64,000 nucleotides of DNA, from NCBI RefSeq assembly GCF_900167915.1, contig NZ_FUYM01000002.1, positions 496,001 through 560,000 of the forward strand, written 5' to 3'. The notes under the pieces were generated by a model, which worked only from the letters and a program-made list of their open reading frames with translations, did no database searches and was not told the DNA's origin. Positions within the stretch are counted from its first letter, which is position 1, and every line of letters begins with the position of its first letter. Of this stretch, positions 1 to 64,000 are shown one piece after another. The translations under genes were made by a program, and so were the position numbers. The DNA is from Rhizorhabdus histidinilytica. Lineage in GTDB: Bacteria > Pseudomonadota > Alphaproteobacteria > Sphingomonadales > Sphingomonadaceae.

Positions 1-327
1 GCCTTCCGCTGAGACGGGATCATAATGGTTGAACATCGTGTTCAGCCCGTAGCGGCGGCGATAATGGTCGTGATCGGCGAAGCAGCTATCGGCGGTGTGC
101 CGCTGCCCGGCCGGCACGGGCTTCAGATATTGGCGATCGAGGAAGACGGCGAAATCATCCTCGATGCAGTCGCTCACCATGCGGAGATTGGAGAATATCC
201 AGTCGAAGGGCGCCGAATATCGTTTCAGCCCGGCGGCCTTGAGCATCGTGCTGGTCAGGCATTGCGCGCCGATCGACAGCACCGAGTCATAGCTTCGCGG
301 GGCGTCCCAACAGGCTTCGGCCGACAT
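1..327 (-). CDS. DUF1796-like putative papain-like cysteine peptidase family protein (partial, C-terminus off window)
   Basis: Only the first 109 codons are inside the window; the frame is still open at the left edge. It starts at ATG (complement of 325-327). The protein shows SIGAQC at residues 18-23, then MLKAAGLKRYSAPFDWIF at about 28-45, a pattern known from the DUF1796 family, which has been proposed to be papain-like with the early cysteine as nucleophile. It is divergent from the sulfotransferase gene, with about 130 bases between the two preferred starts that must hold both promoters. Family members often lie in polysaccharide or glycosyltransferase clusters, but no reaction is established. 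The family call is from motif memory only; the function is unknown. Confidence 0.6.
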   Translation of the reverse strand, partial: MSAEACWDAPRSYDSVLSIGAQCLTSTMLKAAGLKRYSAPFDWIFSNLRMVSDCIEDDFAVFLDRQYLKPVPAGQRHTADSCFADHDHYRRRYGLNTMFNHYDPVSAEG

Positions 328-458
328 CAACGATAGACCCCACCGCGCGGCAAAGTCCTATTGTGCGCAGCCGGCCCGCGGCGATCAAGGGCCTGACAGG
401 CTATGGGCTTTTCCCGATCAAGCCGCTAACCGTTCGCGCGACCGTGAAGGAGACGAGA

Positions 459-1643
459 TTGGGGCGGCCCGACACCCGACAAGCGCGCATCGCGATCCTC
501 GTGCTGGGCATGCACCGCAGCGGGACGTCGGCGCTCACCCGGCTGATCGGGCATCTCGGCGCGGCGCTGCCCGCCGACGCGATCGAGGCGCATGCCGACA
601 ATGCGCGCGGCTATTGGGAATCGGCCGCGATCGTGAAGGCCGGCGACCAATTGCTGCGCGCCGCGCGGTCGAGCTGGTTCGATCCGCGCCCGCTCGACCT
701 GTCCCGGCTCGAACCCTCGGCGCTGCGGTCGCGCAAGGACCGGCTGTGGGAGGCCGTCGTCGCCGCTTTCGGCGATGCGCCGCTGATCGCGATCAAGGAC
801 CCGCGCCAGTGCCGCTTCGTGCCGACCGTCGTCGAGACGCTCGCCGAGCATGGCGTGGCGAGCCGCGCGGTGCTGATGCTGCGCAACCCCGATGCGATCG
901 CCCGTTCGGTCGCCAGGCGCGACGGCACCACCCCGGCCTATGCCCAGCTCCTCTGGCTGCGGCACATGATCGATGCCGAACGCGCCACGCGCGGGTTGCA
1001 GCGGGCGGTCATCGACTATGACGCGATGCTGGCCGATTGGTCCGATGCGGTGGCACGGCTGCTGCCGCTGACCGGTGCGGCGATGCCCGAGGGGGAGGCC
1101 GCGCAGGCGATCGGCGCCTTTCTCGATCCGTCGCTGCGTCACCATGGCGGGGTCGGGACGTCGGCGGTCGAGGCGCCGCTGGGATCGATCGTCGCCGCCG
1201 TACGCGAGGGGATGGCCGCGCTCGCGGTCCGCGACGACGCGGCCGCGCGAGCGGCGCTCGACGAAGCCTATGCCGCGCTGGAGGCGTTGCCCTGGCTCGC
1301 CGGTGACATCATCCATGACGAGCTGCGCCACCGCCGCGCCGGCGAAGTCGACGCCGCGCCGGCGTCCGCCGCGCTGCTCCCGGCGGTCGAGGTCCCGCGC
1401 CCGCCGATGCCCGCACCGACCCCCGAGCGGGCCGAGGCGGTGGCGATGATCCGCGACAGCGGGCTGTTCGACGAGGCCTGGTATCGCGCCACCTATCCCG
1501 ATGCGGCCGCCAGCGGGCTCGACCCGATCGAGCATTATCTGACGATCGGTGCGCCGCAGGGATATGATCCCAACCCGTTGTTCGACACGGGCTTCTACGC
1601 GCGGCAGATGGCGCGCCGCATCGCGGCGGAGGGCGGCCGGTGA
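459..1643 (+). CDS. Sulfotransferase family protein with C-terminal FD-x2-WY repeat module
   Basis: Likely transfers sulfate from PAPS to a carbohydrate acceptor in the cytoplasm. With the preferred TTG start, the PAPS-binding loop GMHRSGTS is at residues 17-24, directly after a hydrophobic strand, as in bacterial sulfotransferases. The TTG is chosen because AAGGAGA ends five bases upstream; a GTG at 363 would add 32 residues without a ribosome site. Residues about 328-385 are a separate module (FDEAWYRATYPD, then DPIEHYLTIG, then NPLFDTGFY) also seen in the glycosyltransferase downstream and in the 883-residue fusion. The stop overlaps the next GTG by 4 bases, so the genes are translationally coupled. 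The acceptor is unknown. A P-loop enzyme with another donor cannot be excluded. Confidence 0.75.
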   Translation: MGRPDTRQARIAILVLGMHRSGTSALTRLIGHLGAALPADAIEAHADNARGYWESAAIVKAGDQLLRAARSSWFDPRPLDLSRLEPSALRSRKDRLWEAVVAAFGDAPLIAIKDPRQCRFVPTVVETLAEHGVASRAVLMLRNPDAIARSVARRDGTTPAYAQLLWLRHMIDAERATRGLQRAVIDYDAMLADWSDAVARLLPLTGAAMPEGEAAQAIGAFLDPSLRHHGGVGTSAVEAPLGSIVAAVREGMAALAVRDDAAARAALDEAYAALEALPWLAGDIIHDELRHRRAGEVDAAPASAALLPAVEVPRPPMPAPTPERAEAVAMIRDSGLFDEAWYRATYPDAAASGLDPIEHYLTIGAPQGYDPNPLFDTGFYARQMARRIAAEGGR

Positions 1644-4600
1644 AGGCGGCGCTGGTCCTCCACCTCTTCTATCCCGAGGTCGCGGTCGAGCTGATCGACC
1701 GGGTGGCGGCGATCGGCGCGCCGGTCGATATCTTCGTCACCTACAGCGTCGCGCTCGACGAGACCGTCCTCGCCGCGCTCGATCGCCTGCCGCGCAGGGC
1801 CGAGATCGTGAGCGTCGCCAATCGCGGCTGGGACATCGGCCCGCTGTTCGAGATCCTGCCGCTGCTCGCCGAGCGCGGCTACGACCTGATCGGCAAGCTC
1901 CACACCAAGAAGGGCGGATCGGGCTATGCGCCCGAATGGCGCCGGCTCGCCTATGACGGGATGATCGGCTCGCCGGCGCTGGTCGCCGACGTCGTCACGG
2001 CGTTCGACGCGTATCCCGACCTGTCGCTGCTGGGCGCGAAGCCGCTCTACAAGTCGGTCGCCAGCCATCTGTTCCGCAATGCCGAGTTGCTCTCCGACCT
2101 CGCCCCGCGCTTGACCGCGCCCGCCTATCCGCCGGCCGACTGGGGCTTCTTCGCCGGCACCTTCTTCTGGGCGCGGCGGACGCTGCTGGAGAAGGTCGCG
2201 GCGCTCGCCGACTTCCATGACGCGGCCCCCAACCAGGATCGCGACGGCGCGCTTGGGCATGCGGTCGAGCGGCTGTTCGGCCTCGCCCCGATCGGGCTGG
2301 GCGGCACGGTCGGCCTGGTCGAGGACGGCCGGATCGAGCTCATCCGCGCGCCGGGCACGCCATCGCACGAACCGGTGATCCAGACGCTGGTCGATGCGGC
2401 GGGGCTCGCGGTCGGCCCGGTCGACGACGATCTCGCGGCGCTGATCGCGACGCACAACCCGCTGGTCGACTATATCCGCCACGGCCGCGAGGCCGATGCG
2501 CTCGATCCCAATCTCTATTTCTCGTCGGCCTGGTACAACAGCGTCCACGCCGACGTGCATGCGGCCGGGATGCTGCCGCTCCACCATTATATCCACCATG
2601 GCGCGGCCGAAGGGCGGTCGACCGGACCGCTGTTCGACGGCCTGTTCTACCGCAAGAGCCATGACGACGTGGCCGGCGATCCGCTGCGCCACTTCCTCGA
2701 GATCGGCGCCGCCGAGGGGCGGGTGGCGATCCCGGTCAGCCGGCCGCGCTACGAGACCAGCGACGAACGGCCGCGCCGCTTCTACCGCCATTTCGACATC
2801 GCCCGCGAAGAGGCTTTTCTGCGCGCGATGGCGGAGCTGCCCGCCGACGTTCGCCGCAGGGCCGACGAGACGCTGGTCAGCGTGGTCATGCCCGCCTGGA
2901 ACCGAGCGGACCGGATCGCCGCGGCGATCCGGTCGGTGCTGGCGCAGAGCCACCGCCGCTTCGAGCTGCTGGTCGTCGACGACGGGTCGACCGACGGCAC
3001 CGCCGAGATCGCCGCCGCCTTCACCAGCGATCCGCGCGTCCGGCTGATTCGCGGCGCGCATGGCGGGGTGAGCGCCGCGCGCAACCTGGGGCTGGAGGCG
3101 GCGACCGGCGAGATCGTCGCCTATCTCGACAGCGATAATAGCTGGAAGAGCTGGTTCCTCGACGTGATGGCGCTGTTCATGACCGCCGAGGGGCTTGACG
3201 CCGCCTATTCGGGGATCGCGCTGCGCGACGAGCTCAACCAGCTTACCGGCTATCGCGGTGACGATTTCGACTGGGACGCCTGCCTCGCCGAAAATTACGT
3301 CGACCTCAACGCCTTCTGCCACCGCCGCGCGCTGGTCGCCACGCATGGCGGGTTCGACACCAATCTGCGCCGGATGGTCGATTGGGACCTGATCCTGCGC
3401 TACGCCAAGGGCCGCCCGGTCGGCTACGCGCCTTTCGTGGGCTGCGAATATCATGATGCGAAGGGCGACCAGGGGCGGATCACCGTCACCCAGCCCGCGG
3501 CCTTCCAGGCGCTGGTGCGGACCAAGAACCGGCTAGGCCTGCCCACCGGCGCCGGCGCGCATGAGCTGGCCGCGGCGCTGAAGCTCAATGTCGCGATCAA
3601 GATCGCCGCGCCCGAGGAGGAGAAGGCCGCCTGGGGCGACTTCCACTTCGCCGAGAGCCTCGCCGCCGCGATCAGCCGGCTGGGGCATGCGGTCCGGATC
3701 GACTTCCGCGGCCAGTGGCATGGCCATGCGATCGCCAGCGAGGATCTGGTGATCGTGCTGCGCGGCCTGATCCCCTATGAACCGCGCCCCGGCCAGATGG
3801 CCTTCCTCTGGAACATCAGCCATCCCGATCAGGTCGGTTTCGACGAATATGACCGTTATACGCGGGTCTATGCCGCCTCGGGCTCGCATGCGGCGCTGCT
3901 CGGGCATGTCGTGCGGCCGCCGGTCGCGCCGATGTTGCAGGCGACGGACCCCGAGCGCTTCCACCCGATCGACCCGCCGCCGGCGGCGCCCGACATCGTC
4001 TTCGTCGGCAATTCGCGCGGCGTCGACCGGGAGATCGTCTCCTGGGCGATCGAGGCCGGCTGTCCGCCCGCCATCTATGGCGATGGCTGGGAGGGCCGCG
4101 TGCCCGCCGATCTGGTGCGGGCCCGCAACGTCGACAACCGCGCGATCGGCGCGCTCTATGCCGGCGCGGGCGTCGTCCTCAACGATCATTGGCCGTCGAT
4201 GCGCGCCTTCGGACTGCTGTCGAACCGGCTGTTCGACGTCGTCGGCAGCGGGGGAAGGGCATTGTCCGATCCGGTGCCGTCGATAGCGTCGGTGTTCGGC
4301 AATGCGGTGGCGCAGGTCTCGAACCCGGCCGAGCTGAAGGCGGCGGCGGACGAGCTGCTCGCCCGGCCGCGCAACGACCCTGCGGCGCGGTTGGCGGCCG
4401 ACTATGTCCATGCCGAGCACAGCTTTGACGCGCGCGCGCGGACCTTCATCGCCGATGCCTTCGCGGTGCTCGGACTGCCGTCGCCGGTCCCGGCCGAGCC
4501 CGCTGATTTCGACGATCGCCTCGCCGTCCATGTCATTGCCCGACACAGCGCGATCGGTCCGCAGAGCTCGGCCTACATCCGGCTGGTCGCGCCGCTGACG

Positions 4601-5545
4601 GACGAGAGCGTCGCTGGGCGGCTACGGCTGACGCTCGGCGCGCCCGACGACGCCGTACCCGACTGCGACGTCTGCATCGTCCAGCGCACCGCGCTGCCCA
4701 CCGTCGAGGCGGTGGACGCGCTGGTCCGGCGGCTGGGGGATATGGGCGCCGCGCTGGTCGTCGACGTCGACGACGCCTTCACCCTGATCGGGCCCGACCA
4801 CCCCGAGCATGATCTCTACCGCCCACTCAACGCCGCGCTCGACCGGGCGGTGGCGGCCGCCGCCGAGACCTGGTTCTCGACCGCCGAGCTTGCCGACGCC
4901 TATGCGCCGCTCGGCGCCCGCAGCGTCGTCGCGCCCAATGCGATCGATCCCCGGCTGTGGCGCGACTGGCGCAAGGCGCGGCTGGCGCCTTTTGCCGGTG
5001 ACAAGGTGCGGATGCTCTACATGGGCACGCACACCCATGGGCCCGATCTCGCCCTGATCCGCCCGGCGCTCGATCGGCTCCATGCCGAGCGCGGCGATGC
5101 CTTCGACCTGACCGTGATCGGGGTCGATCCCGATCTCGCCCCCGCGCCCTGGCTGCACCGGCTGGCGCCGCCGGCCGAGGCGGTCAGCTATCCGCGCTTC
5201 GTCCGATGGCTGCGCGGGCAGGGGCCGTTCGACCTCGGCCTGGCTCCGCTCGCCGATAATCCGTTCAACCGCTGCAAATCGGATATTAAGGCTCTCGACT
5301 ATGCGGCGCTCGGCATCCTCCCGCTGGTCGGTGACGGACCAGCCTATCGGGCCGACCGGCTGCTCGGGCGTCACATGCTGTTCGCGGCGGCGGACGGCTG
5401 GCTCGACGCGCTGCGGGCGGTACTCGATGATCGCGGCGGCGCGGCACGGCGGGCCGCCGCTGTCGAGGCACATGTCTGGGATCGCCGCGTGGTCGCGCGC
5501 AGCGGCCCGATGCTCGTCGACCGGCTCGAGGCATATCGACGGTAG
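1640..5545 (+). CDS. Multi-domain glycosyltransferase (RgpF-like + repeat modules + GT2 + two GT4/GT1-like domains)
   Basis: A 1,301-residue polymer-building enzyme. Residues 1-240 resemble the rhamnan synthesis F domain (VANRGWDIGP, then LIGKLHTKKG). Residues about 290-370 hold two FD/YF..WY..HYxxxGAAEGR modules. A GT2 domain starts near residue 410, with VVDDGSTDGT at about 443 and YLDSDNSW at about 495 giving the nucleotide-sugar/metal acidic residues. Residues 645-930 look like a CgeB/GT1-type domain (FVGNSRGVDREI near 788). Residues 955-1300 form another GT4-like domain (MLYMGTHTHGPD, then NRCKSDIKALDYAALG). It starts with GTG overlapping the sulfotransferase stop. Such fusions are typical of enzymes that make repeating units of rhamnose-rich O-chains. 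Sugar and linkage specificity cannot be read. Confidence 0.8.
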   Translation: MKAALVLHLFYPEVAVELIDRVAAIGAPVDIFVTYSVALDETVLAALDRLPRRAEIVSVANRGWDIGPLFEILPLLAERGYDLIGKLHTKKGGSGYAPEWRRLAYDGMIGSPALVADVVTAFDAYPDLSLLGAKPLYKSVASHLFRNAELLSDLAPRLTAPAYPPADWGFFAGTFFWARRTLLEKVAALADFHDAAPNQDRDGALGHAVERLFGLAPIGLGGTVGLVEDGRIELIRAPGTPSHEPVIQTLVDAAGLAVGPVDDDLAALIATHNPLVDYIRHGREADALDPNLYFSSAWYNSVHADVHAAGMLPLHHYIHHGAAEGRSTGPLFDGLFYRKSHDDVAGDPLRHFLEIGAAEGRVAIPVSRPRYETSDERPRRFYRHFDIAREEAFLRAMAELPADVRRRADETLVSVVMPAWNRADRIAAAIRSVLAQSHRRFELLVVDDGSTDGTAEIAAAFTSDPRVRLIRGAHGGVSAARNLGLEAATGEIVAYLDSDNSWKSWFLDVMALFMTAEGLDAAYSGIALRDELNQLTGYRGDDFDWDACLAENYVDLNAFCHRRALVATHGGFDTNLRRMVDWDLILRYAKGRPVGYAPFVGCEYHDAKGDQGRITVTQPAAFQALVRTKNRLGLPTGAGAHELAAALKLNVAIKIAAPEEEKAAWGDFHFAESLAAAISRLGHAVRIDFRGQWHGHAIASEDLVIVLRGLIPYEPRPGQMAFLWNISHPDQVGFDEYDRYTRVYAASGSHAALLGHVVRPPVAPMLQATDPERFHPIDPPPAAPDIVFVGNSRGVDREIVSWAIEAGCPPAIYGDGWEGRVPADLVRARNVDNRAIGALYAGAGVVLNDHWPSMRAFGLLSNRLFDVVGSGGRALSDPVPSIASVFGNAVAQVSNPAELKAAADELLARPRNDPAARLAADYVHAEHSFDARARTFIADAFAVLGLPSPVPAEPADFDDRLAVHVIARHSAIGPQSSAYIRLVAPLTDESVAGRLRLTLGAPDDAVPDCDVCIVQRTALPTVEAVDALVRRLGDMGAALVVDVDDAFTLIGPDHPEHDLYRPLNAALDRAVAAAAETWFSTAELADAYAPLGARSVVAPNAIDPRLWRDWRKARLAPFAGDKVRMLYMGTHTHGPDLALIRPALDRLHAERGDAFDLTVIGVDPDLAPAPWLHRLAPPAEAVSYPRFVRWLRGQGPFDLGLAPLADNPFNRCKSDIKALDYAALGILPLVGDGPAYRADRLLGRHMLFAAADGWLDALRAVLDDRGGAARRAAAVEAHVWDRRVVARSGPMLVDRLEAYRR

Positions 5546-5554
5546 GAGAATCGG

Positions 5555-6541
5555 ATGAGACTGCTCCGGCTGCTTCCCTTGGCGGCGCTGCCGCTCCTGC
5601 TGGCGGCGACGGGCAGCGCGCCGAAGCTGATCCTGCCGATCGCCTGCAAGCTCGGCCAGAACTGCGCGATCCAGAATTATGTAGATCTCGATCCGTCATC
5701 GGCCGCGAGCGACTATCGTTGCGGCAGCCGAACCTATGACAAGCATAGCGGGGTCGATTTCCGACTGACGAGCATGGCCGAGCAGCGCAAGGGTGTCGCC
5801 GTGCTGGCCGCTGCTGCCGGCACGGTGTTGCGCGTCCGCGACGGGGTGGCCGACCTCTCGGTCCGCGAGGCGGGCAAGGCGGCGGTCGCCAATATGGAAT
5901 GCGGCAATGGGCTGGTGATCGCCCATGCCGGCGGGCTGGAAACCCAATATTGCCATATGGCCAAGGGCAGCATCGCGGTGAAGCCAGGCCAGCAGGTCAG
6001 CGCGGGCACGCCGATCGGCAAGGTCGGCCTGTCGGGCAACACCGAATATCCGCATCTGCACTTCACCGTCCGCCTGGACGGCAAGGTGGTCGAGCCCTTC
6101 GCCGCCGGTGCATCCGCGGGGCAATGCGGCGGCGGGCAGAGCCTCTGGTCGCCGGGGGCGGGGCTCGCGGGAGCCTATAAGGCGGGCGAGGTGCTGAATG
6201 CCGGCTTCGCCACCGGTCCGGTGACGATGGCGGCGGTGCAGGAGAACGGTCCGGACCAGCAGCCACGTCCGAGCCGCGCCGCGCCCGCGCTCGTCGCTTT
6301 CGTCCAGGCGATCGGCCTGAAGGGCGGCGACGTCCAGCGCATCACCCTCACGGCGCCCGACGGATCGGTGCTCGTCGACAGCAGCGCCAAGCCGCTCGAT
6401 CGCGACAAGGCGCAGTGGCTGTCCTTCGCGGGCAAGAAGCGGCCGGCGGCGGGATGGGCGGCCGGTCGCTATCGGGCGCAGTATGTGGTGCTGCGCGGAG
6501 GCAAGGCTGTGATCGAGCGGCGGTTCGAGATCACGCTCTGA
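5555..6541 (+). CDS. M23 family metallopeptidase (LytM/peptidoglycan endopeptidase-like), secreted
   Basis: Predicted periplasmic zinc peptidase that cuts peptide cross-links in peptidoglycan, or a non-catalytic regulator of this fold. A signal peptide with a leucine-rich core covers residues 1-22. The M23 core carries HSGVDFR (His64, Asp68) and HLHF (His167, His169), so the zinc and catalytic residues of the HxxxD and HxH motifs are present. The domain also contains HAGGLETQYCHM. Residues after about 190 form a C-terminal domain (RITLTAPDGSVLVDS) of unknown role. TAGGAGAA lies six bases before the ATG. It follows the large glycosyltransferase by 9 bases and is probably in the same operon, which hints that surface-polymer assembly needs local wall remodelling. 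Confidence 0.85.
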   Translation: MRLLRLLPLAALPLLLAATGSAPKLILPIACKLGQNCAIQNYVDLDPSSAASDYRCGSRTYDKHSGVDFRLTSMAEQRKGVAVLAAAAGTVLRVRDGVADLSVREAGKAAVANMECGNGLVIAHAGGLETQYCHMAKGSIAVKPGQQVSAGTPIGKVGLSGNTEYPHLHFTVRLDGKVVEPFAAGASAGQCGGGQSLWSPGAGLAGAYKAGEVLNAGFATGPVTMAAVQENGPDQQPRPSRAAPALVAFVQAIGLKGGDVQRITLTAPDGSVLVDSSAKPLDRDKAQWLSFAGKKRPAAGWAAGRYRAQYVVLRGGKAVIERRFEITL

Positions 6542-6600
6542 GGACGCGACCGGTCCTCGTCCTTTTCTTGGGCGGAACGGTAGGATAGGGCTCGGCGATC

Positions 6601-7821
6601 ATGCGCGTCCTCATCGTCCACCAGAATTTCCCCGGCCAGTTCCCGCACATCGCCGATGCGCTGATCGCGCGCGGGGACGAGGTGGTGGCGATCGGCGGGC
6701 CGACCGCGAAGGAACGCCCCGGCGTCACCTTGATCCGCTGGAACAACAAGCGGGGAAGTGCCGCCGGTATTCTTCCCGTCGCGGTTCGGGCCGAAGCCGA
6801 CCTGATCCGGGCGGAAGCGGCCGCGATGGCGGCGGTGGAGCTGGCGCGGCGGGGATTCAAGCCCGACCTGATCATCGCCCATCCGGGCTGGGGCGAGACG
6901 GTTCACCTCAAGGATCTGTTCCCGCACGCGAAGCTGATCCTGTTCGGCGAATTCTACTATCGTCATCTCGGCGGCGACATGAATTTCGACCGCGAGTTCG
7001 AGACGCCGACCCTCGCCGGGGCAATGCGCACCAACGGCAAGAACGCCGTCCAGACGCTGGCCTATACGCAAGCCGACCTGATCGTGTCGCCGACGGCGTT
7101 CCAGGCGTCGACCTTTCCGGAGATCTTCCACCCGCGTATCCGGGTGCTGCACGAGGGGGTCGACCTGTCGCGTGCACGGCACAACCCCGATGCGCGCCTG
7201 ACCCTCGCCGATGGACGCGTGCTCGACCGCTCGACGCCGGTGATCACCTTCATCAACCGCAACTTCGAACGGCTGCGCGGCTTTCATATTTTCATGCGCG
7301 CGCTGCCGCGCCTGATGGAGGCGGTTCCCGAGGCGCAGGTGGTCGCGATCGGCGCCGATGGCGTCGGCTATGGCGGGGAGCGGCCGGACAAGAAGCCATG
7401 GCGCCACGCCATGCTCGACGAGCTGGGCGCACGGATCGACCGGTCGCGACTGCACTTCGTCGGCCGGGTCGAGCATGATCGGATGATCGACATCCTGTCG
7501 ATCGGTGCGGCGCACGTCTATTACACCTATCCCTTCGTCCTCTCCTGGTCGCTGGTCGAGGCGATGGCGTGCGAATGCCTCGTCATCGGATCGGACACCG
7601 CGCCGGTGCGCGATGCGATCACCGACGTGACCGACGGCGTGCTCAACGATTTCTTCGATGTGGACGCTCTGTCCGCCGCCATGATCCGCGCGATCCGCGA
7701 GCCCGAGGCATTCCAGGCGATGCGCGCCCAGGCGCGCCGTACCGCGCTCGCCCGCTTCGACCGCGCTACGGTGGGTGTTCCCGGCTGGCTGGCGCTGATC
7801 GACGAGGCGCTGGGCGGCTGA
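6601..7821 (+). CDS. Glycosyltransferase family 4 protein
   Basis: A 406-residue GT-B enzyme. The N-terminus VLIVHQNFPGQFPHIADAL is the signature of a GT4 subgroup with a special N-terminal domain (Glyco_trans_4_3 type). The C-terminal nucleotide-sugar site includes SWSLVEAMACECLVIGSD around residues 317-333, with Glu320 as the expected donor-binding residue. The FINRNFERLRGFHIFMRA stretch opens the second Rossmann fold. It lies 59 bases after the M23 gene on the same strand and ends the run of plus-strand genes before the RTX locus. Donor and acceptor are unknown. Confidence 0.85.
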   Translation: MRVLIVHQNFPGQFPHIADALIARGDEVVAIGGPTAKERPGVTLIRWNNKRGSAAGILPVAVRAEADLIRAEAAAMAAVELARRGFKPDLIIAHPGWGETVHLKDLFPHAKLILFGEFYYRHLGGDMNFDREFETPTLAGAMRTNGKNAVQTLAYTQADLIVSPTAFQASTFPEIFHPRIRVLHEGVDLSRARHNPDARLTLADGRVLDRSTPVITFINRNFERLRGFHIFMRALPRLMEAVPEAQVVAIGADGVGYGGERPDKKPWRHAMLDELGARIDRSRLHFVGRVEHDRMIDILSIGAAHVYYTYPFVLSWSLVEAMACECLVIGSDTAPVRDAITDVTDGVLNDFFDVDALSAAMIRAIREPEAFQAMRAQARRTALARFDRATVGVPGWLALIDEALGG

Positions 7822-7867
7822 CCAACGGCTGGCTCGTCCGTCCCCCCTCTGGCATTCCCTCTCATAT

Positions 7868-7892
7868 CGTCATTCCCGGGGAAGCGGGAAGC
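7868..7892. repeat. Short extragenic palindrome (GTCATTCC...GGAA type)
   Basis: CGTCATTCCCGGGGAAGCGG followed by GAA forms a stem TTCCCG/CGGGAA with a six-base loop. The same design recurs at 61175-61194 (ATTCCAGC-GAAA-GCTGGAAT) and, in GC-rich form, at 36379-36460. Such elements are common between sphingomonad genes; this copy is degenerate. Confidence 0.5.
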
Positions 7893-8072
7893 CAGGGCTA
7901 TCGCGCCCGGTGGCAATAGCGTCTCAAATCCCTCGCCGCTCCTCCTCGTCGCATGAGGTTCGAGGGGCGAACGAGCAATGATCGGGTGATGAAGAACGGC
8001 TGCAAGTGAGCAGCACCGGAACAATGTGATGGCGACCGGTTGGGTGTGCTCCCGCAGCGCCGTTCGCTCTAC

Positions 8073-8103
8073 AAAAGAAAAAGGCCGGCTTTCGCCGGCC
8101 TTT
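8073..8103 (-). terminator. Rho-independent terminator of the RTX gene
   Basis: Read on the minus strand this is a perfect 10-base stem AAAGGCCGGC/GCCGGCCTTT with a GAAA loop, followed by TTTCTTTT. It lies about 50 bases after the RTX stop codon and is one of the best terminators in the window. Confidence 0.9.
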
Positions 8104-8109
8104 CGAAAC

Positions 8110-8133
8110 GGGAGCCGATCTTGATCGGCTCCC
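8110..8133 (-). other. Perfect inverted repeat preceding the RTX terminator
   Basis: GGGAGCCGATC and its complement are separated by two bases, giving a perfect hairpin immediately upstream of the terminator in transcript order. It has no T-run of its own, so it may serve as a 3' stabilising stem for the RTX messenger. Confidence 0.6.
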
Positions 8134-8150
8134 GCTCTCCCACCAAGTGG

Positions 8151-9431
8151 TTAGGCAACCACCGGGAGGGTGAAGTTGTCTTCGGTGAGATCCGAAGCGG
8201 TCACACCGGTCAGCTTGATGATGCTGTCGATGGTCTGGTCGGTGGTGTACTCACCGTCCGAGTCATAGAACAGGTAGGTGTCGGCACCGACCTGGATGGC
8301 AGCAACCGAACCAGCAGCGGTGCCGGCGACCAGAACACCCTCGACATAGTCGAGAGCAGCCGTGACGGTCGTGAATGCAACGCCCGAGTTCTGGAAGATG
8401 AGGTTATCTTCGGTGACCGTCAGGCCGGTCAGGCTGATGATGTCCTCATCGGTGCTGAAGTCGGTGATCGTCTCGTAGTACTTCGTGCCCGAGATCGTCA
8501 CCGAGTCAACGTCGCCCGCAGCGAACACGAACACGTCGGCGCCCTCGCCACCGGTCAGCAGGTCGGTGCCGTCGCCGCCGGTGATGGTGTCGTCGCCGAG
8601 GTCGCCCAGGATCGCGTCGTTGCCGGCGCCGCCCGAGATCTCGTCGTTGCCAGCACCGCCACGCAGGCTGTCGTCACCCAGGCCGCCGTCGATGACGTCG
8701 TCGCCCTTGTTGCCGTTGACGGTGTCGTTACCGGCATCGCCGCTGATGGTGTCGTCGTCGGCGCCGCCGTTGATGCGGTCGCGACCTTCGCCGCCGTTGA
8801 GCTGATCTTCGCCGGCATTGCCCTGGATATAGTCGTTGCCCGCGCCACCGTCGATGACGTCGTCGCCATCGGTACCACCGGCCGCCGACTGACCATAGAT
8901 ATGGTCGTTGCCGCTGCCGCCGAGGATGCTGTCGCTGCCCGCGCCACCAAAGATGTTCAGGTGACCCTCGGCATCGCCCGCGTCGATCGCGTCGTCACCG
9001 GCGTCGCCGAAGATGTTGTGGTTGCCTTCACCGCCGGTCACGGTGATGGCATCGGCACCGGCGCCGCCATAAACGAGGTGGTTACCGTCGCCGCTCACGC
9101 TGATCGTGTCGATGCCGTCGAAGCCATAGGCCGCGCTGTCGGCGTCCGAGGTGACGGCAAGCGCGCCGTCGTTGCCGGCAGTGCCGAAAACCAGCTGGCC
9201 ATCTTCAGCGAAGAAGGTGATGTTGGTATCGGCATCGCCGAGCGCGTCAGCGGCGAAGGTCAGCGACTGGTCGCCGATCGTCAGGGTGACGGTCGCAACG
9301 TTGAAGCCCGACGGCGCATTGTAGGTGACGCCAACGTCGGACGGAGCCGCCGTCTTGAACAGCAGGGTGTCGCCGGCGACGAAGCCGCTCGCCTGAAGCT
9401 GGGTACCCTCTTCGAAAATCACATTAGCCAT
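8151..9431 (-). CDS. RTX calcium-binding repeat protein, predicted type I secretion substrate
   Basis: A 426-residue acidic, cysteine-free protein. Residues 1-120 form a beta-rich N-terminal part with no recognised domain. Residues about 122-300 hold about 16 nonapeptides of the GGxGxDxxx type (for example GGAGNDEIS, GGLGDDSLR), which bind calcium in a parallel beta-roll. The last 125 residues, rich in Thr, Asp and aliphatic residues with a terminal region ending LPVVA, are expected to carry the uncleaved secretion signal. The ATG at 9431 is chosen because GGAGG lies seven bases before it; longer frames lack a site. A complete type I secretion system is encoded nearby on the same strand. No enzymatic domain is seen, so a structural surface or adhesive role is likely, but this is inference. 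Confidence 0.9.
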   Translation of the reverse strand: MANVIFEEGTQLQASGFVAGDTLLFKTAAPSDVGVTYNAPSGFNVATVTLTIGDQSLTFAADALGDADTNITFFAEDGQLVFGTAGNDGALAVTSDADSAAYGFDGIDTISVSGDGNHLVYGGAGADAITVTGGEGNHNIFGDAGDDAIDAGDAEGHLNIFGGAGSDSILGGSGNDHIYGQSAAGGTDGDDVIDGGAGNDYIQGNAGEDQLNGGEGRDRINGGADDDTISGDAGNDTVNGNKGDDVIDGGLGDDSLRGGAGNDEISGGAGNDAILGDLGDDTITGGDGTDLLTGGEGADVFVFAAGDVDSVTISGTKYYETITDFSTDEDIISLTGLTVTEDNLIFQNSGVAFTTVTAALDYVEGVLVAGTAAGSVAAIQVGADTYLFYDSDGEYTTDQTIDSIIKLTGVTASDLTEDNFTLPVVA

Positions 9432-9819
9432 TAGAAACCTCCAGTTGAACCTTACCCGGGCAAGCAGTGCGCAACCTCCCGTTTGCACGAGCGGGAGGCA
9501 CCCCTTGCCGCCCGCGAACCGATCCCCCACGGCATGGTTCGACGAGCAAGCCCAGAACGTTGCTTAGCCAAGCTTTCTCAACCGTGCAACAGACAAAAGC
9601 GCACCGCAACATAGGCGATTGCACTATCTTATCTGCGAGTTAGCGCGGTCGAGTCGGCTTGAACCGCCTACGCCCCAGCAACAATATCGAAAAAAGCTCC
9701 GAAACGAAGCCCTTTTTCGTGGCATCCCAAGGTCTGGTCCAACAGTTCCAGTAAATCGCGCCGAAGCGATGATGACTTCGCAGCAATCGCGACGACCGGC
9801 GATGTCGCTGTTCGTCGTT
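9432..9819. other. Intergenic leader/promoter region of the RTX gene
   Basis: About 390 bases without a credible gene. It separates the secretion operon from the RTX gene and contains the operon terminator near 9688-9719. The remaining 250 bases should hold the RTX promoter and 5' leader. A weak TTGCAC-17-TAAGCA arrangement is visible on the minus strand near 9555-9590 but is not strong enough to call. Confidence 0.5.
9688..9719 (-). terminator. Terminator of the type I secretion/sulfotransferase operon
   Basis: On the minus strand the order is an A-run, then GCTTCG-TTT-CGGAGC (six pairs, one G-U), then TTTTTTCG. The A-run can extend the stem. It lies about 100 bases after the sulfotransferase stop, so the secretion operon probably ends here and the RTX gene has its own promoter. 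Confidence 0.65.
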
Positions 9820-10590
9820 CTAGGGCCAGTTCCGGGTCCACTCGTCGGCGGGCAGGCCGGACAGGGCCTCGAATCGGGCGATATCCTTCCGGTAGAGATC
9901 GGCAAGCAGCGCCCGGTCTTCCGCTTCTAGGCGCGAGGGATAGGCGATCTCGCGCGCCGCATGGACGGTCCGCCGCGCGGCCGATGCGGGGGGCGATACG
10001 CCCAGGAACCGGCAGACCGTGCCGAGCGTGGCTTGCGGCTCTTGCCGTAGTTCCTCGGAGCGCAGCAACAGGCATTGCTCGCGCGGGAAGAGGGCGAGGA
10101 GCCGTTCGACCTGCGCCCCGTAGAAACCCCGCTCGACATAGCTGAACACGCGGTGATGGCCCGGCGCGGTAGGGTCTCCCGTCGCCACTCGCTCGCGGCC
10201 CTCGCGGATGCACCAGGCAAAGGGCTCGGTCTCCTTGCGCTTGGCATATTCCATCTTCCAGTGGGACCAGGCCCGCTGGATGGGGTCGCGGAACAACAGG
10301 ATGATCTTCGCCGCCGGGTTATAGCGGACGATGCGTTCGAGCGCGTTGGGCCAATAGAGGTAGATCGGGGTCGCCTCGCCGCGCAGGCGATCGTCCGCCG
10401 TGAACAGGGCGTGATAGGCAGAATAATCCGGATCGGACCAATCTACCCCCTGCTCCTCGTCGAAGAAATGCGCTTCCTTGACCACCGGCATCTGGATGTC
10501 AGGCAGCTCGCGCAAATATTCGAACAGGGCGCTGGTGCCCCCTTTCTGTACCCCGGCGACCAGGAAATCGACCTTGCGGCCGCCGCTCAT
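9820..10590 (-). CDS. Sulfotransferase (PF00685-like), last gene of the type I secretion operon
   Basis: A 256-residue cytoplasmic enzyme expected to move sulfate from PAPS to a sugar hydroxyl. The 5'-phosphosulfate loop GVQKGGTSALFEYL is at residues 13-26 and the 3'-phosphate site is IILLFRDPIQRAWSHW near 95-110. KEAHFFD around 38-44 matches the substrate/catalytic region of heparan-sulfate-type sulfotransferases. Its ATG overlaps the stop of the HlyD-like gene by 4 bases, so it is translationally coupled to secretion genes. This is unusual: type I systems normally carry cargo or immunity genes there. Substrate unknown; a surface glycan or glycosylated RTX protein are both possible. Confidence 0.85.
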   Translation of the reverse strand: MSGGRKVDFLVAGVQKGGTSALFEYLRELPDIQMPVVKEAHFFDEEQGVDWSDPDYSAYHALFTADDRLRGEATPIYLYWPNALERIVRYNPAAKIILLFRDPIQRAWSHWKMEYAKRKETEPFAWCIREGRERVATGDPTAPGHHRVFSYVERGFYGAQVERLLALFPREQCLLLRSEELRQEPQATLGTVCRFLGVSPPASAARRTVHAAREIAYPSRLEAEDRALLADLYRKDIARFEALSGLPADEWTRNWP

Positions 10591-12002
10591 CGTTCCCTCA
10601 GCGCCGTCCGCATGGAGTCGGTGAACGGCTCGAGCAGATAGTCGAGGATCGAGCGCTGGCCCGTCACGATCGCCACGCTGGCCGGCATGCCGGGGGTCAG
10701 GTGGACATTGGGACCCGCCTTGGCGAGGTTGGCCGCAGGAACGGTGATCTCGACGAGGAAAAAGCTCGCGCCGGTCTTCTCGTTGATCCGCGCGTCGGCC
10801 GACACCAGCGAGACGGTGCCGTCGACCGGCGAGACGAGCCGGGGGTTGAAGCCGAGCAGCGTCACCCGTGCCGGCATGCCCTTGCGGACGTCGGAGATGT
10901 CGCGTGGCGAAACCTCGGCCGCGATGATCAGCTCGGTGTTGGTGGGGACGATCTGCATCAGCGTCTGCCCGGCCCCGGCGACGCCGCCCTCGGTGAACTG
11001 GGTCAGGTTGAACACATAGCCGGCGACGGGCGCGCGGACCTCGGACTGATCGCGCAGCACCTGCGATGCGCGCAGCTTCGGCACCGCGTCGGCAAGCTTT
11101 TCCTGCGCGGCACGGATGCCGTCGGCCACCTCGGTCTGATGGCGGTCCTCGAGCTGGGCGATCTGCAGACGGATCTGGCCGATCGACTGCCGGACGCGGG
11201 CGATGTCGGACATCACCGAACCCTTCTGGCCGCGCACCTGCACCGCGTTCCGTTCGAGCGCCAGCAGCCGGCTGTTCGGGGCATAGCCCTGCCGCGCCAG
11301 TTCGCGCACCCCGTCCAGCTCCTCGCGGATGAGCTTGCCCTGATCCTCGATCGCCTGCGCCTGGATGTTCAGGCCGTTGATCTGCGTCTCGAGCTGCTGG
11401 GCTTGCGAGCCGAGCACGAGCGCCTGGCTGCGGTAGAGCGTCATCCGGGTCTGGAACAGCGCATCCTGGCCCTGGATGAGCGCGGCGACGCGCGGATCGT
11501 TCATCCGGCTGCGCAGTTCGGGCGGATAGGTCACGGCGGCCGCGTCGGCGGCCTCCGCCTGGAAGCGCGCGATCTGGGCGTTCGAGCTGTCGACGATGCT
11601 CTGGTAGATGTCGACCGATGCGCCCGACTGGCTGTCGTCGAAGCGGATCAGAAGCTGCCCCTTGGCGACCTTCTGCCCCTCGCGGACGAATATCTGGCGG
11701 ACCACGCCGCTCTCGAGGCGGCTGAGATTCTTGCTGTTGTTCTCGACCTTCACGACGCCGGTGGCCATCGCCGCGCCGGAGATCTTGAAGATCGCGGCCC
11801 AGACCAGCAGGGCGAAGACGAGGACGAGGATGACGATCCCGCCGGTCCGCATCGGCCGGCGCAGGTCGCGCTCCAGCTCGGGATCGCTCTGGGCAGGGGC
11901 CAGGCTGAACGCGACGGGAGCAGGGGCGGCGTCATCCGCTTCCTTCTCCGGGGCCGGTTCGGCGCGCGCCAGCATGCGGCGGAGATCGGGGAGGAACTTC
12001 AC
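10587..12002 (-). CDS. HlyD/PrtE-family type I secretion periplasmic adaptor
   Basis: A 471-residue membrane fusion protein linking the inner-membrane ABC transporter to the outer-membrane channel. A cytoplasmic N-terminus is followed by one transmembrane helix near residues 54-75 (GGIVILVLVFALLVWAAIF). The half lipoyl motif lies at about 95-115, a long helical hairpin at about 130-310, then RAPVAGYVFNLTQFTEGG and a beta-barrel domain. Length and layout match PrtE/HlyD proteins. It overlaps the ABC transporter gene by 4 bases upstream and the sulfotransferase by 4 bases downstream. It most likely serves the RTX protein encoded beyond the operon terminator. Confidence 0.92.
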   Translation of the reverse strand: MKFLPDLRRMLARAEPAPEKEADDAAPAPVAFSLAPAQSDPELERDLRRPMRTGGIVILVLVFALLVWAAIFKISGAAMATGVVKVENNSKNLSRLESGVVRQIFVREGQKVAKGQLLIRFDDSQSGASVDIYQSIVDSSNAQIARFQAEAADAAAVTYPPELRSRMNDPRVAALIQGQDALFQTRMTLYRSQALVLGSQAQQLETQINGLNIQAQAIEDQGKLIREELDGVRELARQGYAPNSRLLALERNAVQVRGQKGSVMSDIARVRQSIGQIRLQIAQLEDRHQTEVADGIRAAQEKLADAVPKLRASQVLRDQSEVRAPVAGYVFNLTQFTEGGVAGAGQTLMQIVPTNTELIIAAEVSPRDISDVRKGMPARVTLLGFNPRLVSPVDGTVSLVSADARINEKTGASFFLVEITVPAANLAKAGPNVHLTPGMPASVAIVTGQRSILDYLLEPFTDSMRTALRER

Positions 12003-13720
12003 GACTTGGCCTCCGCGAGCGCGGGGACCGGCTTCTTCTGGGGCGTGAGCGAGCGCATCACCTCCTCGCGCGGGCCGAAGCGTTCGATCCGGCCGCCGCG
12101 CACCATCATCAGCTTGTCGGCCTGGGCCAGGACGCTGGGCTTGTGCGACACCATGACCACGGTGGTCCCGCGCTCCTTGAGGCCCTTGATCGCTTCGGCG
12201 AGCGCCGCTTCGCCATCGGCGTCGAGATTGGCGTTGGGTTCGTCGAGCACCACGACCTTCGGATTGCCGTAGAGCGTGCGCGCTAGGCCGACGCGCTGGC
12301 GCTGCCCGGCCGAGAGGACGGAGCCGCCTTCGCCCAGCTCGGTCTCGTAACCCTTGGGCAGGCGCAGGATCAGTTCGTGGGCGCCCGCGGCCTGGGCGGC
12401 CTTGATGATGTCGGCGTCCTCGGCATCCGGAAGGAAGCGGCAGATATTGTTGCGCACGGTGCCCGCGAACAATTCGGTGTCCTGCGGCTGATAGGCGACA
12501 TGCTTGCCGAAATCGCCGCGTTCCCAGCTATAGACGTCGGCCCCGTCGAGACGGACCGTGCCCGCCGTCGGCTTCCAGATGCCGACCATCAGCCGCAGCA
12601 GCGTCGACTTGCCGGCGCCCGACGGTCCGATGATGCCCACCATCTCGCCGGGCTGGATCAGGAAGCTGGCGCCGACCAGGATGGGCGTGGGCGAAACGGC
12701 GGTCGCGAAGCTGACGCCTTCGAACGCGATCCGCCCCTGCGGAACCGGGAGCTGGGTCGCGGGCACCGGCAGTTCATAGTCGCCGAGCACCTTTTCCAGC
12801 CGGCGATAGGATTGCGACGCGTCGAACAGGATCTTCCACGATGCGACGATCCGATCGATCGGCGCCAGCGCGCGCGACGCCAGGATCATGTTGGCGAACA
12901 GCAGGCCCGACGCGATGTGGCCCGCGATCACCAGATAGGCGCCGACCGCGATGGTCATGATCTGGATTCCCATGCGGACGAAGCGGATCGCGCTCGAATA
13001 GAAGCTGCCCCGGCTGCTCGCCACGATCGTCATCTGCTGCGCCATCTGGCGATAGCCGGCCCAGGCGCTGCCGAGCGTCGGCAGCATGCCCAGCGCGCGG
13101 ACGACCTCCGAATTGCGGAGCGCCGCGTCGGTGAACGAATAGCTCTTGATCGAGGCGGCGCTGGCCTGTTTCAACGCCGAGTGGGTGGCGCGGTCCTGGA
13201 GCACCGCCAGGATCAGCAGGATGATGCCGCCGACCAGCGTGACGACGCCGATCCACGGATCGATGATGAACAGCAGGCCCATGAAGATCGGCATCCAGGG
13301 CAGGTCGAACAGGACGCTGACCGCGGTTCCGCTGATCGCGCTGCGGATCGCGTCGAGATCGCGCAGCGCCTGCGCATGCGATCCGCCCATTCGCCGGACG
13401 ACGAGGTCGAACAGCGCCGCGAAGGTCGGGCTCGCGAGCTGGCGGTCGAACGCCACCGAGAAAGTGGTCAGCACCTGCATGCGATAATGGTCGAGCACGC
13501 CCGAGACCATGAACACCACCAGCGCGCCGCCGGTCAGGACGAGCAGCGTCGAGCCGCTGTGGCTGTTGAGCACCCGCGAATAGATCTGGTTGGTGTAGAT
13601 CGGCAGCGCCAGATACAGCAGGTTGCTCGCGAGGCTGAACAAGGCCGCGCAGATGAAGGAATTCTTCCCCTTCTTCAGCGCATCGGTGATCATGTTCTTC
13701 TCGAACAGGGCGGACATCAT
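11999..13720 (-). CDS. Type I secretion system ABC transporter/ATPase (PrtD-like)
   Basis: About 573 residues, combining a six-helix membrane domain with a nucleotide-binding domain. Visible motifs are Walker A GPSGAGKST, signature LSAGQRQRVGLARTL, and Walker B KVVVLDEPNANLD followed by the switch His in MVSHK. There is no N-terminal C39 peptidase domain, which fits transporters of RTX proteins with uncleaved C-terminal signals. The first of two tandem ATGs at 13720 is taken as start, with AGGA 11 bases upstream; a TTG 12 codons earlier is possible. It is followed by the adaptor gene with a 4-base overlap. Confidence 0.92.
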   Translation of the reverse strand: MMSALFEKNMITDALKKGKNSFICAALFSLASNLLYLALPIYTNQIYSRVLNSHSGSTLLVLTGGALVVFMVSGVLDHYRMQVLTTFSVAFDRQLASPTFAALFDLVVRRMGGSHAQALRDLDAIRSAISGTAVSVLFDLPWMPIFMGLLFIIDPWIGVVTLVGGIILLILAVLQDRATHSALKQASAASIKSYSFTDAALRNSEVVRALGMLPTLGSAWAGYRQMAQQMTIVASSRGSFYSSAIRFVRMGIQIMTIAVGAYLVIAGHIASGLLFANMILASRALAPIDRIVASWKILFDASQSYRRLEKVLGDYELPVPATQLPVPQGRIAFEGVSFATAVSPTPILVGASFLIQPGEMVGIIGPSGAGKSTLLRLMVGIWKPTAGTVRLDGADVYSWERGDFGKHVAYQPQDTELFAGTVRNNICRFLPDAEDADIIKAAQAAGAHELILRLPKGYETELGEGGSVLSAGQRQRVGLARTLYGNPKVVVLDEPNANLDADGEAALAEAIKGLKERGTTVVMVSHKPSVLAQADKLMMVRGGRIERFGPREEVMRSLTPQKKPVPALAEAKS

Positions 13721-13808
13721 CGCGCAGTGGTTCCTGATTGCGGCATCCGCCGGCAAGGCCGCCGAAAGCGGCTCATTACCATCGTGGCCGGTGCTCGGCT
13801 AAGGCTTT

Positions 13809-15443
13809 TCATCGAGGACCGTCGGGGAGCGGCGGCGGGTCGCCATAGTCGCCGACGATCGATGGAATCTCGGCGGCGGTCACGACCCGGCTCTTGCTGA
13901 TCGGGGTGAGCGGCTCCTCCACCGAATCCTTGGGTGGCGGCGGCGGCATCGTCGTCGCGCTGGTCGGTTTCGGCTGGTTGGCGCCGCGCAGGTCGACCTT
14001 GGAACGCGCATAGGGGCTCGCCGAACCGATCCGGTCGAGGAGCATCGCCGCCGGTTCGGTCGGGGAGATGCCGCGCCAGCGGACCCGCTTGAACTCCGCA
14101 TCGGGGTCGCGCGCCGGGATGGCCGAGTTGACCGTGCGCGCGTCGAGCCGGCCCATGGCCAGCAGCAGCGAGGCGCGTGCGACATATTCGCTGTAGCGGC
14201 TGGACAACAGCGTCAGCTGCGCGGATGCCAGCTCCTGCTCGGCATTGAGCACGTCGGTGGTGCTGCGCAGCCCATATTGCTCCTCGCGCTGCATGCCGGC
14301 GAAGGTGATCTGGGCGGCTTCGACCTGGCGACGGCCGGCCACCACGGCGACGCGCGCGGCGGACAACTGGCTCCAGGCCAGGACGACGTCCTGGAGCGCC
14401 TGCCGCCGTTCCCCGTCGACGATGGCCTGCGCGGCGTTGTTCTGGTCCTCGGCCTGGCGGATGCGCGAGCGGATCGTGCCTGCCTGGAAGATCGGCTGGG
14501 TGATCGTGATCTGCGCGGTGACGCGGGTTTCCAGATTGTGCCGGTCATAAGGCGACAGCGGCCCGGCCTTGCCGGCGCTGGCGCTGATCGACGCCTGCGG
14601 GCGCTGGTTGCCGCGCTGCTCGGCGATGTTGGCGCGGCTCGCTTCCTCGGAGAAACGCGCGGCGGTGAGGTTGGCGTTCTCCTGGTCGGCGATGGCGAAG
14701 GCCTCGTCGATCGTCTCCGGCAGGCCGGGCAGCTCGGGCATCGGCTGGAGCTCGCCCGGCTCATGGCCGACGATCCGCAGATAGTCGCCGCGGCTGATCG
14801 CGAGCTGCGCCTCGGCCGAGGCGAGCTGGCTTTCACCTGCGGCGAGCCGCGCGTCCGACTGGGCGACGTCGGTGATCGTCGCGTCGCGCACCTTGCGCCG
14901 CGCCCGGCGCTCGGCGAGCTGCTCGCGCAGCGCCGCGACATTCTCGCGCGCGACCTCCAGCCGCTGCTGGTCGCGCAGCACCGCGCCATAGGCCTGGATG
15001 ACGAGGCGGACCACCTCGCCCTCGACGCGGCGGAGCTGCTCCTGGCTGCCGCGGACATTGGCGCGGGCCTCGGCGAGCGCGCCGCGCAGGCGGCCACCGC
15101 TGTAGACCGGCTGGCGTACGCCGATGCTCAGCTCGCCCTCGTTGCTGTCGAGCGATCGCTGCCGGAGCTTCTGATAATCGTAGGTCGCCTGGCCGGTGAT
15201 CGAGATGCTCGGCCCGTACTGGCCGCGCGTCTGGACGTAATTCTCGTTGGTGCTCTTCTGGCGGTAGCGCTGTTCGACGAGGGTCGGATTGGTCGCATAG
15301 GCCGACTCGACGGCGTCCATCAGCGTTTCGGCGTGGGCGGGTAGCGGGATGCAGGCCAGCAGGACCGAACCCAGCATCAACCGCCGGGCGCGGGCACGAT
15401 GATGTGCCGGTCGATGATCGATACCCTGCTTCTCGAAGATCAT
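13809..15443 (-). CDS. TolC family outer-membrane channel of the type I secretion system
   Basis: Forms the outer-membrane and periplasmic tunnel. The segment ARARRLMLGSVLLACIPLPA is a typical signal peptide with a basic n-region, cleaved after AHA before ETLMDAVESAYATNPTL. Two OEP repeat halves rich in alanine helices follow (for example SIGVRQPVYSGGRLRGAL and AQITITQPIFQAGTIRSR, the two strand motifs of TolC proteins). A proline-rich C-terminal tail of about 90 residues carries TTMPPPPPKD. The ATG at 15443 is preferred because it leaves the signal peptide close to the N-terminus; the frame opens earlier. It is the first gene of the secretion operon, 88 bases before the ABC gene. Confidence 0.9.
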   Translation of the reverse strand: MIFEKQGIDHRPAHHRARARRLMLGSVLLACIPLPAHAETLMDAVESAYATNPTLVEQRYRQKSTNENYVQTRGQYGPSISITGQATYDYQKLRQRSLDSNEGELSIGVRQPVYSGGRLRGALAEARANVRGSQEQLRRVEGEVVRLVIQAYGAVLRDQQRLEVARENVAALREQLAERRARRKVRDATITDVAQSDARLAAGESQLASAEAQLAISRGDYLRIVGHEPGELQPMPELPGLPETIDEAFAIADQENANLTAARFSEEASRANIAEQRGNQRPQASISASAGKAGPLSPYDRHNLETRVTAQITITQPIFQAGTIRSRIRQAEDQNNAAQAIVDGERRQALQDVVLAWSQLSAARVAVVAGRRQVEAAQITFAGMQREEQYGLRSTTDVLNAEQELASAQLTLLSSRYSEYVARASLLLAMGRLDARTVNSAIPARDPDAEFKRVRWRGISPTEPAAMLLDRIGSASPYARSKVDLRGANQPKPTSATTMPPPPPKDSVEEPLTPISKSRVVTAAEIPSIVGDYGDPPPLPDGPR

Positions 15444-15695
15444 CCGAATTCGCCGCCAGTTCGCGGTCGGCTCCACCCTCGGCATGCCTGTCATGCCGGG
15501 GCGCCCCCATAGCTGCCTGTACGCGGCTGTCAATTGGCATCGCTCGCTTGCTGCAGCCTTAACGACTTGCCTTAAAAGCGCTCTTGTTCCTAAGGAGCCC
15601 TTTTTCCCGGGCCGTCCTCCCGCCGGTCTTCAAGAGTTTCGCCGGATGGCTCGTGGCTATTTCTCCGTCCTGTTCCACATGTTAACCCGCATCGC

Positions 15696-18600
15696 ATGAC
15701 GGGGGGATTTCTACGGAGGCGCGCGGCCCGGCGCGCATTTGTGCGGGCGGGCGTCGAGCGCGACGGCGGGCGATGGGCGGCTGCGGCTGCGCAATATCGC
15801 CGTTACCTCCGCTATCGCCCCGATGATTTCGCGATCTGGGTGCAGCTTGGCCACATGCTGGGCGAGAGCGGCGATCCGGCGGGGGCCGACCAGGCCTATC
15901 GGACCGCGCATGCGCTGAACCCCGACGACGCCGATCTCGCCTTGTGCCGCGGGCACCTCGCCCGGCGCGGCGGCGATATCGAGGCGGCGATCGCCTTCTA
16001 TCGCCGCAGCTTCGAGATCGACGGCGACGAGCGTGCCGCGGGCGCGCTGGCGGAGCTCGAGGCCGAGACCGGCTGCGAGTCGGAGCCCGAACCGGCGCCG
16101 GCCCATGGCGGGCGGCTCGACGGCTGGTTCGAGCGGTCGGTCTCCGGCGTCCTGTCGGAGGAGGGCGTGGACGATCCCTGGGTCGTGTTCCGCGCCGGCG
16201 ACCGGCTGGTGGGGCAGGCGCGGCCGGGCCGCAACGAGGACGGTGTGCTCGAATTCCGCGCCACGCTCGATGTCGAGCTGGGTGAGAATGGCGAGGGAGT
16301 CGAGGTGATCGCCCGGCGCATGCCCGACGGCGCCATGCTCGAACCCGGACCGATCTTCCTCTTTCCGCCGTCGCGGCATCCCGCCGACCATGCGGTCGCC
16401 TGGTCGGTCCCGGCGGAGATCGTCAAGCCGTTCGACCTGCCGGCCGGGCGCGAGGTCGCGCTGTTCGTGACCCATTCGCGCTCGGGCAAGGTCAAGCCCA
16501 ATGTGCTACCCTATGTCCGCGCGCTCAAGCAGGCGGGGCTTGCCGTGTTCCTGGTCGCGACGGTCGACCGGCCCGTCGACCTCCCGGCCGAACTGCTCGA
16601 CAGCGTCGACGCGGCGATGGTCCGTCGCAATGCGGGCTACGACTTCGCCGCCTGGGCGCATGCGCTGAAGCTCCATCCCCGGCTGTTCGGGGCCGCGACC
16701 CTCTATCTCGTCAATGACAGCGTCGTGCCGGCGGCCGACGGCGCGCGGATCGGCGCGATCGTCGAGCGGGTCCGCCGCAGCGGCGCCGACCTGATCGGAC
16801 TGACCGAGAGCCATGAGTGGCGCTGGCACGTCCAGAGCTACTTCCTGGCGATCAAGCCGGGGCTGCTCGCGTCCCGCTCGTTCCACGGCTTCATGGACGA
16901 CGTCCGGCTGCTCACCCGCAAGGATCACGTCATCCGCGCCTATGAGGTGCGGTTGGCGGAGATCGCCGAGGAGGCCGGCCGTTCGGTCGAGATACTCTTC
17001 CCCAGCGCGACCGCGATCAACCCGACCTTGTTCGGATGGCGCGGGCTGGTCGAGCAGGGCATGCCCTTCGTCAAGGTGCTGCTGCTGCGCGGGACCTTCG
17101 ACGCGATCGACATCGGCGGCTGGCGGGAAGTCCTCGCCGATGCGGGGTTCGACGTCGCGCTTGCCGAGGCGACGATCGCGGCGGGGGCGGAGGAGGGGCC
17201 GGTCGACGACGGCGGCCGTCTGCTCGCGCGGCGCCTGCCCACCGGGCTGCAGGCCGATCGGCCGCTCAAGGTCGCCTTCTTCGGGCCCTGGAACTACGAC
17301 AACGGCCTCGGCCATGCCAGCCGCGGGATCATCGCCGCGATCCGGCGCACCGGCGTCCTGCTCAATCTCCATCCGGTCAAGCGGCCCTTCCACATCCACA
17401 AGCCGCTGGTCCCGCCTACCGACATCCTCGACTTCGAAGGCGTTCCCGACGTCGCGATCATCCATCTCAATCCCGACAGTTGGCATCTGCTGACCGACGA
17501 GCAGCACGCGACGATCGCGCAGGCGAAGCGCCGCATCGGCTATTGGGTGTGGGAAATGGGCCATATCCCGCCCGCCTGGCGCCGCAATTTCGGCGCGGTC
17601 GACCGGATCTGGGCGCCGAGCCGCTATTGCGCCGAGCTGTTCGCCGCGCAGGGCGGCGTGCCGGTCGACGTGGTCCCGCACGCCGTGCCGGTGGGCGAGC
17701 CGGCGACGGTCGATCGGGCCGGTGTGCTCGCCCGGCTCGGCCTGCCCGCCGATCGCCGGGTCATCCTCTACATATTCGACGGGTCGAGCTACCTGGTCCG
17801 CAAGAACCCGGCGGCGCTGGTCCGCGCCTTCTCGGCTTCCGGCCTTGCCGCGCGCGGCTGGTCGTTGCTGCTCAAGACCAAGCACCTCCACGACCGGCCG
17901 GAGGAGGGCGAAGCCTTCCGCGCGCTCGCCGAGGGGACCGAGGGCGTGGTGCTGATCGACCGGCCGATGGCGGCCGAGGAACTGGGCGAACTGAGGGCGC
18001 TCGCCGATCTCTACGCCTCGCCGCACTGCTCGGAGGGTTTCGGCCTGACGATCGCCGAGGCGATGGCGGCCGGCAAGCCGGTGGTCGCGACCGATTTTGG
18101 CGGCAGCCGCGACTTCCTCGACGCGTCGGTCGGCTGGCCGGTCAAGGCGCATCCCTGGCGGCTCGAGCAGGATTTCGGCCATTATGCCGAAGGCGGCGAT
18201 TGGGCACGGATCGACGAGCCGGCGCTCGCCGCCACGCTCGCGCGCGCGGCCGATGCGATCGAGGCGGGCGACGATGTCAAAGGCGCCGCTGCCCGCGAGC
18301 GGATCGCGGCGCAACTCTCCTACGAGGCGGTGGCCGAGCAGGTCGCGGCCAGCCTGGCGGCGCTGCGCGAGATGCCGGCCGGTGGCGGCGGCGTCCATGT
18401 CCAGCCCAATCTCCTGGCCGGCATGCCGGTCGAACAGGCGATCCTCGGTCCGGGACTGAGCCTCCTTGCCCTGGCACCCGACGGCGCGCTCGATAGGCCG
18501 CTGCCCGACGACCTGCCGACCGACCGGGACGCGTGGATCATTCTCGCGCCGCGCGGCGCCATCCTCGCGCCGATGATCGAGCGCGACTGGCGCGAGGCGG

Positions 18601-19856
18601 CCGATGCCCGGCCCGACGTCGGCATCTTCTATGGCGACGATTTCGCGGCGGGGGCCGAACGCGGGCTCGATCAGCTCCGGCTGAAGCCCGCCTTCGACCT
18701 GACCCTCCTCGCGGCGCAGGACTATATCGGCGCGCCGCTGATCGTCCGCGCCTCGGTGCTCGCTGAACTGGGCCTGCGCGCCGAGATGGGCACCGCCCTG
18801 CTCGACGACCTGCTGCTGCGCGCGCACCATGCCGGCGTCTCGATCGAGCGGGTCGCCAAGGTCCTGCTGCTCCATCCGGGGCCGCGGCCGCAGGCCGATC
18901 CGGTGGTCCGGCAGGCGATGCTCGCGGCGCAGCCGCGCTTCGTCCACCATCGCTTTCGTCCCGGCCGCGCGCCAGGCACGCTGGCGCAGGAGCGGTTGTT
19001 CGGCCGCGATCATCCGTCGGTGTCGCTGCTGGTTCCGACACGGCGAAGCAAGCTGCCCGGCGGGCGCACCGCCTATGTCGAGCGGCTGTTGAAGGCGCTG
19101 GTCGCCACCGATTGGCCGATGGACCGGCTGACCGTGATCGTCGGCGACGACGTCGCGGGTGAGCCGGCCTGGACGAAACGCGCCTGGCCCTTCGCGCTGC
19201 ACCGGATCGAGACGCTGCGCGGCGACGACGAGCCGTTCAACTATGCCGCGAAGATGAACCGGCTGTGGCGCGCCGCCGAGAGCGAGCAGATCGTGATGAT
19301 GAACGACGACCTGCTTCCCACCGAACCCGGCTGGCTCAAGGCGCTGATCGGCTTCACGATGGACGAAGGCGTCGGCGGCGCGGGCGGACGGCTGCTCTAT
19401 GAGGACGGCCGGCTCCAGCATGCCGGCATCGGTCCGCTGTTCGGCGCGATCGCCCATGTCTGGGCGGGACGCGAGACGGTCGCGGGCAGCTATCAGGACT
19501 GGGCGCTCGTCCAGCGCGAATGGTCGGCGGTGACGGGCGCGCTGTTCGCGACGCGGCGCTCGCTGATGGAGGAGGTCGGCGGCTTCGACGAGCAGTTCAC
19601 GCTCGAATATAACGATATCGACCTCTGCCTGCGGCTGCGCGCGCTGGGCTATCGGATCGTCTGCACGCCCGAGGCGGAGATGGTCCATGCCGAACGCGCC
19701 TCGCGCGGCGACATGCCTGCCGGCGGCGACCAATATGCCGCCTTCCACCAGCGGTGGAGGCGCTGGCTCGATGACGATCCCTCCTGGCATCCAGGTCTCA
19801 ACCGGGACAGCTTCGAGATGATGCCGATCGATGACCCCGGCGCCTGGTATCGCTGA
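15696..19856 (+). CDS. TPR / RgpF-like / GT4 / GT2 multi-domain glycosyltransferase
   Basis: A 1,386-residue fusion. Residues 18-125 are TPR-like helices (IWVQLGHMLGESGDPAGADQ). Residues about 250-500 resemble RgpF (RRNAGYDFAAWAHALK, then TLYLVNDSVV). Residues 520-890 are a GT-B domain with GPWNYDNGLGHASRGI and the donor-site segment EGFGLTIAEAMAAGKPVV near 780. Residues about 1,100-1,386 are a GT2 domain with VTVIVGDD-like and MMNDDLLP (near 1,203) acidic motifs and GGFDEQFTLEYNDIDLCLRL typical of rhamnosyl-type GT2 enzymes. It is divergent from the secretion operon and upstream of the 883-residue fusion. No good ribosome site precedes the ATG. It probably builds several linkages of a rhamnose-containing chain. 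Confidence 0.8.
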   Translation: MTGGFLRRRAARRAFVRAGVERDGGRWAAAAAQYRRYLRYRPDDFAIWVQLGHMLGESGDPAGADQAYRTAHALNPDDADLALCRGHLARRGGDIEAAIAFYRRSFEIDGDERAAGALAELEAETGCESEPEPAPAHGGRLDGWFERSVSGVLSEEGVDDPWVVFRAGDRLVGQARPGRNEDGVLEFRATLDVELGENGEGVEVIARRMPDGAMLEPGPIFLFPPSRHPADHAVAWSVPAEIVKPFDLPAGREVALFVTHSRSGKVKPNVLPYVRALKQAGLAVFLVATVDRPVDLPAELLDSVDAAMVRRNAGYDFAAWAHALKLHPRLFGAATLYLVNDSVVPAADGARIGAIVERVRRSGADLIGLTESHEWRWHVQSYFLAIKPGLLASRSFHGFMDDVRLLTRKDHVIRAYEVRLAEIAEEAGRSVEILFPSATAINPTLFGWRGLVEQGMPFVKVLLLRGTFDAIDIGGWREVLADAGFDVALAEATIAAGAEEGPVDDGGRLLARRLPTGLQADRPLKVAFFGPWNYDNGLGHASRGIIAAIRRTGVLLNLHPVKRPFHIHKPLVPPTDILDFEGVPDVAIIHLNPDSWHLLTDEQHATIAQAKRRIGYWVWEMGHIPPAWRRNFGAVDRIWAPSRYCAELFAAQGGVPVDVVPHAVPVGEPATVDRAGVLARLGLPADRRVILYIFDGSSYLVRKNPAALVRAFSASGLAARGWSLLLKTKHLHDRPEEGEAFRALAEGTEGVVLIDRPMAAEELGELRALADLYASPHCSEGFGLTIAEAMAAGKPVVATDFGGSRDFLDASVGWPVKAHPWRLEQDFGHYAEGGDWARIDEPALAATLARAADAIEAGDDVKGAAARERIAAQLSYEAVAEQVAASLAALREMPAGGGGVHVQPNLLAGMPVEQAILGPGLSLLALAPDGALDRPLPDDLPTDRDAWIILAPRGAILAPMIERDWREAADARPDVGIFYGDDFAAGAERGLDQLRLKPAFDLTLLAAQDYIGAPLIVRASVLAELGLRAEMGTALLDDLLLRAHHAGVSIERVAKVLLLHPGPRPQADPVVRQAMLAAQPRFVHHRFRPGRAPGTLAQERLFGRDHPSVSLLVPTRRSKLPGGRTAYVERLLKALVATDWPMDRLTVIVGDDVAGEPAWTKRAWPFALHRIETLRGDDEPFNYAAKMNRLWRAAESEQIVMMNDDLLPTEPGWLKALIGFTMDEGVGGAGGRLLYEDGRLQHAGIGPLFGAIAHVWAGRETVAGSYQDWALVQREWSAVTGALFATRRSLMEEVGGFDEQFTLEYNDIDLCLRLRALGYRIVCTPEAEMVHAERASRGDMPAGGDQYAAFHQRWRRWLDDDPSWHPGLNRDSFEMMPIDDPGAWYR

Positions 19857-19907
19857 GAAGGGTATAAAAGCCTAGGCTCGGACGGGCCGAGCCGCTAACC
19901 GCTTGCC

Positions 19908-22559
19908 ATGGCCACGCAGAAGCCTTTCGCCGACGATCAAACCGCTTCGGGAGCGGAGCTGCCGCCTGCCTTCGACGCCGGCTATTATCTGTCGGCCAAT
20001 CCCGACCTGGCGATCGCCGCCGATGCGGCCGCCGACCATTATGCCGCGACCGGCCGGGCCGAGGGCCGGGTCGCCTCGCCGCTCGCGCTGCGCGAGAATC
20101 TGATCGGGCTGATCGCCGACGGACGCTCGGTGCTGGAGATCGGGCCGTTCTGCCGCCCGCTGCTGCGCGGGCCGAACATCGCTTATCTCGACGTGCTCGA
20201 CGCTGGGCAGCTGCGCGCGCGGGCGGTGGAGGTCGGTGCCGATCCGGCCGGATGCCCCGCGCATATCGACTATGTTGGCGGGCTGGAGCAGGTGCGGCGG
20301 CGCTTCGACGCGGTGATCAGCAGCCATGCGATCGAGCATCAGCCGGACCTGATCCACCATCTCCAGCAGATCGAGCGGATATTGCAGGCTGACGGCCTGT
20401 TCTGCCTGATCGTCCCCGACAAGCGCTACTGCTTCGACCATTATATCGCCGAGAGCACGATCGCCGACGTGATCGAGGCGCACCGCGAACAGCGGCGGCG
20501 GCACAGTCTGGCGAGTGTGATCGAGCATCACGCGCTGACCACCCATAATGATCCGCGGCTCCACTGGGCCGGGGACCATGGCCCCGCCGTCCGGGCCGAC
20601 CGTGTGGCGCAGGTGGAAAAGGCGATGCGCAGCCATGACTTCAATCCCGGCCGCTATATCGACGTCCATGCCTGGTATTTCACGCCCGACAGCTTCCGCA
20701 CGACGATCGAGACGCTGACGGAACTTGGGCTGATCGGCCTCGAGCTGGCCGGGGTCTACGACACCGTGCGCGGCCGCAACGAGTTCTGCGCGGTGCTGCG
20801 CCTCGGCGCGGCGGCGCGGGCGCGGGTGCGCGAAGGCCGTGACGAGGGCGGGGTGCTGTTCCTCCAGACTGCCGACGCCGAACATTATGCGCCGATGCTG
20901 GCGATCACCGCCGCCGGCGTCCGCGAATATTGCCGCCGGCATGGCTTCGGCTACGAGAGCTTCCTCGGCGTCAAGCGCGGCTTCCATCCCTGGCAGGCGA
21001 CCTTCAACCGCATCCCGATGCTGGAGGAACTGGTCGCGCGCGGCTTCACCGGCTGGGCGGTCTATCTCGATGCCGATGCCTATATCCAGGATCTCGATTT
21101 CGACCTGGCCGCCTATCTCGCCGACAAGGGGGATCGTGCCGCGATCTTCGCGACCTCGGGGGTGACGGGCGAGCATTGGGACGTCAATGCCGGCGTCGCG
21201 CTGATCAACCTCGGCCATCCGCTCGGCCGCGAGCTGGTCGCGCGGTGGAGCGCCGCCTTCGCCGGGCATAGCGACGAGACGCTGCGCGACGCCACGGAAT
21301 GGATGGGCGCCGGCAACGACCAGGACTTGCTGCACAAGATATTGGAGCGGGACGAGGCGATCGCCCGGGCCGTGCTGGTCGAACCGATGAGCCTGCTCAA
21401 CGGACCGCAGGCCCGTTTCATCCGCCAACAGTTGCGGACCTTGGGCCCGACCCTGGAAGCCAGGACCGAGGCGTTGGCGAACGCGGTTTCCGCCGTCCTC
21501 CGCAACAATGGCGGCGGGCCGGTTCCCGCGACGGAGGCGGACCAGCGCTGGGCGGCGCGGTTCGCCCATCCCCAGGGACGCTTGCCGTCGCTGGTCGAGG
21601 CGCCGGTTCCGTCGCCCATGCTCGAACTGGCGGCCGGAATCGCCGGCATATGGTCGGCGGCGGGCGGCGCCGAGGAGCAGCCGCCCGGTTATCAGCGCGA
21701 CCTGGCCGATCGCCTGCATGCGGGCGACGCCGGGGCGGTCGCCGCGGAACTGGCGGCGCTCGGGCGCGCGCGGTCGGCGCAGGGCTTTCTCGGCGGTGCG
21801 CGGCAGCACGAGCGCGCCCGCGATCCCCGCTTCGCCGACCGGCTGGCGCGCTGGACCTATGACAAGCTCGTCTCGCTGGCCGAGGCGGTAGGCGTGCTGC
21901 GGCTCGAAAATCCGGAAAATGGCGGCTGGGGCGAAAATGCGCTGACCGACCCGGCCGAGCTGTTCGCGGCGGTCGAGGCGGTGCTGGACGCCGACCTTGC
22001 CCCGCCGGCATCGGTCGGCGGTCACCTCGGCATCGCGGTGGGGCGCAGCATCATCCTCCACATGCGGATGCTCGACGCGATCCATGCGGCGTGGCGGCTC
22101 CGCCAACTCGCCGACATGGCCGGTCTCGGACGCGACGCGTGCATCGCCGAGATCGGCGGTGGCGCCGGGTTGACCGCCTATTATGCGTCGCGTCTGGGCC
22201 TGGCCCGATACCGGCTGTTCGATACGCCGACGATGAACGTGATCCAGGCCTATCTGCTCGGCGGGGCGGCACAGCCGCAGCCGCTCGCCGGCTTCGCCGC
22301 GCAGGCGCCGGGATCGGTCGATATCCTGTTCAACAGCGATACCCTGCCCGGGATGGAGCGGTCGGCGGCGCTCGCCCATCTCCGCGACGCAGAGCGGATC
22401 GGCGTCCGCCACATCCTCAGCATCAACCAGGAAGCCGCCGTCCCCGGCCAGGCTCCGCTATCCGAACTCCTCCGCGAGACCGGCGGCTACCGTCTCGCCT
22501 CCCGCCATCGCCATTGGCTGCGGGCGGGTTATGTCGAGGAGCATTATCTCCGGACCTGA
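19908..22559 (+). CDS. Trifunctional methyltransferase - glycosyltransferase - sugar O-methyltransferase fusion
   Basis: An 883-residue protein in four parts. Residues 20-55 are the FDAGYYLSANPD...HYAATGRAEGR module. Residues 60-290 are a class I SAM methyltransferase (VLEIGPFCRP near 74, then SSHAIEHQPD). Residues 305-520 are a GT-A-like glycosyltransferase (FLQTADAEHYAPML, GVKRGFHPWQATFNR, VYLDADAYIQDLDFD near 385 with the DxD). Residues 600-883 resemble the putative sugar O-methyltransferase family (CIAEIGGGAGLTAYYASRLG near 745, then FDTPTMNVIQAYLLGG). The middle domain is a close relative of two stand-alone genes further on. It likely adds a sugar and methylates it, perhaps as a chain cap. 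This is inferred from domains only. Confidence 0.75.
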   Translation: MATQKPFADDQTASGAELPPAFDAGYYLSANPDLAIAADAAADHYAATGRAEGRVASPLALRENLIGLIADGRSVLEIGPFCRPLLRGPNIAYLDVLDAGQLRARAVEVGADPAGCPAHIDYVGGLEQVRRRFDAVISSHAIEHQPDLIHHLQQIERILQADGLFCLIVPDKRYCFDHYIAESTIADVIEAHREQRRRHSLASVIEHHALTTHNDPRLHWAGDHGPAVRADRVAQVEKAMRSHDFNPGRYIDVHAWYFTPDSFRTTIETLTELGLIGLELAGVYDTVRGRNEFCAVLRLGAAARARVREGRDEGGVLFLQTADAEHYAPMLAITAAGVREYCRRHGFGYESFLGVKRGFHPWQATFNRIPMLEELVARGFTGWAVYLDADAYIQDLDFDLAAYLADKGDRAAIFATSGVTGEHWDVNAGVALINLGHPLGRELVARWSAAFAGHSDETLRDATEWMGAGNDQDLLHKILERDEAIARAVLVEPMSLLNGPQARFIRQQLRTLGPTLEARTEALANAVSAVLRNNGGGPVPATEADQRWAARFAHPQGRLPSLVEAPVPSPMLELAAGIAGIWSAAGGAEEQPPGYQRDLADRLHAGDAGAVAAELAALGRARSAQGFLGGARQHERARDPRFADRLARWTYDKLVSLAEAVGVLRLENPENGGWGENALTDPAELFAAVEAVLDADLAPPASVGGHLGIAVGRSIILHMRMLDAIHAAWRLRQLADMAGLGRDACIAEIGGGAGLTAYYASRLGLARYRLFDTPTMNVIQAYLLGGAAQPQPLAGFAAQAPGSVDILFNSDTLPGMERSAALAHLRDAERIGVRHILSINQEAAVPGQAPLSELLRETGGYRLASRHRHWLRAGYVEEHYLRT

Positions 22560-22573
22560 CATCGCCGCTTCGC

Positions 22574-23182
22574 CTATCGGCAGGGCGTGTAGAGCATCAC
22601 CCGGATCTGCTCCCAGATCGGCGAGGAGAATTCGAGCACATACTGACCGCCGAAATCATAGGGCGCGGCGTTCAGGTCGAGGCAGCGGAAATCGCCGAAG
22701 TCGATATCGATGTTCCTGGCCGTGTCGAGCTTGTTGAAGGAGTTGGTCAGCAGGCATCTCGGATAGCGGCCGAACAGCTCGTCGCGGTGGCGGAAGACTT
22801 CCCGGTCCGGCAGATGCTGGAGCACGTCCTTCATGATCAGGAGGTCGGCGGCCGGCACCAGCGACAAATCCTCCGGCATCAGGTCGAACGAGACCTGCGC
22901 GCTTCCAAAGCGCTGCCGGTTGCGCTCCACGACGCTCGGGACAACGTCGAAACCATGATAGCGGACACCGTTCCAGTTGATCAGCCGCGAGAATTGCCAA
23001 TCGCCGCAGCCGATATCGACGACCGACCTGATGTCGTTGAGATGGATGAAGCGCTCCAGAAAGGCGCGATATTCGATCGTCCAATAGGGCAGCGACCCGT
23101 CGCCCGAATGCCCGCCCCAATGTGAATCATCGGCCTCGTAGTGACGGCGGAAGGCTTCGGTCAATTCGCTGTACGAACTCAT
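22574..23182 (-). CDS. Class I SAM-dependent methyltransferase
   Basis: About 202 residues. SAM motif I is SVVDIGCGDWQFSRLI near residues 51-66, followed by the acidic strand-2 end GFDVVPSVVE and the post-motif LLIMKDVLQHLPDRE. The family resembles small glycan or nodulation-type methyltransferases (SYSELTEAFRRHYEADDSHWGG at the N-terminus). ATG at 23182 is preferred with GAGGAA upstream; an ATG ten codons earlier lacks a ribosome site. It converges with the 883-residue fusion and is divergent from the next glycosyltransferase. The substrate is probably a sugar, judged from its neighbours. Confidence 0.75.
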   Translation of the reverse strand: MSSYSELTEAFRRHYEADDSHWGGHSGDGSLPYWTIEYRAFLERFIHLNDIRSVVDIGCGDWQFSRLINWNGVRYHGFDVVPSVVERNRQRFGSAQVSFDLMPEDLSLVPAADLLIMKDVLQHLPDREVFRHRDELFGRYPRCLLTNSFNKLDTARNIDIDFGDFRCLDLNAAPYDFGGQYVLEFSSPIWEQIRVMLYTPCR

Positions 23183-23371
23183 GGATCGAACCGTTCCTCT
23201 TACTTTCACCATGTGCGCCTAGCCTATCGCCGAACGCGACGAAACCGTTCCAACCCTCGGCAGCGCGTGCGTTGGTGGCCGGCTTGCACCATTTTGGTTG
23301 CAACGCACAAATACGGTGGAACTGTATCAGCGACGCCGGTAGCATCAATGTTGTTTCTTCTTCAACGAGTT

Positions 23372-24529
23372 ATGGCGACGATGACAGTAACGCTGGTCCA
23401 GACATCTGACGCGATCTTCTACTATCCCATGCTCGTCGAGACCGCCAGGACAGTGCGTGCCTTCTGCGCTCGTAACGGCTTCGCCTATGAGCAATATGTC
23501 GGCATCAAGCGTGGCCACATGCCGTGGCAGGCGACCTATAACCGGGTCTATATCCTGAAGGAGATGCTCGACCGCGGCATGCAGGGCTGGGTTCTCTATC
23601 TCGACGCCGATGCCTTCATTCAGGATCTGGACTTCGATCTCGGCCGCTACCTTGCCGAGCGGTCGAAGGTCGGCGCGATCTTTGCCGGATACAGCACCTG
23701 CGACACGGCGTACGACATCAATGCGGGCGGGTTCGCGATCAATCTCTCGCATCCCGTCGGCAAATCCATCATTCTGGATTGGTACCGGTCGGTGGCCGAC
23801 GTCCCGTCCGAGATATTCGAGGGCGCGGTCCATTGGGAGCATGATCTCGCCAACGACCAGCATCTCCTGTGGCAGATCCTCAAACGCTATGTGGAGGAGC
23901 TCGACCTGTCCGGCGACATCATCTTCGAACGTGCGAACCGGAGCTATGTGAACAACGGTCCCTTCATCGTTCAACTGCTGCGTTCATTTTACGATAGCTA
24001 TGCCGAACGGTTGGTCGCGTTGAAGAAGCGCGTGAACGAGGTCCTCGCGAAGGAAGAGGGGCTGGCCGAAGAGGAGGGCGCCGGCATCTACATGTCGACG
24101 CAGCATCCCAAGCTGGTGACCGCGTCGGGCCGCAAGACATTGCAGGGGATCGTATCGAACGCGCAACATGGCGGGCTCATGTTCGGGCCGTACATCCATG
24201 TTCCCGCCGGTCGATACAAGGCCCGCATCTTCGGCGAGGTGCGCATGGCGGAGGGGCAGACCCAACTCACGGTGCTGAGCGATGTGGCGACCGACCGAGG
24301 CTTCAAGGTGCCGGTCTCCCGCTATCTGGTCTTCGACGGACCGCGGCGGGGGATCGTCTCCGAATTGCGCTTCGAGCTGCCCGAGGACGTCCATGATCTG
24401 GAGGTGCGGCTGACGGTCGGGCCCGAGGCCGATGTCGTGCTCCATGCGATCCAGATTCTGCCGCTGCTCGGCGACGAGGCGCTCGATCCCGCACCGGAAC
24501 CGGCCCTGGGCGAGGTCTCGCCGGCCTAG
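23372..24529 (+). CDS. GT-A-like glycosyltransferase (paralogue 2 of the LQTSD/GVKRG family) with C-terminal beta domain
   Basis: About 385 residues. The N-terminal half repeats the middle domain of the 883-residue fusion: TVTLVQTSDAIFYYPML, GIKRGHMPWQATYNR and VLYLDADAFIQDLDFD with the DxD at about 72-74. It resembles GMA12/MNN10-type (GT34-like) galactosyl or mannosyl transferases. Residues about 240-370 form an extra beta-sandwich-like domain (GPYIHVPAGRYKARIFGEV) absent from the paralogues and possibly carbohydrate-binding. The start is the ATG before ATMTVTLVQ; an ATG three codons later is equally possible. The 5' region is less GC-rich than its surroundings. It is divergent from the small methyltransferase gene. 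Confidence 0.75.
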   Translation: MATMTVTLVQTSDAIFYYPMLVETARTVRAFCARNGFAYEQYVGIKRGHMPWQATYNRVYILKEMLDRGMQGWVLYLDADAFIQDLDFDLGRYLAERSKVGAIFAGYSTCDTAYDINAGGFAINLSHPVGKSIILDWYRSVADVPSEIFEGAVHWEHDLANDQHLLWQILKRYVEELDLSGDIIFERANRSYVNNGPFIVQLLRSFYDSYAERLVALKKRVNEVLAKEEGLAEEEGAGIYMSTQHPKLVTASGRKTLQGIVSNAQHGGLMFGPYIHVPAGRYKARIFGEVRMAEGQTQLTVLSDVATDRGFKVPVSRYLVFDGPRRGIVSELRFELPEDVHDLEVRLTVGPEADVVLHAIQILPLLGDEALDPAPEPALGEVSPA

Positions 24530-24561
24530 AGCGACTTCCAGGCGGATGGCTGATACGGGTC

Positions 24562-25608
24562 TCAGCCGCGCTGGCTGAAACTGTAGACCTGCGCCCAGTG
24601 CGAATTGGGATCGCGATATTCGGCGCAGTCGAAGCCGGCTCTATCGAATCGTCCGACCAGGAAATCCTTCTGGAAGCCCAGCTCCATCCAGCCGCGGATG
24701 CGCATGACCGCGACATTTTCCCAGTCGAGGCGAAAGCCCCACAGATAGGGCATGTCCGGGCACAGCACGTCGAAGATCGGTTCTCCGGCCATCAGGATCC
24801 GCCCGGTCGGCGTGAGCAGCTCTCGCAGCTTCGGGATCACCCGCTCGAAATCGAGGCAGTGGTGGAAGCTTTCATAGAAAAAGATCAGGTCATAGGCGCC
24901 GGGAACGCCCGCCGGATTATGGCCGAACTCGCCGACATGCGGATGGAGATCCACCTGATAGCGATCCGCCGAGGTCCGCACCGCCCGGCAGAAGGCGGGG
25001 TTGATGTCGACGGTGTCCACCTTCGCGCCGAGCCGCGCGAAGGAGAGGGCGGTCAGGCCGAAGCCTGCGCCATATTCCAGCACGCGCTGTCCCGGCGAAA
25101 TGCCGCTGCGCATCAGGATGTGCCCCATCGCCATCAGCTGTCCGCCGGCGAAGCTGGTATCACCCGATGCATAGAAGGCCGGCCGGAAGACCGCGTCGAG
25201 ATCGCCGATCTCGGGTGTGTCCTCGTTGCTCGCCGCCTGATAGCCGGAGCGATTGGTGATCGCTTCCCACAGACGCAGCATCTGGTCGAGATAAGCCTGG
25301 CCCGCTGGGTCCAGGGTGACGTCGAACCAGTCCGGAAGCTGCAGCGAATGGCCTTGCCAGCGCTCGCGGTCGCCCCGCTGGAAATCGGCGGCGACCTCGT
25401 CGAGCTGGTCGAGGGTGATCACCTTCGGCGCGGTGAGGCGTTGACGGTAGCTATCGCGGAACTCGTCCGATTGGAGCAGCGCGGTGAACAGGTCCGACCG
25501 ACTGGCGAAATGGCGGTGATGCTCGATGACCTGCTCATTCTCGGGTTCCCGGCCCAGGATGACCCGATAGCCGGCGATGACGTCGTCCCTACCGAGCATC
25601 TCAGCCAT
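24562..25608 (-). CDS. SAM-dependent methyltransferase with N-terminal DUF4214-like segment
   Basis: 348 residues. Residues 1-55 (VIAGYRVILGREPENEQVIE, then LLQSDEFRDSYRQR) look like a DUF4214-type helical segment. Residues 150-348 are a class I methyltransferase with VLEYGAGFGLTALSFARLGA (motif I), VDTVDINPAFCRAV and LIFFYESFHHCLDFERVIP. The ATG at 25608 overlaps the stop of the upstream glycosyltransferase by 8 bases (ATGGCTGA), indicating coupled translation. Its partner carries a DUF4214-like segment at its own C-terminus. It is the last gene of the operon containing the KpsM/KpsE genes. The likely role is methylation of the sugar added by the partner enzyme (inference). Confidence 0.75.
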   Translation of the reverse strand: MAEMLGRDDVIAGYRVILGREPENEQVIEHHRHFASRSDLFTALLQSDEFRDSYRQRLTAPKVITLDQLDEVAADFQRGDRERWQGHSLQLPDWFDVTLDPAGQAYLDQMLRLWEAITNRSGYQAASNEDTPEIGDLDAVFRPAFYASGDTSFAGGQLMAMGHILMRSGISPGQRVLEYGAGFGLTALSFARLGAKVDTVDINPAFCRAVRTSADRYQVDLHPHVGEFGHNPAGVPGAYDLIFFYESFHHCLDFERVIPKLRELLTPTGRILMAGEPIFDVLCPDMPYLWGFRLDWENVAVMRIRGWMELGFQKDFLVGRFDRAGFDCAEYRDPNSHWAQVYSFSQRG

Positions 25609-26503
25609 TCCCGTCCGGAACAGCTTCCGGGCGGTCGCGCGCCACTTCCGCGCGGATTCGAGCCCGATGTTCCGGACTGTCGAGTAGCAGGCGGACGACC
25701 TCCGGAATGCCATGTTCCAACCCCCTTGCGGCGATGAGCTGCGAATAGCCGACGCTCCCCCGGTCGGCCTCGCGCTTGAGTATGATCCGGTAGAGCTCGG
25801 AGACGACCGCGTCCTCGACGCTGCCCGATCCCGTCCCTGCGGCCCTGTGGAAGATATCCGCGACGGCGGCTTCGATCTTGTTCGTCCGGCTGTCGATATC
25901 GCCGTCGAGCGAGTTGAGCAGCTGCCGGATGAAGAGGCCCTGATGATGGTTGAACAGCATCGGATCGACGAACAGCGCCGGCGCACGGAGGCCGGCATCC
26001 TGATCGAGCGCCTGGTAGAGCATGGTCTGATCGTTGTCGTGGTCCCAGACCGAGGTCAGCGTGCGCAGCCGTTGGTCGGGAACGGCCATGAACCGCCGCT
26101 TCCACTCGCGCACCAGGGCAACGCCCTGAGGATGGCCCAGGTTGAAGAAGAGCACGCCCGAATTGATGTGCCAGGGAGTGGTCTCGCCCGGGATGGTCGT
26201 CATGATCGCCGACCGGTCCTGCTTGTCGGCAAGATAAGCCTTCAGATCGAAATCGAGGTCGAAGACATAGGCGTCAGCATCCATGTACAGCGCCCAGCCG
26301 CGATAGCCGCGATCGATCAGCTCCTCGAGCAGGAATATTCTGTTGAAGGCGGCCTGCGCGCCGTGGAAGCCGCGCTTGACGCCGACGAAGCTTTCATAGG
26401 CGAAGCCGTGGCGGCGGCAATATTCGATCGCAGTGCGCGACGTGGCCCGCAACATGCGACTATATTTGAACGCATCCGAAGTCTGGAGGATCGTCAGCTC
26501 CAA
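25601..26503 (-). CDS. GT-A-like glycosyltransferase (paralogue 3) with C-terminal DUF4214-like domain
   Basis: 300 residues. It shares LTILQTSDAFKYSRML, GFAYESFVGVKRGFHGAQ and ALYMDADAYVFDLDFD (DxD near residue 76-78) with the 883-residue fusion and the gene at 23372. The C-terminal 50 residues (LYRIILKREADRGSVGYSQL ... LLLDSPEHRAR) match the DUF4214 pattern. It starts at TTG: GGGGAG is seven bases upstream, and the first residues align with the paralogue start. It is co-directional with, and 89 bases after, the KpsE-like gene, and overlaps the methyltransferase that follows. The donor sugar is unknown. Confidence 0.75.
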   Translation of the reverse strand: MELTILQTSDAFKYSRMLRATSRTAIEYCRRHGFAYESFVGVKRGFHGAQAAFNRIFLLEELIDRGYRGWALYMDADAYVFDLDFDLKAYLADKQDRSAIMTTIPGETTPWHINSGVLFFNLGHPQGVALVREWKRRFMAVPDQRLRTLTSVWDHDNDQTMLYQALDQDAGLRAPALFVDPMLFNHHQGLFIRQLLNSLDGDIDSRTNKIEAAVADIFHRAAGTGSGSVEDAVVSELYRIILKREADRGSVGYSQLIAARGLEHGIPEVVRLLLDSPEHRARIRAEVARDRPEAVPDGNG

Positions 26504-26537
26504 ACCCGCACTCCCCTGTCACTGCATCGACATGCCA

Positions 26538-26557
26538 TCCCGCGGGTATACGCGGGA
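26538..26557 (-). other. Stem-loop between the KpsE-like and glycosyltransferase genes
   Basis: TCCCGCG and CGCGGGA are separated by six bases. There is no T-run in either direction, so it is not a classic terminator. In the middle of an apparent operon it may mark a processing or attenuation point. It lies just upstream of the TTG start region of paralogue 3. Confidence 0.35.
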
Positions 26558-26592
26558 GAGCCGTCATCCATTCCCAGCTTTTCCGAAACTTC

Positions 26593-27756
26593 CTACAACG
26601 AGTGCTCGCGCACGCCGGCGACCAGCAGCCAGCCGATGCCATAGGCGATCATCAGCGACAGGAACACCGTCAGCAGCATCTTGCCGCGCTCCGGGAATTC
26701 GGATTTCACCGGCATGTTCGGATCGACCACGCGGACGATGTAGAGCTGCTGCTTCATCGCCGCGTCACGCGCCTTTTCCAGGTTCGCCGCGGCGACCTCA
26801 TAGCGCTTCGCCGCGAATTCCTGCCGAATCTGGAGGTCCTGGTAGTTACCCAGCCGCGCCGCGGTCGATCCGCCGCCCGCGGTGAGCTTGCCCGCCTGAC
26901 CGGCGACCTGCGCCTCGAGCGCGCGGACCCGCGCGGCGACGGCGACATATTGCGGGCTGGTCGGGGCGATGATCCCCTGCATCGCGCTGAGCTGCGCGCG
27001 CGCAGTGGTAAGCTGGCCCTGCAGGGTCGCGATCAGGCTGAGCTGGGTCTTGCCCGAGACCTCAGGGTCGATGTCGCCGCGCTGCTGGCGGAAGGCGGTG
27101 AGCTGGCGCTGGATGTCGAACAGGCCCTGTTCGGCCTCGCCGAGCTGGCGGCGCGCATTCTTCAGCGCGTCGGTCTGGCTGCGCCGGTTGAGCATGTTGA
27201 CCCGCTCTTCGCCCATGCCCAGCAGCTGGTTGATGATCGCGTAGGAATCCTCCGGTCGGAACGAACGGACGCGCAGCGTGGTGATCCCGGTTTCCTGGTT
27301 GAACCGCACGTCCACCTGCTTGCGGTAGTAGCGCATCAGCATTTCCGGGGTCGGCTGCGAAAACCACAGCCGGGTGGCGATGTCGGCCTCCGGGCGGCGG
27401 AAGCGCTCGACCAGGTTCGCGCGCTGGTTGAGCAGGTTCACGGCCTGCTGCGAATCGAGATAGTCGTTGACGCTCATCGCTTCGCTGCGCGACTGCGACG
27501 CGCCGCCGCCGATCCCGAGCAGCTGGCTGAAGCCCATCGACGGCATCGGCGAGCTGTCCGCGGTGCGGACGATGAAGTGCGCCTCCGACTGATATTGGTC
27601 GGATGCGAACACATAATAATAGGCGGCGACGAGCAGGGTCGGCACCAGCACCACCAGCACGAACCACTTGTTGCGATAGGCCCAGCCGCGCAACATGTCC
27701 GGCCAGCGTTGCTCCGCGGCTTCCTGGCTGGCGTGGGGCTTGATGATTCCGTGCAT
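26593..27756 (-). CDS. Capsule polysaccharide export inner-membrane protein (KpsE/BexC/CtrB-like)
   Basis: 387 residues, with a polysaccharide co-polymerase type 3 layout. A cytoplasmic N-terminus is followed by a transmembrane helix at residues 30-48 (WFVLVVLVPTLLVAAYYYVF). A periplasmic part starts SDQYQSEAHFIVRT and continues with long alanine/glutamine-rich coiled coils. A second membrane helix near the C-terminus is KMLLTVFLSLMIAYGIGWLL. In ABC-dependent capsule systems it bridges the exporter to the outer-membrane channel. It follows the KpsM-like gene by 32 bases. No KpsD/Wza-type partner is adjacent; the Wza-like gene at 45820 belongs to the XrtA cluster. Confidence 0.88.
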   Translation of the reverse strand: MHGIIKPHASQEAAEQRWPDMLRGWAYRNKWFVLVVLVPTLLVAAYYYVFASDQYQSEAHFIVRTADSSPMPSMGFSQLLGIGGGASQSRSEAMSVNDYLDSQQAVNLLNQRANLVERFRRPEADIATRLWFSQPTPEMLMRYYRKQVDVRFNQETGITTLRVRSFRPEDSYAIINQLLGMGEERVNMLNRRSQTDALKNARRQLGEAEQGLFDIQRQLTAFRQQRGDIDPEVSGKTQLSLIATLQGQLTTARAQLSAMQGIIAPTSPQYVAVAARVRALEAQVAGQAGKLTAGGGSTAARLGNYQDLQIRQEFAAKRYEVAAANLEKARDAAMKQQLYIVRVVDPNMPVKSEFPERGKMLLTVFLSLMIAYGIGWLLVAGVREHSL

Positions 27757-27788
27757 CGATTGTCCGAATGAAACTGGCTGAAGAGTGC

Positions 27789-28583
27789 TTAGTGCAGGTG
27801 GATGCGATTGCGAACCCGCCGAATGCCGATCAGGCCGGTATAGGTGAAAATGGCGCAGTTGGCGATGAGATAGCCGGGGAACAGATGCTTGTCCGACGCG
27901 GTTTCGAACATGCCGTAGCGGGTGATCTCGAAAATGTTGACCAGCGGGAACCAGTCGGCCGCGTTCTGGATGTAGACGGGTAGCCATTCCACCGCGAAGA
28001 AGGCGCCCGACAGCGGCATCATGAAATAGGATATCGGGTGGACGAGCCGCTGCAGCGTCGGTTTCTCGAAGGTGACCGCAGTGACGTTCAGGCCCCAGGC
28101 GAAGGATATCCAGATCATCCCGGCCACGCCGCCGATCGCCCAGAGCGGGCGGGCGGGCGGTTCGGCGAAGCCGAGCAGGATGATGATCGTGTACAGCAGG
28201 ACGAAGGTGGTGACGCACCCCGCCGCCTCGACCACGACGCGGGCCAGCGACAGGTTCAGCACCGATATCATCCGATGGTACATCAACGGCAGGCTGCTCT
28301 CCAGGATGCTCTCGGCCCGGTTGAAGATGCCGCGGAAGATGATGAAGACGCAGTAGCCGACCAGCGAGAAGGCGACCGGCGGCATCGTCGATCCGATATG
28401 GCCCGGCTGGAAGGCGTGGAGGGCGCCGATCACGGTCGCCAGCATCAGCGGCTCGCCGACCATCCACAGATAGCCGATATTGTTGCGGCCGAAGCGCGTG
28501 TGCAGCTCGCGCAGCACCAGCGCCCCGATCACGTCGAGCTGCAGGGTCAGGTCCCGGTAGAAGGAGGAACGGGTCGCCGTCAT
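27789..28583 (-). CDS. ABC-2 type polysaccharide export permease (KpsM/BexB/CtrC-like)
   Basis: 264 residues with six predicted membrane helices. The family start LQLDVIGALVLRELHTRFGR places an amphipathic segment before helix 1, as in KpsM. IGYLWMVGEPLMLATVIGAL and VHPISYFMMPLSGAFFAVEW are typical permease stretches. It would move lipid-linked glycan across the inner membrane with an ATPase partner. Its ATG overlaps the stop of the upstream GT4 gene by 4 bases (AAGGAGG lies in the complement direction of the other gene and is not used). The expected KpsT ATPase gene is not next to it or elsewhere in the window. Confidence 0.9.
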   Translation of the reverse strand: MTATRSSFYRDLTLQLDVIGALVLRELHTRFGRNNIGYLWMVGEPLMLATVIGALHAFQPGHIGSTMPPVAFSLVGYCVFIIFRGIFNRAESILESSLPLMYHRMISVLNLSLARVVVEAAGCVTTFVLLYTIIILLGFAEPPARPLWAIGGVAGMIWISFAWGLNVTAVTFEKPTLQRLVHPISYFMMPLSGAFFAVEWLPVYIQNAADWFPLVNIFEITRYGMFETASDKHLFPGYLIANCAIFTYTGLIGIRRVRNRIHLH

Positions 28584-29887
28584 GCGCCGCCGCTCCCGCC
28601 GGAATCGAGTTCGCGAACCAGGTCAAGCACGGTCGCGATATGCGCGCGCCACCCCGGCGGTGTCCAGCCCCGCAGCCGCTCGATCTGCCGATCGCGCCGT
28701 TCGGAGCGGTCGGCGGCATAGTCGAGGATCATGTCCGCCCAGGCGGGACCGTCGAGCGGATCGAGGAATTCGGGGACCGCGCCGCCCGCTTCGCGCAGCG
28801 CCGGCAGGTCGCTGCAGATCGCCGGCGTCCCGGCCATCAGCGCCTCGGTGACCGGCATGCCGAACCCTTCGGCAAAGGACGGCAGCAGCAGCGCGCGGGC
28901 GTTGCGGAGCAGCGCGGCGACCCCCCGGTCGGACAGGCCCGCCAGCTCATGGACGTGGCCCCGGATCGCCTCGCATCGTTCGAGCATGTCGAGGACGTTC
29001 TCATTCTCCCAGCCGCGCCGGCCGACGATCGCCAGGTGCGGCGTCCGTTCGGGGCCCAGCGTCTCCGCCATCCGCCGCCAGACGTGGAGCAGCAGCAGGT
29101 GGTTCTTGCGCGGCTCGATCGTGCTCAGCACGACGAAATAGGGGGAAGGGAGGGGCAGCGGCCCGTCTCCGCCTTCGGGCAGCGGGTCGCAGCCGAGATG
29201 GGCGACCCGGATCGGCGGCGGTGTGGTGCCGGTGAGGAAGCGGGCCATCGAATCCGCGGTGGCCTGGCTGTTGGCGATCAGGCCGTCCGCCAGTGAGGCC
29301 ATGGTGCCGATCCGCAGCCGGTGGGTCGCGGCGCCGTTGGGCCGCGCATATTCCGGGAATTCGATCGGGATCAGGTCGTGGACCAGGCAGATGAAGCGGG
29401 CCTGTTCCGCGCGCAGCTTGGCGCGGACGCGATCGGGGCGGTGCAGGTGATGCGGCGACGCCTGGACATAATAGCGGCGCACCCCCGGGGCGGGCCTGGG
29501 AACCGGACGGGGGGCGAGGCTGGCCAGCGTCCGCGCCGCGGCGATCGTCAGTGCCCCCCGGCCCGGCGCCGCGCGCTCCGCCCAGCGGGCTTCGGTCTCG
29601 TCGAGGAAGCGCAGCACCGCGGCATGCGGCAGCCGGCCGTAGACCCCGAACGGGTTGACCGCCGCGAAGCGCAGCCGATCGGGCACCAGGTCGAGAAGCT
29701 GGCGCGCATAGACCAGCTCGACCCGGTCGATGCCGGTCGGCATCGCGTGGAGCGTCCGCGACAGCAGGCGCGACAGGTCGAGGACGATCTCGACCCCGGC
29801 GGGCAGCAGCGGCGACGATGCGGCATCCCGCGGAGCAGCCAAGGTCGACATGGCGGCTGCTTTATCGCGTCGGACGCGCGCCGTCAT
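28580..29887 (-). CDS. Glycosyltransferase family 4 protein (TGIDRV subgroup)
   Basis: 435 residues. An N-terminal domain carries LHAMPTGIDRVELVYARQLL. The GT-B C-terminal domain begins VVLSTIEPRKNHLLLLHVWR, with the donor site LPSFAEGFGMPVTEALMAGT (EX7E type). The upstream gene ends 26 bases inside the chosen ATG, so translation is coupled. A second ATG 12 codons later is an alternative start that would remove most of the overlap. The TGI-RV signature is shared with the next upstream gene, so the two probably act one after another on the same chain. Mannosyl or rhamnosyl transfer is common in this subgroup, but specificity is not readable. Confidence 0.82.
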   Translation of the reverse strand: MTARVRRDKAAAMSTLAAPRDAASSPLLPAGVEIVLDLSRLLSRTLHAMPTGIDRVELVYARQLLDLVPDRLRFAAVNPFGVYGRLPHAAVLRFLDETEARWAERAAPGRGALTIAAARTLASLAPRPVPRPAPGVRRYYVQASPHHLHRPDRVRAKLRAEQARFICLVHDLIPIEFPEYARPNGAATHRLRIGTMASLADGLIANSQATADSMARFLTGTTPPPIRVAHLGCDPLPEGGDGPLPLPSPYFVVLSTIEPRKNHLLLLHVWRRMAETLGPERTPHLAIVGRRGWENENVLDMLERCEAIRGHVHELAGLSDRGVAALLRNARALLLPSFAEGFGMPVTEALMAGTPAICSDLPALREAGGAVPEFLDPLDGPAWADMILDYAADRSERRDRQIERLRGWTPPGWRAHIATVLDLVRELDSGGSGGA

Positions 29888-32216
29888 CCTCTCCGAAGGC
29901 GTTGAGCGAATCGAGCCGGTTGAGCGTGATCGCCTCCAGGAAGTCCTGGCGCGCGCTCACGTCGTCGGTTCCGTGCAGGAAGAAGCCGGCCACGAAGAAG
30001 GTGACGATCGCGCCGTCGCCCGCCGCCAGCGGCGCGATCCGGACCGGCACGTCGTGGGAGGCGTCGGCGGCCGGTATCTCTATTGCGATCCACTTGCTCT
30101 CGTCGGCATGCAGGTCGCCCTTGAGCAGGATCGATCCATATTCGAACGACCAGAAGGACTGGACATGGTCGTCGCCGGTGAGCTGGAACAGCGCGCGCAG
30201 CGGCGGGTGGGGGCCTTCCAGCCGCAGCAGCAGCTCGCCGCCCTCGCGCCGGACCCGGCAGCCGCGATTCTCGGGCCAATGCCAGCCGAGATTGGAACGG
30301 AAGCCCTCGCCTGTGCGCATCCCCGTCCAGATGCGGATAGATTCGTTGCGCGTCAGGGGATGCCAGCGGCCGACGCGGGCGGTCAGCGGCGGCGGCACGG
30401 CGATGCCCTTGCCGGCGTCGCGCCCGGCGAAGCGGTCGAGCTCGTCGGCGATCTGGCCGGCGAGGTCGCTCCAGGCGCGGGGACGGAAGCCGGCGGCGAT
30501 CCGTGCCTCGGTCGCGGCGCGATGGTCGGCGTCGAGGATCAGCTTCTCGGCCGCATCGGTCAGCGCCGCCACCGATCCCGCCTCGACATAGACCGCGAAC
30601 GGGCCGCCCGCCTCGGGCAGCGACGCGGCATCGGAGACCAGCGGCACCTTGCCGTAGCAGAGCGATTCGGTGACCGGCAGGCCCCAGCCTTCATAGAGGC
30701 TTGGATAGACGGTGAAGAGCGCGTTGCGGTAGAGCAGCCCCAGCTCCTCGTCCGACAGGCGCGACAGCATCGACACCTTGCTCGCCAGCAGCTCGTCCTC
30801 GGCGAGGCGGGCATAGATGCGGTCGTTGAGCCAGCCGCGATTGCCGACGCAGACCAGCTGGGGCACCGCATCGGCGCCGTGGCGGCGGATCAGCTCGGCC
30901 CAGGTCTCGAACGCGACCATATGGCCCTTGCGCGATTCGATGGTGGACACGAACAGCACGAAGCCGCCCGGTGCGAGCTTCCACCGGTCGAGCGCCTGAG
31001 CGGGCAGCTCCGCCAGCGCCGGCTTGCGGAAATCGGTGTCGAGCGGGACCACCGCGATGTCGTCCGGATCGAGATGGTGGCCGAGCGTCTCTGCGACGGT
31101 GAGGAGGTCCCGCCGCGTCGCCTGCGAATTGACCAGGAAATGGTCGGCATGGTCGAACACGCCGATTACCCAGCTGATGAAGTCCTGGGTCAGCCCGCGC
31201 GTGCAATGTTCGGGCGCCATGATCGGGATCATGTCGTGGACGAACGGGATGTAACGGATGCCCCGCGTCGCCTTGGCATGGCGGACGTAGAGGAAATAAT
31301 TCTGCAGCCACCAGCTCGTGCCGAGGTTGATCAGCGAGGCGCCCTGCGGGAATTCGAACGGGTCGGTCAGCGACAGGAACAGCCGCAGCCCGGCGACCGC
31401 CTCCAGCCAGGCAGGATCGAAGCGATCCCCGCCGGAGGTGCTGAGCCGCGCGATCGCGCGCATCCGCTCGACGGGCAGCTCGAGCCAGTCGTCGCGCCCG
31501 TCGATGAAGCAGCACAGCCGGATGTCGCGATCGCCACCGCGGGCGAGCGCGCCTTCGATCGTCTCGATCTGGACCCGCTGGATGCCGGTCGGCAGACGGG
31601 CATTGGCATAATAGCTGATCAGGTCGGAGATATCGAAGACCAGCGCCGGCTGCGTGCCGCTGGGCGCCGGCTGGTTCGCCGGCGCCATGTCCTCGGTGAT
31701 CACGCTGCGGATCTGACCCAGCAGCGGCGCTTCGCCGGCGCGGGGCGGCAGCTGTTCGAACATCGTCCGGAGCTGCTCGATCAGCGCCCCGCGATCCTTG
31801 TGCGTCCGCGCCGCGAGCAGGCGGAGCAGCTCGTCGCCCTCGTGAGGCGCCTTCTCACCACCGTGCAGCGCGCGCAGGAAATGCAGGATCGCCAGATCGT
31901 CACGGCCGAGCTGCTTGTAGATATGCGCCATGAAGACATGGGTCTCGGCGAGGGTCGGGTCCAGCTTCGCCGCCTGGCCATAGGCCTCCGCCGCGGCCGC
32001 GAGCGCGCCCTGCTCCTTCTGCGCATGGCCGAGCTGGATCCAGATCGCGACGAGCGACGGCTGATCGTGCACCGCCGCCCGATAGGCTTCGGCCGCGGCC
32101 GCCCAGTCCTGGCGCGACCGCGCCGCATCGCCGCGCGCGACATGCTCGGTGGCGGCCACCGATCCATAGGCCGGGACGATCATCCGGCGGAGGCGGCGCA
32201 CGAACGGGAGCTTCAT
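29862..32216 (-). CDS. TPR-GT4 glycosyltransferase with C-terminal accessory domain
   Basis: 784 residues. The N-terminus has basic/hydrophobic residues, then TPR-like helices at 20-130 (AIWIQLGHAQKEQGALAAAA), closely resembling the TPRs of the 1,386-residue fusion. A GT4 module follows: RLPTGIQRVQIETIEGAL near 208, VLFVSTIESRKGHMVAFETW, and YPSLYEGWGLPVTESLCYGK with the donor glutamates. Residues about 640-775 form a beta-rich domain (SFWSFEYGSILLKGDLHADE) of unknown function, perhaps glycan-binding. It is the first gene of the minus-strand export operon and is divergent from rfbC. Confidence 0.8.
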   Translation of the reverse strand: MKLPFVRRLRRMIVPAYGSVAATEHVARGDAARSRQDWAAAAEAYRAAVHDQPSLVAIWIQLGHAQKEQGALAAAAEAYGQAAKLDPTLAETHVFMAHIYKQLGRDDLAILHFLRALHGGEKAPHEGDELLRLLAARTHKDRGALIEQLRTMFEQLPPRAGEAPLLGQIRSVITEDMAPANQPAPSGTQPALVFDISDLISYYANARLPTGIQRVQIETIEGALARGGDRDIRLCCFIDGRDDWLELPVERMRAIARLSTSGGDRFDPAWLEAVAGLRLFLSLTDPFEFPQGASLINLGTSWWLQNYFLYVRHAKATRGIRYIPFVHDMIPIMAPEHCTRGLTQDFISWVIGVFDHADHFLVNSQATRRDLLTVAETLGHHLDPDDIAVVPLDTDFRKPALAELPAQALDRWKLAPGGFVLFVSTIESRKGHMVAFETWAELIRRHGADAVPQLVCVGNRGWLNDRIYARLAEDELLASKVSMLSRLSDEELGLLYRNALFTVYPSLYEGWGLPVTESLCYGKVPLVSDAASLPEAGGPFAVYVEAGSVAALTDAAEKLILDADHRAATEARIAAGFRPRAWSDLAGQIADELDRFAGRDAGKGIAVPPPLTARVGRWHPLTRNESIRIWTGMRTGEGFRSNLGWHWPENRGCRVRREGGELLLRLEGPHPPLRALFQLTGDDHVQSFWSFEYGSILLKGDLHADESKWIAIEIPAADASHDVPVRIAPLAAGDGAIVTFFVAGFFLHGTDDVSARQDFLEAITLNRLDSLNAFGEDDGARPTR

Positions 32217-32469
32217 CGCGACACCCGGAGCAGGACGCAGCCCGGCAAGCGTGCACGGTCATCGCTGTCGGCCGGCATCGACCGGAAAATATCCTGTAAC
32301 ATCAATGTCATAAATTGAATGACTAGGTTCCCCAACAGGAAAATCCTCGTAAAGGAGGTCGTGTCGCGCCGCAATATCCCCGCCATGTTTTCTTCATCGT
32401 GACAATTGCCGCTGGACAGCGGCGGTTGGGCCTGCGAACCGCGGGGCGGATCCAATCGGGAGCGATTTC
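32217..32469. promoter_or_regulatory. Divergent promoter region between the export operon and rfbCBDA
   Basis: About 250 bases, with an AT-rich core at roughly 32285-32360 (for example GTAACATCAATGTCATAAAT) that stands out in this GC-rich DNA. Both flanking operons start here and read outward, so promoters for both must lie inside. Exact -35/-10 boxes could not be set with confidence. Confidence 0.4.
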
Positions 32470-33027
32470 TTGCCGGTCAAGCTCATCCACACCCGTCGTT
32501 TCGGCGATGATCGGGGTTGGTTCTCGGAAACCTATCATCGCCCGCGTTGGACCGCCGACGGTGCGGCGGAGGAGTTCGTTCAGGACAATCACAGCTATTC
32601 GAAGCATGTCGGCACGCTGCGCGGCATCCACTTTCAAGCGCCGCCGCATGCGCAAGCCAAGCTGGTGCGCTGCATCCGCGGCCGGATTCTCGACTATGCG
32701 GTCGATTTGCGCGCCGGTTCGCCGACCTATGGCCGCCATGTCGCGGCCGAACTGTCCGCCGACAATGGCGACCAGCTCTACATCCCGGTCGGATTCGGCC
32801 ACGCCTTCGTGACGCTCGAGCCCGATAGCGAGGTGATCTACAAGGTGTCGGACGTCTACACGCCGGAAGCCGACGGCGGCATCCGCTGGGACTGCCCGAC
32901 GATCGCGATCGACTGGCCGCTGCCGCCGGGTGGACCGGTTCTGTCGGACAAGGACCGGGCGTTGCCGCATCTCGCCGACTGGGATAGCCCCTTCGCCTAT
33001 GATGGCGCGCCACTGCGGCCGCTCTAA
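32470..33027 (+). CDS. rfbC: dTDP-4-dehydrorhamnose 3,5-epimerase
   Basis: Third step of dTDP-L-rhamnose synthesis. The 185-residue cupin matches the family length. Motifs are [12 protein letters not shown] near the N-terminus, [15 protein letters not shown] with the catalytic His region near 60, [20 protein letters not shown], and [20 protein letters not shown]. The start is TTG; GGGAG lies about eight bases upstream and the next in-frame starts would cut the conserved N-terminus. It is the first gene of a four-gene rfb operon, 10 bases before rfbB. The product should feed the rhamnan-type glycosyltransferases on both sides. Confidence 0.95.
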
Positions 33028-33037
33028 CGGAGAGACG

Positions 33038-34096
33038 ATGCGTATCCTGGTCACCGGCGGCGCCGGCTTCATCGGTTCGGCGCTGATCCGCCACCTGATC
33101 GGTGAGACCGATCATGAGGTGCTCAATCTCGACAAGCTGACCTATGCCGGGGTGCTGAGCTCGCTCGATCCCGTCGGCGACAGCCCGCGCTACCGTTTCG
33201 TTCGGGGCGACATCTGCGACGGCGAGCTGGTCGGGCGGCTGCTTGCCGAGTTCCGACCGGACGTGATCGCCCATCTCGCCGCTGAAAGCCATGTCGACCG
33301 CTCGATCGACGGCCCCGGCGCCTTCATCCAGACCAACCTGGTCGGCACCTACACGATGCTGGCCGAGGCGCTCGCCTATTGGCGCGGGCTCGACGGCGAT
33401 CGCCGCGACGGCTTCCGCTTCCACCATATCTCGACCGACGAGGTGTTCGGGTCGCTGGGCGAGGACGGCTATTTCACCGAGGCGACCGCCTATGACCCGC
33501 GCTCGCCCTATTCGGCGTCAAAGGCGGGATCGGACCATCTCGTCCGCGCCTGGGGGCACACCTATGGGCTGCCGGTGCTCGTCACCAACTGTTCGAACAA
33601 TTACGGGCCCTATCATTTCCCCGAGAAGCTGATCCCGCTGATCATCATCCGCGCGCTCGCCGGCGAGCCGCTGCCGGTCTATGGTGACGGATCGAACGTC
33701 CGCGACTGGCTGTTCGTCGAGGACCATGCCCGCGCGCTGCGCGCCGTGTTCGAACGCGGCGTGCCGGGCGAGACCTATAATGTCGGTGGCGATTCGGAGC
33801 GCAGGAACCTGGCCGTGGTGCAGGCGATCTGCGCGACGCTCGACCGCCTCGCCCCGCGCGTCGACGGCCGCGCCTATGCCGATCAGATCAGCTTCGTCGC
33901 CGACCGGCCGGGACACGACCATCGCTATGCGATCGACGCGTCGAAGATAAAGGCCGAACTCGGCTGGGCGCCGCAGGTCCGTTTCGAGGAGGGTATCGAG
34001 CGCACCGTCCGCTGGTATCTCGACAATCGCGGCTGGTGGGGCGACATCCTCGCCGGGCGCTACGACACCGCCCGGCTGGGGCTGGCGAAGGCGTGA
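33038..34096 (+). CDS. rfbB: dTDP-glucose 4,6-dehydratase
   Basis: Second step of dTDP-L-rhamnose synthesis: an NAD-dependent extended SDR enzyme of 352 residues. It has the Rossmann motif [12 protein letters not shown] at the N-terminus, [23 protein letters not shown] (catalytic Asp-Glu) and [10 protein letters not shown] (YxxxK). The ATG preceded by ACGGAGAG is the clear start; the frame is open for 36 codons earlier inside rfbC. Its stop overlaps the GTG of rfbD by 4 bases. Confidence 0.96.
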
Positions 34097-34983
34097 CCCG
34101 CGCGCTCCTGGTCACGGGCGGGCAGGGGCAGCTCGGCCTCGAATTGGCACGGCAGGACTGGCCTGCCGATATGTCTGTACATTATCCGACGCGCGACGAG
34201 CTCGACATCGCCTCATCCGACAGCATCTCCGCCTATCTGCGCGGGCGTCGCTTCGATGCGATCGTCAACTGCGCCGCCTATACCGCCGTCGACAGGGCGG
34301 AGGAGGAGCGCGAGCTCGCCTTCCGCATCAATGGCGAGGCGCCGGGTCTGCTCGCCGCGACGGGCATCCCGCTCGTCCAGGTCTCGACCGACTATGTTTT
34401 CGACGGCAGCGGCGGCGGCTATTATCGTGAGGACGACCCGGTCGCCCCGCTCGGCGTCTATGGTGCGTCGAAGCTGGCGGGCGAGCGCGCGGTGCTCGCG
34501 AGCGGCACGCGGGCGGTGGTGCTGCGCACCGCCTGGGTGCTGTCGGCGCACCGCAGCAATTTCCTCAGGACGATGTTGCGGGTCGCCGCGACCAACCCGA
34601 AGCTGCGGGTCGTCGACGACCAGCGCGGATGCCCGACCGGAGCCGCCGACATCGCCGCGACGCTCCGCACCATCGCGCTGCGGCTGGTCGAGGACCCTGC
34701 CGCCCCGACCGGCGTCTATCATTTCGTCAATGCCGGCGAGGCGAGCTGGTGCGAGCTGGCGCGCGAGATCTTCGCACTGAGCGCCGCGGCGGGCGGCCCT
34801 TCGGCGGAGGTGGAGGCGATCACCACCGCCGACTATCCGACGCCCGCGAAGCGTCCCGCCAATTCGAGGCTCTCGACGGCGAAGATCATCACGGACTATG
34901 CTGTCCGTCCGCGCGACTGGCGTGCCGCCGTCCGCGATATCGTTGGTGAGCTTGTGGGGCCGGTGCCCCAGACAGGGGCGTAG
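34093..34983 (+). CDS. rfbD: dTDP-4-dehydrorhamnose reductase
   Basis: Last step of dTDP-L-rhamnose synthesis. 296 residues with the NAD(P) motif [11 protein letters not shown], then [18 protein letters not shown] and [12 protein letters not shown] (YxxxK). C-terminal [12 protein letters not shown] is typical of RfbD. It starts at GTG overlapping the rfbB stop (GTGA), the usual coupled arrangement. It is followed by rfbA after four bases. Confidence 0.95.
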
Positions 34984-34987
34984 TGGC

Positions 34988-35857
34988 GTGAAGGGGATCA
35001 TCCTGGCGGGCGGCGCGGGGACGCGGCTCCATCCTATGACGATGGTCACGTCCAAGCAGCTCCTGCCCGTCTATGACAAGCCGATGATCTATTATCCGCT
35101 GTCGACGCTGATGCTGGCGGGCATCCGCCAGGTGCTGCTGATCTCGACACCGCGCGACGTCCCCGCCTTCCAGGCGCTGCTCGGCGACGGCAGCCAGTGG
35201 GGCATGGACATCGGCTACGCCGTCCAGCCCAGCCCCGACGGGCTGGCGCAGGCCTATGTCATCGGCGCCGATTTCATCGGCGGCGATCGCTCGGCGCTGA
35301 TCCTCGGCGACAATATCTATTACGGCCATGGCGCGACCGACCTGTTCCGCTCGGCGATCGACCGCGAGGAGGGAGCGACCGTGTTCGCCTACCACGTCAC
35401 CGATCCGGAACGGTACGGCGTGGTCGAATTCGACGACGCGATGCGCGCCGTGTCGATCGAGGAGAAGCCGGCGAAGCCGCGCTCGAACTGGGCGGTGACT
35501 GGTCTCTACTTCTACGATGCGGACGTGATCGAGATCGCCCGTTCGCTGAAGCCGTCGGCGCGCGGCGAGCTGGAGATCACCGACGTCAACAAGGCCTATC
35601 TGGCGGCCGGCAAGCTGTCGGTCGAGCTCATGGGGCGCGGCTACGCCTGGCTCGACACCGGCACCCCCGACAGCCTGATCGAGGCGGCCGAGTTCGTTCG
35701 CACGCTGGAGAAGCGGCAGGGCTTCAAGATCGCCTGCGTCGAGGAGATCGCCTATGGCCAGGGCTTCATCGATGCGGCCCAGCTCGAACGGCTTGCCGAC
35801 GCCTTGGGCAAGAGCAGCTACGGGACCTATCTCAAAACCCAGGTGTTGAGGCGCTGA
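34988..35857 (+). CDS. rfbA: Glucose-1-phosphate thymidylyltransferase
   Basis: First step of dTDP-L-rhamnose synthesis, making dTDP-glucose. 289 residues, the usual length. Motifs are [39 protein letters not shown] with the catalytic/metal Asp, and [16 protein letters not shown] is chosen because the conserved KGIILAGG begins immediately; earlier in-frame codons lie inside rfbD. The stop overlaps the ATG of the cyclic-nucleotide-domain gene (TGATG). Confidence 0.96.
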
Positions 35858-36357
35858 TGCAGAATGCCCGATATATCGCCGCCGGCCTGAGCGATGCCGA
35901 CATGCTGTGGCTGCTGTCCGTCGGCAAGCTGCGCGTGCTGCGTCCCGGCGAGACGCTGGTCGCGTCGGGCAAGCCGGTCAACGACCTGTTCTTCGTCACC
36001 GACGGCTTGCTCGAGGTCCGGCTCAGCGACGGGACGCGCGTGGCCGAGTTGCACCATGGTGACGTGGTCGGCGAGATGTCGTTCGTCGAACGCCATTCGC
36101 CGCTGGTCTCGGTCGTAGCCGCCGGATCGGAGCCGACCGAGATGCTCGCCATCCCGCGCAAGCTGATCCTCGACCGGTTCGAGCAGGAGCCGGTATTCGC
36201 CGCGCGTTTCTACCGTGCGCTTGCGGTGTTCCTCTCCGAACGGCTGCGCGAGACCACCGCCGCGGTCCAGGCCCAGGCGAAGAGCCTCCGCGACGACAAG
36301 GCCGACAAGGAAGCACGGGCGCGCTTCAGCCGCCTGTTCAGCAAGTCCGGGCCGTGA
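35857..36357 (+). CDS. Cyclic nucleotide-binding domain protein (Crp/PKA-R fold, no DNA-binding domain)
   Basis: 166 residues. Residues 10-130 form one cNMP-binding-like beta roll (VLRPGETLVASGKPVNDLFF, then LHHGDVVGEMSFVERHSPLV, where GEMSF is the phosphate-binding cassette region). A helical C-terminus (TAAVQAQAKSLRDDKADKEA) replaces the helix-turn-helix, so it is not a Crp-type regulator. The PBC lacks the usual arginine of cAMP binders at the expected RxA position (ERHSPLV), so the ligand is doubtful. It is coupled to rfbA by TGATG and may monitor or tune the rhamnose pathway or a membrane target; the role is unknown. Confidence 0.75.
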   Translation: MQNARYIAAGLSDADMLWLLSVGKLRVLRPGETLVASGKPVNDLFFVTDGLLEVRLSDGTRVAELHHGDVVGEMSFVERHSPLVSVVAAGSEPTEMLAIPRKLILDRFEQEPVFAARFYRALAVFLSERLRETTAAVQAQAKSLRDDKADKEARARFSRLFSKSGP

Positions 36358-36378
36358 TCGGATCGCCCCTCGCCCGTC

Positions 36379-36460
36379 ATGCCGGCGGAGGCCGGCATCT
36401 CGGGAGAGCGGAGACGAGGTCGAGGCAGGAACCGCCTGAGATGCCGGCCTCCGCCGGCAT
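36379..36460. repeat. 26-base inverted repeat (extragenic palindrome) between converging genes
   Basis: The left arm is ATGCCGGCGGAGGCCGGCAT plus CTCGGG. The right arm is its complement with one mismatch in 26, after a 30-base spacer. Each arm is itself palindromic (ATGCCGGC...GCCGGCAT). It lies between the stop codons of the cyclic-nucleotide-domain gene and the mreB-like gene, so it may act as a bidirectional transcription stop. The composition matches the GTCAT-GCCGGCGGAGGCCGGC repeats common in sphingomonads. Confidence 0.8.
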
Positions 36461-36481
36461 GAAGCATCCGGAGGCAGCGGC

Positions 36482-37645
<1,164 letters not shown>

Positions 37646-38398
37646 CTATCCGTCCCGGCTTCGCCGGCCGAATCCCTCCGCCGCTGCCCTGAGCTCCGCC
37701 ACCGGGGCGCTCGCCAGCCAGCTCCGCGCCTTGGCGAGGAAGGCGTCGGTCGCCGTCTCGGGCACCTTTGCCAGCCAGTCCAGCGCCTCGTCGATCCGGC
37801 CGGCATCGGCCAACATCCGCGCATGGTTGAACTGGCCGCGGAAGTCGCCGCCCTCGGCGGCCAGCGCGTAGCAGCGAGCGGCCTCGGCCATGTCGCGTTC
37901 GACCACCCAACCGTCCTCGTGGAAGCTGCCGACGAAGTTGATCGCCTTGGCATTGCCCATCGCCGCCGCCCGGCGGAACAGGTCGAGCGCGGCGGGCTTG
38001 TCCTCGGGCACGCCCGCGCCGAGCGCCAGCGCGGTCGCATAATTGTACATGCCCCAGTCGAGGCCGCGGTCGGAAGCGACCTTGAACCATTCGGCCGCGC
38101 GGACCTTGTCGACGGCGACGCCCCAGCCGAGGTCGTAGCAGCGCCCCATCATGTTGATCGCCATGAGATGGCCCTGGCGCGCCGCCCGGTCGAACCAGCG
38201 CACCGCCTCGCGCGGGTCGGCGGGAAGGCCGGCGCCGTCGAGCAGCATCTGGCCGTAGATCGCCTGCGCCTCGGCGACGCCGCCTTCCGCCGCGACCCGC
38301 ACGAAAGCCGCGCGCTCCTCCGGCGGCGCCGCCATGCGGCGGCGCATCTCGTCGGCATCCATCGCCAATATGGCTTCGATCGTCAGCGTCTCGGTCAT
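37646..38398 (-). CDS. Sel1-repeat (TPR-like) protein
   Basis: 250 residues with at least four Sel1 repeats, each about 36 residues: EAQAIYGQMLLDGAGLPADP, AINMMGRCYDLGWGVAVDK, MYNYATALALGAGVPEDKP and AINFVGSFHEDGWVVERDM. There is no signal peptide, so it is likely a cytoplasmic scaffold. GGGGA lies before the ATG. It follows the TonB-dependent receptor gene by 67 bases on the same strand; a Sel1 gene beside an iron receptor is a known sphingomonad pairing, though its role there is not established. Confidence 0.85.
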   Translation of the reverse strand: MTETLTIEAILAMDADEMRRRMAAPPEERAAFVRVAAEGGVAEAQAIYGQMLLDGAGLPADPREAVRWFDRAARQGHLMAINMMGRCYDLGWGVAVDKVRAAEWFKVASDRGLDWGMYNYATALALGAGVPEDKPAALDLFRRAAAMGNAKAINFVGSFHEDGWVVERDMAEAARCYALAAEGGDFRGQFNHARMLADAGRIDEALDWLAKVPETATDAFLAKARSWLASAPVAELRAAAEGFGRRSRDG

Positions 38399-38465
38399 CG
38401 GTCCCCGGAACGAGAAAGGCCCGCCTCTTGCGAAGCGGGCCATCCTCCAGAAAATCGGGCTGAAC

Positions 38466-40946
38466 TCAATATTTGAAGCTCAGCGTCGCGAAGGCCGACC
38501 GACCCGGCGCGATCGAGGCGTAATGCGAGCTGTAGACCTGGTTGAAATAGGTCTTGTTGGTCAGGTTCTGCACGTTCACCGACAGGTCGACGGCTTCGCT
38601 GACCTTGTAGCCGATACGGGCGTCGAAGCGCCAATAGCTCGGCACAGCGCGTGCCAGTGTGGTGGTCGCGGGCACGACGGTCACGACACCAGCAGCGTCC
38701 TGCACAGCCTTGCGGTTGTCGGCATAGCCGCCATAGACGCGGCTCGAATAGAAGGCGCCGCCGCCGATCGAGAGCGCGTCGGTGACCTTGTAGTTGGTCC
38801 ACAGCGTGAAGCTGTGCTTCGCGGTCTGCGGGAACTGCTTGCCGGTGTTGACCGACTGGACGAGCACGGTCTTGGCCGCCTGGCTTCCCACCGCGGCGGC
38901 GGTCAGCGCGGTGAAGCCGCCGTCGACGATCTTGGCGTCGAGATAGGTGTAGCCGCCGAACACGCTCCATTCGTCGGTGATGTTGCCGTTGAAGCCCAGC
39001 TCGACGCCGCGGATGCGACGCTCGCCGATGAAGGCGACGGTGTTGGCGTCGCTGGTGACGCGGGCGTTCTTGGTCTTGGTCTGGAACAGCGCGCCGGTCA
39101 GCGACAGGCCGCCGCCGAACAGGTCGGCCTTGGCGCCGATCTCGAACGACTTGGTCTTCTCGACGCGCAGCGCGTCGCTCGCCGCCTGGACGGCGTTGAG
39201 CGCGTTCTGCTCCTGGCCCTCGCCCAGCAGGCTGTTCGGCGGGGTCGCGGCGGTCGCGTAGGACGCGTAGAGGCTGGTGTTCGGGGTCGGCTTGAAGATC
39301 AGCCCCGCCTGCCAGTTGAAGATGTTGTCGACGCGGCGGACGACCGGACGGGTGCCGCCGGCCAGCGGCAGCGTCGAGGTCGTGCGGAAGCGGTCATAGC
39401 GCGCGCCGAGGTTGAGGATGAGCTGCTCGGTCAGCGTGATCGAGTCGAACGCGTAGACCGCCTTGGTGTTGGCCTCGTTCTGCGTCCGCGCGCTCGGCGC
39501 GGCGCGGGTGATCGGGGTCGGCACGCCCGTGGCGGTGTCGTTCGAATAGTTGATCCACGGATCGTTGGGGTTCGGATCGAACAGGCTGGTGCAATAATAG
39601 CGCGCGATGGCGAGCGCCGAGCAGCGCGGGCTGATCGTCGATCCGGTCGCGAGCACGAAGGCGCCGCGCTCGGCCTTCTCCGACGACAGCTCGGCGCCGA
39701 TCGCGAAGCTGTGCTTGATCGATCCGGTCTCGAAGGTGCCGTAGAGGTCGGTCTGGTTGATGAAGCTGTCGGTATAGCCGAAGCGGGTGTTCGCGCGCCG
39801 CCAGACCTGGCCGCCGGGCTGCAGCGCGAGATTGGCCGGATTGCCGAACACATTGCCGGTCGAATCGTCGGGCAGCAGGAAGCTGTAGGCCTGCGAGCTA
39901 TGGCTGAAGCGCGCGGTGTGGCGCAGCGTGACGGCGCCGAAGTCATGCTCGGCCCGGATCGTCGCCTGGTCGGTCTTGCCGTCGCGGAAGTCGCGGCTCT
40001 TGAGGCCGTAGAAGGTGTCGCGGCCGACATGGCCGGTGACGCCGCTGGCGGTGGTGATGTCGCCGAGCGCCGGGGTCGTGATCACATTGCCGGCGGGCGC
40101 GTTGCACAGCGTCGTCGAGCAGGCATAGAGGAAGGGGATGCCGCTGTCGGGCAGCTCGTCGGTGTCGAGATGGTAATAAGCCAGCGTCAGCTTGGTCGGC
40201 CCGTCCATCCCGATCGTGACCGACGGCGCGACGCCCCAGCGCTTCTGGTAGATCGCGTCGCGGCCGGCGACGTCCTGGTCGTGCCACATCGCGTTGAGCC
40301 GGAAGGCGACCTTGTCCGACAGCCGCACGTTCACGTCGCCGGTCACGCGCTTATAGTCGTCGGTGCCGTAGCTGCCCGAGCCGGCGAAGAAGGTCTCCTC
40401 CTGCGGCAGCTTCGAGACGATGTTCAGCGAGCCGCCGGCGCTGCCGCGGCCGCCCAGCGTCGAATCCGATCCGCGCACCACCTGGATCTGCTCGACCGCG
40501 AAGATCTCGCGATTCTGTGCACCGATGTCGCGGACGCCGTCGAGATAGGTCGAGCCCTGGCTGTCGAAGCCGCGTATGAAGGGGCGGTCGCCGATCGGAT
40601 TGCCGCCCTCGGCCGCGCCGAAGGTGATGCCGGGGACGGTGCGCAGCGCCTCGACCAGCGTCGCCGATCCGGTGTCCTTGATCACCTGCTTGTCGACCAC
40701 GACGATCGAGCGGGGCGTGTCGAGCAGCGGCGCGACCGCCTTGGGGCTCTCGACCCGCTCCGCCTTGTAGCCTTCCTCGTCGATCGCGGTGTCGGTCACG
40801 GTCATGCCGCCGAGGCGCTTCTCGCCGGCGGCGGGCTGCGCGTCCTGCGCCAGCGCCGGCGCCGAGGCGATGAAGCCGATGCAGCCGAGCGCCAGGAACG
40901 CCGGTGAGTTCGAGCCGGCCGTCTGGCGGTTATCGGAGCGAGCCAT
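38466..40946 (-). CDS. TonB-dependent siderophore receptor (Fiu/catecholate type)
   Basis: An 826-residue outer-membrane gate for ferric-siderophore uptake. A signal peptide (ALGCIGFIASAPALA) is followed by a TonB-box-like GGMTVTD and a plug domain (LLDTPRSIVVVDKQVIKDTG, RPFIRGFDSQGSTYLDGVRD, QVVRGSDSTLGGRGSAGGSL). The beta-barrel ends in SAFATLSFKY, with an aromatic last residue as needed for Bam recognition. The ATG at 40946 has AAGGGGAA upstream. Two Fur-like palindromes lie 45-90 bases before the start, so iron repression is likely. The siderophore is not identifiable. Confidence 0.93.
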   Translation of the reverse strand: MARSDNRQTAGSNSPAFLALGCIGFIASAPALAQDAQPAAGEKRLGGMTVTDTAIDEEGYKAERVESPKAVAPLLDTPRSIVVVDKQVIKDTGSATLVEALRTVPGITFGAAEGGNPIGDRPFIRGFDSQGSTYLDGVRDIGAQNREIFAVEQIQVVRGSDSTLGGRGSAGGSLNIVSKLPQEETFFAGSGSYGTDDYKRVTGDVNVRLSDKVAFRLNAMWHDQDVAGRDAIYQKRWGVAPSVTIGMDGPTKLTLAYYHLDTDELPDSGIPFLYACSTTLCNAPAGNVITTPALGDITTASGVTGHVGRDTFYGLKSRDFRDGKTDQATIRAEHDFGAVTLRHTARFSHSSQAYSFLLPDDSTGNVFGNPANLALQPGGQVWRRANTRFGYTDSFINQTDLYGTFETGSIKHSFAIGAELSSEKAERGAFVLATGSTISPRCSALAIARYYCTSLFDPNPNDPWINYSNDTATGVPTPITRAAPSARTQNEANTKAVYAFDSITLTEQLILNLGARYDRFRTTSTLPLAGGTRPVVRRVDNIFNWQAGLIFKPTPNTSLYASYATAATPPNSLLGEGQEQNALNAVQAASDALRVEKTKSFEIGAKADLFGGGLSLTGALFQTKTKNARVTSDANTVAFIGERRIRGVELGFNGNITDEWSVFGGYTYLDAKIVDGGFTALTAAAVGSQAAKTVLVQSVNTGKQFPQTAKHSFTLWTNYKVTDALSIGGGAFYSSRVYGGYADNRKAVQDAAGVVTVVPATTTLARAVPSYWRFDARIGYKVSEAVDLSVNVQNLTNKTYFNQVYSSHYASIAPGRSAFATLSFKY

Positions 40947-40990
40947 GATGTTTCCCCTTCTGGAGCTATTGTCCATGCAGGGATCGGCTA

Positions 40991-41001
40991 CTGATAATCA
41001 G
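40991..41001 (-). promoter_or_regulatory. Candidate Fur operator, proximal copy
   Basis: CTGATAATCAG is palindromic around its centre apart from the middle base, and extends into GTCTCA on its right side. It is 45 bases before the receptor start. Half-site TGATAAT is like that of known Fur boxes. Confidence 0.6.
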
Positions 41002-41024
41002 TCTCAAATATGTCAATTCATTTT

Positions 41025-41035
41025 CTGATAATCAG
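41025..41035 (-). promoter_or_regulatory. Candidate Fur operator, distal copy
   Basis: An identical CTGATAATCAG lies 34 bases upstream of the proximal copy. An AT-rich stretch sits between the two, suitable for the promoter core. Two exact copies of an 11-mer in front of an iron receptor are unlikely by chance in such GC-rich DNA. Confidence 0.6.
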
Positions 41036-41070
41036 TTGCATTTGCTGTAGCCGAAAAGTGTCGGCGTGGG

Positions 41071-41283
41071 TCAGCCGCCCATGGCCTTGCGGACGGTGTC
41101 GAGCGTCGTCGGAAGCTGCCGGCGCAGTTCGTGTACGGCCTTGCCGAGCAGCGGATTGGCCTCGAACGCCGGCGAGGAGGTCGCTGCGGCGAAGGCGACG
41201 AGACAGCCGCCGAGCGCCAGCTTGTACGGCGCGCGGCCGCTCTTGTCCCGGATCAGGTTCCGCTCGCTGGTCCCGATCATCAT
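41071..41283 (-). CDS. Small hypothetical protein with one hydrophobic segment
   Basis: 70 residues starting at tandem ATG codons with AGGGGG just upstream. A basic N-terminus (SERNLIRDKSGRAPYK) precedes a weakly hydrophobic stretch (LALGGCLVAFAAATSSPAFE), then a helical C-terminus (LLGKAVHELRRQLPTTLDTV). No family was recognised. It is divergent from trxB and upstream of, but separate from, the receptor gene. The strong ribosome site and clear codon use support a real gene; the function is unknown. Confidence 0.55.
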   Translation of the reverse strand: MMIGTSERNLIRDKSGRAPYKLALGGCLVAFAAATSSPAFEANPLLGKAVHELRRQLPTTLDTVRKAMGG

Positions 41284-41428
41284 GCCCCCTGGATCGCCCG
41301 TGTCGTTCGGGGGCACCGCATAGCTATCGAAGCCTAAAGTCCGGTAAAGGCGGCGCGGTTGCCAAGGCGGGGGCGGCATCCCTATCTGGAGACAGAGAAT
41401 CGAAGCCATCACGGAGCCGACCGCCCTT

Positions 41429-42400
41429 ATGACCGCCAGCCATTCGACCCGCATGCTCATCCTGGGATCCGGTCCTGCCGGTCTGTCCGCCGCGATCTAC
41501 GGGGCGCGCGCCGGGCTCGCGCCGATCGTGGTGCAGGGGCTTCAGCCGGGTGGCCAGCTCACCATCACCACCGACGTCGAGAATTATCCGGGCTTCCGCG
41601 ACGTGATCCAGGGTCCCTGGCTGATGCAGGAGATGCAGGCGCAGGCCGAGCATGTCGGCGCGACGATGATGTGGGACACGATCGTCGACGTCGACCTGAG
41701 CGAGCGGCCGTTCCGCCTGCGCGGCGATGGCGGCACTCTCTATGTCTGCGACACGCTGGTGATCGCGACCGGCGCACAGGCCAAGTGGCTGGGCGTCGAG
41801 GGCGAGGCGGCGCTGGGCGGCAAGGGCGTGTCCGCCTGCGCGACCTGCGACGGCTTCTTCTATCGCGGCAAGAAGGTCGCGGTGATCGGCGGCGGCAACA
41901 CCGCGGTCGAGGAGGCGCTCTACCTGACCAACCACAGCCAGGACGTGACGCTGATCCACCGCCGCGACTCGCTGCGCGCGGAGAAGATCCTGCAGGACCG
42001 GCTGTTCGCGCACCCCAACGTCAAGGTGCTGTGGAACAAGCAGGTCGACCGCTTCGTCGGCGGCGCCGGCAATGAGGGGCTGGTCGCGATCGCGCTGCGC
42101 GACACCGAGACCGGCGAGACGTCCGAGCTGGCGGTCGACGGCGGCTTCGTCGCGATCGGCCACAGCCCGGCGACCGAGCTGTTCCGCGGCCATCTGGAGC
42201 TCGACGAGGACGGCTATCTGATCGTCGAGAAGGGCGGCACCCGGACCAGCGTGCCCGGCGTGTTCGGCGCCGGCGACGTCTCCGACAAGGTCTACCGCCA
42301 GGCGGTCACCGCCGCCGGCATGGGCTGCATGGCCGCGCTCGACGTCGAGCGCTTCCTGGCCGAAGCCGATTTCGAGGCGCGGGCGACCGTCGCTGCGTAA
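41429..42400 (+). CDS. trxB: Thioredoxin-disulfide reductase
   Basis: 323-residue FAD/NADPH enzyme that reduces thioredoxin in the cytoplasm. The FAD motif LILGSGPAGLSAAIYGARAG is near the N-terminus. The redox centre is CATC at residues 137-140, followed by DGFFYRGKKVAVIGGGNTA, which contains the NADPH motif. C-terminal VFGAGDVSDKVYRQAVTAAG is the second FAD motif. Length and order are standard for bacterial TrxB. It converges with the acyl carrier protein gene; a GC-rich palindrome lies between them. Confidence 0.96.
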   Translation: MTASHSTRMLILGSGPAGLSAAIYGARAGLAPIVVQGLQPGGQLTITTDVENYPGFRDVIQGPWLMQEMQAQAEHVGATMMWDTIVDVDLSERPFRLRGDGGTLYVCDTLVIATGAQAKWLGVEGEAALGGKGVSACATCDGFFYRGKKVAVIGGGNTAVEEALYLTNHSQDVTLIHRRDSLRAEKILQDRLFAHPNVKVLWNKQVDRFVGGAGNEGLVAIALRDTETGETSELAVDGGFVAIGHSPATELFRGHLELDEDGYLIVEKGGTRTSVPGVFGAGDVSDKVYRQAVTAAGMGCMAALDVERFLAEADFEARATVAA

Positions 42401-42403
42401 TCC

Positions 42404-42545
42404 CCCCTCCCTTTCAAGGGAGGGGCCAGGGGGTGGGTGGCGAGCGGCAGCGAGCCTCCCCGGCGTCGGCGCAGAACTCCGCCGAGGGGCATCGAGCCCC
42501 TCGTCTCCGTACCCCACCCTTATATCCCTTCCCTGAAGGGGAGGG
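42404..42545. repeat. GC-rich paired hairpins between trxB and the acyl carrier protein gene
   Basis: CCCCTCCCTT-TC-AAGGGAGGGG forms a perfect ten-pair hairpin just after the trxB stop. A second CCCTTCCCTGAAGGGGAGGG hairpin lies near 42528-42547, and GGGGTGGGTGG/CCCCACCC segments between them are partly complementary. The whole resembles a dispersed extragenic element of sphingomonads. It sits between converging genes and can act as a bidirectional stop. Confidence 0.6.
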
Positions 42546-42559
42546 AGATTTCTTTGGGA

Positions 42560-42835
42560 TTATTTCCCGGCGAGCTTCCGGTCGACGAACGCCACCAGCG
42601 CGCCGAAGCTTTCGAGCATCTCGCCGTCGACCTCGTCGTCGTCGATGATGATGTCGAGCCGATCCTCGAGCGCGGTCAGCAGTCCGGCGACGGCCATCGA
42701 GTCGAGCTCGGGGAGCGACCCGAACAGCCCGGTGTCGGCGGTGAAGCCGGCGGCGCGGTCGGCGTCGAGCGCGAGCACCTCGACCAGCACCGCGCGCACC
42801 ACATCCTCTGTCTGGTCGAAATCGGCTGCGCCCAC
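42560..42835 (-). CDS. Acyl carrier protein, XrtA (exosortase A) system type
   Basis: About 91 residues. The phosphopantetheine site is ELDSMAV with Ser46; helices flank it (EDVVRAVLVEVLALD and VAGLLTALEDRLDI). A strongly acidic loop (IIIDDDEVDGE) follows. GTG at 42835 is the most likely start; the frame is open further upstream without a ribosome site. It is divergent from the acyl-CoA ligase gene that begins the XrtA-associated cluster, which normally contains such a carrier. It probably receives an acyl group from that ligase; the acyl group and its target are unknown. Confidence 0.85.
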   Translation of the reverse strand: MGAADFDQTEDVVRAVLVEVLALDADRAAGFTADTGLFGSLPELDSMAVAGLLTALEDRLDIIIDDDEVDGEMLESFGALVAFVDRKLAGK

Positions 42836-42961
42836 GTCATCGTCCCTGCAGGTTTCGAAATCGCGGCTCCGTAGACGGATCGCGGCGCAGGGACAAGATT
42901 TCGGATCGCCGCGGGCGCGAACCGTTGCCCCGGAGCCCGGCAAGCCCTAGCTGATGCGGCG

Positions 42962-44497
42962 ATGGATGTGCTTCCCGATCCGACGCCCCGGCCGCTCGAT
43001 CATCTCGCGCTGATCGGCGCCCGCGACGCGCCGGCGCTCGCCGACAAGGCGGGGCTGCTCGACCATGGCGGGCTCGATGACGCGGTCGGTGCGCTCGCGG
43101 CGGGGCTGCTAGGGCGGGGCCTGCGGCCCGGCGACCGGGTGGCGAGCTGGCTGCCGAAGCAGCGGCTCGCCTGCCTGATGCCGCTCGCCGCGGCGCGGGC
43201 GGGGCTGGTCCACGTCCCCGTCAACCCGCTGCTCAAGCATGGTCAGGTGGCGCATATCCTCGCCGACAGCGGCGCGCGGCTGCTGATCGCCGGCCGGGGC
43301 CGCGCCGACACGCTCGGGTCCGGCGACCGGCCCGACGATTGCGCGCTGCTGGTCGAGGAGGACGAGGGGGCGGCGCTGCTCGGCCATGGCGATCACCTGC
43401 CGCCGTCCTCGGCCGATCCCGATGCGCTGGTCGCGATCCTCTACACCTCTGGGTCGACGGGACGGCCAAAGGGGGTGATGCTCAGCCATGCCAATCTCTG
43501 GCTCGGCGCGGTCGGCGTGGCGCATTATCTCGGCCTCGGTGCCGACGACCGAACGCTCGCGGTGCTGCCGCTCAGCTTCGATTATGGGCAGAACCAGCTC
43601 CTCTCGACCTGGGCGGCGGGCGGTTGCGTCCATCCACTGGATTATCTGACGGCGCGCGACGTGGTGCGCGCGGTCGGCCGGCACGGCATAACCACGCTGG
43701 CGGGGGTGCCGCCGCTGTGGATCCAGCTGGCCGAGGCCGAATGGCCGGTGGAGTGCGTCGCGCCGCTGCGGCGGCTGACCAACACCGGCGGGCGGATGAG
43801 CGTGCCGCTGGTCCGGCGGCTGCGCGCGCTGTTCCCGGCCGCCAGGCTCTTCTCGATGTACGGCCTGACCGAGGCGTTCCGCTCGACCTATCTCGATCCC
43901 GCGCTGATCGACGAGCATCCGGAGTCGATCGGCCGCGAGATTCCCTTCGCCGAGGTGCTGGTCGTCCGTCCAGACGGCACGGTCGCGGCCGATGGCGAGC
44001 CCGGCGAGCTGGTCCATGCCGGCCCGCTGGTGGCGCAGGGCTATTGGCGCGATGCCGAGCGGACCGCGCAGCGCTTCCGCCCGGCGCCCGCCGCGTCGCG
44101 CCATGGCGGGACGGCGGTGTGGTCGGGCGACACGGTGGTGCGCGACGCGGCCGGACTGCTGCGCTTCGTCGGCCGCGACGACGAGATGATCAAGAGCTCG
44201 GGCAACCGGATCAGCCCGACCGAGATCGAGGAGGCGGCGATCGCCAGCGGCGCGGCGGCCGAGGCGGTCGCGCTCGGCGTCCCCGATGATCGGCTGGGCC
44301 AGGCGATCCTGCTCTACGCCCGGCCGGCGGGGGCGGAGGCCGACGCCGATGCGCGGCTGACCGACTGGTTCCGCCACAACCTGCCCAACTTCATGCAGCC
44401 CGCGCGGGTGATCTGGCGCGACGAACTGCCGCGCAACGCCAATGGCAAGCTCGACCGAACGGCATTGAAGGCCCAGGCGACGGAGGAGACGCGGTGA
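42962..44497 (+). CDS. Acyl-CoA ligase (AMP-forming), XrtA/exosortase A system-associated
   Basis: 511 residues of the ANL superfamily. The AMP-binding loop ILYTSGSTGRPKGVMLSH is near residue 160. NTGGRMSVPLVRRLRALFP and SMYGLTEAFRSTYLDP cover the adenine site; FVGRDDEMIKSSGNRISPTE is the hinge; and NGKLDRTALKA holds the catalytic lysine. Gene order with a PLP decarboxylase, carrier protein and exopolysaccharide genes matches the XrtA-associated ligase family (TIGR03098, from memory). Its stop overlaps the next GTG by 4 bases. It likely activates an acid for loading onto the carrier protein. Confidence 0.92.
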   Translation: MDVLPDPTPRPLDHLALIGARDAPALADKAGLLDHGGLDDAVGALAAGLLGRGLRPGDRVASWLPKQRLACLMPLAAARAGLVHVPVNPLLKHGQVAHILADSGARLLIAGRGRADTLGSGDRPDDCALLVEEDEGAALLGHGDHLPPSSADPDALVAILYTSGSTGRPKGVMLSHANLWLGAVGVAHYLGLGADDRTLAVLPLSFDYGQNQLLSTWAAGGCVHPLDYLTARDVVRAVGRHGITTLAGVPPLWIQLAEAEWPVECVAPLRRLTNTGGRMSVPLVRRLRALFPAARLFSMYGLTEAFRSTYLDPALIDEHPESIGREIPFAEVLVVRPDGTVAADGEPGELVHAGPLVAQGYWRDAERTAQRFRPAPAASRHGGTAVWSGDTVVRDAAGLLRFVGRDDEMIKSSGNRISPTEIEEAAIASGAAAEAVALGVPDDRLGQAILLYARPAGAEADADARLTDWFRHNLPNFMQPARVIWRDELPRNANGKLDRTALKAQATEETR

Positions 44498-45735
44498 AGC
44501 CGACCGGACCGATACCCCCCGATTTCCAGTGGCGGGATGGCGCGCTGATGATCGGCGGGCGCAGCGCCGACGAGTGGATCGCGGTCGCGGGCGATACGCC
44601 GCTGTTCGTCTATGACCTCGCCGTCGTCCGCGATCGCATCGCCCGGTTCCGGGCGGCGTTCGCCGGCGTGTCGCTCCATTATGCGGTGAAGGCCAATCCG
44701 CATCCGCCGCTGGTCGCCGCGATCGCGCCGTTGGTCGACGGGATCGACGTCGCCTCGGCGGGCGAGGCGCAACTCGCGCTCGACGCGGGGATGGACGCGC
44801 GCCGCGTCTCCTTCGCGGGTCCTGGCAAGCGCGACCGTGAGCTGGCGATGGCGATCGAGGCCGGCATCACTCTCAACCTCGAATCGGAAGGCGAGGCGGA
44901 GCGCGCGCTGGCGATCGGGCGCGGTATCGGCCGTACGCCGCGCCTCGCGCTGCGGATCAACCCCGATTTCGAGCTCAAGGGATCGGGGATGAAGATGGGC
45001 GGCGGCGCCAAGCCCTTCGGCGTCGATGCCGAGCGCGCGGCCCCGCTCGTCCGCCGGATCGTCGCGGCGGGCGCGGACTATCGCGGCCTGCATATCTTCG
45101 CCGGATCACAGGCCCTCGACGCCGAGGCTCTGATCGAGGCGCAGCGCTCGGCCCTGGCGCTGGCGGCGCGGGTGAGCGGGGAGGCCGGAGTCGCCCCGCC
45201 GCACGTCAATCTGGGCGGCGGCTTCGGCATTCCCCATTTCGCCAACGACGCCGGATTAGACGAAAGTAGGGTGGGGGGCGCATTATCGTCGGCGCTTTCG
45301 CACCGCGATCCGATCCTTGCCGAGGCAGAATTTACAATCGAGCTCGGACGCTGGCTGGTGGGGGAGGCGGGCGTCTATCTGACCCGTATCGTCGACCGGA
45401 AGGCCAGCCATGGCGAGACCTTCCTGATCGTCGACGGCGGGCTCCACCACCAGCTTGCGGCAAGCGGCAACTTTGGCACCGTCGTGCGACGTAACTATCC
45501 GATTTCTTTGACGAAATATTCGGATTCGGCTAAGGTCGAAGAAGTGACTGTTGTGGGTTGTCTCTGCACCCCGATCGATCGGCTCGGCGACCATGTCGGC
45601 TTGCCGGAGGCGAAGGTGGGCGACGTGGTCGCGCTGTATCTGGCGGGCGCCTATGGGGCGAGCGCCAGTCCGCAGGCCTTCCTCGGCCATCCGCCGCCGC
45701 TCGAAATAACGATAGACGGGACCCGTATCCTGTGA
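44494..45735 (+). CDS. Pyridoxal-dependent decarboxylase, XrtA/exosortase A system-associated
   Basis: 413 residues, fold III (alanine-racemase-like barrel plus beta domain), like diaminopimelate and ornithine decarboxylases. The PLP lysine is Lys66 in HYAVKANPHPPL. VNLGGGFGIPHF is the glycine-rich phosphate-binding loop, and VGCLCTPIDRLGDHV carries the conserved second-subunit Cys region. It starts at GTG, coupled to the ligase. The family is TIGR03099 (from memory). It probably makes an amine or amino-acid-derived group used with the ligase/carrier pair. The substrate is not known. Confidence 0.92.
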   Translation: MKPTGPIPPDFQWRDGALMIGGRSADEWIAVAGDTPLFVYDLAVVRDRIARFRAAFAGVSLHYAVKANPHPPLVAAIAPLVDGIDVASAGEAQLALDAGMDARRVSFAGPGKRDRELAMAIEAGITLNLESEGEAERALAIGRGIGRTPRLALRINPDFELKGSGMKMGGGAKPFGVDAERAAPLVRRIVAAGADYRGLHIFAGSQALDAEALIEAQRSALALAARVSGEAGVAPPHVNLGGGFGIPHFANDAGLDESRVGGALSSALSHRDPILAEAEFTIELGRWLVGEAGVYLTRIVDRKASHGETFLIVDGGLHHQLAASGNFGTVVRRNYPISLTKYSDSAKVEEVTVVGCLCTPIDRLGDHVGLPEAKVGDVVALYLAGAYGASASPQAFLGHPPPLEITIDGTRIL

Positions 45736-45819
45736 TTCTAAGCTAATGTTCATCGACGGTGGAGCATTAGAGTTCGCGTTGTGTTGATGGGCTTGGGGAA
45801 GGCCCTGGAGGATGTGCAT

Positions 45820-46470
45820 ATGGCCCTTGGTGCTGCACTGAAGCGGCTGGTCGCGATGTTGGCGGCGGCGACGTTGCTCGCCACCATGCCGGCCTGTGCC
45901 TATGCCAAGGACAAGGAGCTGCCGCCGGCCCCCTTCGTGCCCGATGGCGGCGCGCCGGGCGAGGACTATACGATCGGCCCGCTCGACGCCCTCACCGTGT
46001 TCGTGTGGCGCAATCCGGAGCTGGGCGCGCAGGTGCAGGTGCGGCCCGACGGGCGGATCACCCTGCCGCTGATCAACGACATGGTCGCGGTCGGCAAGAC
46101 CCCGGCGAAGCTGTCGGATGACATCCGCGACGCGCTGTCGACCTATATCACCGACCCGATCGTGTCGGTGATCGTCAACAATTTCTCGGGCACCTTCGCC
46201 CAGCAGATCCGCATCGTCGGCGCGGCGGAGAAGCCGGCGACGGTGTCCTACAGGTCGGACATGACCCTGCTCGACGCGATGATCGCGGTCGGCGGGCTGT
46301 CGCAATATGCGGCGGGCAACCGCGCGAAGCTGATCCGCTACGATCCGGTGACCAAGCAGCAGCAGGAATATCGCCTGCGCATCGACAGCCTCTTGAAGCG
46401 GGGGGACATCAAGGCGAACGTGAAGCTGCAGCCGGGCGATGTGATCATCATCCCCGAAAGCGTGTTTTAG
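45820..46470 (+). CDS. XrtA-type polysaccharide export outer-membrane protein (Wza/Poly_export-like)
   Basis: 216 residues. Signal segment RLVAMLAAATLLATMPACAY; the Cys after MPA could be a lipoprotein site but fits the lipobox poorly. The polysaccharide export domain starts DYTIGPLDALTVFVWRNPEL and is followed by a SLBB domain (IRIVGAAEKPATVSYRSDMT, LLDAMIAVGGLSQYA). It is much shorter than E. coli Wza and lacks the C-terminal barrel helix, as is usual for this family (TIGR03027 type). The ATG at 45820 has GGAGG eight bases upstream; a GTG 13 codons earlier is less likely. Confidence 0.92.
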   Translation: MALGAALKRLVAMLAAATLLATMPACAYAKDKELPPAPFVPDGGAPGEDYTIGPLDALTVFVWRNPELGAQVQVRPDGRITLPLINDMVAVGKTPAKLSDDIRDALSTYITDPIVSVIVNNFSGTFAQQIRIVGAAEKPATVSYRSDMTLLDAMIAVGGLSQYAAGNRAKLIRYDPVTKQQQEYRLRIDSLLKRGDIKANVKLQPGDVIIIPESVF

Positions 46471-46499
46471 GAAGGGCCGTGGGGGCGGCGGGCTAATCG

Positions 46500-48020
46500 A
46501 TGGAAGCCATCTACACCGAGATCAGGATTGCCCTGTACGCGATCTGGCGGATGCGCTGGCTGGCGCTCGCCGTCGCATGGGCCTTCTGCCTGATCGGCTG
46601 GGTGATGGTGATGCGGGTCCCCGCCGCCTATGAGAGCAGCGCGCGCATCCAGGTGCAGGTCAAGTCGCTGTTCGCCGACGGGGCCGAGAACGACATGCAG
46701 CGCAATGTCGACCGCGTCCGCCAGTCGCTGACCTCGACCGAGATATTGAAGCGCGTCGTCCGCACCGTCTCCAATGGTGAACGGCCGCTGACCTCCTATG
46801 AATCCCTGTCGCTGATCGGCGCGCTGCGCTCGGGCATCTCGATCACCGCGCAGGGCGACGACCTGCTGGAGATCAAGACGCGGATCAGCCTGAAGGGCAT
46901 TTCCGAGCAGCAGACCGCCGCGATCGCGCGCAACGTCACCCAGAAGCTGATCGAGATCTTCATCCAGGAGAATGTGATCGGCAGCAAGGCGAACAATGCC
47001 GAGGCGCTGAGCTTCCTCGACCAGGAACTGGCCCGCCGCGCCAAGGAACTGGCCGAGGTCGACCGCCAGCGCGCGCAGATCACCCAGAACACGCTGGGCT
47101 CCCTGCCGGGCACCGGGTCGCTCGACCAGCGGATGGACGCGGCGCGCAACGAGATGGTCAACCTCGATTCGAACCTGATGCAGGCGCGGAGCGCGCTGGC
47201 CGCGATGAACGGCCAGCTCGCCGCCACGCCGGCGCAGATTCCGGCGGGCGTCAACGGTATCGACACGCTTGACCAGCGCATCGCGACGCTCGAGGGACAG
47301 CTTTCGGAAGCGATCTCGCGCGGCTGGACGGAAAAGCATCCCGACGTCATCGCCATCCGTTCCCAGCTTGCCCAGCTCCGCGCCGAAAAGGCGCGCGGCG
47401 GCAGCCGGTCGGTGCCGATGGCGCCCAACCCCGTCTATGTCTCGCTCAAGTCGATGCAGGCCGAGCGCGAGGGCAATGTCGCGGCGTTGCAGGCGCGCAA
47501 GTCGCAGCTCGAAACGGCGGTGACGACGATCGCGCAGCGCCAGCTTGCCGCGCCTGGGGCCCAGATCGACCAGGCCCGGCTCGACCGCGACTATGACGTG
47601 CTCAAGGACCAGTACAACAAGCTGCTGGCCCAGCGCGAGGCCGCCAAGCTGCGGTCCGACGCGACCGGCAAGACCGATGGCGTCCAGTTCCGCGTGATCG
47701 ATCAGCCGTCGCTGCCGCGCCAGCCGGCGGCGCCCAACCGGGCAATGCTGCTCACCGGCGTGCTGGTGGCCGGGATCGTGGTCGGGGCCGGCGTGGCCTT
47801 CGCCAAGAGCCAGCTCGCCAATGTCTACACGACCACCCAGCAGCTCGCGAAGGCCAGCGGCCTGCCAGTGCTCGGGTCGATCTCGGAAGTGATCACCGCC
47901 GACACGCGGGTGATCCGGCGCAAGCAGATGATGTGGTTCTCCTCGGCTGCCGCGGGGCTGCCGGGGATGTTCATGCTGCTGATGCTGATCGAGTTCGTCA
48001 AACGCATCATGGTATCCTGA
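46500..48020 (+). CDS. XrtA system polysaccharide chain-length determinant (Wzz-like)
   Basis: 506 residues. Membrane helix near 15-37 (WLALAVAWAFCLIGWVMVMR), then a Wzz head beginning AAYESSARIQVQVKSLF. A long coiled coil follows (FLDQELARRAKELAEVDRQR and RLDRDYDVLKDQYNKLLAQR), then a second helix near 414-436 and a third hydrophobic segment near 476-497. This matches TIGR03007 proteins. It controls chain length together with the tyrosine kinase encoded next, 4 bases downstream. It lies 29 bases after the export gene. Confidence 0.93.
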   Translation: MEAIYTEIRIALYAIWRMRWLALAVAWAFCLIGWVMVMRVPAAYESSARIQVQVKSLFADGAENDMQRNVDRVRQSLTSTEILKRVVRTVSNGERPLTSYESLSLIGALRSGISITAQGDDLLEIKTRISLKGISEQQTAAIARNVTQKLIEIFIQENVIGSKANNAEALSFLDQELARRAKELAEVDRQRAQITQNTLGSLPGTGSLDQRMDAARNEMVNLDSNLMQARSALAAMNGQLAATPAQIPAGVNGIDTLDQRIATLEGQLSEAISRGWTEKHPDVIAIRSQLAQLRAEKARGGSRSVPMAPNPVYVSLKSMQAEREGNVAALQARKSQLETAVTTIAQRQLAAPGAQIDQARLDRDYDVLKDQYNKLLAQREAAKLRSDATGKTDGVQFRVIDQPSLPRQPAAPNRAMLLTGVLVAGIVVGAGVAFAKSQLANVYTTTQQLAKASGLPVLGSISEVITADTRVIRRKQMMWFSSAAAGLPGMFMLLMLIEFVKRIMVS

Positions 48021-48024
48021 CGGC

Positions 48025-49131
48025 ATGGACGGACAGGACGATAGCGGCAAGCCGCCGCCCCGGAAGCGGAAGCGCCGCGGTTCGCTGATCGAGCGGGCCG
48101 GGTCGGTCTACGATTTCGAGGCGGTGCTGCGTGCCCGCGTCGTCATGCCGGACGGCGGCGGTCAACCGCCGGTGATCGACATGCCGGCGAGCCCGCCGCA
48201 ACCGCAGCTGCAGCCATTGCACCAGCCGGTGATGCCGCCGCTGCCCTATCAGGGGCTCGACGCCGGCTCGGATGTCGCCGCGGTCGAGACGCCGCTGACG
48301 CCGGCCCGGGCCGATGCGGGGGGTGGGGGGCTGCTGCCGCCCGCCGCGCCGCCGGCTCCTGCTGCCGGCGACGGCGCCGCGCTGCCCGCGCCCGAGATCG
48401 TCTATCGCACCGCCAAGGTGAACCGCGCCGACCTGATCGACCAGGGTTTCGTGATGCCCGACGCGGCGATCACCGCGCTCGCCGAGGAGTTCCGCATCGT
48501 CAAGCGGACGCTGCTGCTCAACGCGATCGGTCCGACTGCGCTGCCCAACGGGCGCCGGATACTGATCTGCTCGGCGCAGGCGAACGAGGGCAAGACCTTC
48601 TGCGCGGTCAACCTGGCGCTGTCGATGGCGAATGAACGCGACATCGAGGTGCTGCTGATCGACGGCGACTTCGCCAAGCCGACCGTGCTTTCGACCCTGG
48701 GCATCGAGGGGCCGGTGGGGCTGATGGACGCGCTCGCCGATCCCGACATCGACGTCGAGACGCTGGTGATCAAGACCGACGTCGGCAACCTGTCGGTTCT
48801 GCCGTCGGGGAAATATACCAACGAGGCGACCGAGCTGATCGCCGCCGACCGGACCCGCACGATCATCGAGCGGCTGTCGGCCAGGCCCAATCGCATCATC
48901 CTGTTCGACAGCCCGCCGGCGCTGGCGGCATCGCCGGCGTCGGTGCTGGCCTATCATGTCGGCCAGGTGCTGCTCGTCGTCCGCGCCGACAAGACAGCGG
49001 AGGCCGAGCTGCGCGACGCGGTGCTGCTGCTCGGCGGCTGCGAAGAGATCCAGCTCCTCCTCAACGGCGCGCGCTTCGCGCCGAACGCTCGCCGCTTCGG
49101 CAGCTATTACGGATATGAAGCGCCGCGATGA
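48025..49131 (+). CDS. XrtA-associated protein-tyrosine kinase (BY-kinase)
   Basis: 368 residues. The N-terminal 130 residues are low-complexity and proline-rich (PPAAPPAPAAGDGAALPAPE). The kinase core has Walker A SAQANEGKTFCAVNLAL near 183-199, Walker A' VLLIDGDFAKPTVLSTLGI, and Walker B IILFDSPPALAAS. A tyrosine pair near the C-terminus (FGSYYGYEAPR) is a short version of the autophosphorylated Tyr cluster. It regulates polymer length together with the chain-length protein. The stop overlaps the ATG of the outer-membrane gene by 4 bases. Confidence 0.92.
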   Translation: MDGQDDSGKPPPRKRKRRGSLIERAGSVYDFEAVLRARVVMPDGGGQPPVIDMPASPPQPQLQPLHQPVMPPLPYQGLDAGSDVAAVETPLTPARADAGGGGLLPPAAPPAPAAGDGAALPAPEIVYRTAKVNRADLIDQGFVMPDAAITALAEEFRIVKRTLLLNAIGPTALPNGRRILICSAQANEGKTFCAVNLALSMANERDIEVLLIDGDFAKPTVLSTLGIEGPVGLMDALADPDIDVETLVIKTDVGNLSVLPSGKYTNEATELIAADRTRTIIERLSARPNRIILFDSPPALAASPASVLAYHVGQVLLVVRADKTAEAELRDAVLLLGGCEEIQLLLNGARFAPNARRFGSYYGYEAPR

Positions 49132-50735
49132 GCGGAACCGCATCGCGCATCCTGCTGGGCCTGCTCGCCGGAGGCGCCGTCTGTGCTCCGGCCCATGCCG
49201 ACCGGCCCGAGTTCGGCGCCTTCCTCAACCTCGACCAGATCGCCGAATCGCAACTTCACGGGCCCGGAGCGGACGACGTCACCTATACCGAGGTTTCGGG
49301 CGTATTGACGGCGCGGATCTCGAACCGGCGCATCGTCGCGTCGGGCACCTACCACCTGTCCTATCGCATCCCCGAGATGGGCGACGTCGACAAGAGCTTC
49401 AACCAGGACGGGTTGATGCGGCTGCAGGCCAACGTCATCGACGAGTGGCTGACCCTGGAAACCGGGGCGCTCGTCACCCGCAGCCGCGTCGATGCGAGCG
49501 GGGCCGCGCCGCAATTCAATATCGGCAATCCCCAGAATCTGACGCAGACCTATTCTGCCTTCGTCCAGCCGACCCTCATTCACCGGATCGGCGATCTCGG
49601 CCTCGGCCTCAGCTATCGCTACGCCTATACACAGAACGAAACGACCGACAACCTTCCCGCCACCGGTCCGATCAACGACCGGTTCGACAGCTCGAAGGCG
49701 CAGCAGGTGACGGCCAATATCGGCATGGAGCCGGGCAGCCTGCCGTTCGGATGGAAGATCTCGTCCGAATATCGCCACGAGAACACCACCAACCTCGACG
49801 AGCATTTCCGCGCCTTCAACGTCATCGGCGAGGTGCGGGTGCCGCTGGCGGGCGCGCCGGTCGCGCTGGTCGCGAGCGGTGGCTATGAACGGACGCGGAC
49901 GTCGGAGCGCTCGGCGCTGGTCGATCCGATCACTGGCCTGCCGGTGCGCGGCAAGGGCGGCCGCTTCGTCGTCGATCCGGCAAGTCCGCGCCTGCTGACC
50001 TACGAGGTCGAGGGGCTGATCGCCAATGCGGGCGTGATCTGGCGGCCCAGCCGGCGCACCCGGATGGAGGCGCGCGTCGGCCGCCGTTATGGCGACCTGT
50101 CGGTCACCGGGCTGATCGAGATGCGGCCAAGCGAGCGTTCGGGGCTGACCCTGATCGTCACCGACCGGGTGGAAAGCTTCGGGCAGGGCGTGTCGAACGG
50201 CCTCGCGGGAGCGCCGCCGATGCTCGACGTCAACCAGGTCGATCCGTCCAGCTCCTACCAGCAATGCCTGTTCGGCAAGACCTCGGGAACGGGGCAGTGC
50301 ATCGCGAGCTCGCTCGGTCAGGCATCGGCGAACAGCTATCGCGAGCGGGCGGCGAACATCATCTTCACCCGGACGATGCGGACTTGGACGTTCAGCGGCG
50401 GGCTGGGCTATGCGCGCCGTACCTATATCGACAATCCCAATTCGCTGTTTTCGCTCGACGGCGTCGTCGACCAGAGCTTCTTCAGCAACATCTCGATAGG
50501 CCGGCCGCTCAGCCGCACCTCGGGGGTGTCCTTTTCTTTTACGGGCAATTTGTTTAAGAATGGACAGGTCGGAGCGTCTGATGTGATGTCTGGATCGTTC
50601 AGCACCAATTACTACCGGAGCTTCGGACGCGGTATCCAGATGCAGGCGAGCGTCGCGGTAGATGGGTCGAAGCAGGATGGGATGACGGCCGATGTATCGG
50701 GACGCGCGCGGCTTGGCTTGCAATATCGGTTCTGA
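49128..50735 (+). CDS. XrtA/PEP-CTERM system-associated outer-membrane protein (TIGR03016 type)
   Basis: 535 residues. A signal peptide (ILLGLLAGGAVCAPAHA) precedes a beta-barrel pattern of alternating hydrophobic strands with turns (LTARISNRRIVASGTYHLSY, LGLSYRYAYTQNETTDN). The protein ends ARLGLQYRF with a terminal Phe, as outer-membrane barrels do. It probably provides the outer-membrane conduit or an anchor for the exopolysaccharide. G+C dips around 50520-50600 within the last strands. Its biochemical role is not proven for the family. Confidence 0.87.
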   Translation: MSGTASRILLGLLAGGAVCAPAHADRPEFGAFLNLDQIAESQLHGPGADDVTYTEVSGVLTARISNRRIVASGTYHLSYRIPEMGDVDKSFNQDGLMRLQANVIDEWLTLETGALVTRSRVDASGAAPQFNIGNPQNLTQTYSAFVQPTLIHRIGDLGLGLSYRYAYTQNETTDNLPATGPINDRFDSSKAQQVTANIGMEPGSLPFGWKISSEYRHENTTNLDEHFRAFNVIGEVRVPLAGAPVALVASGGYERTRTSERSALVDPITGLPVRGKGGRFVVDPASPRLLTYEVEGLIANAGVIWRPSRRTRMEARVGRRYGDLSVTGLIEMRPSERSGLTLIVTDRVESFGQGVSNGLAGAPPMLDVNQVDPSSSYQQCLFGKTSGTGQCIASSLGQASANSYRERAANIIFTRTMRTWTFSGGLGYARRTYIDNPNSLFSLDGVVDQSFFSNISIGRPLSRTSGVSFSFTGNLFKNGQVGASDVMSGSFSTNYYRSFGRGIQMQASVAVDGSKQDGMTADVSGRARLGLQYRF

Positions 50736-50773
50736 GATGCTGCACCGCTGCGTATCCGGGCGGGAGGGTCGAT

Positions 50774-52315
50774 TTGGACCATGATCCCTACGGCCTGACC
50801 GACCGGCCGTTCCAGCTCACCCCCGATCCGCGCTTTTATTTCGAGAGCGCGACCCACCGCAAGGCAATGACCTATCTGGGCTATGGGCTTGCCCAGGGCG
50901 AGGGGTTCATCGTCGTTACCGGCGAGGTCGGCACCGGCAAGACCATGCTGGTCGGCCGCCTGATGGCGACGATCGACCGGTCGCGGCTGACCGCGATCAA
51001 CCTGGTCTCGACCCAGCTCGAGGGCGAGGACATCCTGCGGATCGTCGCGCTCGCGCTCGGCGTCGCCACCGACGTCGCCGCCAAAGGGCAGCTGCTCGCC
51101 CGGATCGAGCGTTTCCTCCACGAACAGGCGCGTAGCGGCAAACGTACCCTGCTGATCGTCGACGAGGCGCAGAACCTGCCGATCTCGGCGCTCGAAGAGC
51201 TGCGCATGCTGTCCAACTTCCAATATGGCGGACAGGCGCTTCTCCAGATCTTCCTGCTCGGCCAGCCCGAGTTCCGCGAGGCGCTGGCCCAACCGCGCTT
51301 CGAACAGCTTCGCCAGCGCGTGATCGCCACCCACCATCTGACCGCGATGGGCGGGGACGAAGTGGCGCCCTACATCATGCACCGGCTCGCCTGCGCCGGC
51401 TGGAAGGGCACGCCGCGCTTCACCCAGGATGCCTATGAGGCGTTCCACCGGCTGTCGGGCGGCATTCCGCGACGGCTGAACATGCTCGCCGGCCGGGTGA
51501 TGCTGCAAGGCGCGATCGAGCGGCTGACCGACATCGACGGCGAAGTGGTCGAGGACGTCGCCGCCGATCTGGCGAGCGAGAGCATCATGCCCGCCGACGG
51601 CCCCCAGCCGCAGGCGCGGGCGATGCCGCCTGCACCCGAGCCGCAGACCTACGCCTATCGCCCGCCGGCAGCGCCCGAGCCGGTCACGGAACCGGCGCCG
51701 CAATGGACCCCCGGCCCTGCCGCCGCACCGGCGCAGCAGCAGCCGGCCTATGCCGCGCCGACCCGCGCGCCCGGCTTGCCGTCCTATACGAGCTATGCCC
51801 CGGACGACGAGGATGAGCCGGCCGCGCCCGCCGTCCAGCCCGACCCGTTCGCCGGCCTGGCCAGCCATATCCCCCCGCCGGCGATCGAGCAGCCGCCGCG
51901 CTATGACGGCTATGTCCCGCCTGAGGCGGTCGTGCCGTCGCCGCCTCCGATCGCATCGCCGCGGCCTCCGCTGTACACGGCGGAAGCGGAGCAGGCTCCT
52001 GCGCCTCCGCCGGTGTGGGCTCCGGCTCCGCAGCCGGCCGTAGCGCCGCCGCCGGAAGCCTTCGCGCCGCCCCGGTCCGTCTATCAGCCGCCCGTCGCGG
52101 AGCCGCCGGCCGCTTCGCCGCAGCCTGTCCCGGCGGCCGATCCGGCGGTGGCGGACTATGCCGCGCGCAATGCCGAGCTGGAGGCGCGTCTGGCCGAGCA
52201 GGAGGCGATGCTGCGGCGGACATTGTCGTTGCTGGTCGAGTTGGTCGAGACGGACCCGCAATTGCCGAAGGACCCCCAAGGCAGCGGCAATGGCGGCAAC
52301 CAGGACGCGGCCTGA
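50774..52315 (+). CDS. XrtA-associated ATPase with long Pro-rich C-terminal tail
   Basis: 513 residues. Residues 1-270 are an AAA (ExeA/GspA-like) ATPase: YGLTDRPFQLTPDPRFYFES at the start, Walker A GEVGTGKTMLVGRL near 54-67, Walker B TLLIVDEAQNLP, and LRMLSNFQYGGQALLQIFLL. Residues about 275-470 are proline/alanine-rich low complexity, ending with a predicted coiled coil (NAELEARLAEQEAMLRRTLS). TTG is the start: GGGAGGG is five bases upstream and the family pattern begins right there. It is probably energy- or peptidoglycan-related to export; the tail is much longer than the ATPase domain of the family requires. Confidence 0.9.
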   Translation: MDHDPYGLTDRPFQLTPDPRFYFESATHRKAMTYLGYGLAQGEGFIVVTGEVGTGKTMLVGRLMATIDRSRLTAINLVSTQLEGEDILRIVALALGVATDVAAKGQLLARIERFLHEQARSGKRTLLIVDEAQNLPISALEELRMLSNFQYGGQALLQIFLLGQPEFREALAQPRFEQLRQRVIATHHLTAMGGDEVAPYIMHRLACAGWKGTPRFTQDAYEAFHRLSGGIPRRLNMLAGRVMLQGAIERLTDIDGEVVEDVAADLASESIMPADGPQPQARAMPPAPEPQTYAYRPPAAPEPVTEPAPQWTPGPAAAPAQQQPAYAAPTRAPGLPSYTSYAPDDEDEPAAPAVQPDPFAGLASHIPPPAIEQPPRYDGYVPPEAVVPSPPPIASPRPPLYTAEAEQAPAPPPVWAPAPQPAVAPPPEAFAPPRSVYQPPVAEPPAASPQPVPAADPAVADYAARNAELEARLAEQEAMLRRTLSLLVELVETDPQLPKDPQGSGNGGNQDAA

Positions 52316-52322
52316 TCCCCGC

Positions 52323-53168
52323 ATGGTCATCAACGGCCTGTCGGTCGATATCGAGGACTGGTTCCAGGTCGGCGCCTTCGAACGCACCATCGGGCGCGAG
52401 GACTGGGATGCACTGACGCCGCGGGTCGAACGCAACAGCGATGCGGTGATCGACCTGTTCGGCCGGACGGGCGCCAAAGCCACCTTCTTCACGCTCGGCT
52501 GGATCGCCGAACGCCATCCCGCGCTGATCCGCCGGATCGTCGATGCGGGACACGAGCTGGCGAGCCACGGCTGGGATCATGTCCGCGTCTTCACCATGAC
52601 GCCTGCCCAGTTCCGCGAGGACCTGCGCCGCACCCGTGCGGTGCTGGAGGACCTGTCCGGGCAGAAAGTGACCGGCTATCGCGCGCCGAGCTTCTCGATC
52701 GACAAGCGCACCCCCTGGGCGCACGAGATCCTCGCCGAGGAGGGCTATGCCTATTCGTCGAGCGTCGCGCCCGTCGTCCATGATCATTATGGCTGGCCCG
52801 AGGCGCCGCGCTTCGCCTTCCGGCCGGTGGCGGGCAGCGCGCTGGTCGAGTTGCCGGTGACGACCGCCCGACTGGGCAGCCGCATCGTGGCCGCCGGCGG
52901 AGGCGGCTTCTTCCGCCTGTTCCCCTACGCCTTCTCGCGCTGGGCGATCCGCCAGGTCAACGGCGAGCGGCAGCCCGCCATCTTCTATTTCCACCCGTGG
53001 GAGATCGACCCGGGCCAGCCGAGGGTCGCCGATGCCCCGCTCCGGTCGAAGCTGCGCCATTATGCGCGGCTCGGCGCGATGGAGGGCAAGCTCGAACGGG
53101 TGATCCGCGACTTCCGCTGGGACCGGATCGACCATGTGGTCGCCGCCGAAGCGGCCACGGGCGGCTGA
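52323..53168 (+). CDS. XrtA-associated polysaccharide deacetylase (NodB homology)
   Basis: 281 residues, carbohydrate esterase 4 fold. GLSVDIEDWFQVGAFER carries the motif-1 Asp pair region, AGHELASHGWDHVRVFTM gives the metal-binding SHxxxH, and VTGYRAPSFSIDKRTPWAHE is motif 3. HPWEIDPGQPR is the C-terminal motif of this subgroup (TIGR03006). It probably deacetylates the exopolysaccharide in the periplasm or cytoplasm; no signal peptide is seen. The start is the ATG eight bases after the ATPase stop. Confidence 0.92.
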   Translation: MVINGLSVDIEDWFQVGAFERTIGREDWDALTPRVERNSDAVIDLFGRTGAKATFFTLGWIAERHPALIRRIVDAGHELASHGWDHVRVFTMTPAQFREDLRRTRAVLEDLSGQKVTGYRAPSFSIDKRTPWAHEILAEEGYAYSSSVAPVVHDHYGWPEAPRFAFRPVAGSALVELPVTTARLGSRIVAAGGGGFFRLFPYAFSRWAIRQVNGERQPAIFYFHPWEIDPGQPRVADAPLRSKLRHYARLGAMEGKLERVIRDFRWDRIDHVVAAEAATGG

Positions 53169-53171
53169 GCC

Positions 53172-54221
53172 GTGGCGGGGGTATGCAGCGTCGATCTGGC
53201 TGACCCGTCGACCCGGGCCGCGATCGACGCCTATGTCGAACGGCACCCGCAAGGTAGCGCCTTCCACCGTGCCGCCTGGAGCCGCGCGGTCGAGCAGGGC
53301 TGCGGACAGCCCGCCCATTATCTGGTTGCCGAGGCGGGTGGGGCGATTGCCGGGCTGCTGCCGCTGACCGCGGTGCATTCGTCGCTGTTCGGTCGCGCGC
53401 TGGTGTCGGCCGGTTTCGCGGTGGGTGGCGGCCCGATCGCCGACGATGCCTCGACCGTCGACCGGCTCGCCGAGGCGGGCTGGGCGCTGGCCGGCCGGCT
53501 GAGCTGCCCGTCGCTCGAGCTTCGCGGCGGGGCGGTGCCGTCGGGTCCGGGCTGGCACGTCGAGCAAGGGACCTATGCCGGCTTCGCCCGGCCGCTTGCG
53601 GCCGACGACGAGGCGGAATTGCTGGCGATCCCGCGCAAGCAGCGCGCGGAGGTGCGCAAGGCGCAGGGCTTCGACCTGGCGGTGACCACCGGCCGGGACG
53701 AGGCGAATCGCGCCGCCCATTATGCGATCTATGCCGAAAGCGTCCGCAACCTCGGCACGCCGGTCTTTCCCCGGGGTCTGTTCGACGCGGTGCTCGACGG
53801 CTTCGGCGACGATGCCGACATCCTGACCGTCAGCCGCGACGGCGCCCCGCTGGCAAGCGTGCTGAGCCTGTACCACAAGGACGTCGTCATGCCCTATTGG
53901 GGCGGCGGCACGCGCGCGGCGCGGGCCTGGCGGGCCAACGACATGATGTATTATGCGCTGATGCTGCACGCGCGGCGGCGCGGCTGCGCGGCGTTCGATT
54001 TCGGCCGCTCGAAATCCGGCACCGGCGCCTTCGCCTTCAAGAAGAATTGGGGTTTCGAGCCGGAGCCGCTCGCCTATGCCGCGCGGACGGCCGACGGCCA
54101 GCAGCCGCGCGAGATCAACCCGCTCAGCCCGCGATACCGGCTGCAGGTCGCGCTGTGGCAGCGGCTGCCGCTCGCGGTCGCCAACCGGATCGGGCCCTGG
54201 ATCGCGAAGGGGCTCGGCTGA
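53172..54221 (+). CDS. FemAB-like acyltransferase, XrtA/PEP-CTERM system-associated
   Basis: 349 residues, a GNAT-type double fold as in FemA/B. SAFHRAAWSRAVEQGCGQPA is the N-terminal family motif, then ELLAIPRKQRAEVRKAQGFD and, near the C-terminus, FDFGRSKSGTGAFAFKKNWG, the typical FemAB signature. It may transfer an aminoacyl group to a sugar polymer or protein. It is GTG-started, 3 bases after the deacetylase stop, and shares one base with the next ATG. The donor may be linked to the PLP decarboxylase product (speculation). Confidence 0.9.
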   Translation: MAGVCSVDLADPSTRAAIDAYVERHPQGSAFHRAAWSRAVEQGCGQPAHYLVAEAGGAIAGLLPLTAVHSSLFGRALVSAGFAVGGGPIADDASTVDRLAEAGWALAGRLSCPSLELRGGAVPSGPGWHVEQGTYAGFARPLAADDEAELLAIPRKQRAEVRKAQGFDLAVTTGRDEANRAAHYAIYAESVRNLGTPVFPRGLFDAVLDGFGDDADILTVSRDGAPLASVLSLYHKDVVMPYWGGGTRAARAWRANDMMYYALMLHARRRGCAAFDFGRSKSGTGAFAFKKNWGFEPEPLAYAARTADGQQPREINPLSPRYRLQVALWQRLPLAVANRIGPWIAKGLG

Positions 54222-55411
54222 TGGGCGAGCTGATGTTCCTGGCGCATCGCATCCCCTTCCCGCCGGACCGGGGCGATCGCATCCGCAGCTTCCACATGCT
54301 CCGCCATCTCGCGCAGAGCCGACCGGTCCACCTGCTCGGCTTCGTCGACAATGCCGAGGACCGCAAGGCGGCCAAGGAATTGCTGCCGATGCTCGCCTCG
54401 CTGCATATCGAGGTGCGCGACAAGTCGCGGCTGCGCGCTGGCGTCGAGGCGCTGATGCTCGGCGAGCCGGTGTCGGTCGCGGCGTTCGGGTCGCGGCGGA
54501 TCATGCGCATGGTCGACCAGCTTCTCGCCGAGCGGCCGATCGAGACGATCCTCGCTTATTCGGGGCAGATGGCGCAGTTCGTGCCCGACGATCGCGAGGG
54601 GCGCCGCTTCATCATGGATTTCGTCGACGTCGATTCGGAGAAGTTCGCGGCCTATGGCGCCGAGGAGGGCGGGCTGATGGGCTGGATCCATCGGCGCGAG
54701 GGACGGCTGCTGGCGGCCTATGAGGACAGCATCGGCCGCTGGGCCGACGTCAACCTGTTCGTCAGCGAGGCGGAGGCGGCGCTGTTCCGGCGGCGGGCGG
54801 GGCTGTCGAGCAGCCATGTCCGCGCGCTCGACAACGGCATCGACACCGCCTTCTTCGACCCCGCCGGCTTCCCGCGCATCGACGGGGCGGAGCCGATGCT
54901 CGTCTTCACCGGGCAGATGGACTATCGCCCCAATGTCGAGGCGGTCGACTATTTCGCGCGGCGGACCTTCCCGGCGATCCGCGCCAAGCATCCCTCGACC
55001 CTGTTCGCGATCGTTGGCCGCGATCCGGCCCCGGCGGTGCGGGCACTGGCGGGCCTGCGCAACGTGATCGTCACCGGATCGGTGCCCGACGTGCGGCCGT
55101 GGCTGGCGGCGGCGGCGGTCGTCGTTGCGCCGCTCGACATCGCGCGCGGCGTCCAGAACAAGGTGCTGGAGGCGATGGCGATGGCGCGGCCGGTGGTCGC
55201 CTCGCCGGCCGCCTTCGAGGGGATCGACGCGGTTCCCGACAAGCATCTGTGCGTCGCCCAGGGCTATGACATGGCCAACGCCGTCCTCCATCTGCTCACC
55301 CATCCGGCGGAGGGCGAGGCGATGGGCCGGGCGGCGCGCGCGCATGTCGTCGCCCGCTACGACTGGGAGACCCAGCTCCGCACCCTCGACACGCTGATCG
55401 GACAGCCCTGA
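54221..55411 (+). CDS. XrtA/PEP-CTERM system glycosyltransferase (TIGR03087 type)
   Basis: 396-residue GT4 enzyme. The start LMFLAHRIPFPPDRGDRIRS is the family signature, FVDVDSEKFAAYG follows, and the donor site is NKVLEAMAMARPVVASPAAF near 318-337. It begins with TGATG overlap after the FemAB gene. It adds one sugar of the repeat unit; specificity is not known. Its ATG is clear, although the frame is open for more than 100 codons upstream inside the FemAB gene. Confidence 0.92.
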   Translation: MGELMFLAHRIPFPPDRGDRIRSFHMLRHLAQSRPVHLLGFVDNAEDRKAAKELLPMLASLHIEVRDKSRLRAGVEALMLGEPVSVAAFGSRRIMRMVDQLLAERPIETILAYSGQMAQFVPDDREGRRFIMDFVDVDSEKFAAYGAEEGGLMGWIHRREGRLLAAYEDSIGRWADVNLFVSEAEAALFRRRAGLSSSHVRALDNGIDTAFFDPAGFPRIDGAEPMLVFTGQMDYRPNVEAVDYFARRTFPAIRAKHPSTLFAIVGRDPAPAVRALAGLRNVIVTGSVPDVRPWLAAAAVVVAPLDIARGVQNKVLEAMAMARPVVASPAAFEGIDAVPDKHLCVAQGYDMANAVLHLLTHPAEGEAMGRAARAHVVARYDWETQLRTLDTLIGQP

Positions 55412-55414
55412 ATC

Positions 55415-57316
55415 ATGTGCGGGATCGCTGGCCTCTATCATCTGCAGACCGCCAAGCCGGTCGAGAAAGCCCGTGTCCGGGCGATGACCGAGATGATCGC
55501 GCATCGCGGGCCCGACGGGTCGGGGGTGTGGACCGCGCCGGGCGTCGGTCTCGGCCACCGCCGCCTGTCGATCATCGACCTGGCGGGCGGTACCCAGCCG
55601 ATGGCGAGCGCCGACGGCCAGGCGATGCTCAGCTATAATGGCGAGGTCTATAATTATCGCGCGGTGCGTGCCGAGCTGGAGGCGCTCGGCCGCGCCTTCC
55701 GCACCAGCAGCGACAGCGAGGTGATCGTCGAGGCGTGGCGCCAATGGGGCCCTGATTGCCTGTCGCGGCTCAACGGCATGTTCGCCTTCGCGATCCATGA
55801 TCGCGAGCGCGGCTGCCTGTTCCTCGCGCGCGACCGGCTCGGCGTGAAGCCGCTCTTCTATGCCGAGCTGTCTGACGGCAGCGTCGCCTTCGGGTCGGAG
55901 CTCAAGGCGCTGCTCGCCCATCCGCTGCTGCGCCGCAGCCCCGATTTCAGCGCTGTCGACGACTATCTGGGGCTCGGCTACGTCCCCGACGACAGCAGCA
56001 TCGTCGCGGGCGTGAACAAGCTGCCCGCCGGCCATTATCTCCTGCTCCGGCGCGGCGCGCCGCTGCCCCGGCCGGTGCAGTGGTGGGACGTCAGCTTTGC
56101 CGACCGCGCCCGCGGCGGCCGCGCGGCGCTGGAGGAGGAGCTGGTCGGCCTCATGCGCGCCGCCGTCACCGACCGGATGGTGTCGGACGTGCCGCTCGGC
56201 GCCTTCCTGTCGGGCGGGGTCGACAGCTCGGCGGTGGTCGCGTTGATGGCGGAGGCGAGCCGGCAGGCGGTCAAGACCTGCTCGATCGGTTTCGACCATC
56301 CCGATTTCGACGAGACCCGCTACGCCGCCGCGATCGCGGAGCGGTTTGCCACCGACCATCGATCCCGCGTCGTATCGGCCGACGACCATGGCCTGGTCGA
56401 CACGCTGGTCGCGGCGTTCGACGAGCCCTTCGCCGACGCCTCCGCGCTGCCGACCTACCGGGTCGCCGAGCTGGCGCGCGAGACGGTGACGGTCGCGCTC
56501 TCGGGCGACGGCGCCGACGAGGCCTTCGCCGGTTATCGGCGGCTCACCTTCTTCCAGGCCGAGGAGCGCGTACGCGGGCTGCTCCCCCTCGGTTTCCGGC
56601 GCAATCTGTTCGGAACGCTCGGCCGGCTCTACCCCAAGCTCGACCGGGCGCCGCAGATGCTGCGCGCCAAGAGCACGCTGGAGGGGCTCGGCCGGTCGAG
56701 CGAGGAGGCCTATGCGCTCGCGGTCGGCGTCACCGGCCCGGCGCTGCGGCGGCGGCTCTACACCGATCGCGCGGTCCGCGATCTTCAGGGCCATCGCGCC
56801 GAGGACCGCTATATTGCCGCGATGCGCGCCGCCCCGGCGCGCGACGCGCTCGACCGCGCCCAATATGCCGATCTCAAGATCTGGCTGCCCGGCGACATCC
56901 TCACCAAGGTCGACCGCACCAGCATGGCGGTCGGCCTCGAAGCGCGCGAGCCGCTGCTCGACTATCGGCTGGTCGAGTTCGCGGCGCGGCTGCCGGTGCG
57001 GATGCGGGTGCGCGGCACGACCGGCAAGTGGCTGCTCAAGCAGGCGATGCGCCGCTACCTGCCCGACGACATATTGTTCCGCCGCAAGATGGGCTTCGTC
57101 ACCCCGATCAGCGCCTGGTTCCGGGGCCCGCTGGCCGACGAGGCGCGCCGGATCGCCAAGGCCTCCTCGCTGGTCGAGACCGGCTGGTTCGATCCGGCCG
57201 CGCTCGACGGCATCGTCGCCGAGCACCAGGCCGGCCGCTTCGACCATGGCCGCCTGCTGTGGCAGCTCATGATGCTCGACCGCTCGCTGGGGCGGCTGTT
57301 CGGCGCGGGGCGATAG
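55415..57316 (+). CDS. XrtA system amidotransferase (asparagine synthetase-like)
   Basis: 633 residues. Class II glutamine amidotransferase domain with the nucleophile Cys2 (MCGIAGLYHLQ), HRGPDGSGVW and YNGEVYNYRAVRAEL. The synthetase domain has the PP-loop FLSGGVDSSAVVAL near 263-276, then LSGDGADEAFAGYRRLTFF. It transfers ammonia from glutamine to a carboxylate, likely on the exopolysaccharide (TIGR03108 family, from memory). It is the last gene of the XrtA cluster; the converging FKBP gene stops 8 bases away. No exosortase or EpsI gene follows. Confidence 0.93.
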   Translation: MCGIAGLYHLQTAKPVEKARVRAMTEMIAHRGPDGSGVWTAPGVGLGHRRLSIIDLAGGTQPMASADGQAMLSYNGEVYNYRAVRAELEALGRAFRTSSDSEVIVEAWRQWGPDCLSRLNGMFAFAIHDRERGCLFLARDRLGVKPLFYAELSDGSVAFGSELKALLAHPLLRRSPDFSAVDDYLGLGYVPDDSSIVAGVNKLPAGHYLLLRRGAPLPRPVQWWDVSFADRARGGRAALEEELVGLMRAAVTDRMVSDVPLGAFLSGGVDSSAVVALMAEASRQAVKTCSIGFDHPDFDETRYAAAIAERFATDHRSRVVSADDHGLVDTLVAAFDEPFADASALPTYRVAELARETVTVALSGDGADEAFAGYRRLTFFQAEERVRGLLPLGFRRNLFGTLGRLYPKLDRAPQMLRAKSTLEGLGRSSEEAYALAVGVTGPALRRRLYTDRAVRDLQGHRAEDRYIAAMRAAPARDALDRAQYADLKIWLPGDILTKVDRTSMAVGLEAREPLLDYRLVEFAARLPVRMRVRGTTGKWLLKQAMRRYLPDDILFRRKMGFVTPISAWFRGPLADEARRIAKASSLVETGWFDPAALDGIVAEHQAGRFDHGRLLWQLMMLDRSLGRLFGAGR

Positions 57317-57324
57317 GCGGGCGC

Positions 57325-57741
57325 CTACCGGACCTTGATCAGCTCCACCTCGAACAGCATCCAGCTATCGGGCGGGACGGGGCCCTTGCCCTTCGCGCCA
57401 TAGCCGGCCTGGGGCGGGATGATCAGGGTGCGGATGCCGCCTTCCTTCATGCCGATGATGCCCGCGTCCCAGCCCTCGATCACGTCGCCGGCGCCGAGCG
57501 TGAAGGTCAGCGGCTCGCCGCCGCGCGAGGAGTCGAAATTCCTGCCGCGCTCCTCCTCGGGCTGGAGCCACAGCCAGCCGGTGTAATGGACGGTAACGGT
57601 CCGGCCCGTCCGCGCCTCGGCGCCGCTGCCGACCTCATAATCCTCGACCTGGGTGCCGTCGGGCAGGGTGATCGCCTGGGCATGGACGACGGCGCTCGCC
57701 ATCAGGGCGAGCAGCGCGAGCAGCGGCTTGGGGAGCGTCAT
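57325..57741 (-). CDS. FKBP-type peptidyl-prolyl cis-trans isomerase, exported
   Basis: 138 residues with a signal peptide ([15 protein letters not shown]) and one FKBP domain: [60 protein letters not shown] and [20 protein letters not shown]. It folds prolyl bonds in the periplasm. The ATG at 57741 lies inside the stop of truA (4-base overlap), so truA-FKBP are coupled. Length is that of minimal FKBPs. Confidence 0.93.
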
Positions 57742-58502
57742 TGGGCGGCTTCTCCCGTTTCCGCCGGATAGACGGCTTCCATGAAATAGAGCCCGTCGGG
57801 CGGTGCGTTGAGGCCGAGGCGAGCGCGGTCCGCGGCCGCCAGCGCGTCGGCCAGTTCGGCGGCGGTCCAGCGGCCCCGGCCGACCAGCGCGAGGCAGCCC
57901 ACCATTGAGCGGACCTGGTGGTGGAGGAAGGAGCGCGCCGCCGCCTCGATCTCGATCAGCTCGCCCGAACGGTGCACGTCGAGCCGGTCGAGCGTCTTGA
58001 CCGGACTTTCGGCCTGGCAATGCGCCGAGCGGAAGGTGGTGAAGTCGTGCCGCCCGACGAGGTGCTGCGCCGCCGCGTGCATCGCCCGGTCGTCGAGCTC
58101 GGCCGCGACCTGCCAGGCGAGGCCGGCGTCGAGGGTCAACGGCGCGCGGCGGTTGACGATGCGATAGATGTAGCGCCGGCCGATGCACGAGAAGCGGGCA
58201 TGCCAGTCGTCCGCGACCGGATCGCAGCCGAGGATCGCGACGGGCGCGGGGCGCAACCGCGCGTTGAGCGCCTCCTTGAGCCGGAACGGCGTGATCGGCT
58301 TGGCGACGTCGGCATGCGCGGTCATCGCCCGGCCGTGGACTCCGGCATCGGTGCGCCCGGCGGCGTGGATCACCGCCTGCTCGCCGGTGACGGCGGTGAT
58401 CGCCTCCTCGATCGCCTGCTGGACGCTGGGGCCATGCGCCTGCCGCTGCCAGCCCATGAAGGGGCGCCCGTCGAACTCGACGGTCAGGCGGAAACGGGTC
58501 AT
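57738..58502 (-). CDS. truA: tRNA pseudouridine(38-40) synthase
   Basis: 254 residues. Catalytic Asp52 in [34 protein letters not shown] near the N-terminus and [19 protein letters not shown] near the C-terminus are standard TruA motifs. It modifies positions 38-40 of the tRNA anticodon arm. It overlaps the fmt stop by 4 bases and the FKBP start by 4, so the three form one operon. Confidence 0.96.
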
Positions 58503-59425
58503 GTCCGCGACGGGCCGGCCAGATGGGTGCCCGCCGGGATGGCGAAGCCGCGCAGCAGCTCTCCGGCGCTCATCGCCGCCTTGCCGGCGCGCTGGACGCG
58601 GGTCGGCCGGATCGCGCCGCTGATGCATTCGATCGTCAGCGCGTCGTCGATCACTTCGCCGGGGGCCGCCAGGCTATGCCGATCGATCACCTCGCAGGCG
58701 AGGACGCGGATGCGCTCTCCCTGATGCTCGAACCAGGCGCCCGGCGCCGGGTTGAAGGCGCGAACCTGACGTTCGATCTGACCGGCGGCCTCGGCAAAGT
58801 CGATCCGGGATTCGGCCTTGTCGATCTTGGCGGCATAGGTGACGCCTTCGTCAGGCTGGACGACCGGGGGATGCGCGCCGAGGTCGGCGAGCACCTCCAC
58901 CATCAGCGCGGCGCCGCTCCGCGCCAGCTCGTCGGTCAGCTCGCCCGCCGTCTTGCCGTCGACCGGGGTCTCGACCGTCGCCAGCATCGGGCCGGTGTCG
59001 AGCCCGCGCTCCATCTGCATGATCGTCACGCCGGTCGTGCTATCGCCGGCCAGGATCGCGCGTTGGACCGGCGCCGCCCCGCGCCAGCGCGGCAGCAGCG
59101 AGCCATGGACGTTGAGGCAGCCATGGCGCGGCGCGTCGAGGACAGGCTGCGGCAGGATCAGCCCATAGGCGGCGACCACCGCGACATCGAGGTCGAGCGC
59201 GGCGAAGTCCGCCTGCGCGTCCGCGTCGCGCAGCGTGATCGGGTGGCGGATCGGGATGCCCAGTTCCTCGGCCCTGCGCTGGACGGGGGAGGGCATCAGC
59301 GCCTTGCCCCGGCCGGCGGGGCGGGGCGGCTGGCAATAGACGGCGGCCAGCTCGTGGCCGGCGTCGACCAGCGCGTCGAGCGTCGGTACGGCGAAATCGG
59401 GGGTTCCCATGAAGGCGATGCGCAT
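58499..59425 (-). CDS. fmt: Methionyl-tRNA formyltransferase
   Basis: 308 residues. Formylates Met-tRNAi using 10-formyl-THF. [14 protein letters not shown] opens the N-terminal domain; [20 protein letters not shown] holds the catalytic Asn and His; the C-terminal tRNA-binding domain follows. AGAGGGG precedes the ATG. It is the first gene of a fmt-truA-FKBP operon, divergent from recR. def, the enzyme that removes the formyl group, is nearby but on the other strand. Confidence 0.96.
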
Positions 59426-59477
59426 GTCCCCTCTGAAACGCTTGCCATCCGATGATGCAAGCCCATATCGATGGGCG

Positions 59478-60074
59478 ATGTCGTCTCCCGAGATCGAAAC
59501 GCTGACCCAGGCGCTCGCGAAGCTGCCCGGCCTCGGCCCGCGCTCGGCGCGCCGGGCGGTCCTGCACCTGCTCAAGAAGCGTGAGGCGGCGCTCGGCCCG
59601 CTGCTGCGCGCGCTGGAGGCGGTCAACGACAAGCTCACCAGCTGCCATCTCTGCGGCAATGTCGATACCAGCGATCCATGCGGCATCTGCGCCGATCCCC
59701 GGCGCGACGCGCGCATGCTGTGCGTGGTCGAGGAGGTCGCCGATCTCTGGGCGCTCGATCGATCGCGGCTGTTCCCGGGCCGCTTCCATGTCCTCGGCGG
59801 GCGGCTTTCCGCGCTCGAAGGCATCCGCCCCGAGGACCTGTCGATCGACCTGCTGATCGGCCGGATCGCGGCCGGCGGGATCGACGAGGTGGTGCTGGCG
59901 ATGAACGCCACCCTCGAAGGGCAGACCACCGCCCATTATATCGCCGACCGGCTGGAGAGCTTCCCCGTCCGCCTGACCCAGCTCGCCCATGGCCTGCCGG
60001 TGGGCGGCGAGCTCGACTATCTCGACGAGGGAACCCTGGCGCAGGCGCTGCGCGCCCGCCGTCCGGTGAGTTGA
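59478..60074 (+). CDS. recR: Recombination mediator protein RecR
   Basis: 198 residues. A helix-hairpin-helix ([19 protein letters not shown]), a four-Cys zinc finger (Cys56, Cys59, Cys68, Cys71 in [16 protein letters not shown]) and a Toprim domain ([16 protein letters not shown]). It loads RecA with RecF/RecO at gaps. The ATG at 59478 is preferred since the conserved [12 protein letters not shown] begins six codons later. dnaX and the YbaB gene, often upstream, are not here. Confidence 0.95.
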
Positions 60075-60170
60075 GCCGGATGCTGTTCTGCTGCGGTTAA
60101 GATTGACCGGTCCATCCTTGGTCAGCCCGACTCCAGCTCGGACCCAAGAAAAAGGGAAGGAGCTATACAG

Positions 60171-60542
60171 ATGAGACCTATATTCACCCGCCTGGTCGCG
60201 GCACTCGTCGTCACCGGCACGGTCGCGGCGGCGGCGCCCGCCGAGGCGCGTGATCGCTGGGGCCACCGCTACGAGCATCGCTGGGACGGCGACCGTCACT
60301 GGCGGGGTGACCGCTGGCGCGGCGACGGCTGGCGGGGCGACCGCTATTGGCGCGGCGATCGCTGGCGCGGTCGTGGCTACGGCTATTATGCCCCGCGCCG
60401 CTATTATTATGAGCCGCGCTATTACGGCTATGGCTACGGCTATCCGCGCGGACGCTATTATTATCGCGACCGTGGCGGCGATGCGCTGATCGGCGCGATC
60501 GCGGGCATCGCGATCGGCGCGGCGATCGCCAGCGCCGACTGA
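60171..60542 (+). CDS. Secreted WRGD/Tyr-rich repeat protein with C-terminal glycine-zipper
   Basis: 123 residues. A signal peptide (LVAALVVTGTVAAAAPAEA) is followed by tandem WRGDR/WRGDG units at about 43-68, then a Tyr-rich stretch (YYYEPRYYGYGYGYPRGRYY). The protein ends with a glycine/alanine zipper (GAIAGIAIGAAIASAD). AAGGAG lies nine bases before the ATG. Such Arg/Trp/Tyr-rich exported proteins with a terminal glycine zipper are frequent in sphingomonads but have no known function. A cell-envelope or metal-related role is possible (inference). Confidence 0.75.
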   Translation: MRPIFTRLVAALVVTGTVAAAAPAEARDRWGHRYEHRWDGDRHWRGDRWRGDGWRGDRYWRGDRWRGRGYGYYAPRRYYYEPRYYGYGYGYPRGRYYYRDRGGDALIGAIAGIAIGAAIASAD

Positions 60543-60551
60543 CCGGTCCGG

Positions 60552-60574
60552 CTCCTCCCGCGCAGCGGGAGGGG
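60552..60574. other. Hairpin after the WRGD-repeat gene
   Basis: CCTCCCGC and GCGGGAGG are separated by GCA. No T-run follows, so intrinsic termination is doubtful; it lies 12 bases after the stop codon. Confidence 0.4.
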
Positions 60575-60623
60575 CCACCGGCGTCGCCTTGACGATTCGG
60601 CCCGAAATACCTAGCTCGTCGTC

Positions 60624-61157
60624 ATGGCCATCCGTCCGATCCTCGAAGCGCCCGATCCGCGCCTGCGCACCAAGTCCACTCCCGTGGAGGCGGTCGACGA
60701 TGATCTGCGCGCGCTGGTCGCCGACATGTTCGAAACCATGTACGATGCGCCGGGCATCGGCCTGGCCGCGATCCAGGTCGGCGTGCCGAAGCGCGTGCTG
60801 GTGATCGACCTGCAGGAGGAAGAGGACGCCGAGGGCAAGCCGATCCGCCATCCGCGCGTTTTCATCAATCCCGAGCTGTTCGATCCGTCGGAGGAGCAGT
60901 CGGTCTACAACGAAGGCTGCCTGTCGGTCCCCGATCAATATGCCGAGGTCGAGCGCCCGGCGGTGATCCATGCGCGCTGGCTGGACGAGCAGGGCGAGAA
61001 GCATGAGGAGCGGCTCGAAGGCCTGCTCGCCACCTGCCTCCAGCATGAGATGGACCATCTCGAAGGCATCCTCTTCATCGACCATCTGTCGCGGCTGAAG
61101 CGCGAGATGGTGATGAAGAAGCTCGAAAAGGCCCGCCGCGCCCGCAAGGCGGCCTGA
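60624..61157 (+). CDS. def: Peptide deformylase
   Basis: 177 residues. Motif 1 [10 protein letters not shown] (44-53), motif 2 EGCLSVP with the metal Cys99, and motif 3 QHEMDHLEG with His141 and His145 and catalytic Glu142. Removes the N-formyl group from nascent proteins. There is a long interval without other genes between recR and def apart from the WRGD gene, so def may have its own promoter. Confidence 0.97.
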
Positions 61158-61174
61158 TTTCTTCCCATTTCGTC

Positions 61175-61252
61175 ATTCCAGCGAAAGCTGGAATCTCTCT
61201 GCCTTGTCTCGATTGTGGAGAAAGAAAGGGAGATCCCGGCGTTCGCCGGGAT
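61175..61252. repeat. Paired extragenic hairpins between def and the piuC-like gene
   Basis: ATTCCAGC-GAAA-GCTGGAAT (8-pair stem, GAAA loop) is followed 38 bases later by ATCCCGGCG-TT-CGCCGGGAT (9-pair stem). GTC precedes the first, as in the 7868 element. They lie between converging genes and may stop transcription from both sides. This is the best-preserved GTCATTCC...GGAATC element in the window. Confidence 0.8.
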
Positions 61253-61275
61253 AAGGAGGATATCGGCCTGAGGCC

Positions 61276-61959
61276 TCACGCCTCCGCCCAGCGCCGCAGC
61301 AGGTTGTGATAGACGCCGGTCAGCTTGATGATCGCCGGATCGTCCTGCCCGCGATCGCCGGCGACTGCCTGGATCGCGGTGTCGAGGTCGAACAGGGTGC
61401 GGCGGGCGCCATCGTCGCGGACCATGCTCTGGATCCAGAAGAAGGAGCACAGCCGCTCGCCGCGCGTCACCGGGGTGACGTGGTGCAGGCTCGACGCCGG
61501 ATAGAGGATCATGTCGCCCGCGCCGAGCTTGACCTTGTGGGTGCCGAGCGTGTCCTCGACCACCAGCTCGCCGCCGTCATAGCTGCCGGGATCGTTGAGG
61601 AAGAGCGTCGCCGACAGGTCGGAACGGATGCGGAAGTCGGTGCCGCGCTTCATCCGGATCGCGTTGTCGACATGGGTGTCGAACCGCTCGCCGCCCGAAT
61701 AGAGGTTGAACAGCGGTGGGAACACCCTGAGCGGCAGCGCCGCCGCGATGAACAGCGGCGTTGCGCCGAGCGCGTCGAGGATGACGCCGCCGGCCTCGCG
61801 CGCCGCGGCGCTGTCCTCGGGCAATTGCCGGTTCTTCTTGGCAAGCGCGGACTGATGGCCCGAGGTGGCGTTGCCATCGACCCATTCCGCCTCGGTCACG
61901 AGGGCGCGGACATGATCCAGCATGCGGCCCGTCAGGACGCCGGGTATCGCGATCATCAT
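61276..61959 (-). CDS. piuC: Fe(II)/2-oxoglutarate-dependent dioxygenase (PiuC/PKHD-type hydroxylase)
   Basis: 227 residues. The double-stranded beta-helix carries [10 protein letters not shown] (metal His and Asp) and the distal His in [14 protein letters not shown], plus [11 protein letters not shown] at the C-terminal subdomain. It belongs to the PKHD/YbiX group usually encoded beside iron-siderophore receptors. The start is one of two tandem ATGs. It follows tonB by 7 bases on the same strand, so the two form an operon. The TonB-dependent receptor at 38466 is far away. Confidence 0.93.
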
Positions 61960-61966
61960 CGGCGGA

Positions 61967-62701
61967 TCAGCCGTTCAGGGTGAAGGGCATGGTGTAGAGG
62001 CCGCGTACCTCGACCGGCTGGCCGTCGCGGATCACCGGCTGCCAGCGCCAGCCGCGGATCGCCTGAAGCGCGGCCTGGTCGAGACGGGCGAAGCCGCTGC
62101 TCTGCGCGATCGAAATCTCGGCGACCCGGCCGTCGGTGCCGATCAGCAGCCGGACGACGACCGTGCCCTGTTCATGCTTGCGGCGAGATTCCATCGGATA
62201 GCGCGGCGGCTTGCCTTCGAGCAGCCGCTCGTCGAGATTGCCGACCATCACCGGCCCCGCCGGCGGTGGCGCCGCGACCGCGACCGGCTTGGGCGGCGGG
62301 GGCGCGGAGGTGACGGCGATCGGCGGAGGTGGCGGGGCGATCGTCTGAACGATCGGCGCCGGCGTCACGACCACCGGCTGGACCTTCTCGACCACCACGG
62401 GCTCGGGCTTCGGCTTCTCGGCCGGCGGCGCGGGCGGTTCGGCGATCAGGTCGACGACCAGCGGCTTCTTCTTCTCTGCGATGTGGATGACGTCGAAGGT
62501 GACCAGCGCATAGAAGGCGACGAGGTGGAGCGCGACGATCGCGGCGATCATGGGCCAGTTGGGCGCGCGATCGGCGCCATAGGCCGAACGCTCGACCGTC
62601 ACCGGAGGCGGGGCCTTCGCTTGCGAATCGGGCAGGTCGGCGAAGAAGAGCGCACGGCCCTCCGCTCCCGCATCCCTGTCCAGCGTCGCGTGCATCGTCA
62701 A
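61967..62701 (-). CDS. tonB: Energy transducer TonB
   Basis: 244 residues. One membrane helix ([20 protein letters not shown]), a proline-rich linker ([20 protein letters not shown] and [17 protein letters not shown]), and a TonB C-terminal domain ([19 protein letters not shown], then [14 protein letters not shown]). It carries proton-motive energy to outer-membrane receptors. The TTG at 62701 is seven bases from AGGGAG, so it is preferred over the ATG two codons later. No exbB or exbD is adjacent. A Fur-like site lies upstream. Confidence 0.94.
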
Positions 62702-62743
62702 CGATCGACTCCCTGTCTGCGGCTTCGCTACCGCAGTTCTTAG

Positions 62744-62758
62744 TGCAAATCAATCGCA
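62744..62758 (-). promoter_or_regulatory. Possible iron-regulator (Fur/Irr-like) site upstream of tonB-piuC
   Basis: TGCAAATCAATCGCA has TGC/GCA ends and about 10 of 15 bases in palindrome, similar to alphaproteobacterial Fur-type boxes. It lies 43 bases before the tonB start. No exact copy occurs at the other iron gene in the window. Confidence 0.35.
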
Positions 62759-62832
62759 ATAGCGTTTGATCGCGGTCAACAACCGCGCATTGCGGAGCGT
62801 GACGAAACGCCCCGCCATCCCTATGTGTTGGT

Positions 62833-64000
62833 GATGCGTCGCCCCAAAGCAGCCGGTCTTCCGACCCGCGAACAGATCATCGATTTCATCACCACGTCGG
62901 AGGTGCCCGCCGGCAAGCGCGAGATCGCGCGCGCCTTCGGGTTGCAGGGCAATGAGAAGATCGCGCTCAAGGCGTTGCTCAAGGACATGGCCGACGAAGG
63001 GCTGATCGACAGCGCCCGAGGCCGCGCCTTCCACAGGATGGGCGGCATCCCCAAGGTAACGGTGCTGCGGATCACCGACGTGACCGACGAGGGCGTGCCG
63101 CTGGCGGTGCCCGAGACCTGGCACGGCGAGAGCGGCCCGCCGCCGCAGCTCCGCGTCCGCGAGATGCGCGCGCGCAAGGGCAGCGCGCTCGGCGTCGGCG
63201 ACCGCATCCTGGCGCGGACCGAGGAAGCCGGCAACGGCTGGATCGCGCATCCGATGAAGAAGCTGGCGCGTGGCGAGGCGCTGATGCTCGGCATCCTCCA
63301 CCGCGACGGCGACCGGCTGTGGCTGCGCCCGGTCGACAAGCGCGAGAAGCGCGACACGCTGGTGTCCGACGCGGGCGACGCCGATGCCGGTGACCTTGTC
63401 CTCGCGGAGAAGGCGGGCCGGCCGCCGCGCATCACCGCACGGGTGACCGAGCGGCTGGGCGATCCCTTCGCGCCGCGATCGTTCAGCCTCGTTGCGATCC
63501 ACAAGCACGGCATCCCCGATGTTTTTCCCGAGACCGTGATCGAGGAGGCTGGCCTCGTCACCCGGCTCGACCTGGGGGAGGGGCGCGAGGATCTGCGCGA
63601 CCTGCCGATCGTCGCGATCGATCCGGCCGACGCGCGCGACCATGACGATGCGATCTGGGCGGCGCCCGACGACGATCCTGCCAACCCGGGCGGCTTCCGG
63701 GCGATCGTCGCGATCGCCGACGTCTCCTTCTACGTCCGTCCCGGATCGGCACTCGACCGCGAGGCGAAGAAGCGCGGCAACAGCGTCTATTTCCCCGATC
63801 GGGTCGTGCCGATGCTGCCCGAGGCGCTGTCGGCTGACATGTGCTCGCTCAAGCATGGCGAGGACCGCGCGGCGATGGTCTGCCACCTGACGGTGAAGGC
63901 GAACGGGACGCTGGCGAACTGGCGCTTCGCCCGCGCGGTCGTGCGTATCGCGGCGAACATCGCCTATGAGGATGCGCAGGCGGCGATCGACGGCGCGCCG
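62833..64000 (+). CDS. rnr: Ribonuclease R (partial, C-terminus off window)
   Basis: The first 389 codons are in the window; the gene runs off the right edge. An N-terminal winged-helix region (LPTREQIIDFITTSEVPAGK, then GLQGNEKIALKALLKDMADE) is followed by cold-shock-like domains and the RNB core. LRDLPIVAIDPADARDHDDA holds the catalytic Asp cluster, and VAIADVSFYVRPGSALDREA follows. It is a 3'-5' exoribonuclease for structured RNA. The start is the ATG before RRPKAAG. It is divergent from tonB. Confidence 0.93.

What the first reader, a model, noticed from the sequence alone, without database searches (positions are those of the whole stretch)
19908..26503. Three copies of an unusual LQTSD/GVKRG glycosyltransferase, each linked to a methyltransferase
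The genes at 19908 (internal domain), 23372 and 25601 share the order LQT(S/A)D, G(V/I)KRG, and a Y(L/M)DADA(Y/F)..DLDFD acidic motif. In the first, the glycosyltransferase is fused between two methyltransferase domains; the second has a divergent small methyltransferase neighbour; the third overlaps a methyltransferase gene by 8 bases. Seen directly: the shared motifs and the gene order. Inference: the enzyme pair adds a sugar and methylates it, perhaps as a chain-end cap that limits polymer length, as methyl caps do in some ABC-exported O-chains. I do not know of a described system with this triple arrangement.
Basis: partly seen in the sequence, partly recalled or inferred. Interest (0 to 1): 0.8.

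Follow-up and report, generated by a model that had tools for sequence, protein, structure and literature searches.

The report
Sugar-adding enzymes paired with methylating enzymes
A bacterium of the Sphingomonas group carries three distantly related copies of a rare sugar-attaching enzyme, one of them fused to a methylating enzyme, in what looks like a capsule-building gene cluster; they probably attach and methylate sugars on the cell coat, a new twist on a known kind of enzyme.

Summary
Three open reading frames at 19908, 23372 and 25601 carry one homologous glycosyltransferase (GT) domain, related along its length, of a rare GT34-like family. They belong to three separate subfamilies, not recent duplicates. 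Gene 1 is methyltransferase (MT)-GT-C-terminal domain; the first MT is confirmed by profile, the last only probable. Gene 3 overlaps an MT gene by 8 bases. Gene 2 sits in a 1.3-kb segment that a close relative lacks.

The locus looks capsule-like: KpsM/KpsE-like export genes and rhamnose-synthesis genes, with KpsT/KpsD/KpsC/KpsS-like genes elsewhere in the genome. The proposed chain-end cap is not supported: no Wzt_C domain was found in the genome, and gene 1 shows no coiled-coil ruler by a crude test. MT coupling is lineage-specific: 24 of 38 full-length GT domains are fused to an MT or within 2 kb of one, but only 3 of 11 outside sphingomonads, and those rest on a weak MT match. In 3 of 13 fusions the GT lost the first Asp of DxD while the flanking domains persist.

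A DUF4214-like module recurs on GTs and unrelated MTs. Best reading: sugar addition plus O-methylation on a capsule-type glycan; donor, acceptor and linkage untested.

The parts
20088..20804 (+). Gene 1 (19908-22559), N-terminal SAM methyltransferase domain
   Evidence: Pfam Methyltransf_23 33 bits (cut-off 27) and Methyltransf_11 25 bits (cut-off 21.2); conserved in the 13 fusions aligned
20853..21500 (+). Gene 1, middle GT34-like glycosyltransferase domain with YLDADAYIQDLDFD
   Evidence: Glyco_transf_34 18.9 bits (cut-off 23)
21714..22550 (+). Gene 1, C-terminal domain, probably a second class I methyltransferase (inferred from an AEIGGGAGL-type motif and weak PDB profile hits)
   Evidence: first three hits MTs, E 0.13-0.55; no MT family match in Pfam
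22574..23212 (-). Small methyltransferase gene (MT2, 212 aa), divergent from gene 2
   Evidence: Methyltransf_11 26.1 bits (cut-off 21.2); orthologue in Y57 (L027)
23372..24529 (+). Gene 2: GT34-like glycosyltransferase (385 aa) with an unassigned C-terminal region; lies in a segment absent from Y57
   Evidence: groups with a Gluconacetobacter entanii gene at 100/99; segment absent from L027; no Pfam family
25601..26503 (-). Gene 3: GT34-like glycosyltransferase (300 aa)
   Evidence: Glyco_transf_34 18.6 bits (cut-off 23)
25658..25795 (-). DUF4214-like C-terminal module of gene 3 (weak)
   Evidence: local profile of the MT N-terminal modules, i-Evalue 9e-5 in a 9-protein search; no Pfam DUF4214 match
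24562..25608 (-). Methyltransferase gene MT3, overlapping gene 3 by 8 bases; DUF4214-like N-terminal module at about 25435-25599
   Evidence: Methyltransf_12 42.9 bits (cut-off 30); module by eye, and it helped build the local profile; no Pfam DUF4214 match
26593..27726 (-). KpsE/BexC/CtrB-like polysaccharide export protein
   Evidence: TIGR01010 250.8 bits (cut-off 437.5)
27789..28583 (-). KpsM-like ABC-2 permease
   Evidence: PF01061 38.9 bits (cut-off 26.9); NF050053 77.1 bits (cut-off 300)
28580..32216 (-). Two GT4 glycosyltransferase genes (435 aa; 784 aa with TPR)
15696..19856 (+). Giant TPR-RgpF-GT4-GT2 glycosyltransferase directly upstream of gene 1
   Evidence: homologue in 10 of the 12 other gene-1 loci (not in L034; the stretch held of L032 begins at gene 1)
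32470..35857 (+). dTDP-L-rhamnose synthesis genes rmlC, rmlB, rmlD, rmlA (ORFs 32470-33027, 32930-34096, 34036-34983, 34898-35857; starts uncertain)
   Evidence: dTDP_sugar_isom 218.8 bits, GDP_Man_Dehyd 294.2, RmlD_sub_bind 327.6, NTP_transferase 254.8; gene names rmlB and rmlA inferred from family and order

Best explanation
The three genes encode members of one rare GT-A, GT34-like, metal-dependent glycosyltransferase family working in a capsule-type polysaccharide locus. Each adds one sugar to the glycan being built. The MTs fused to them (gene 1), overlapping them (gene 3/MT3) or next to them (gene 2/MT2) O-methylate that sugar or a neighbouring one, giving a methylated side or end decoration. 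L-rhamnose (from dTDP-L-rhamnose) is the most likely sugar added or methylated because its synthesis genes lie 6-9 kb from gene 3.

The decoration seems to vary from strain to strain: the stretch between gene 1 and gene 3 holds different MT genes in different genomes, and gene 2 lies in a segment absent from a close relative. Several of these GTs and MTs share a short DUF4214-like module that may dock them together.

Shown: homology, domain order, gene order, presence/absence of gene 2, loss of the first DxD Asp in some orthologues. Inferred: catalysis, donor, acceptor, methyl position, docking.
For: GT fold: Glyco_transf_34 is the only GT family seen for gene 1 and gene 3 (18.9 and 18.6 bits, below the cut-off of 23), and one of seven other members tested, L036, passes it at 26.4. 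The family profile finds just two distinct PDB sequences up to E 10, both GT34 kin: PBCV-1 A064R domain 1 (2p6w, E 0.29) and plant xyloglucan xylosyltransferase XXT5 (9p3j, E 0.54). The acid pair D75/D77 (gene 3 numbering) is invariant in 23 of 23 aligned rows.

MT link. Separate pairings: the MT-GT-C-terminal fusion; gene 3-MT3; a 302-aa MT after the GT in L048 (Methyltransf_23 53.4 bits, cut-off 27); and, weaker, a gene family 27-33 bp downstream of the GT in L035, L041 and L045, of which only the L041 protein has an MT match (Methyltransf_24 21.8 bits, cut-off 26.3).

Capsule setting: KpsM/KpsE-like genes in the window. Both have homologues in 9 of the 13 gene-1 loci, window included (with L027, L028, L030, L031, L032, L046, L049, L050); L029 shows KpsE only; L033, L034 and L047 show neither in the stretch held. 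KpsE and KpsM lie in L048, KpsE in L085, and KpsT/KpsD-like genes in L084. In the genome: a KpsT-like ATPase, KpsC/KpsS and a KpsD-like protein. rml genes.

Variable MT zone and shared module. Gene 2 segment.
Against: No enzyme was assayed and no structure could be predicted (the machine was busy at every attempt). GT34 scores of the window's own domains are below Pfam's cut-off, and gene 2 has no Pfam match. The C-terminal domain of gene 1 is not shown to be an MT. KpsT-, KpsD-, KpsC- and KpsS-like genes lie on other contigs, so that they serve this locus is inferred. A type I secretion system and an RTX protein gene lie next door, so the acceptor could be a protein. Outside sphingomonads 8 of 11 full-length GT domains have no MT within 2 kb, and the 3 linked ones rest on the weak Methyltransf_24 match; without that family the counts are 20 of 38 and 0 of 11. 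Rhamnose is a guess from gene neighbourhood.
Confidence: 0.55

Rival explanations
1. The enzymes glycosylate and methylate a protein exported by the neighbouring type I secretion system (the RTX protein at 8151-9530, or a surface adhesin), not a capsule.
For: TolC/ABC/HlyD genes 10587-15533 and an RTX protein (134 bits) next door. T1SS homologues lie in the gene-1 loci L046, L047, L049 and L050/L086, and an RTX homologue in L033. HlyD and a T1SS ABC protein lie beside the GT in Roseomonas (L089), and HlyD about 8 kb from it in Azospirillum (L087), with transposase and recombinase genes between.
Against: KpsM/KpsE-like export genes and GT genes lie directly beside gene 3 and both Kps genes are found in 9 of 13 gene-1 loci. 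L048, L084 and L085 have Kps-type genes near the GT but no T1SS homologue in the stretch held. No acceptor site was looked for.
Confidence: 0.2
2. One reading: GT plus MT make a non-reducing-end methyl cap that stops chain growth and is recognised by the ABC exporter, as in WbdD/Wzt or WsaE systems.
For: MT-GT fusion near ABC export genes; WsaE is a described MT-GT-GT protein that methylates a rhamnose, with a 2-O-methyl terminus on the glycan (PMC2943079 passages).
Against: No Wzt_C match in the genome, with the control search positive in 2 of 14 genomes. No long run without Pro/Gly in gene 1 (a crude test). Kps-type exporter. Three different GT+MT units plus variable MTs fit decoration better than one terminator (inference).
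Confidence: 0.12
3. The linkage is only hitch-hiking of unrelated transferase genes within a variable, MT-rich polysaccharide island; GT and MT act on different glycans.
For: MTs are common in these loci: 20 of 56 control GT4/GT2 domains and 1208 of 4000 random stretches lie within 2 kb of one. 8 of 11 non-sphingomonad GT domains are unlinked. The GT domain decays without loss of the flanking domains.
Against: 10 of 38 full-length GT domains are fused to an MT against 0 of 56 controls; the fusion is kept in 13 genomes (rows chosen as fusions); the gene 3-MT3 overlap.
Confidence: 0.13

Closest known systems
PBCV-1 (chlorovirus) A064R
   Same: Multidomain protein; its first domain is described as GT34-like in fold, retaining and Mn-dependent, with a DXD motif (a beta-L-rhamnosyltransferase); a third domain is a SAM methyltransferase that methylates O-2 of the terminal rhamnose (PMC9614988 passages). 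It is the best PDB hit of the family profile, though at E 0.29.
   Different: A064R is GT-GT-MT from a virus of algae and acts on capsid N-glycans; gene 1 is MT-GT-C-terminal domain in a bacterial capsule-type locus, with two further GT copies.
WsaE of Geobacillus stearothermophilus (S-layer glycan)
   Same: N-terminal MT fused to GTs, in a cluster with rml and ABC export genes; implicated in the 2-O-methyl rhamnose terminus (PMC2943079 passages).
   Different: WsaE has one MT and two GT domains and its glycan is exported by Wzm/Wzt. Here a GT34-like domain sits between two domains and the exporter genes are Kps-like.
WbdD and Klebsiella O4/O7 terminators
   Same: Terminators (MT-containing in WbdD and O7) in ABC-dependent polysaccharide loci (PMC11231755 passages).
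   Different: They carry a coiled-coil ruler; gene 1 shows little room for one, and no Wzt_C was found in the genome.
Pfam PF05637 / CAZy GT34 (yeast GMA12/MNN10, plant xylosyltransferases)
   Same: The DxD region matches this family, and it is the only GT family matched by genes 1 and 3.
   Different: Window domains score below the family cut-off; the family here is rare and found mostly in sphingomonads.

Membership tests
GT34 (PF05637 Glyco_transf_34) | Score over the curated cut-off (23 bits) | tested here: inconclusive
   Gene 1 18.9, gene 3 18.6, gene 2 none; of seven other members tested L036 26.4 passes, L085 20.9, L034 19.7 and L043 19.7 do not, and L037, L038 and L089 show no GT34 match
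GT34 (PF05637 Glyco_transf_34) | DxD metal-binding motif in a GT-A domain | tested here: inconclusive
   D75 and D77 invariant in 23 of 23 rows, so the motif is met; first Asp lost in the gene-1 orthologues L031, L049, L050, whose gene-1 GT domains are not among those rows. The GT-A fold itself was not predicted
ABC-dependent chain terminators (WbdD/WsaE kind) | Methyltransferase (or other terminator) domain | tested here: met
   N-terminal MT of gene 1
ABC-dependent chain terminators (WbdD/WsaE kind) | Coiled-coil molecular ruler | tested here: not met
   Longest run without P or G is 45 residues, inside the N-terminal MT; a crude test, no coiled-coil predictor run
ABC-dependent chain terminators (WbdD/WsaE kind) | Exporter ATPase with cap-binding Wzt_C domain | tested here: not met
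   No PF14524 match in the genome, control positive in 2 of 14 genomes
Group 2-type capsule (Kps) locus | KpsM, KpsE, KpsT, KpsD, KpsC/KpsS | tested here: inconclusive
   KpsM- and KpsE-like in the window but under NCBIfam cut-offs; KpsT-like ATPase on C25, KpsD-like Poly_export+SLBB on C25 and KpsC/KpsS (PF05159) on C26; not in one cluster
A064R-type trifunctional enzyme | GT34-like domain + second GT + MT in one protein | tested here: not met
   Gene 1 shows one GT domain between an MT and a C-terminal domain
A064R-type trifunctional enzyme | Transfers and methylates rhamnose | not testable with these tools
   Needs biochemistry

The most novel reading that the evidence does not exclude
The DUF4214-like module is a docking tag that gathers interchangeable GTs and O-methyltransferases of unrelated families onto one glycan-modifying assembly. 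Strains swap tagged MTs in the zone between gene 1 and gene 3 to change their surface methylation. In some lineages the GT of the MT-GT-C-terminal fusion has lost catalysis and survives as a structural or binding domain between the two others (a pseudo-glycosyltransferase).
Probability: 0.2. Interest if true: 0.7.

Novelty: new variant of a known kind. Interest (0 to 1): 0.45.

Why it matters
O-methylated sugars on bacterial surfaces can affect recognition by phages, hosts and antibodies (general knowledge, not from a call), and the enzymes that place them are known in few cases (recalled). This locus offers a compact set: an MT-GT-C-terminal fusion, a GT/MT overlap pair, a third copy present in one strain and absent from a close relative, natural orthologues with a decayed GT, and different MTs in different strains. 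That makes the coupling of sugar addition and methylation testable by single-gene deletions in an environmental genus. It also points to a rare bacterial GT34-like family, most of whose tested members score under Pfam's threshold.

Tried and rejected
Recent tandem triplication was rejected: the three GT domains lie in separate clades, gene 1 with gene-1 orthologues, gene 3 with gene-3 orthologues, gene 2 with Gluconacetobacter entanii (the G. entanii row was flagged there for unusual letter make-up).

Viral or phage origin: no match in 50,697 phage records, and 0 of 95 pattern-matched stretches of viral contigs confirmed.

Wzt-recognised cap: disfavoured. One loss of the GT for all three decayed orthologues: the N-terminal MT tree forces at least two changes (1% of bootstrap trees with one), but the C-terminal tree allows one (46%, bootstrap not settled), so two losses are likely, not shown.

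G770 was first counted as a hit (E 5.6e-4) but its protein matches GT8 weakly; not counted as a member. G937 and G974 are weak GT34-like relatives, not counted as members.

Structure prediction: 25 calls (A6: 35, 39, 47, 49, 52, 59, 63, 66, 69, 71, 73, 76, 78, 80, 89, 93, 96, 101, 103, 106, 108, 110; A5: 36, 54, 87) all answered that the machine was busy; no model, so no fold search.

Literature searches that gave nothing useful: (listed only the review already seen in passages). One search listed Caulobacter S-layer papers that I did not open.

Rows dropped before counts: L081, L082, L083, L086 (same records as L034, L035, L033, L050, judged by contig) and L088 (a second Azospirillum argentinense strain, near-copy of L087). 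Six short GT pieces (L031, L039 twice, L044, L049, L050) were left out of the tree and are counted apart. One search uses a 2-kb distance, not a two-gene rule. Its MTs were found with profiles grown from 12 seeds that I had noticed near these GTs, so other MT types could be missed and the comparison leans towards the GTs. The random stretches exclude the window. The Methyltransf_24-like seed rests on one below-cut-off match; its L045 and L035 relatives have no Pfam match. SpoU rRNA methylase beside the Acidocella GT was not counted as an MT.

One search used guessed starts for rmlB/rmlD/rmlA (a partial-codon warning was printed), so its RmlB rows are unreliable; the gene identities rest.


Full report
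WHAT IS THERE. The window lies in a genome of the genus whose named relatives are recorded as Rhizorhabdus or Sphingomonas (G000:C28:496001-560000; names from the records). Gene 1 (19908-22559 +) encodes 883 residues: an N-terminal MT (Methyltransf_23, Methyltransf_11), a GT domain at about 316-535, and a C-terminal domain. Gene 2 (23372-24529 +) and gene 3 (25601-26503 -) carry the same GT domain. An MT gene (24562-25608 -) overlaps gene 3 by 8 bases if its ATG at 25608 is used, and a small MT gene (22574-23212 -) lies between genes 1 and 2.

ARE THE THREE RELATED? Yes. Pairwise BLASTP gives E 5e-65, 4e-52 and 2e-44, and the stretches before and after the acidic motif match separately (weakest 1e-7). 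In a tree of 38 full-length domains from the loci held, the gene-1 domains, the gene-3 domains and gene 2 are in three separate places. Gene 2 pairs with Gluconacetobacter entanii at 100/99, a row flagged for unusual letter make-up. Against the close relative Y57 (L027), window 22302-23266 and 24564-26700 align at 85-86% while the 1.3 kb between, which holds gene 2, is replaced by about 0.2 kb: gene 2 was gained here or lost there.

WHICH GT FAMILY? The only Pfam GT match of genes 1 and 3 is GT34 (18.9 and 18.6 bits, cut-off 23). Of seven other members tested, L036 passes at 26.4, three score 19.7-20.9 and three show no GT34 match. Profile search of the PDB up to E 10 gives two distinct sequences, A064R domain 1 and plant XXT5, at non-significant E 0.29 and 0.54, but both GT34 kin and both over the DxD region. 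The family is rare. It is found in the own genome and in 11 of 13 congeners, and in 0 of 46 other relatives. In 397 family genomes there are 14 with a hit including the own genome, in two genera. In 387 class genomes: the own, one good hit and one that proved GT8-like. In 397 phylum genomes: the own and two weak GT34-like ones. There are 19 loci in named species genomes and 3 plasmids; no phage record matched and no viral contig was confirmed.

THE FUSION. Thirteen fusions orthologous to gene 1 were aligned. In ten the GT is intact. In L031, L049 and L050 the first Asp of DxD is Gly and 41-52 positions of the GT are gapped, while the N-terminal MT stays 75-78% and the C-terminal domain 56-61% identical to the window's. 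The open frame is kept over about 850-900 residues. L031 and L050 still have a full-length GT of the gene-3 clade; the genome of L049 (G011) shows no other hit. The N-terminal MT tree asks for at least two losses; the C-terminal tree does not resolve it. So the flanking domains seem able to outlive the GT's catalysis; that they are active is not shown.

THE C-TERMINAL DOMAIN. Seven orthologues scanned against Pfam at E up to 1 give no MT family; the single match is Nif11 at E 0.22. A profile of 13 rows lists 7 PDB sequences up to E 10; the first three are SAM methyltransferases at E 0.13-0.55, a fourth MT is at 1.1, and three are not MTs (E 0.73-1.1). The AEIGGGAGL-type motif is conserved in outline. 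I treat it as a probable MT, not a shown one.

THE MT LINK. Of 38 full-length GT domains, 10 are fused to an MT, 14 have one within 2 kb, 5 further away, and 9 none in the stretch held. Controls in the same loci: 0 of 56 GT4/GT2 domains fused and 20 of 56 within 2 kb; 1208 of 4000 random stretches (window excluded) within 2 kb. The rows are not independent: most come from one genus; and the MT profiles were seeded from MTs I noticed near these GTs. Outside sphingomonads (L036, L037, L040, L041 twice, L042, L043, L045, L085, L087, L089) 3 of 11 are linked, those of L041 and L045, by a gene 27-33 bp downstream of the nearest GT. That gene's MT nature rests on one Methyltransf_24 match of 21.8 bits against a cut-off of 26.3 in L041; its L045 and L035 relatives match no Pfam family. 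Leaving it out gives 20 of 38 overall and 0 of 11 outside sphingomonads. In Acidocella (L037) the GT follows a SpoU rRNA methylase gene, not counted. So linkage is real in sphingomonads and not a rule for the family.

A SHARED MODULE AND A VARIABLE ZONE. Between gene 1 and gene 3 different genomes hold different MT genes: Methyltransf_12/25-type (L028, L029, L031, L046, L050), FkbM-type (L028, L029, L030; L047 just after gene 1), or the small MT of the window (window, L027, L030). Nine of these proteins of the first two kinds begin with a module of about 50 residues that reads like DUF4214 (sequences; L047's FkbM protein lacks it). Pfam DUF4214 is over its cut-off in L030's 317-aa protein (24.9 against 23.2) and below it in L029's 299-aa protein (18.7); the other proteins show no DUF4214 match, so there the likeness is to each other and by eye. 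A local profile built from twelve such N-termini finds the module at the C-terminus of the Azospirillum GT (twice), near the N-terminus of the Limnohabitans GT (twice), in the C-terminal part of one Sphingomonas GT (L035) and, weakly, in the tail of gene 3 (i-Evalue 9e-5 in a 9-protein search). Pfam sees DUF4214 under its cut-off in the tails of the L037 and L038 GTs (22.4 and 19.8). A search for papers holding DUF4214, glycosyltransferase and methyltransferase found none in the library. Its role as a docking part is inference.

SETTING. Beside gene 3 are KpsE- and KpsM-like genes (250.8 and 77.1 bits, below the cut-offs of 437.5 and 300), GT4 genes, and the four dTDP-L-rhamnose genes. Upstream are a giant TPR-RgpF-GT4-GT2 protein, a type I secretion set, an RTX protein and two sulfotransferase-like genes, one just under its cut-off. 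The genome has KpsT- and KpsD-like genes on C25 and a KpsC/KpsS-like pair on C26. That is most of the parts list of a group 2-type capsule (the list itself is recalled), spread over three contigs. No Wzt_C was found.

HOW IT LIKELY WORKS. From the domain families: the GT transfers a sugar from a nucleotide donor with metal (GT34-like, DxD), and the MTs methylate hydroxyls using SAM. A064R shows that such a domain can be a rhamnosyltransferase in a polypeptide that also methylates the terminal rhamnose (PMC9614988 passages), and WsaE is an MT-GT fusion implicated in a methylated rhamnose end (PMC2943079 passages). With rhamnose genes nearby, a methylated rhamnose decoration of a capsule-type glycan is my best guess. 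The coiled-coil ruler described as characteristic of ABC-dependent terminators (PMC11231755 passages) is not apparent in gene 1, and no Wzt_C was found, so chain-length control is not supported.

VERDICT. It is a new variant of a known kind (MT-GT multidomain glycan enzymes). Whether the arrangement is in print was checked only by the searches, whose listings showed no description of it.

Noticed in passing
window 8151-15533 (-): A type I secretion set (TolC, ABC, HlyD), a sulfotransferase and an RTX protein in a row next to the glycan genes; another sulfotransferase-like gene at 363-1643 (just under the Pfam cut-off). Sulfation of the same coat or protein is possible.
   Followed up: partly
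window 46500-49131 (+): A second chain-length/kinase-like pair (Wzz/GNVR and AAA_31 hits), apparently a separate exopolysaccharide cluster.
   Followed up: no
L031:11034-13571, L049:8786-11347, L050:11471-14029: Gene-1 orthologues whose GT domain lost the first Asp of DxD while the flanking domains stayed conserved.
   Followed up: partly
L047:13736-14017 and 14096-16347: A stand-alone 93-aa DUF4214-like open reading frame followed by IS21-type transposase genes (Mu-transpos_C_2, IstB_IS21); possibly a methyltransferase gene cut by an insertion. Described only.
   Followed up: partly
L051:9476-10294, L052:10073-10831: GT34-like genes at other sites in two Rhizorhabdus genomes, beside an amino-acid permease (L051) or PMT_2-like and GGDEF genes (L052), with no methyltransferase found in the stretch held.
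   Followed up: partly
L040, L049, L084, L085: WcbI-domain proteins near this GT in L040, L049 and L084 and a GSCFA domain in L040; in L085 a KpsE domain follows an unassigned N-terminal part.
   Followed up: no
window 23141-23372: Gene 2 has an upstream extension of its open frame to GTG 23141; the start at ATG 23372 or 23381 fits the domain better, and 23213-23371 has third-position GC of 0.49 against 0.81 for the gene.
   Followed up: partly
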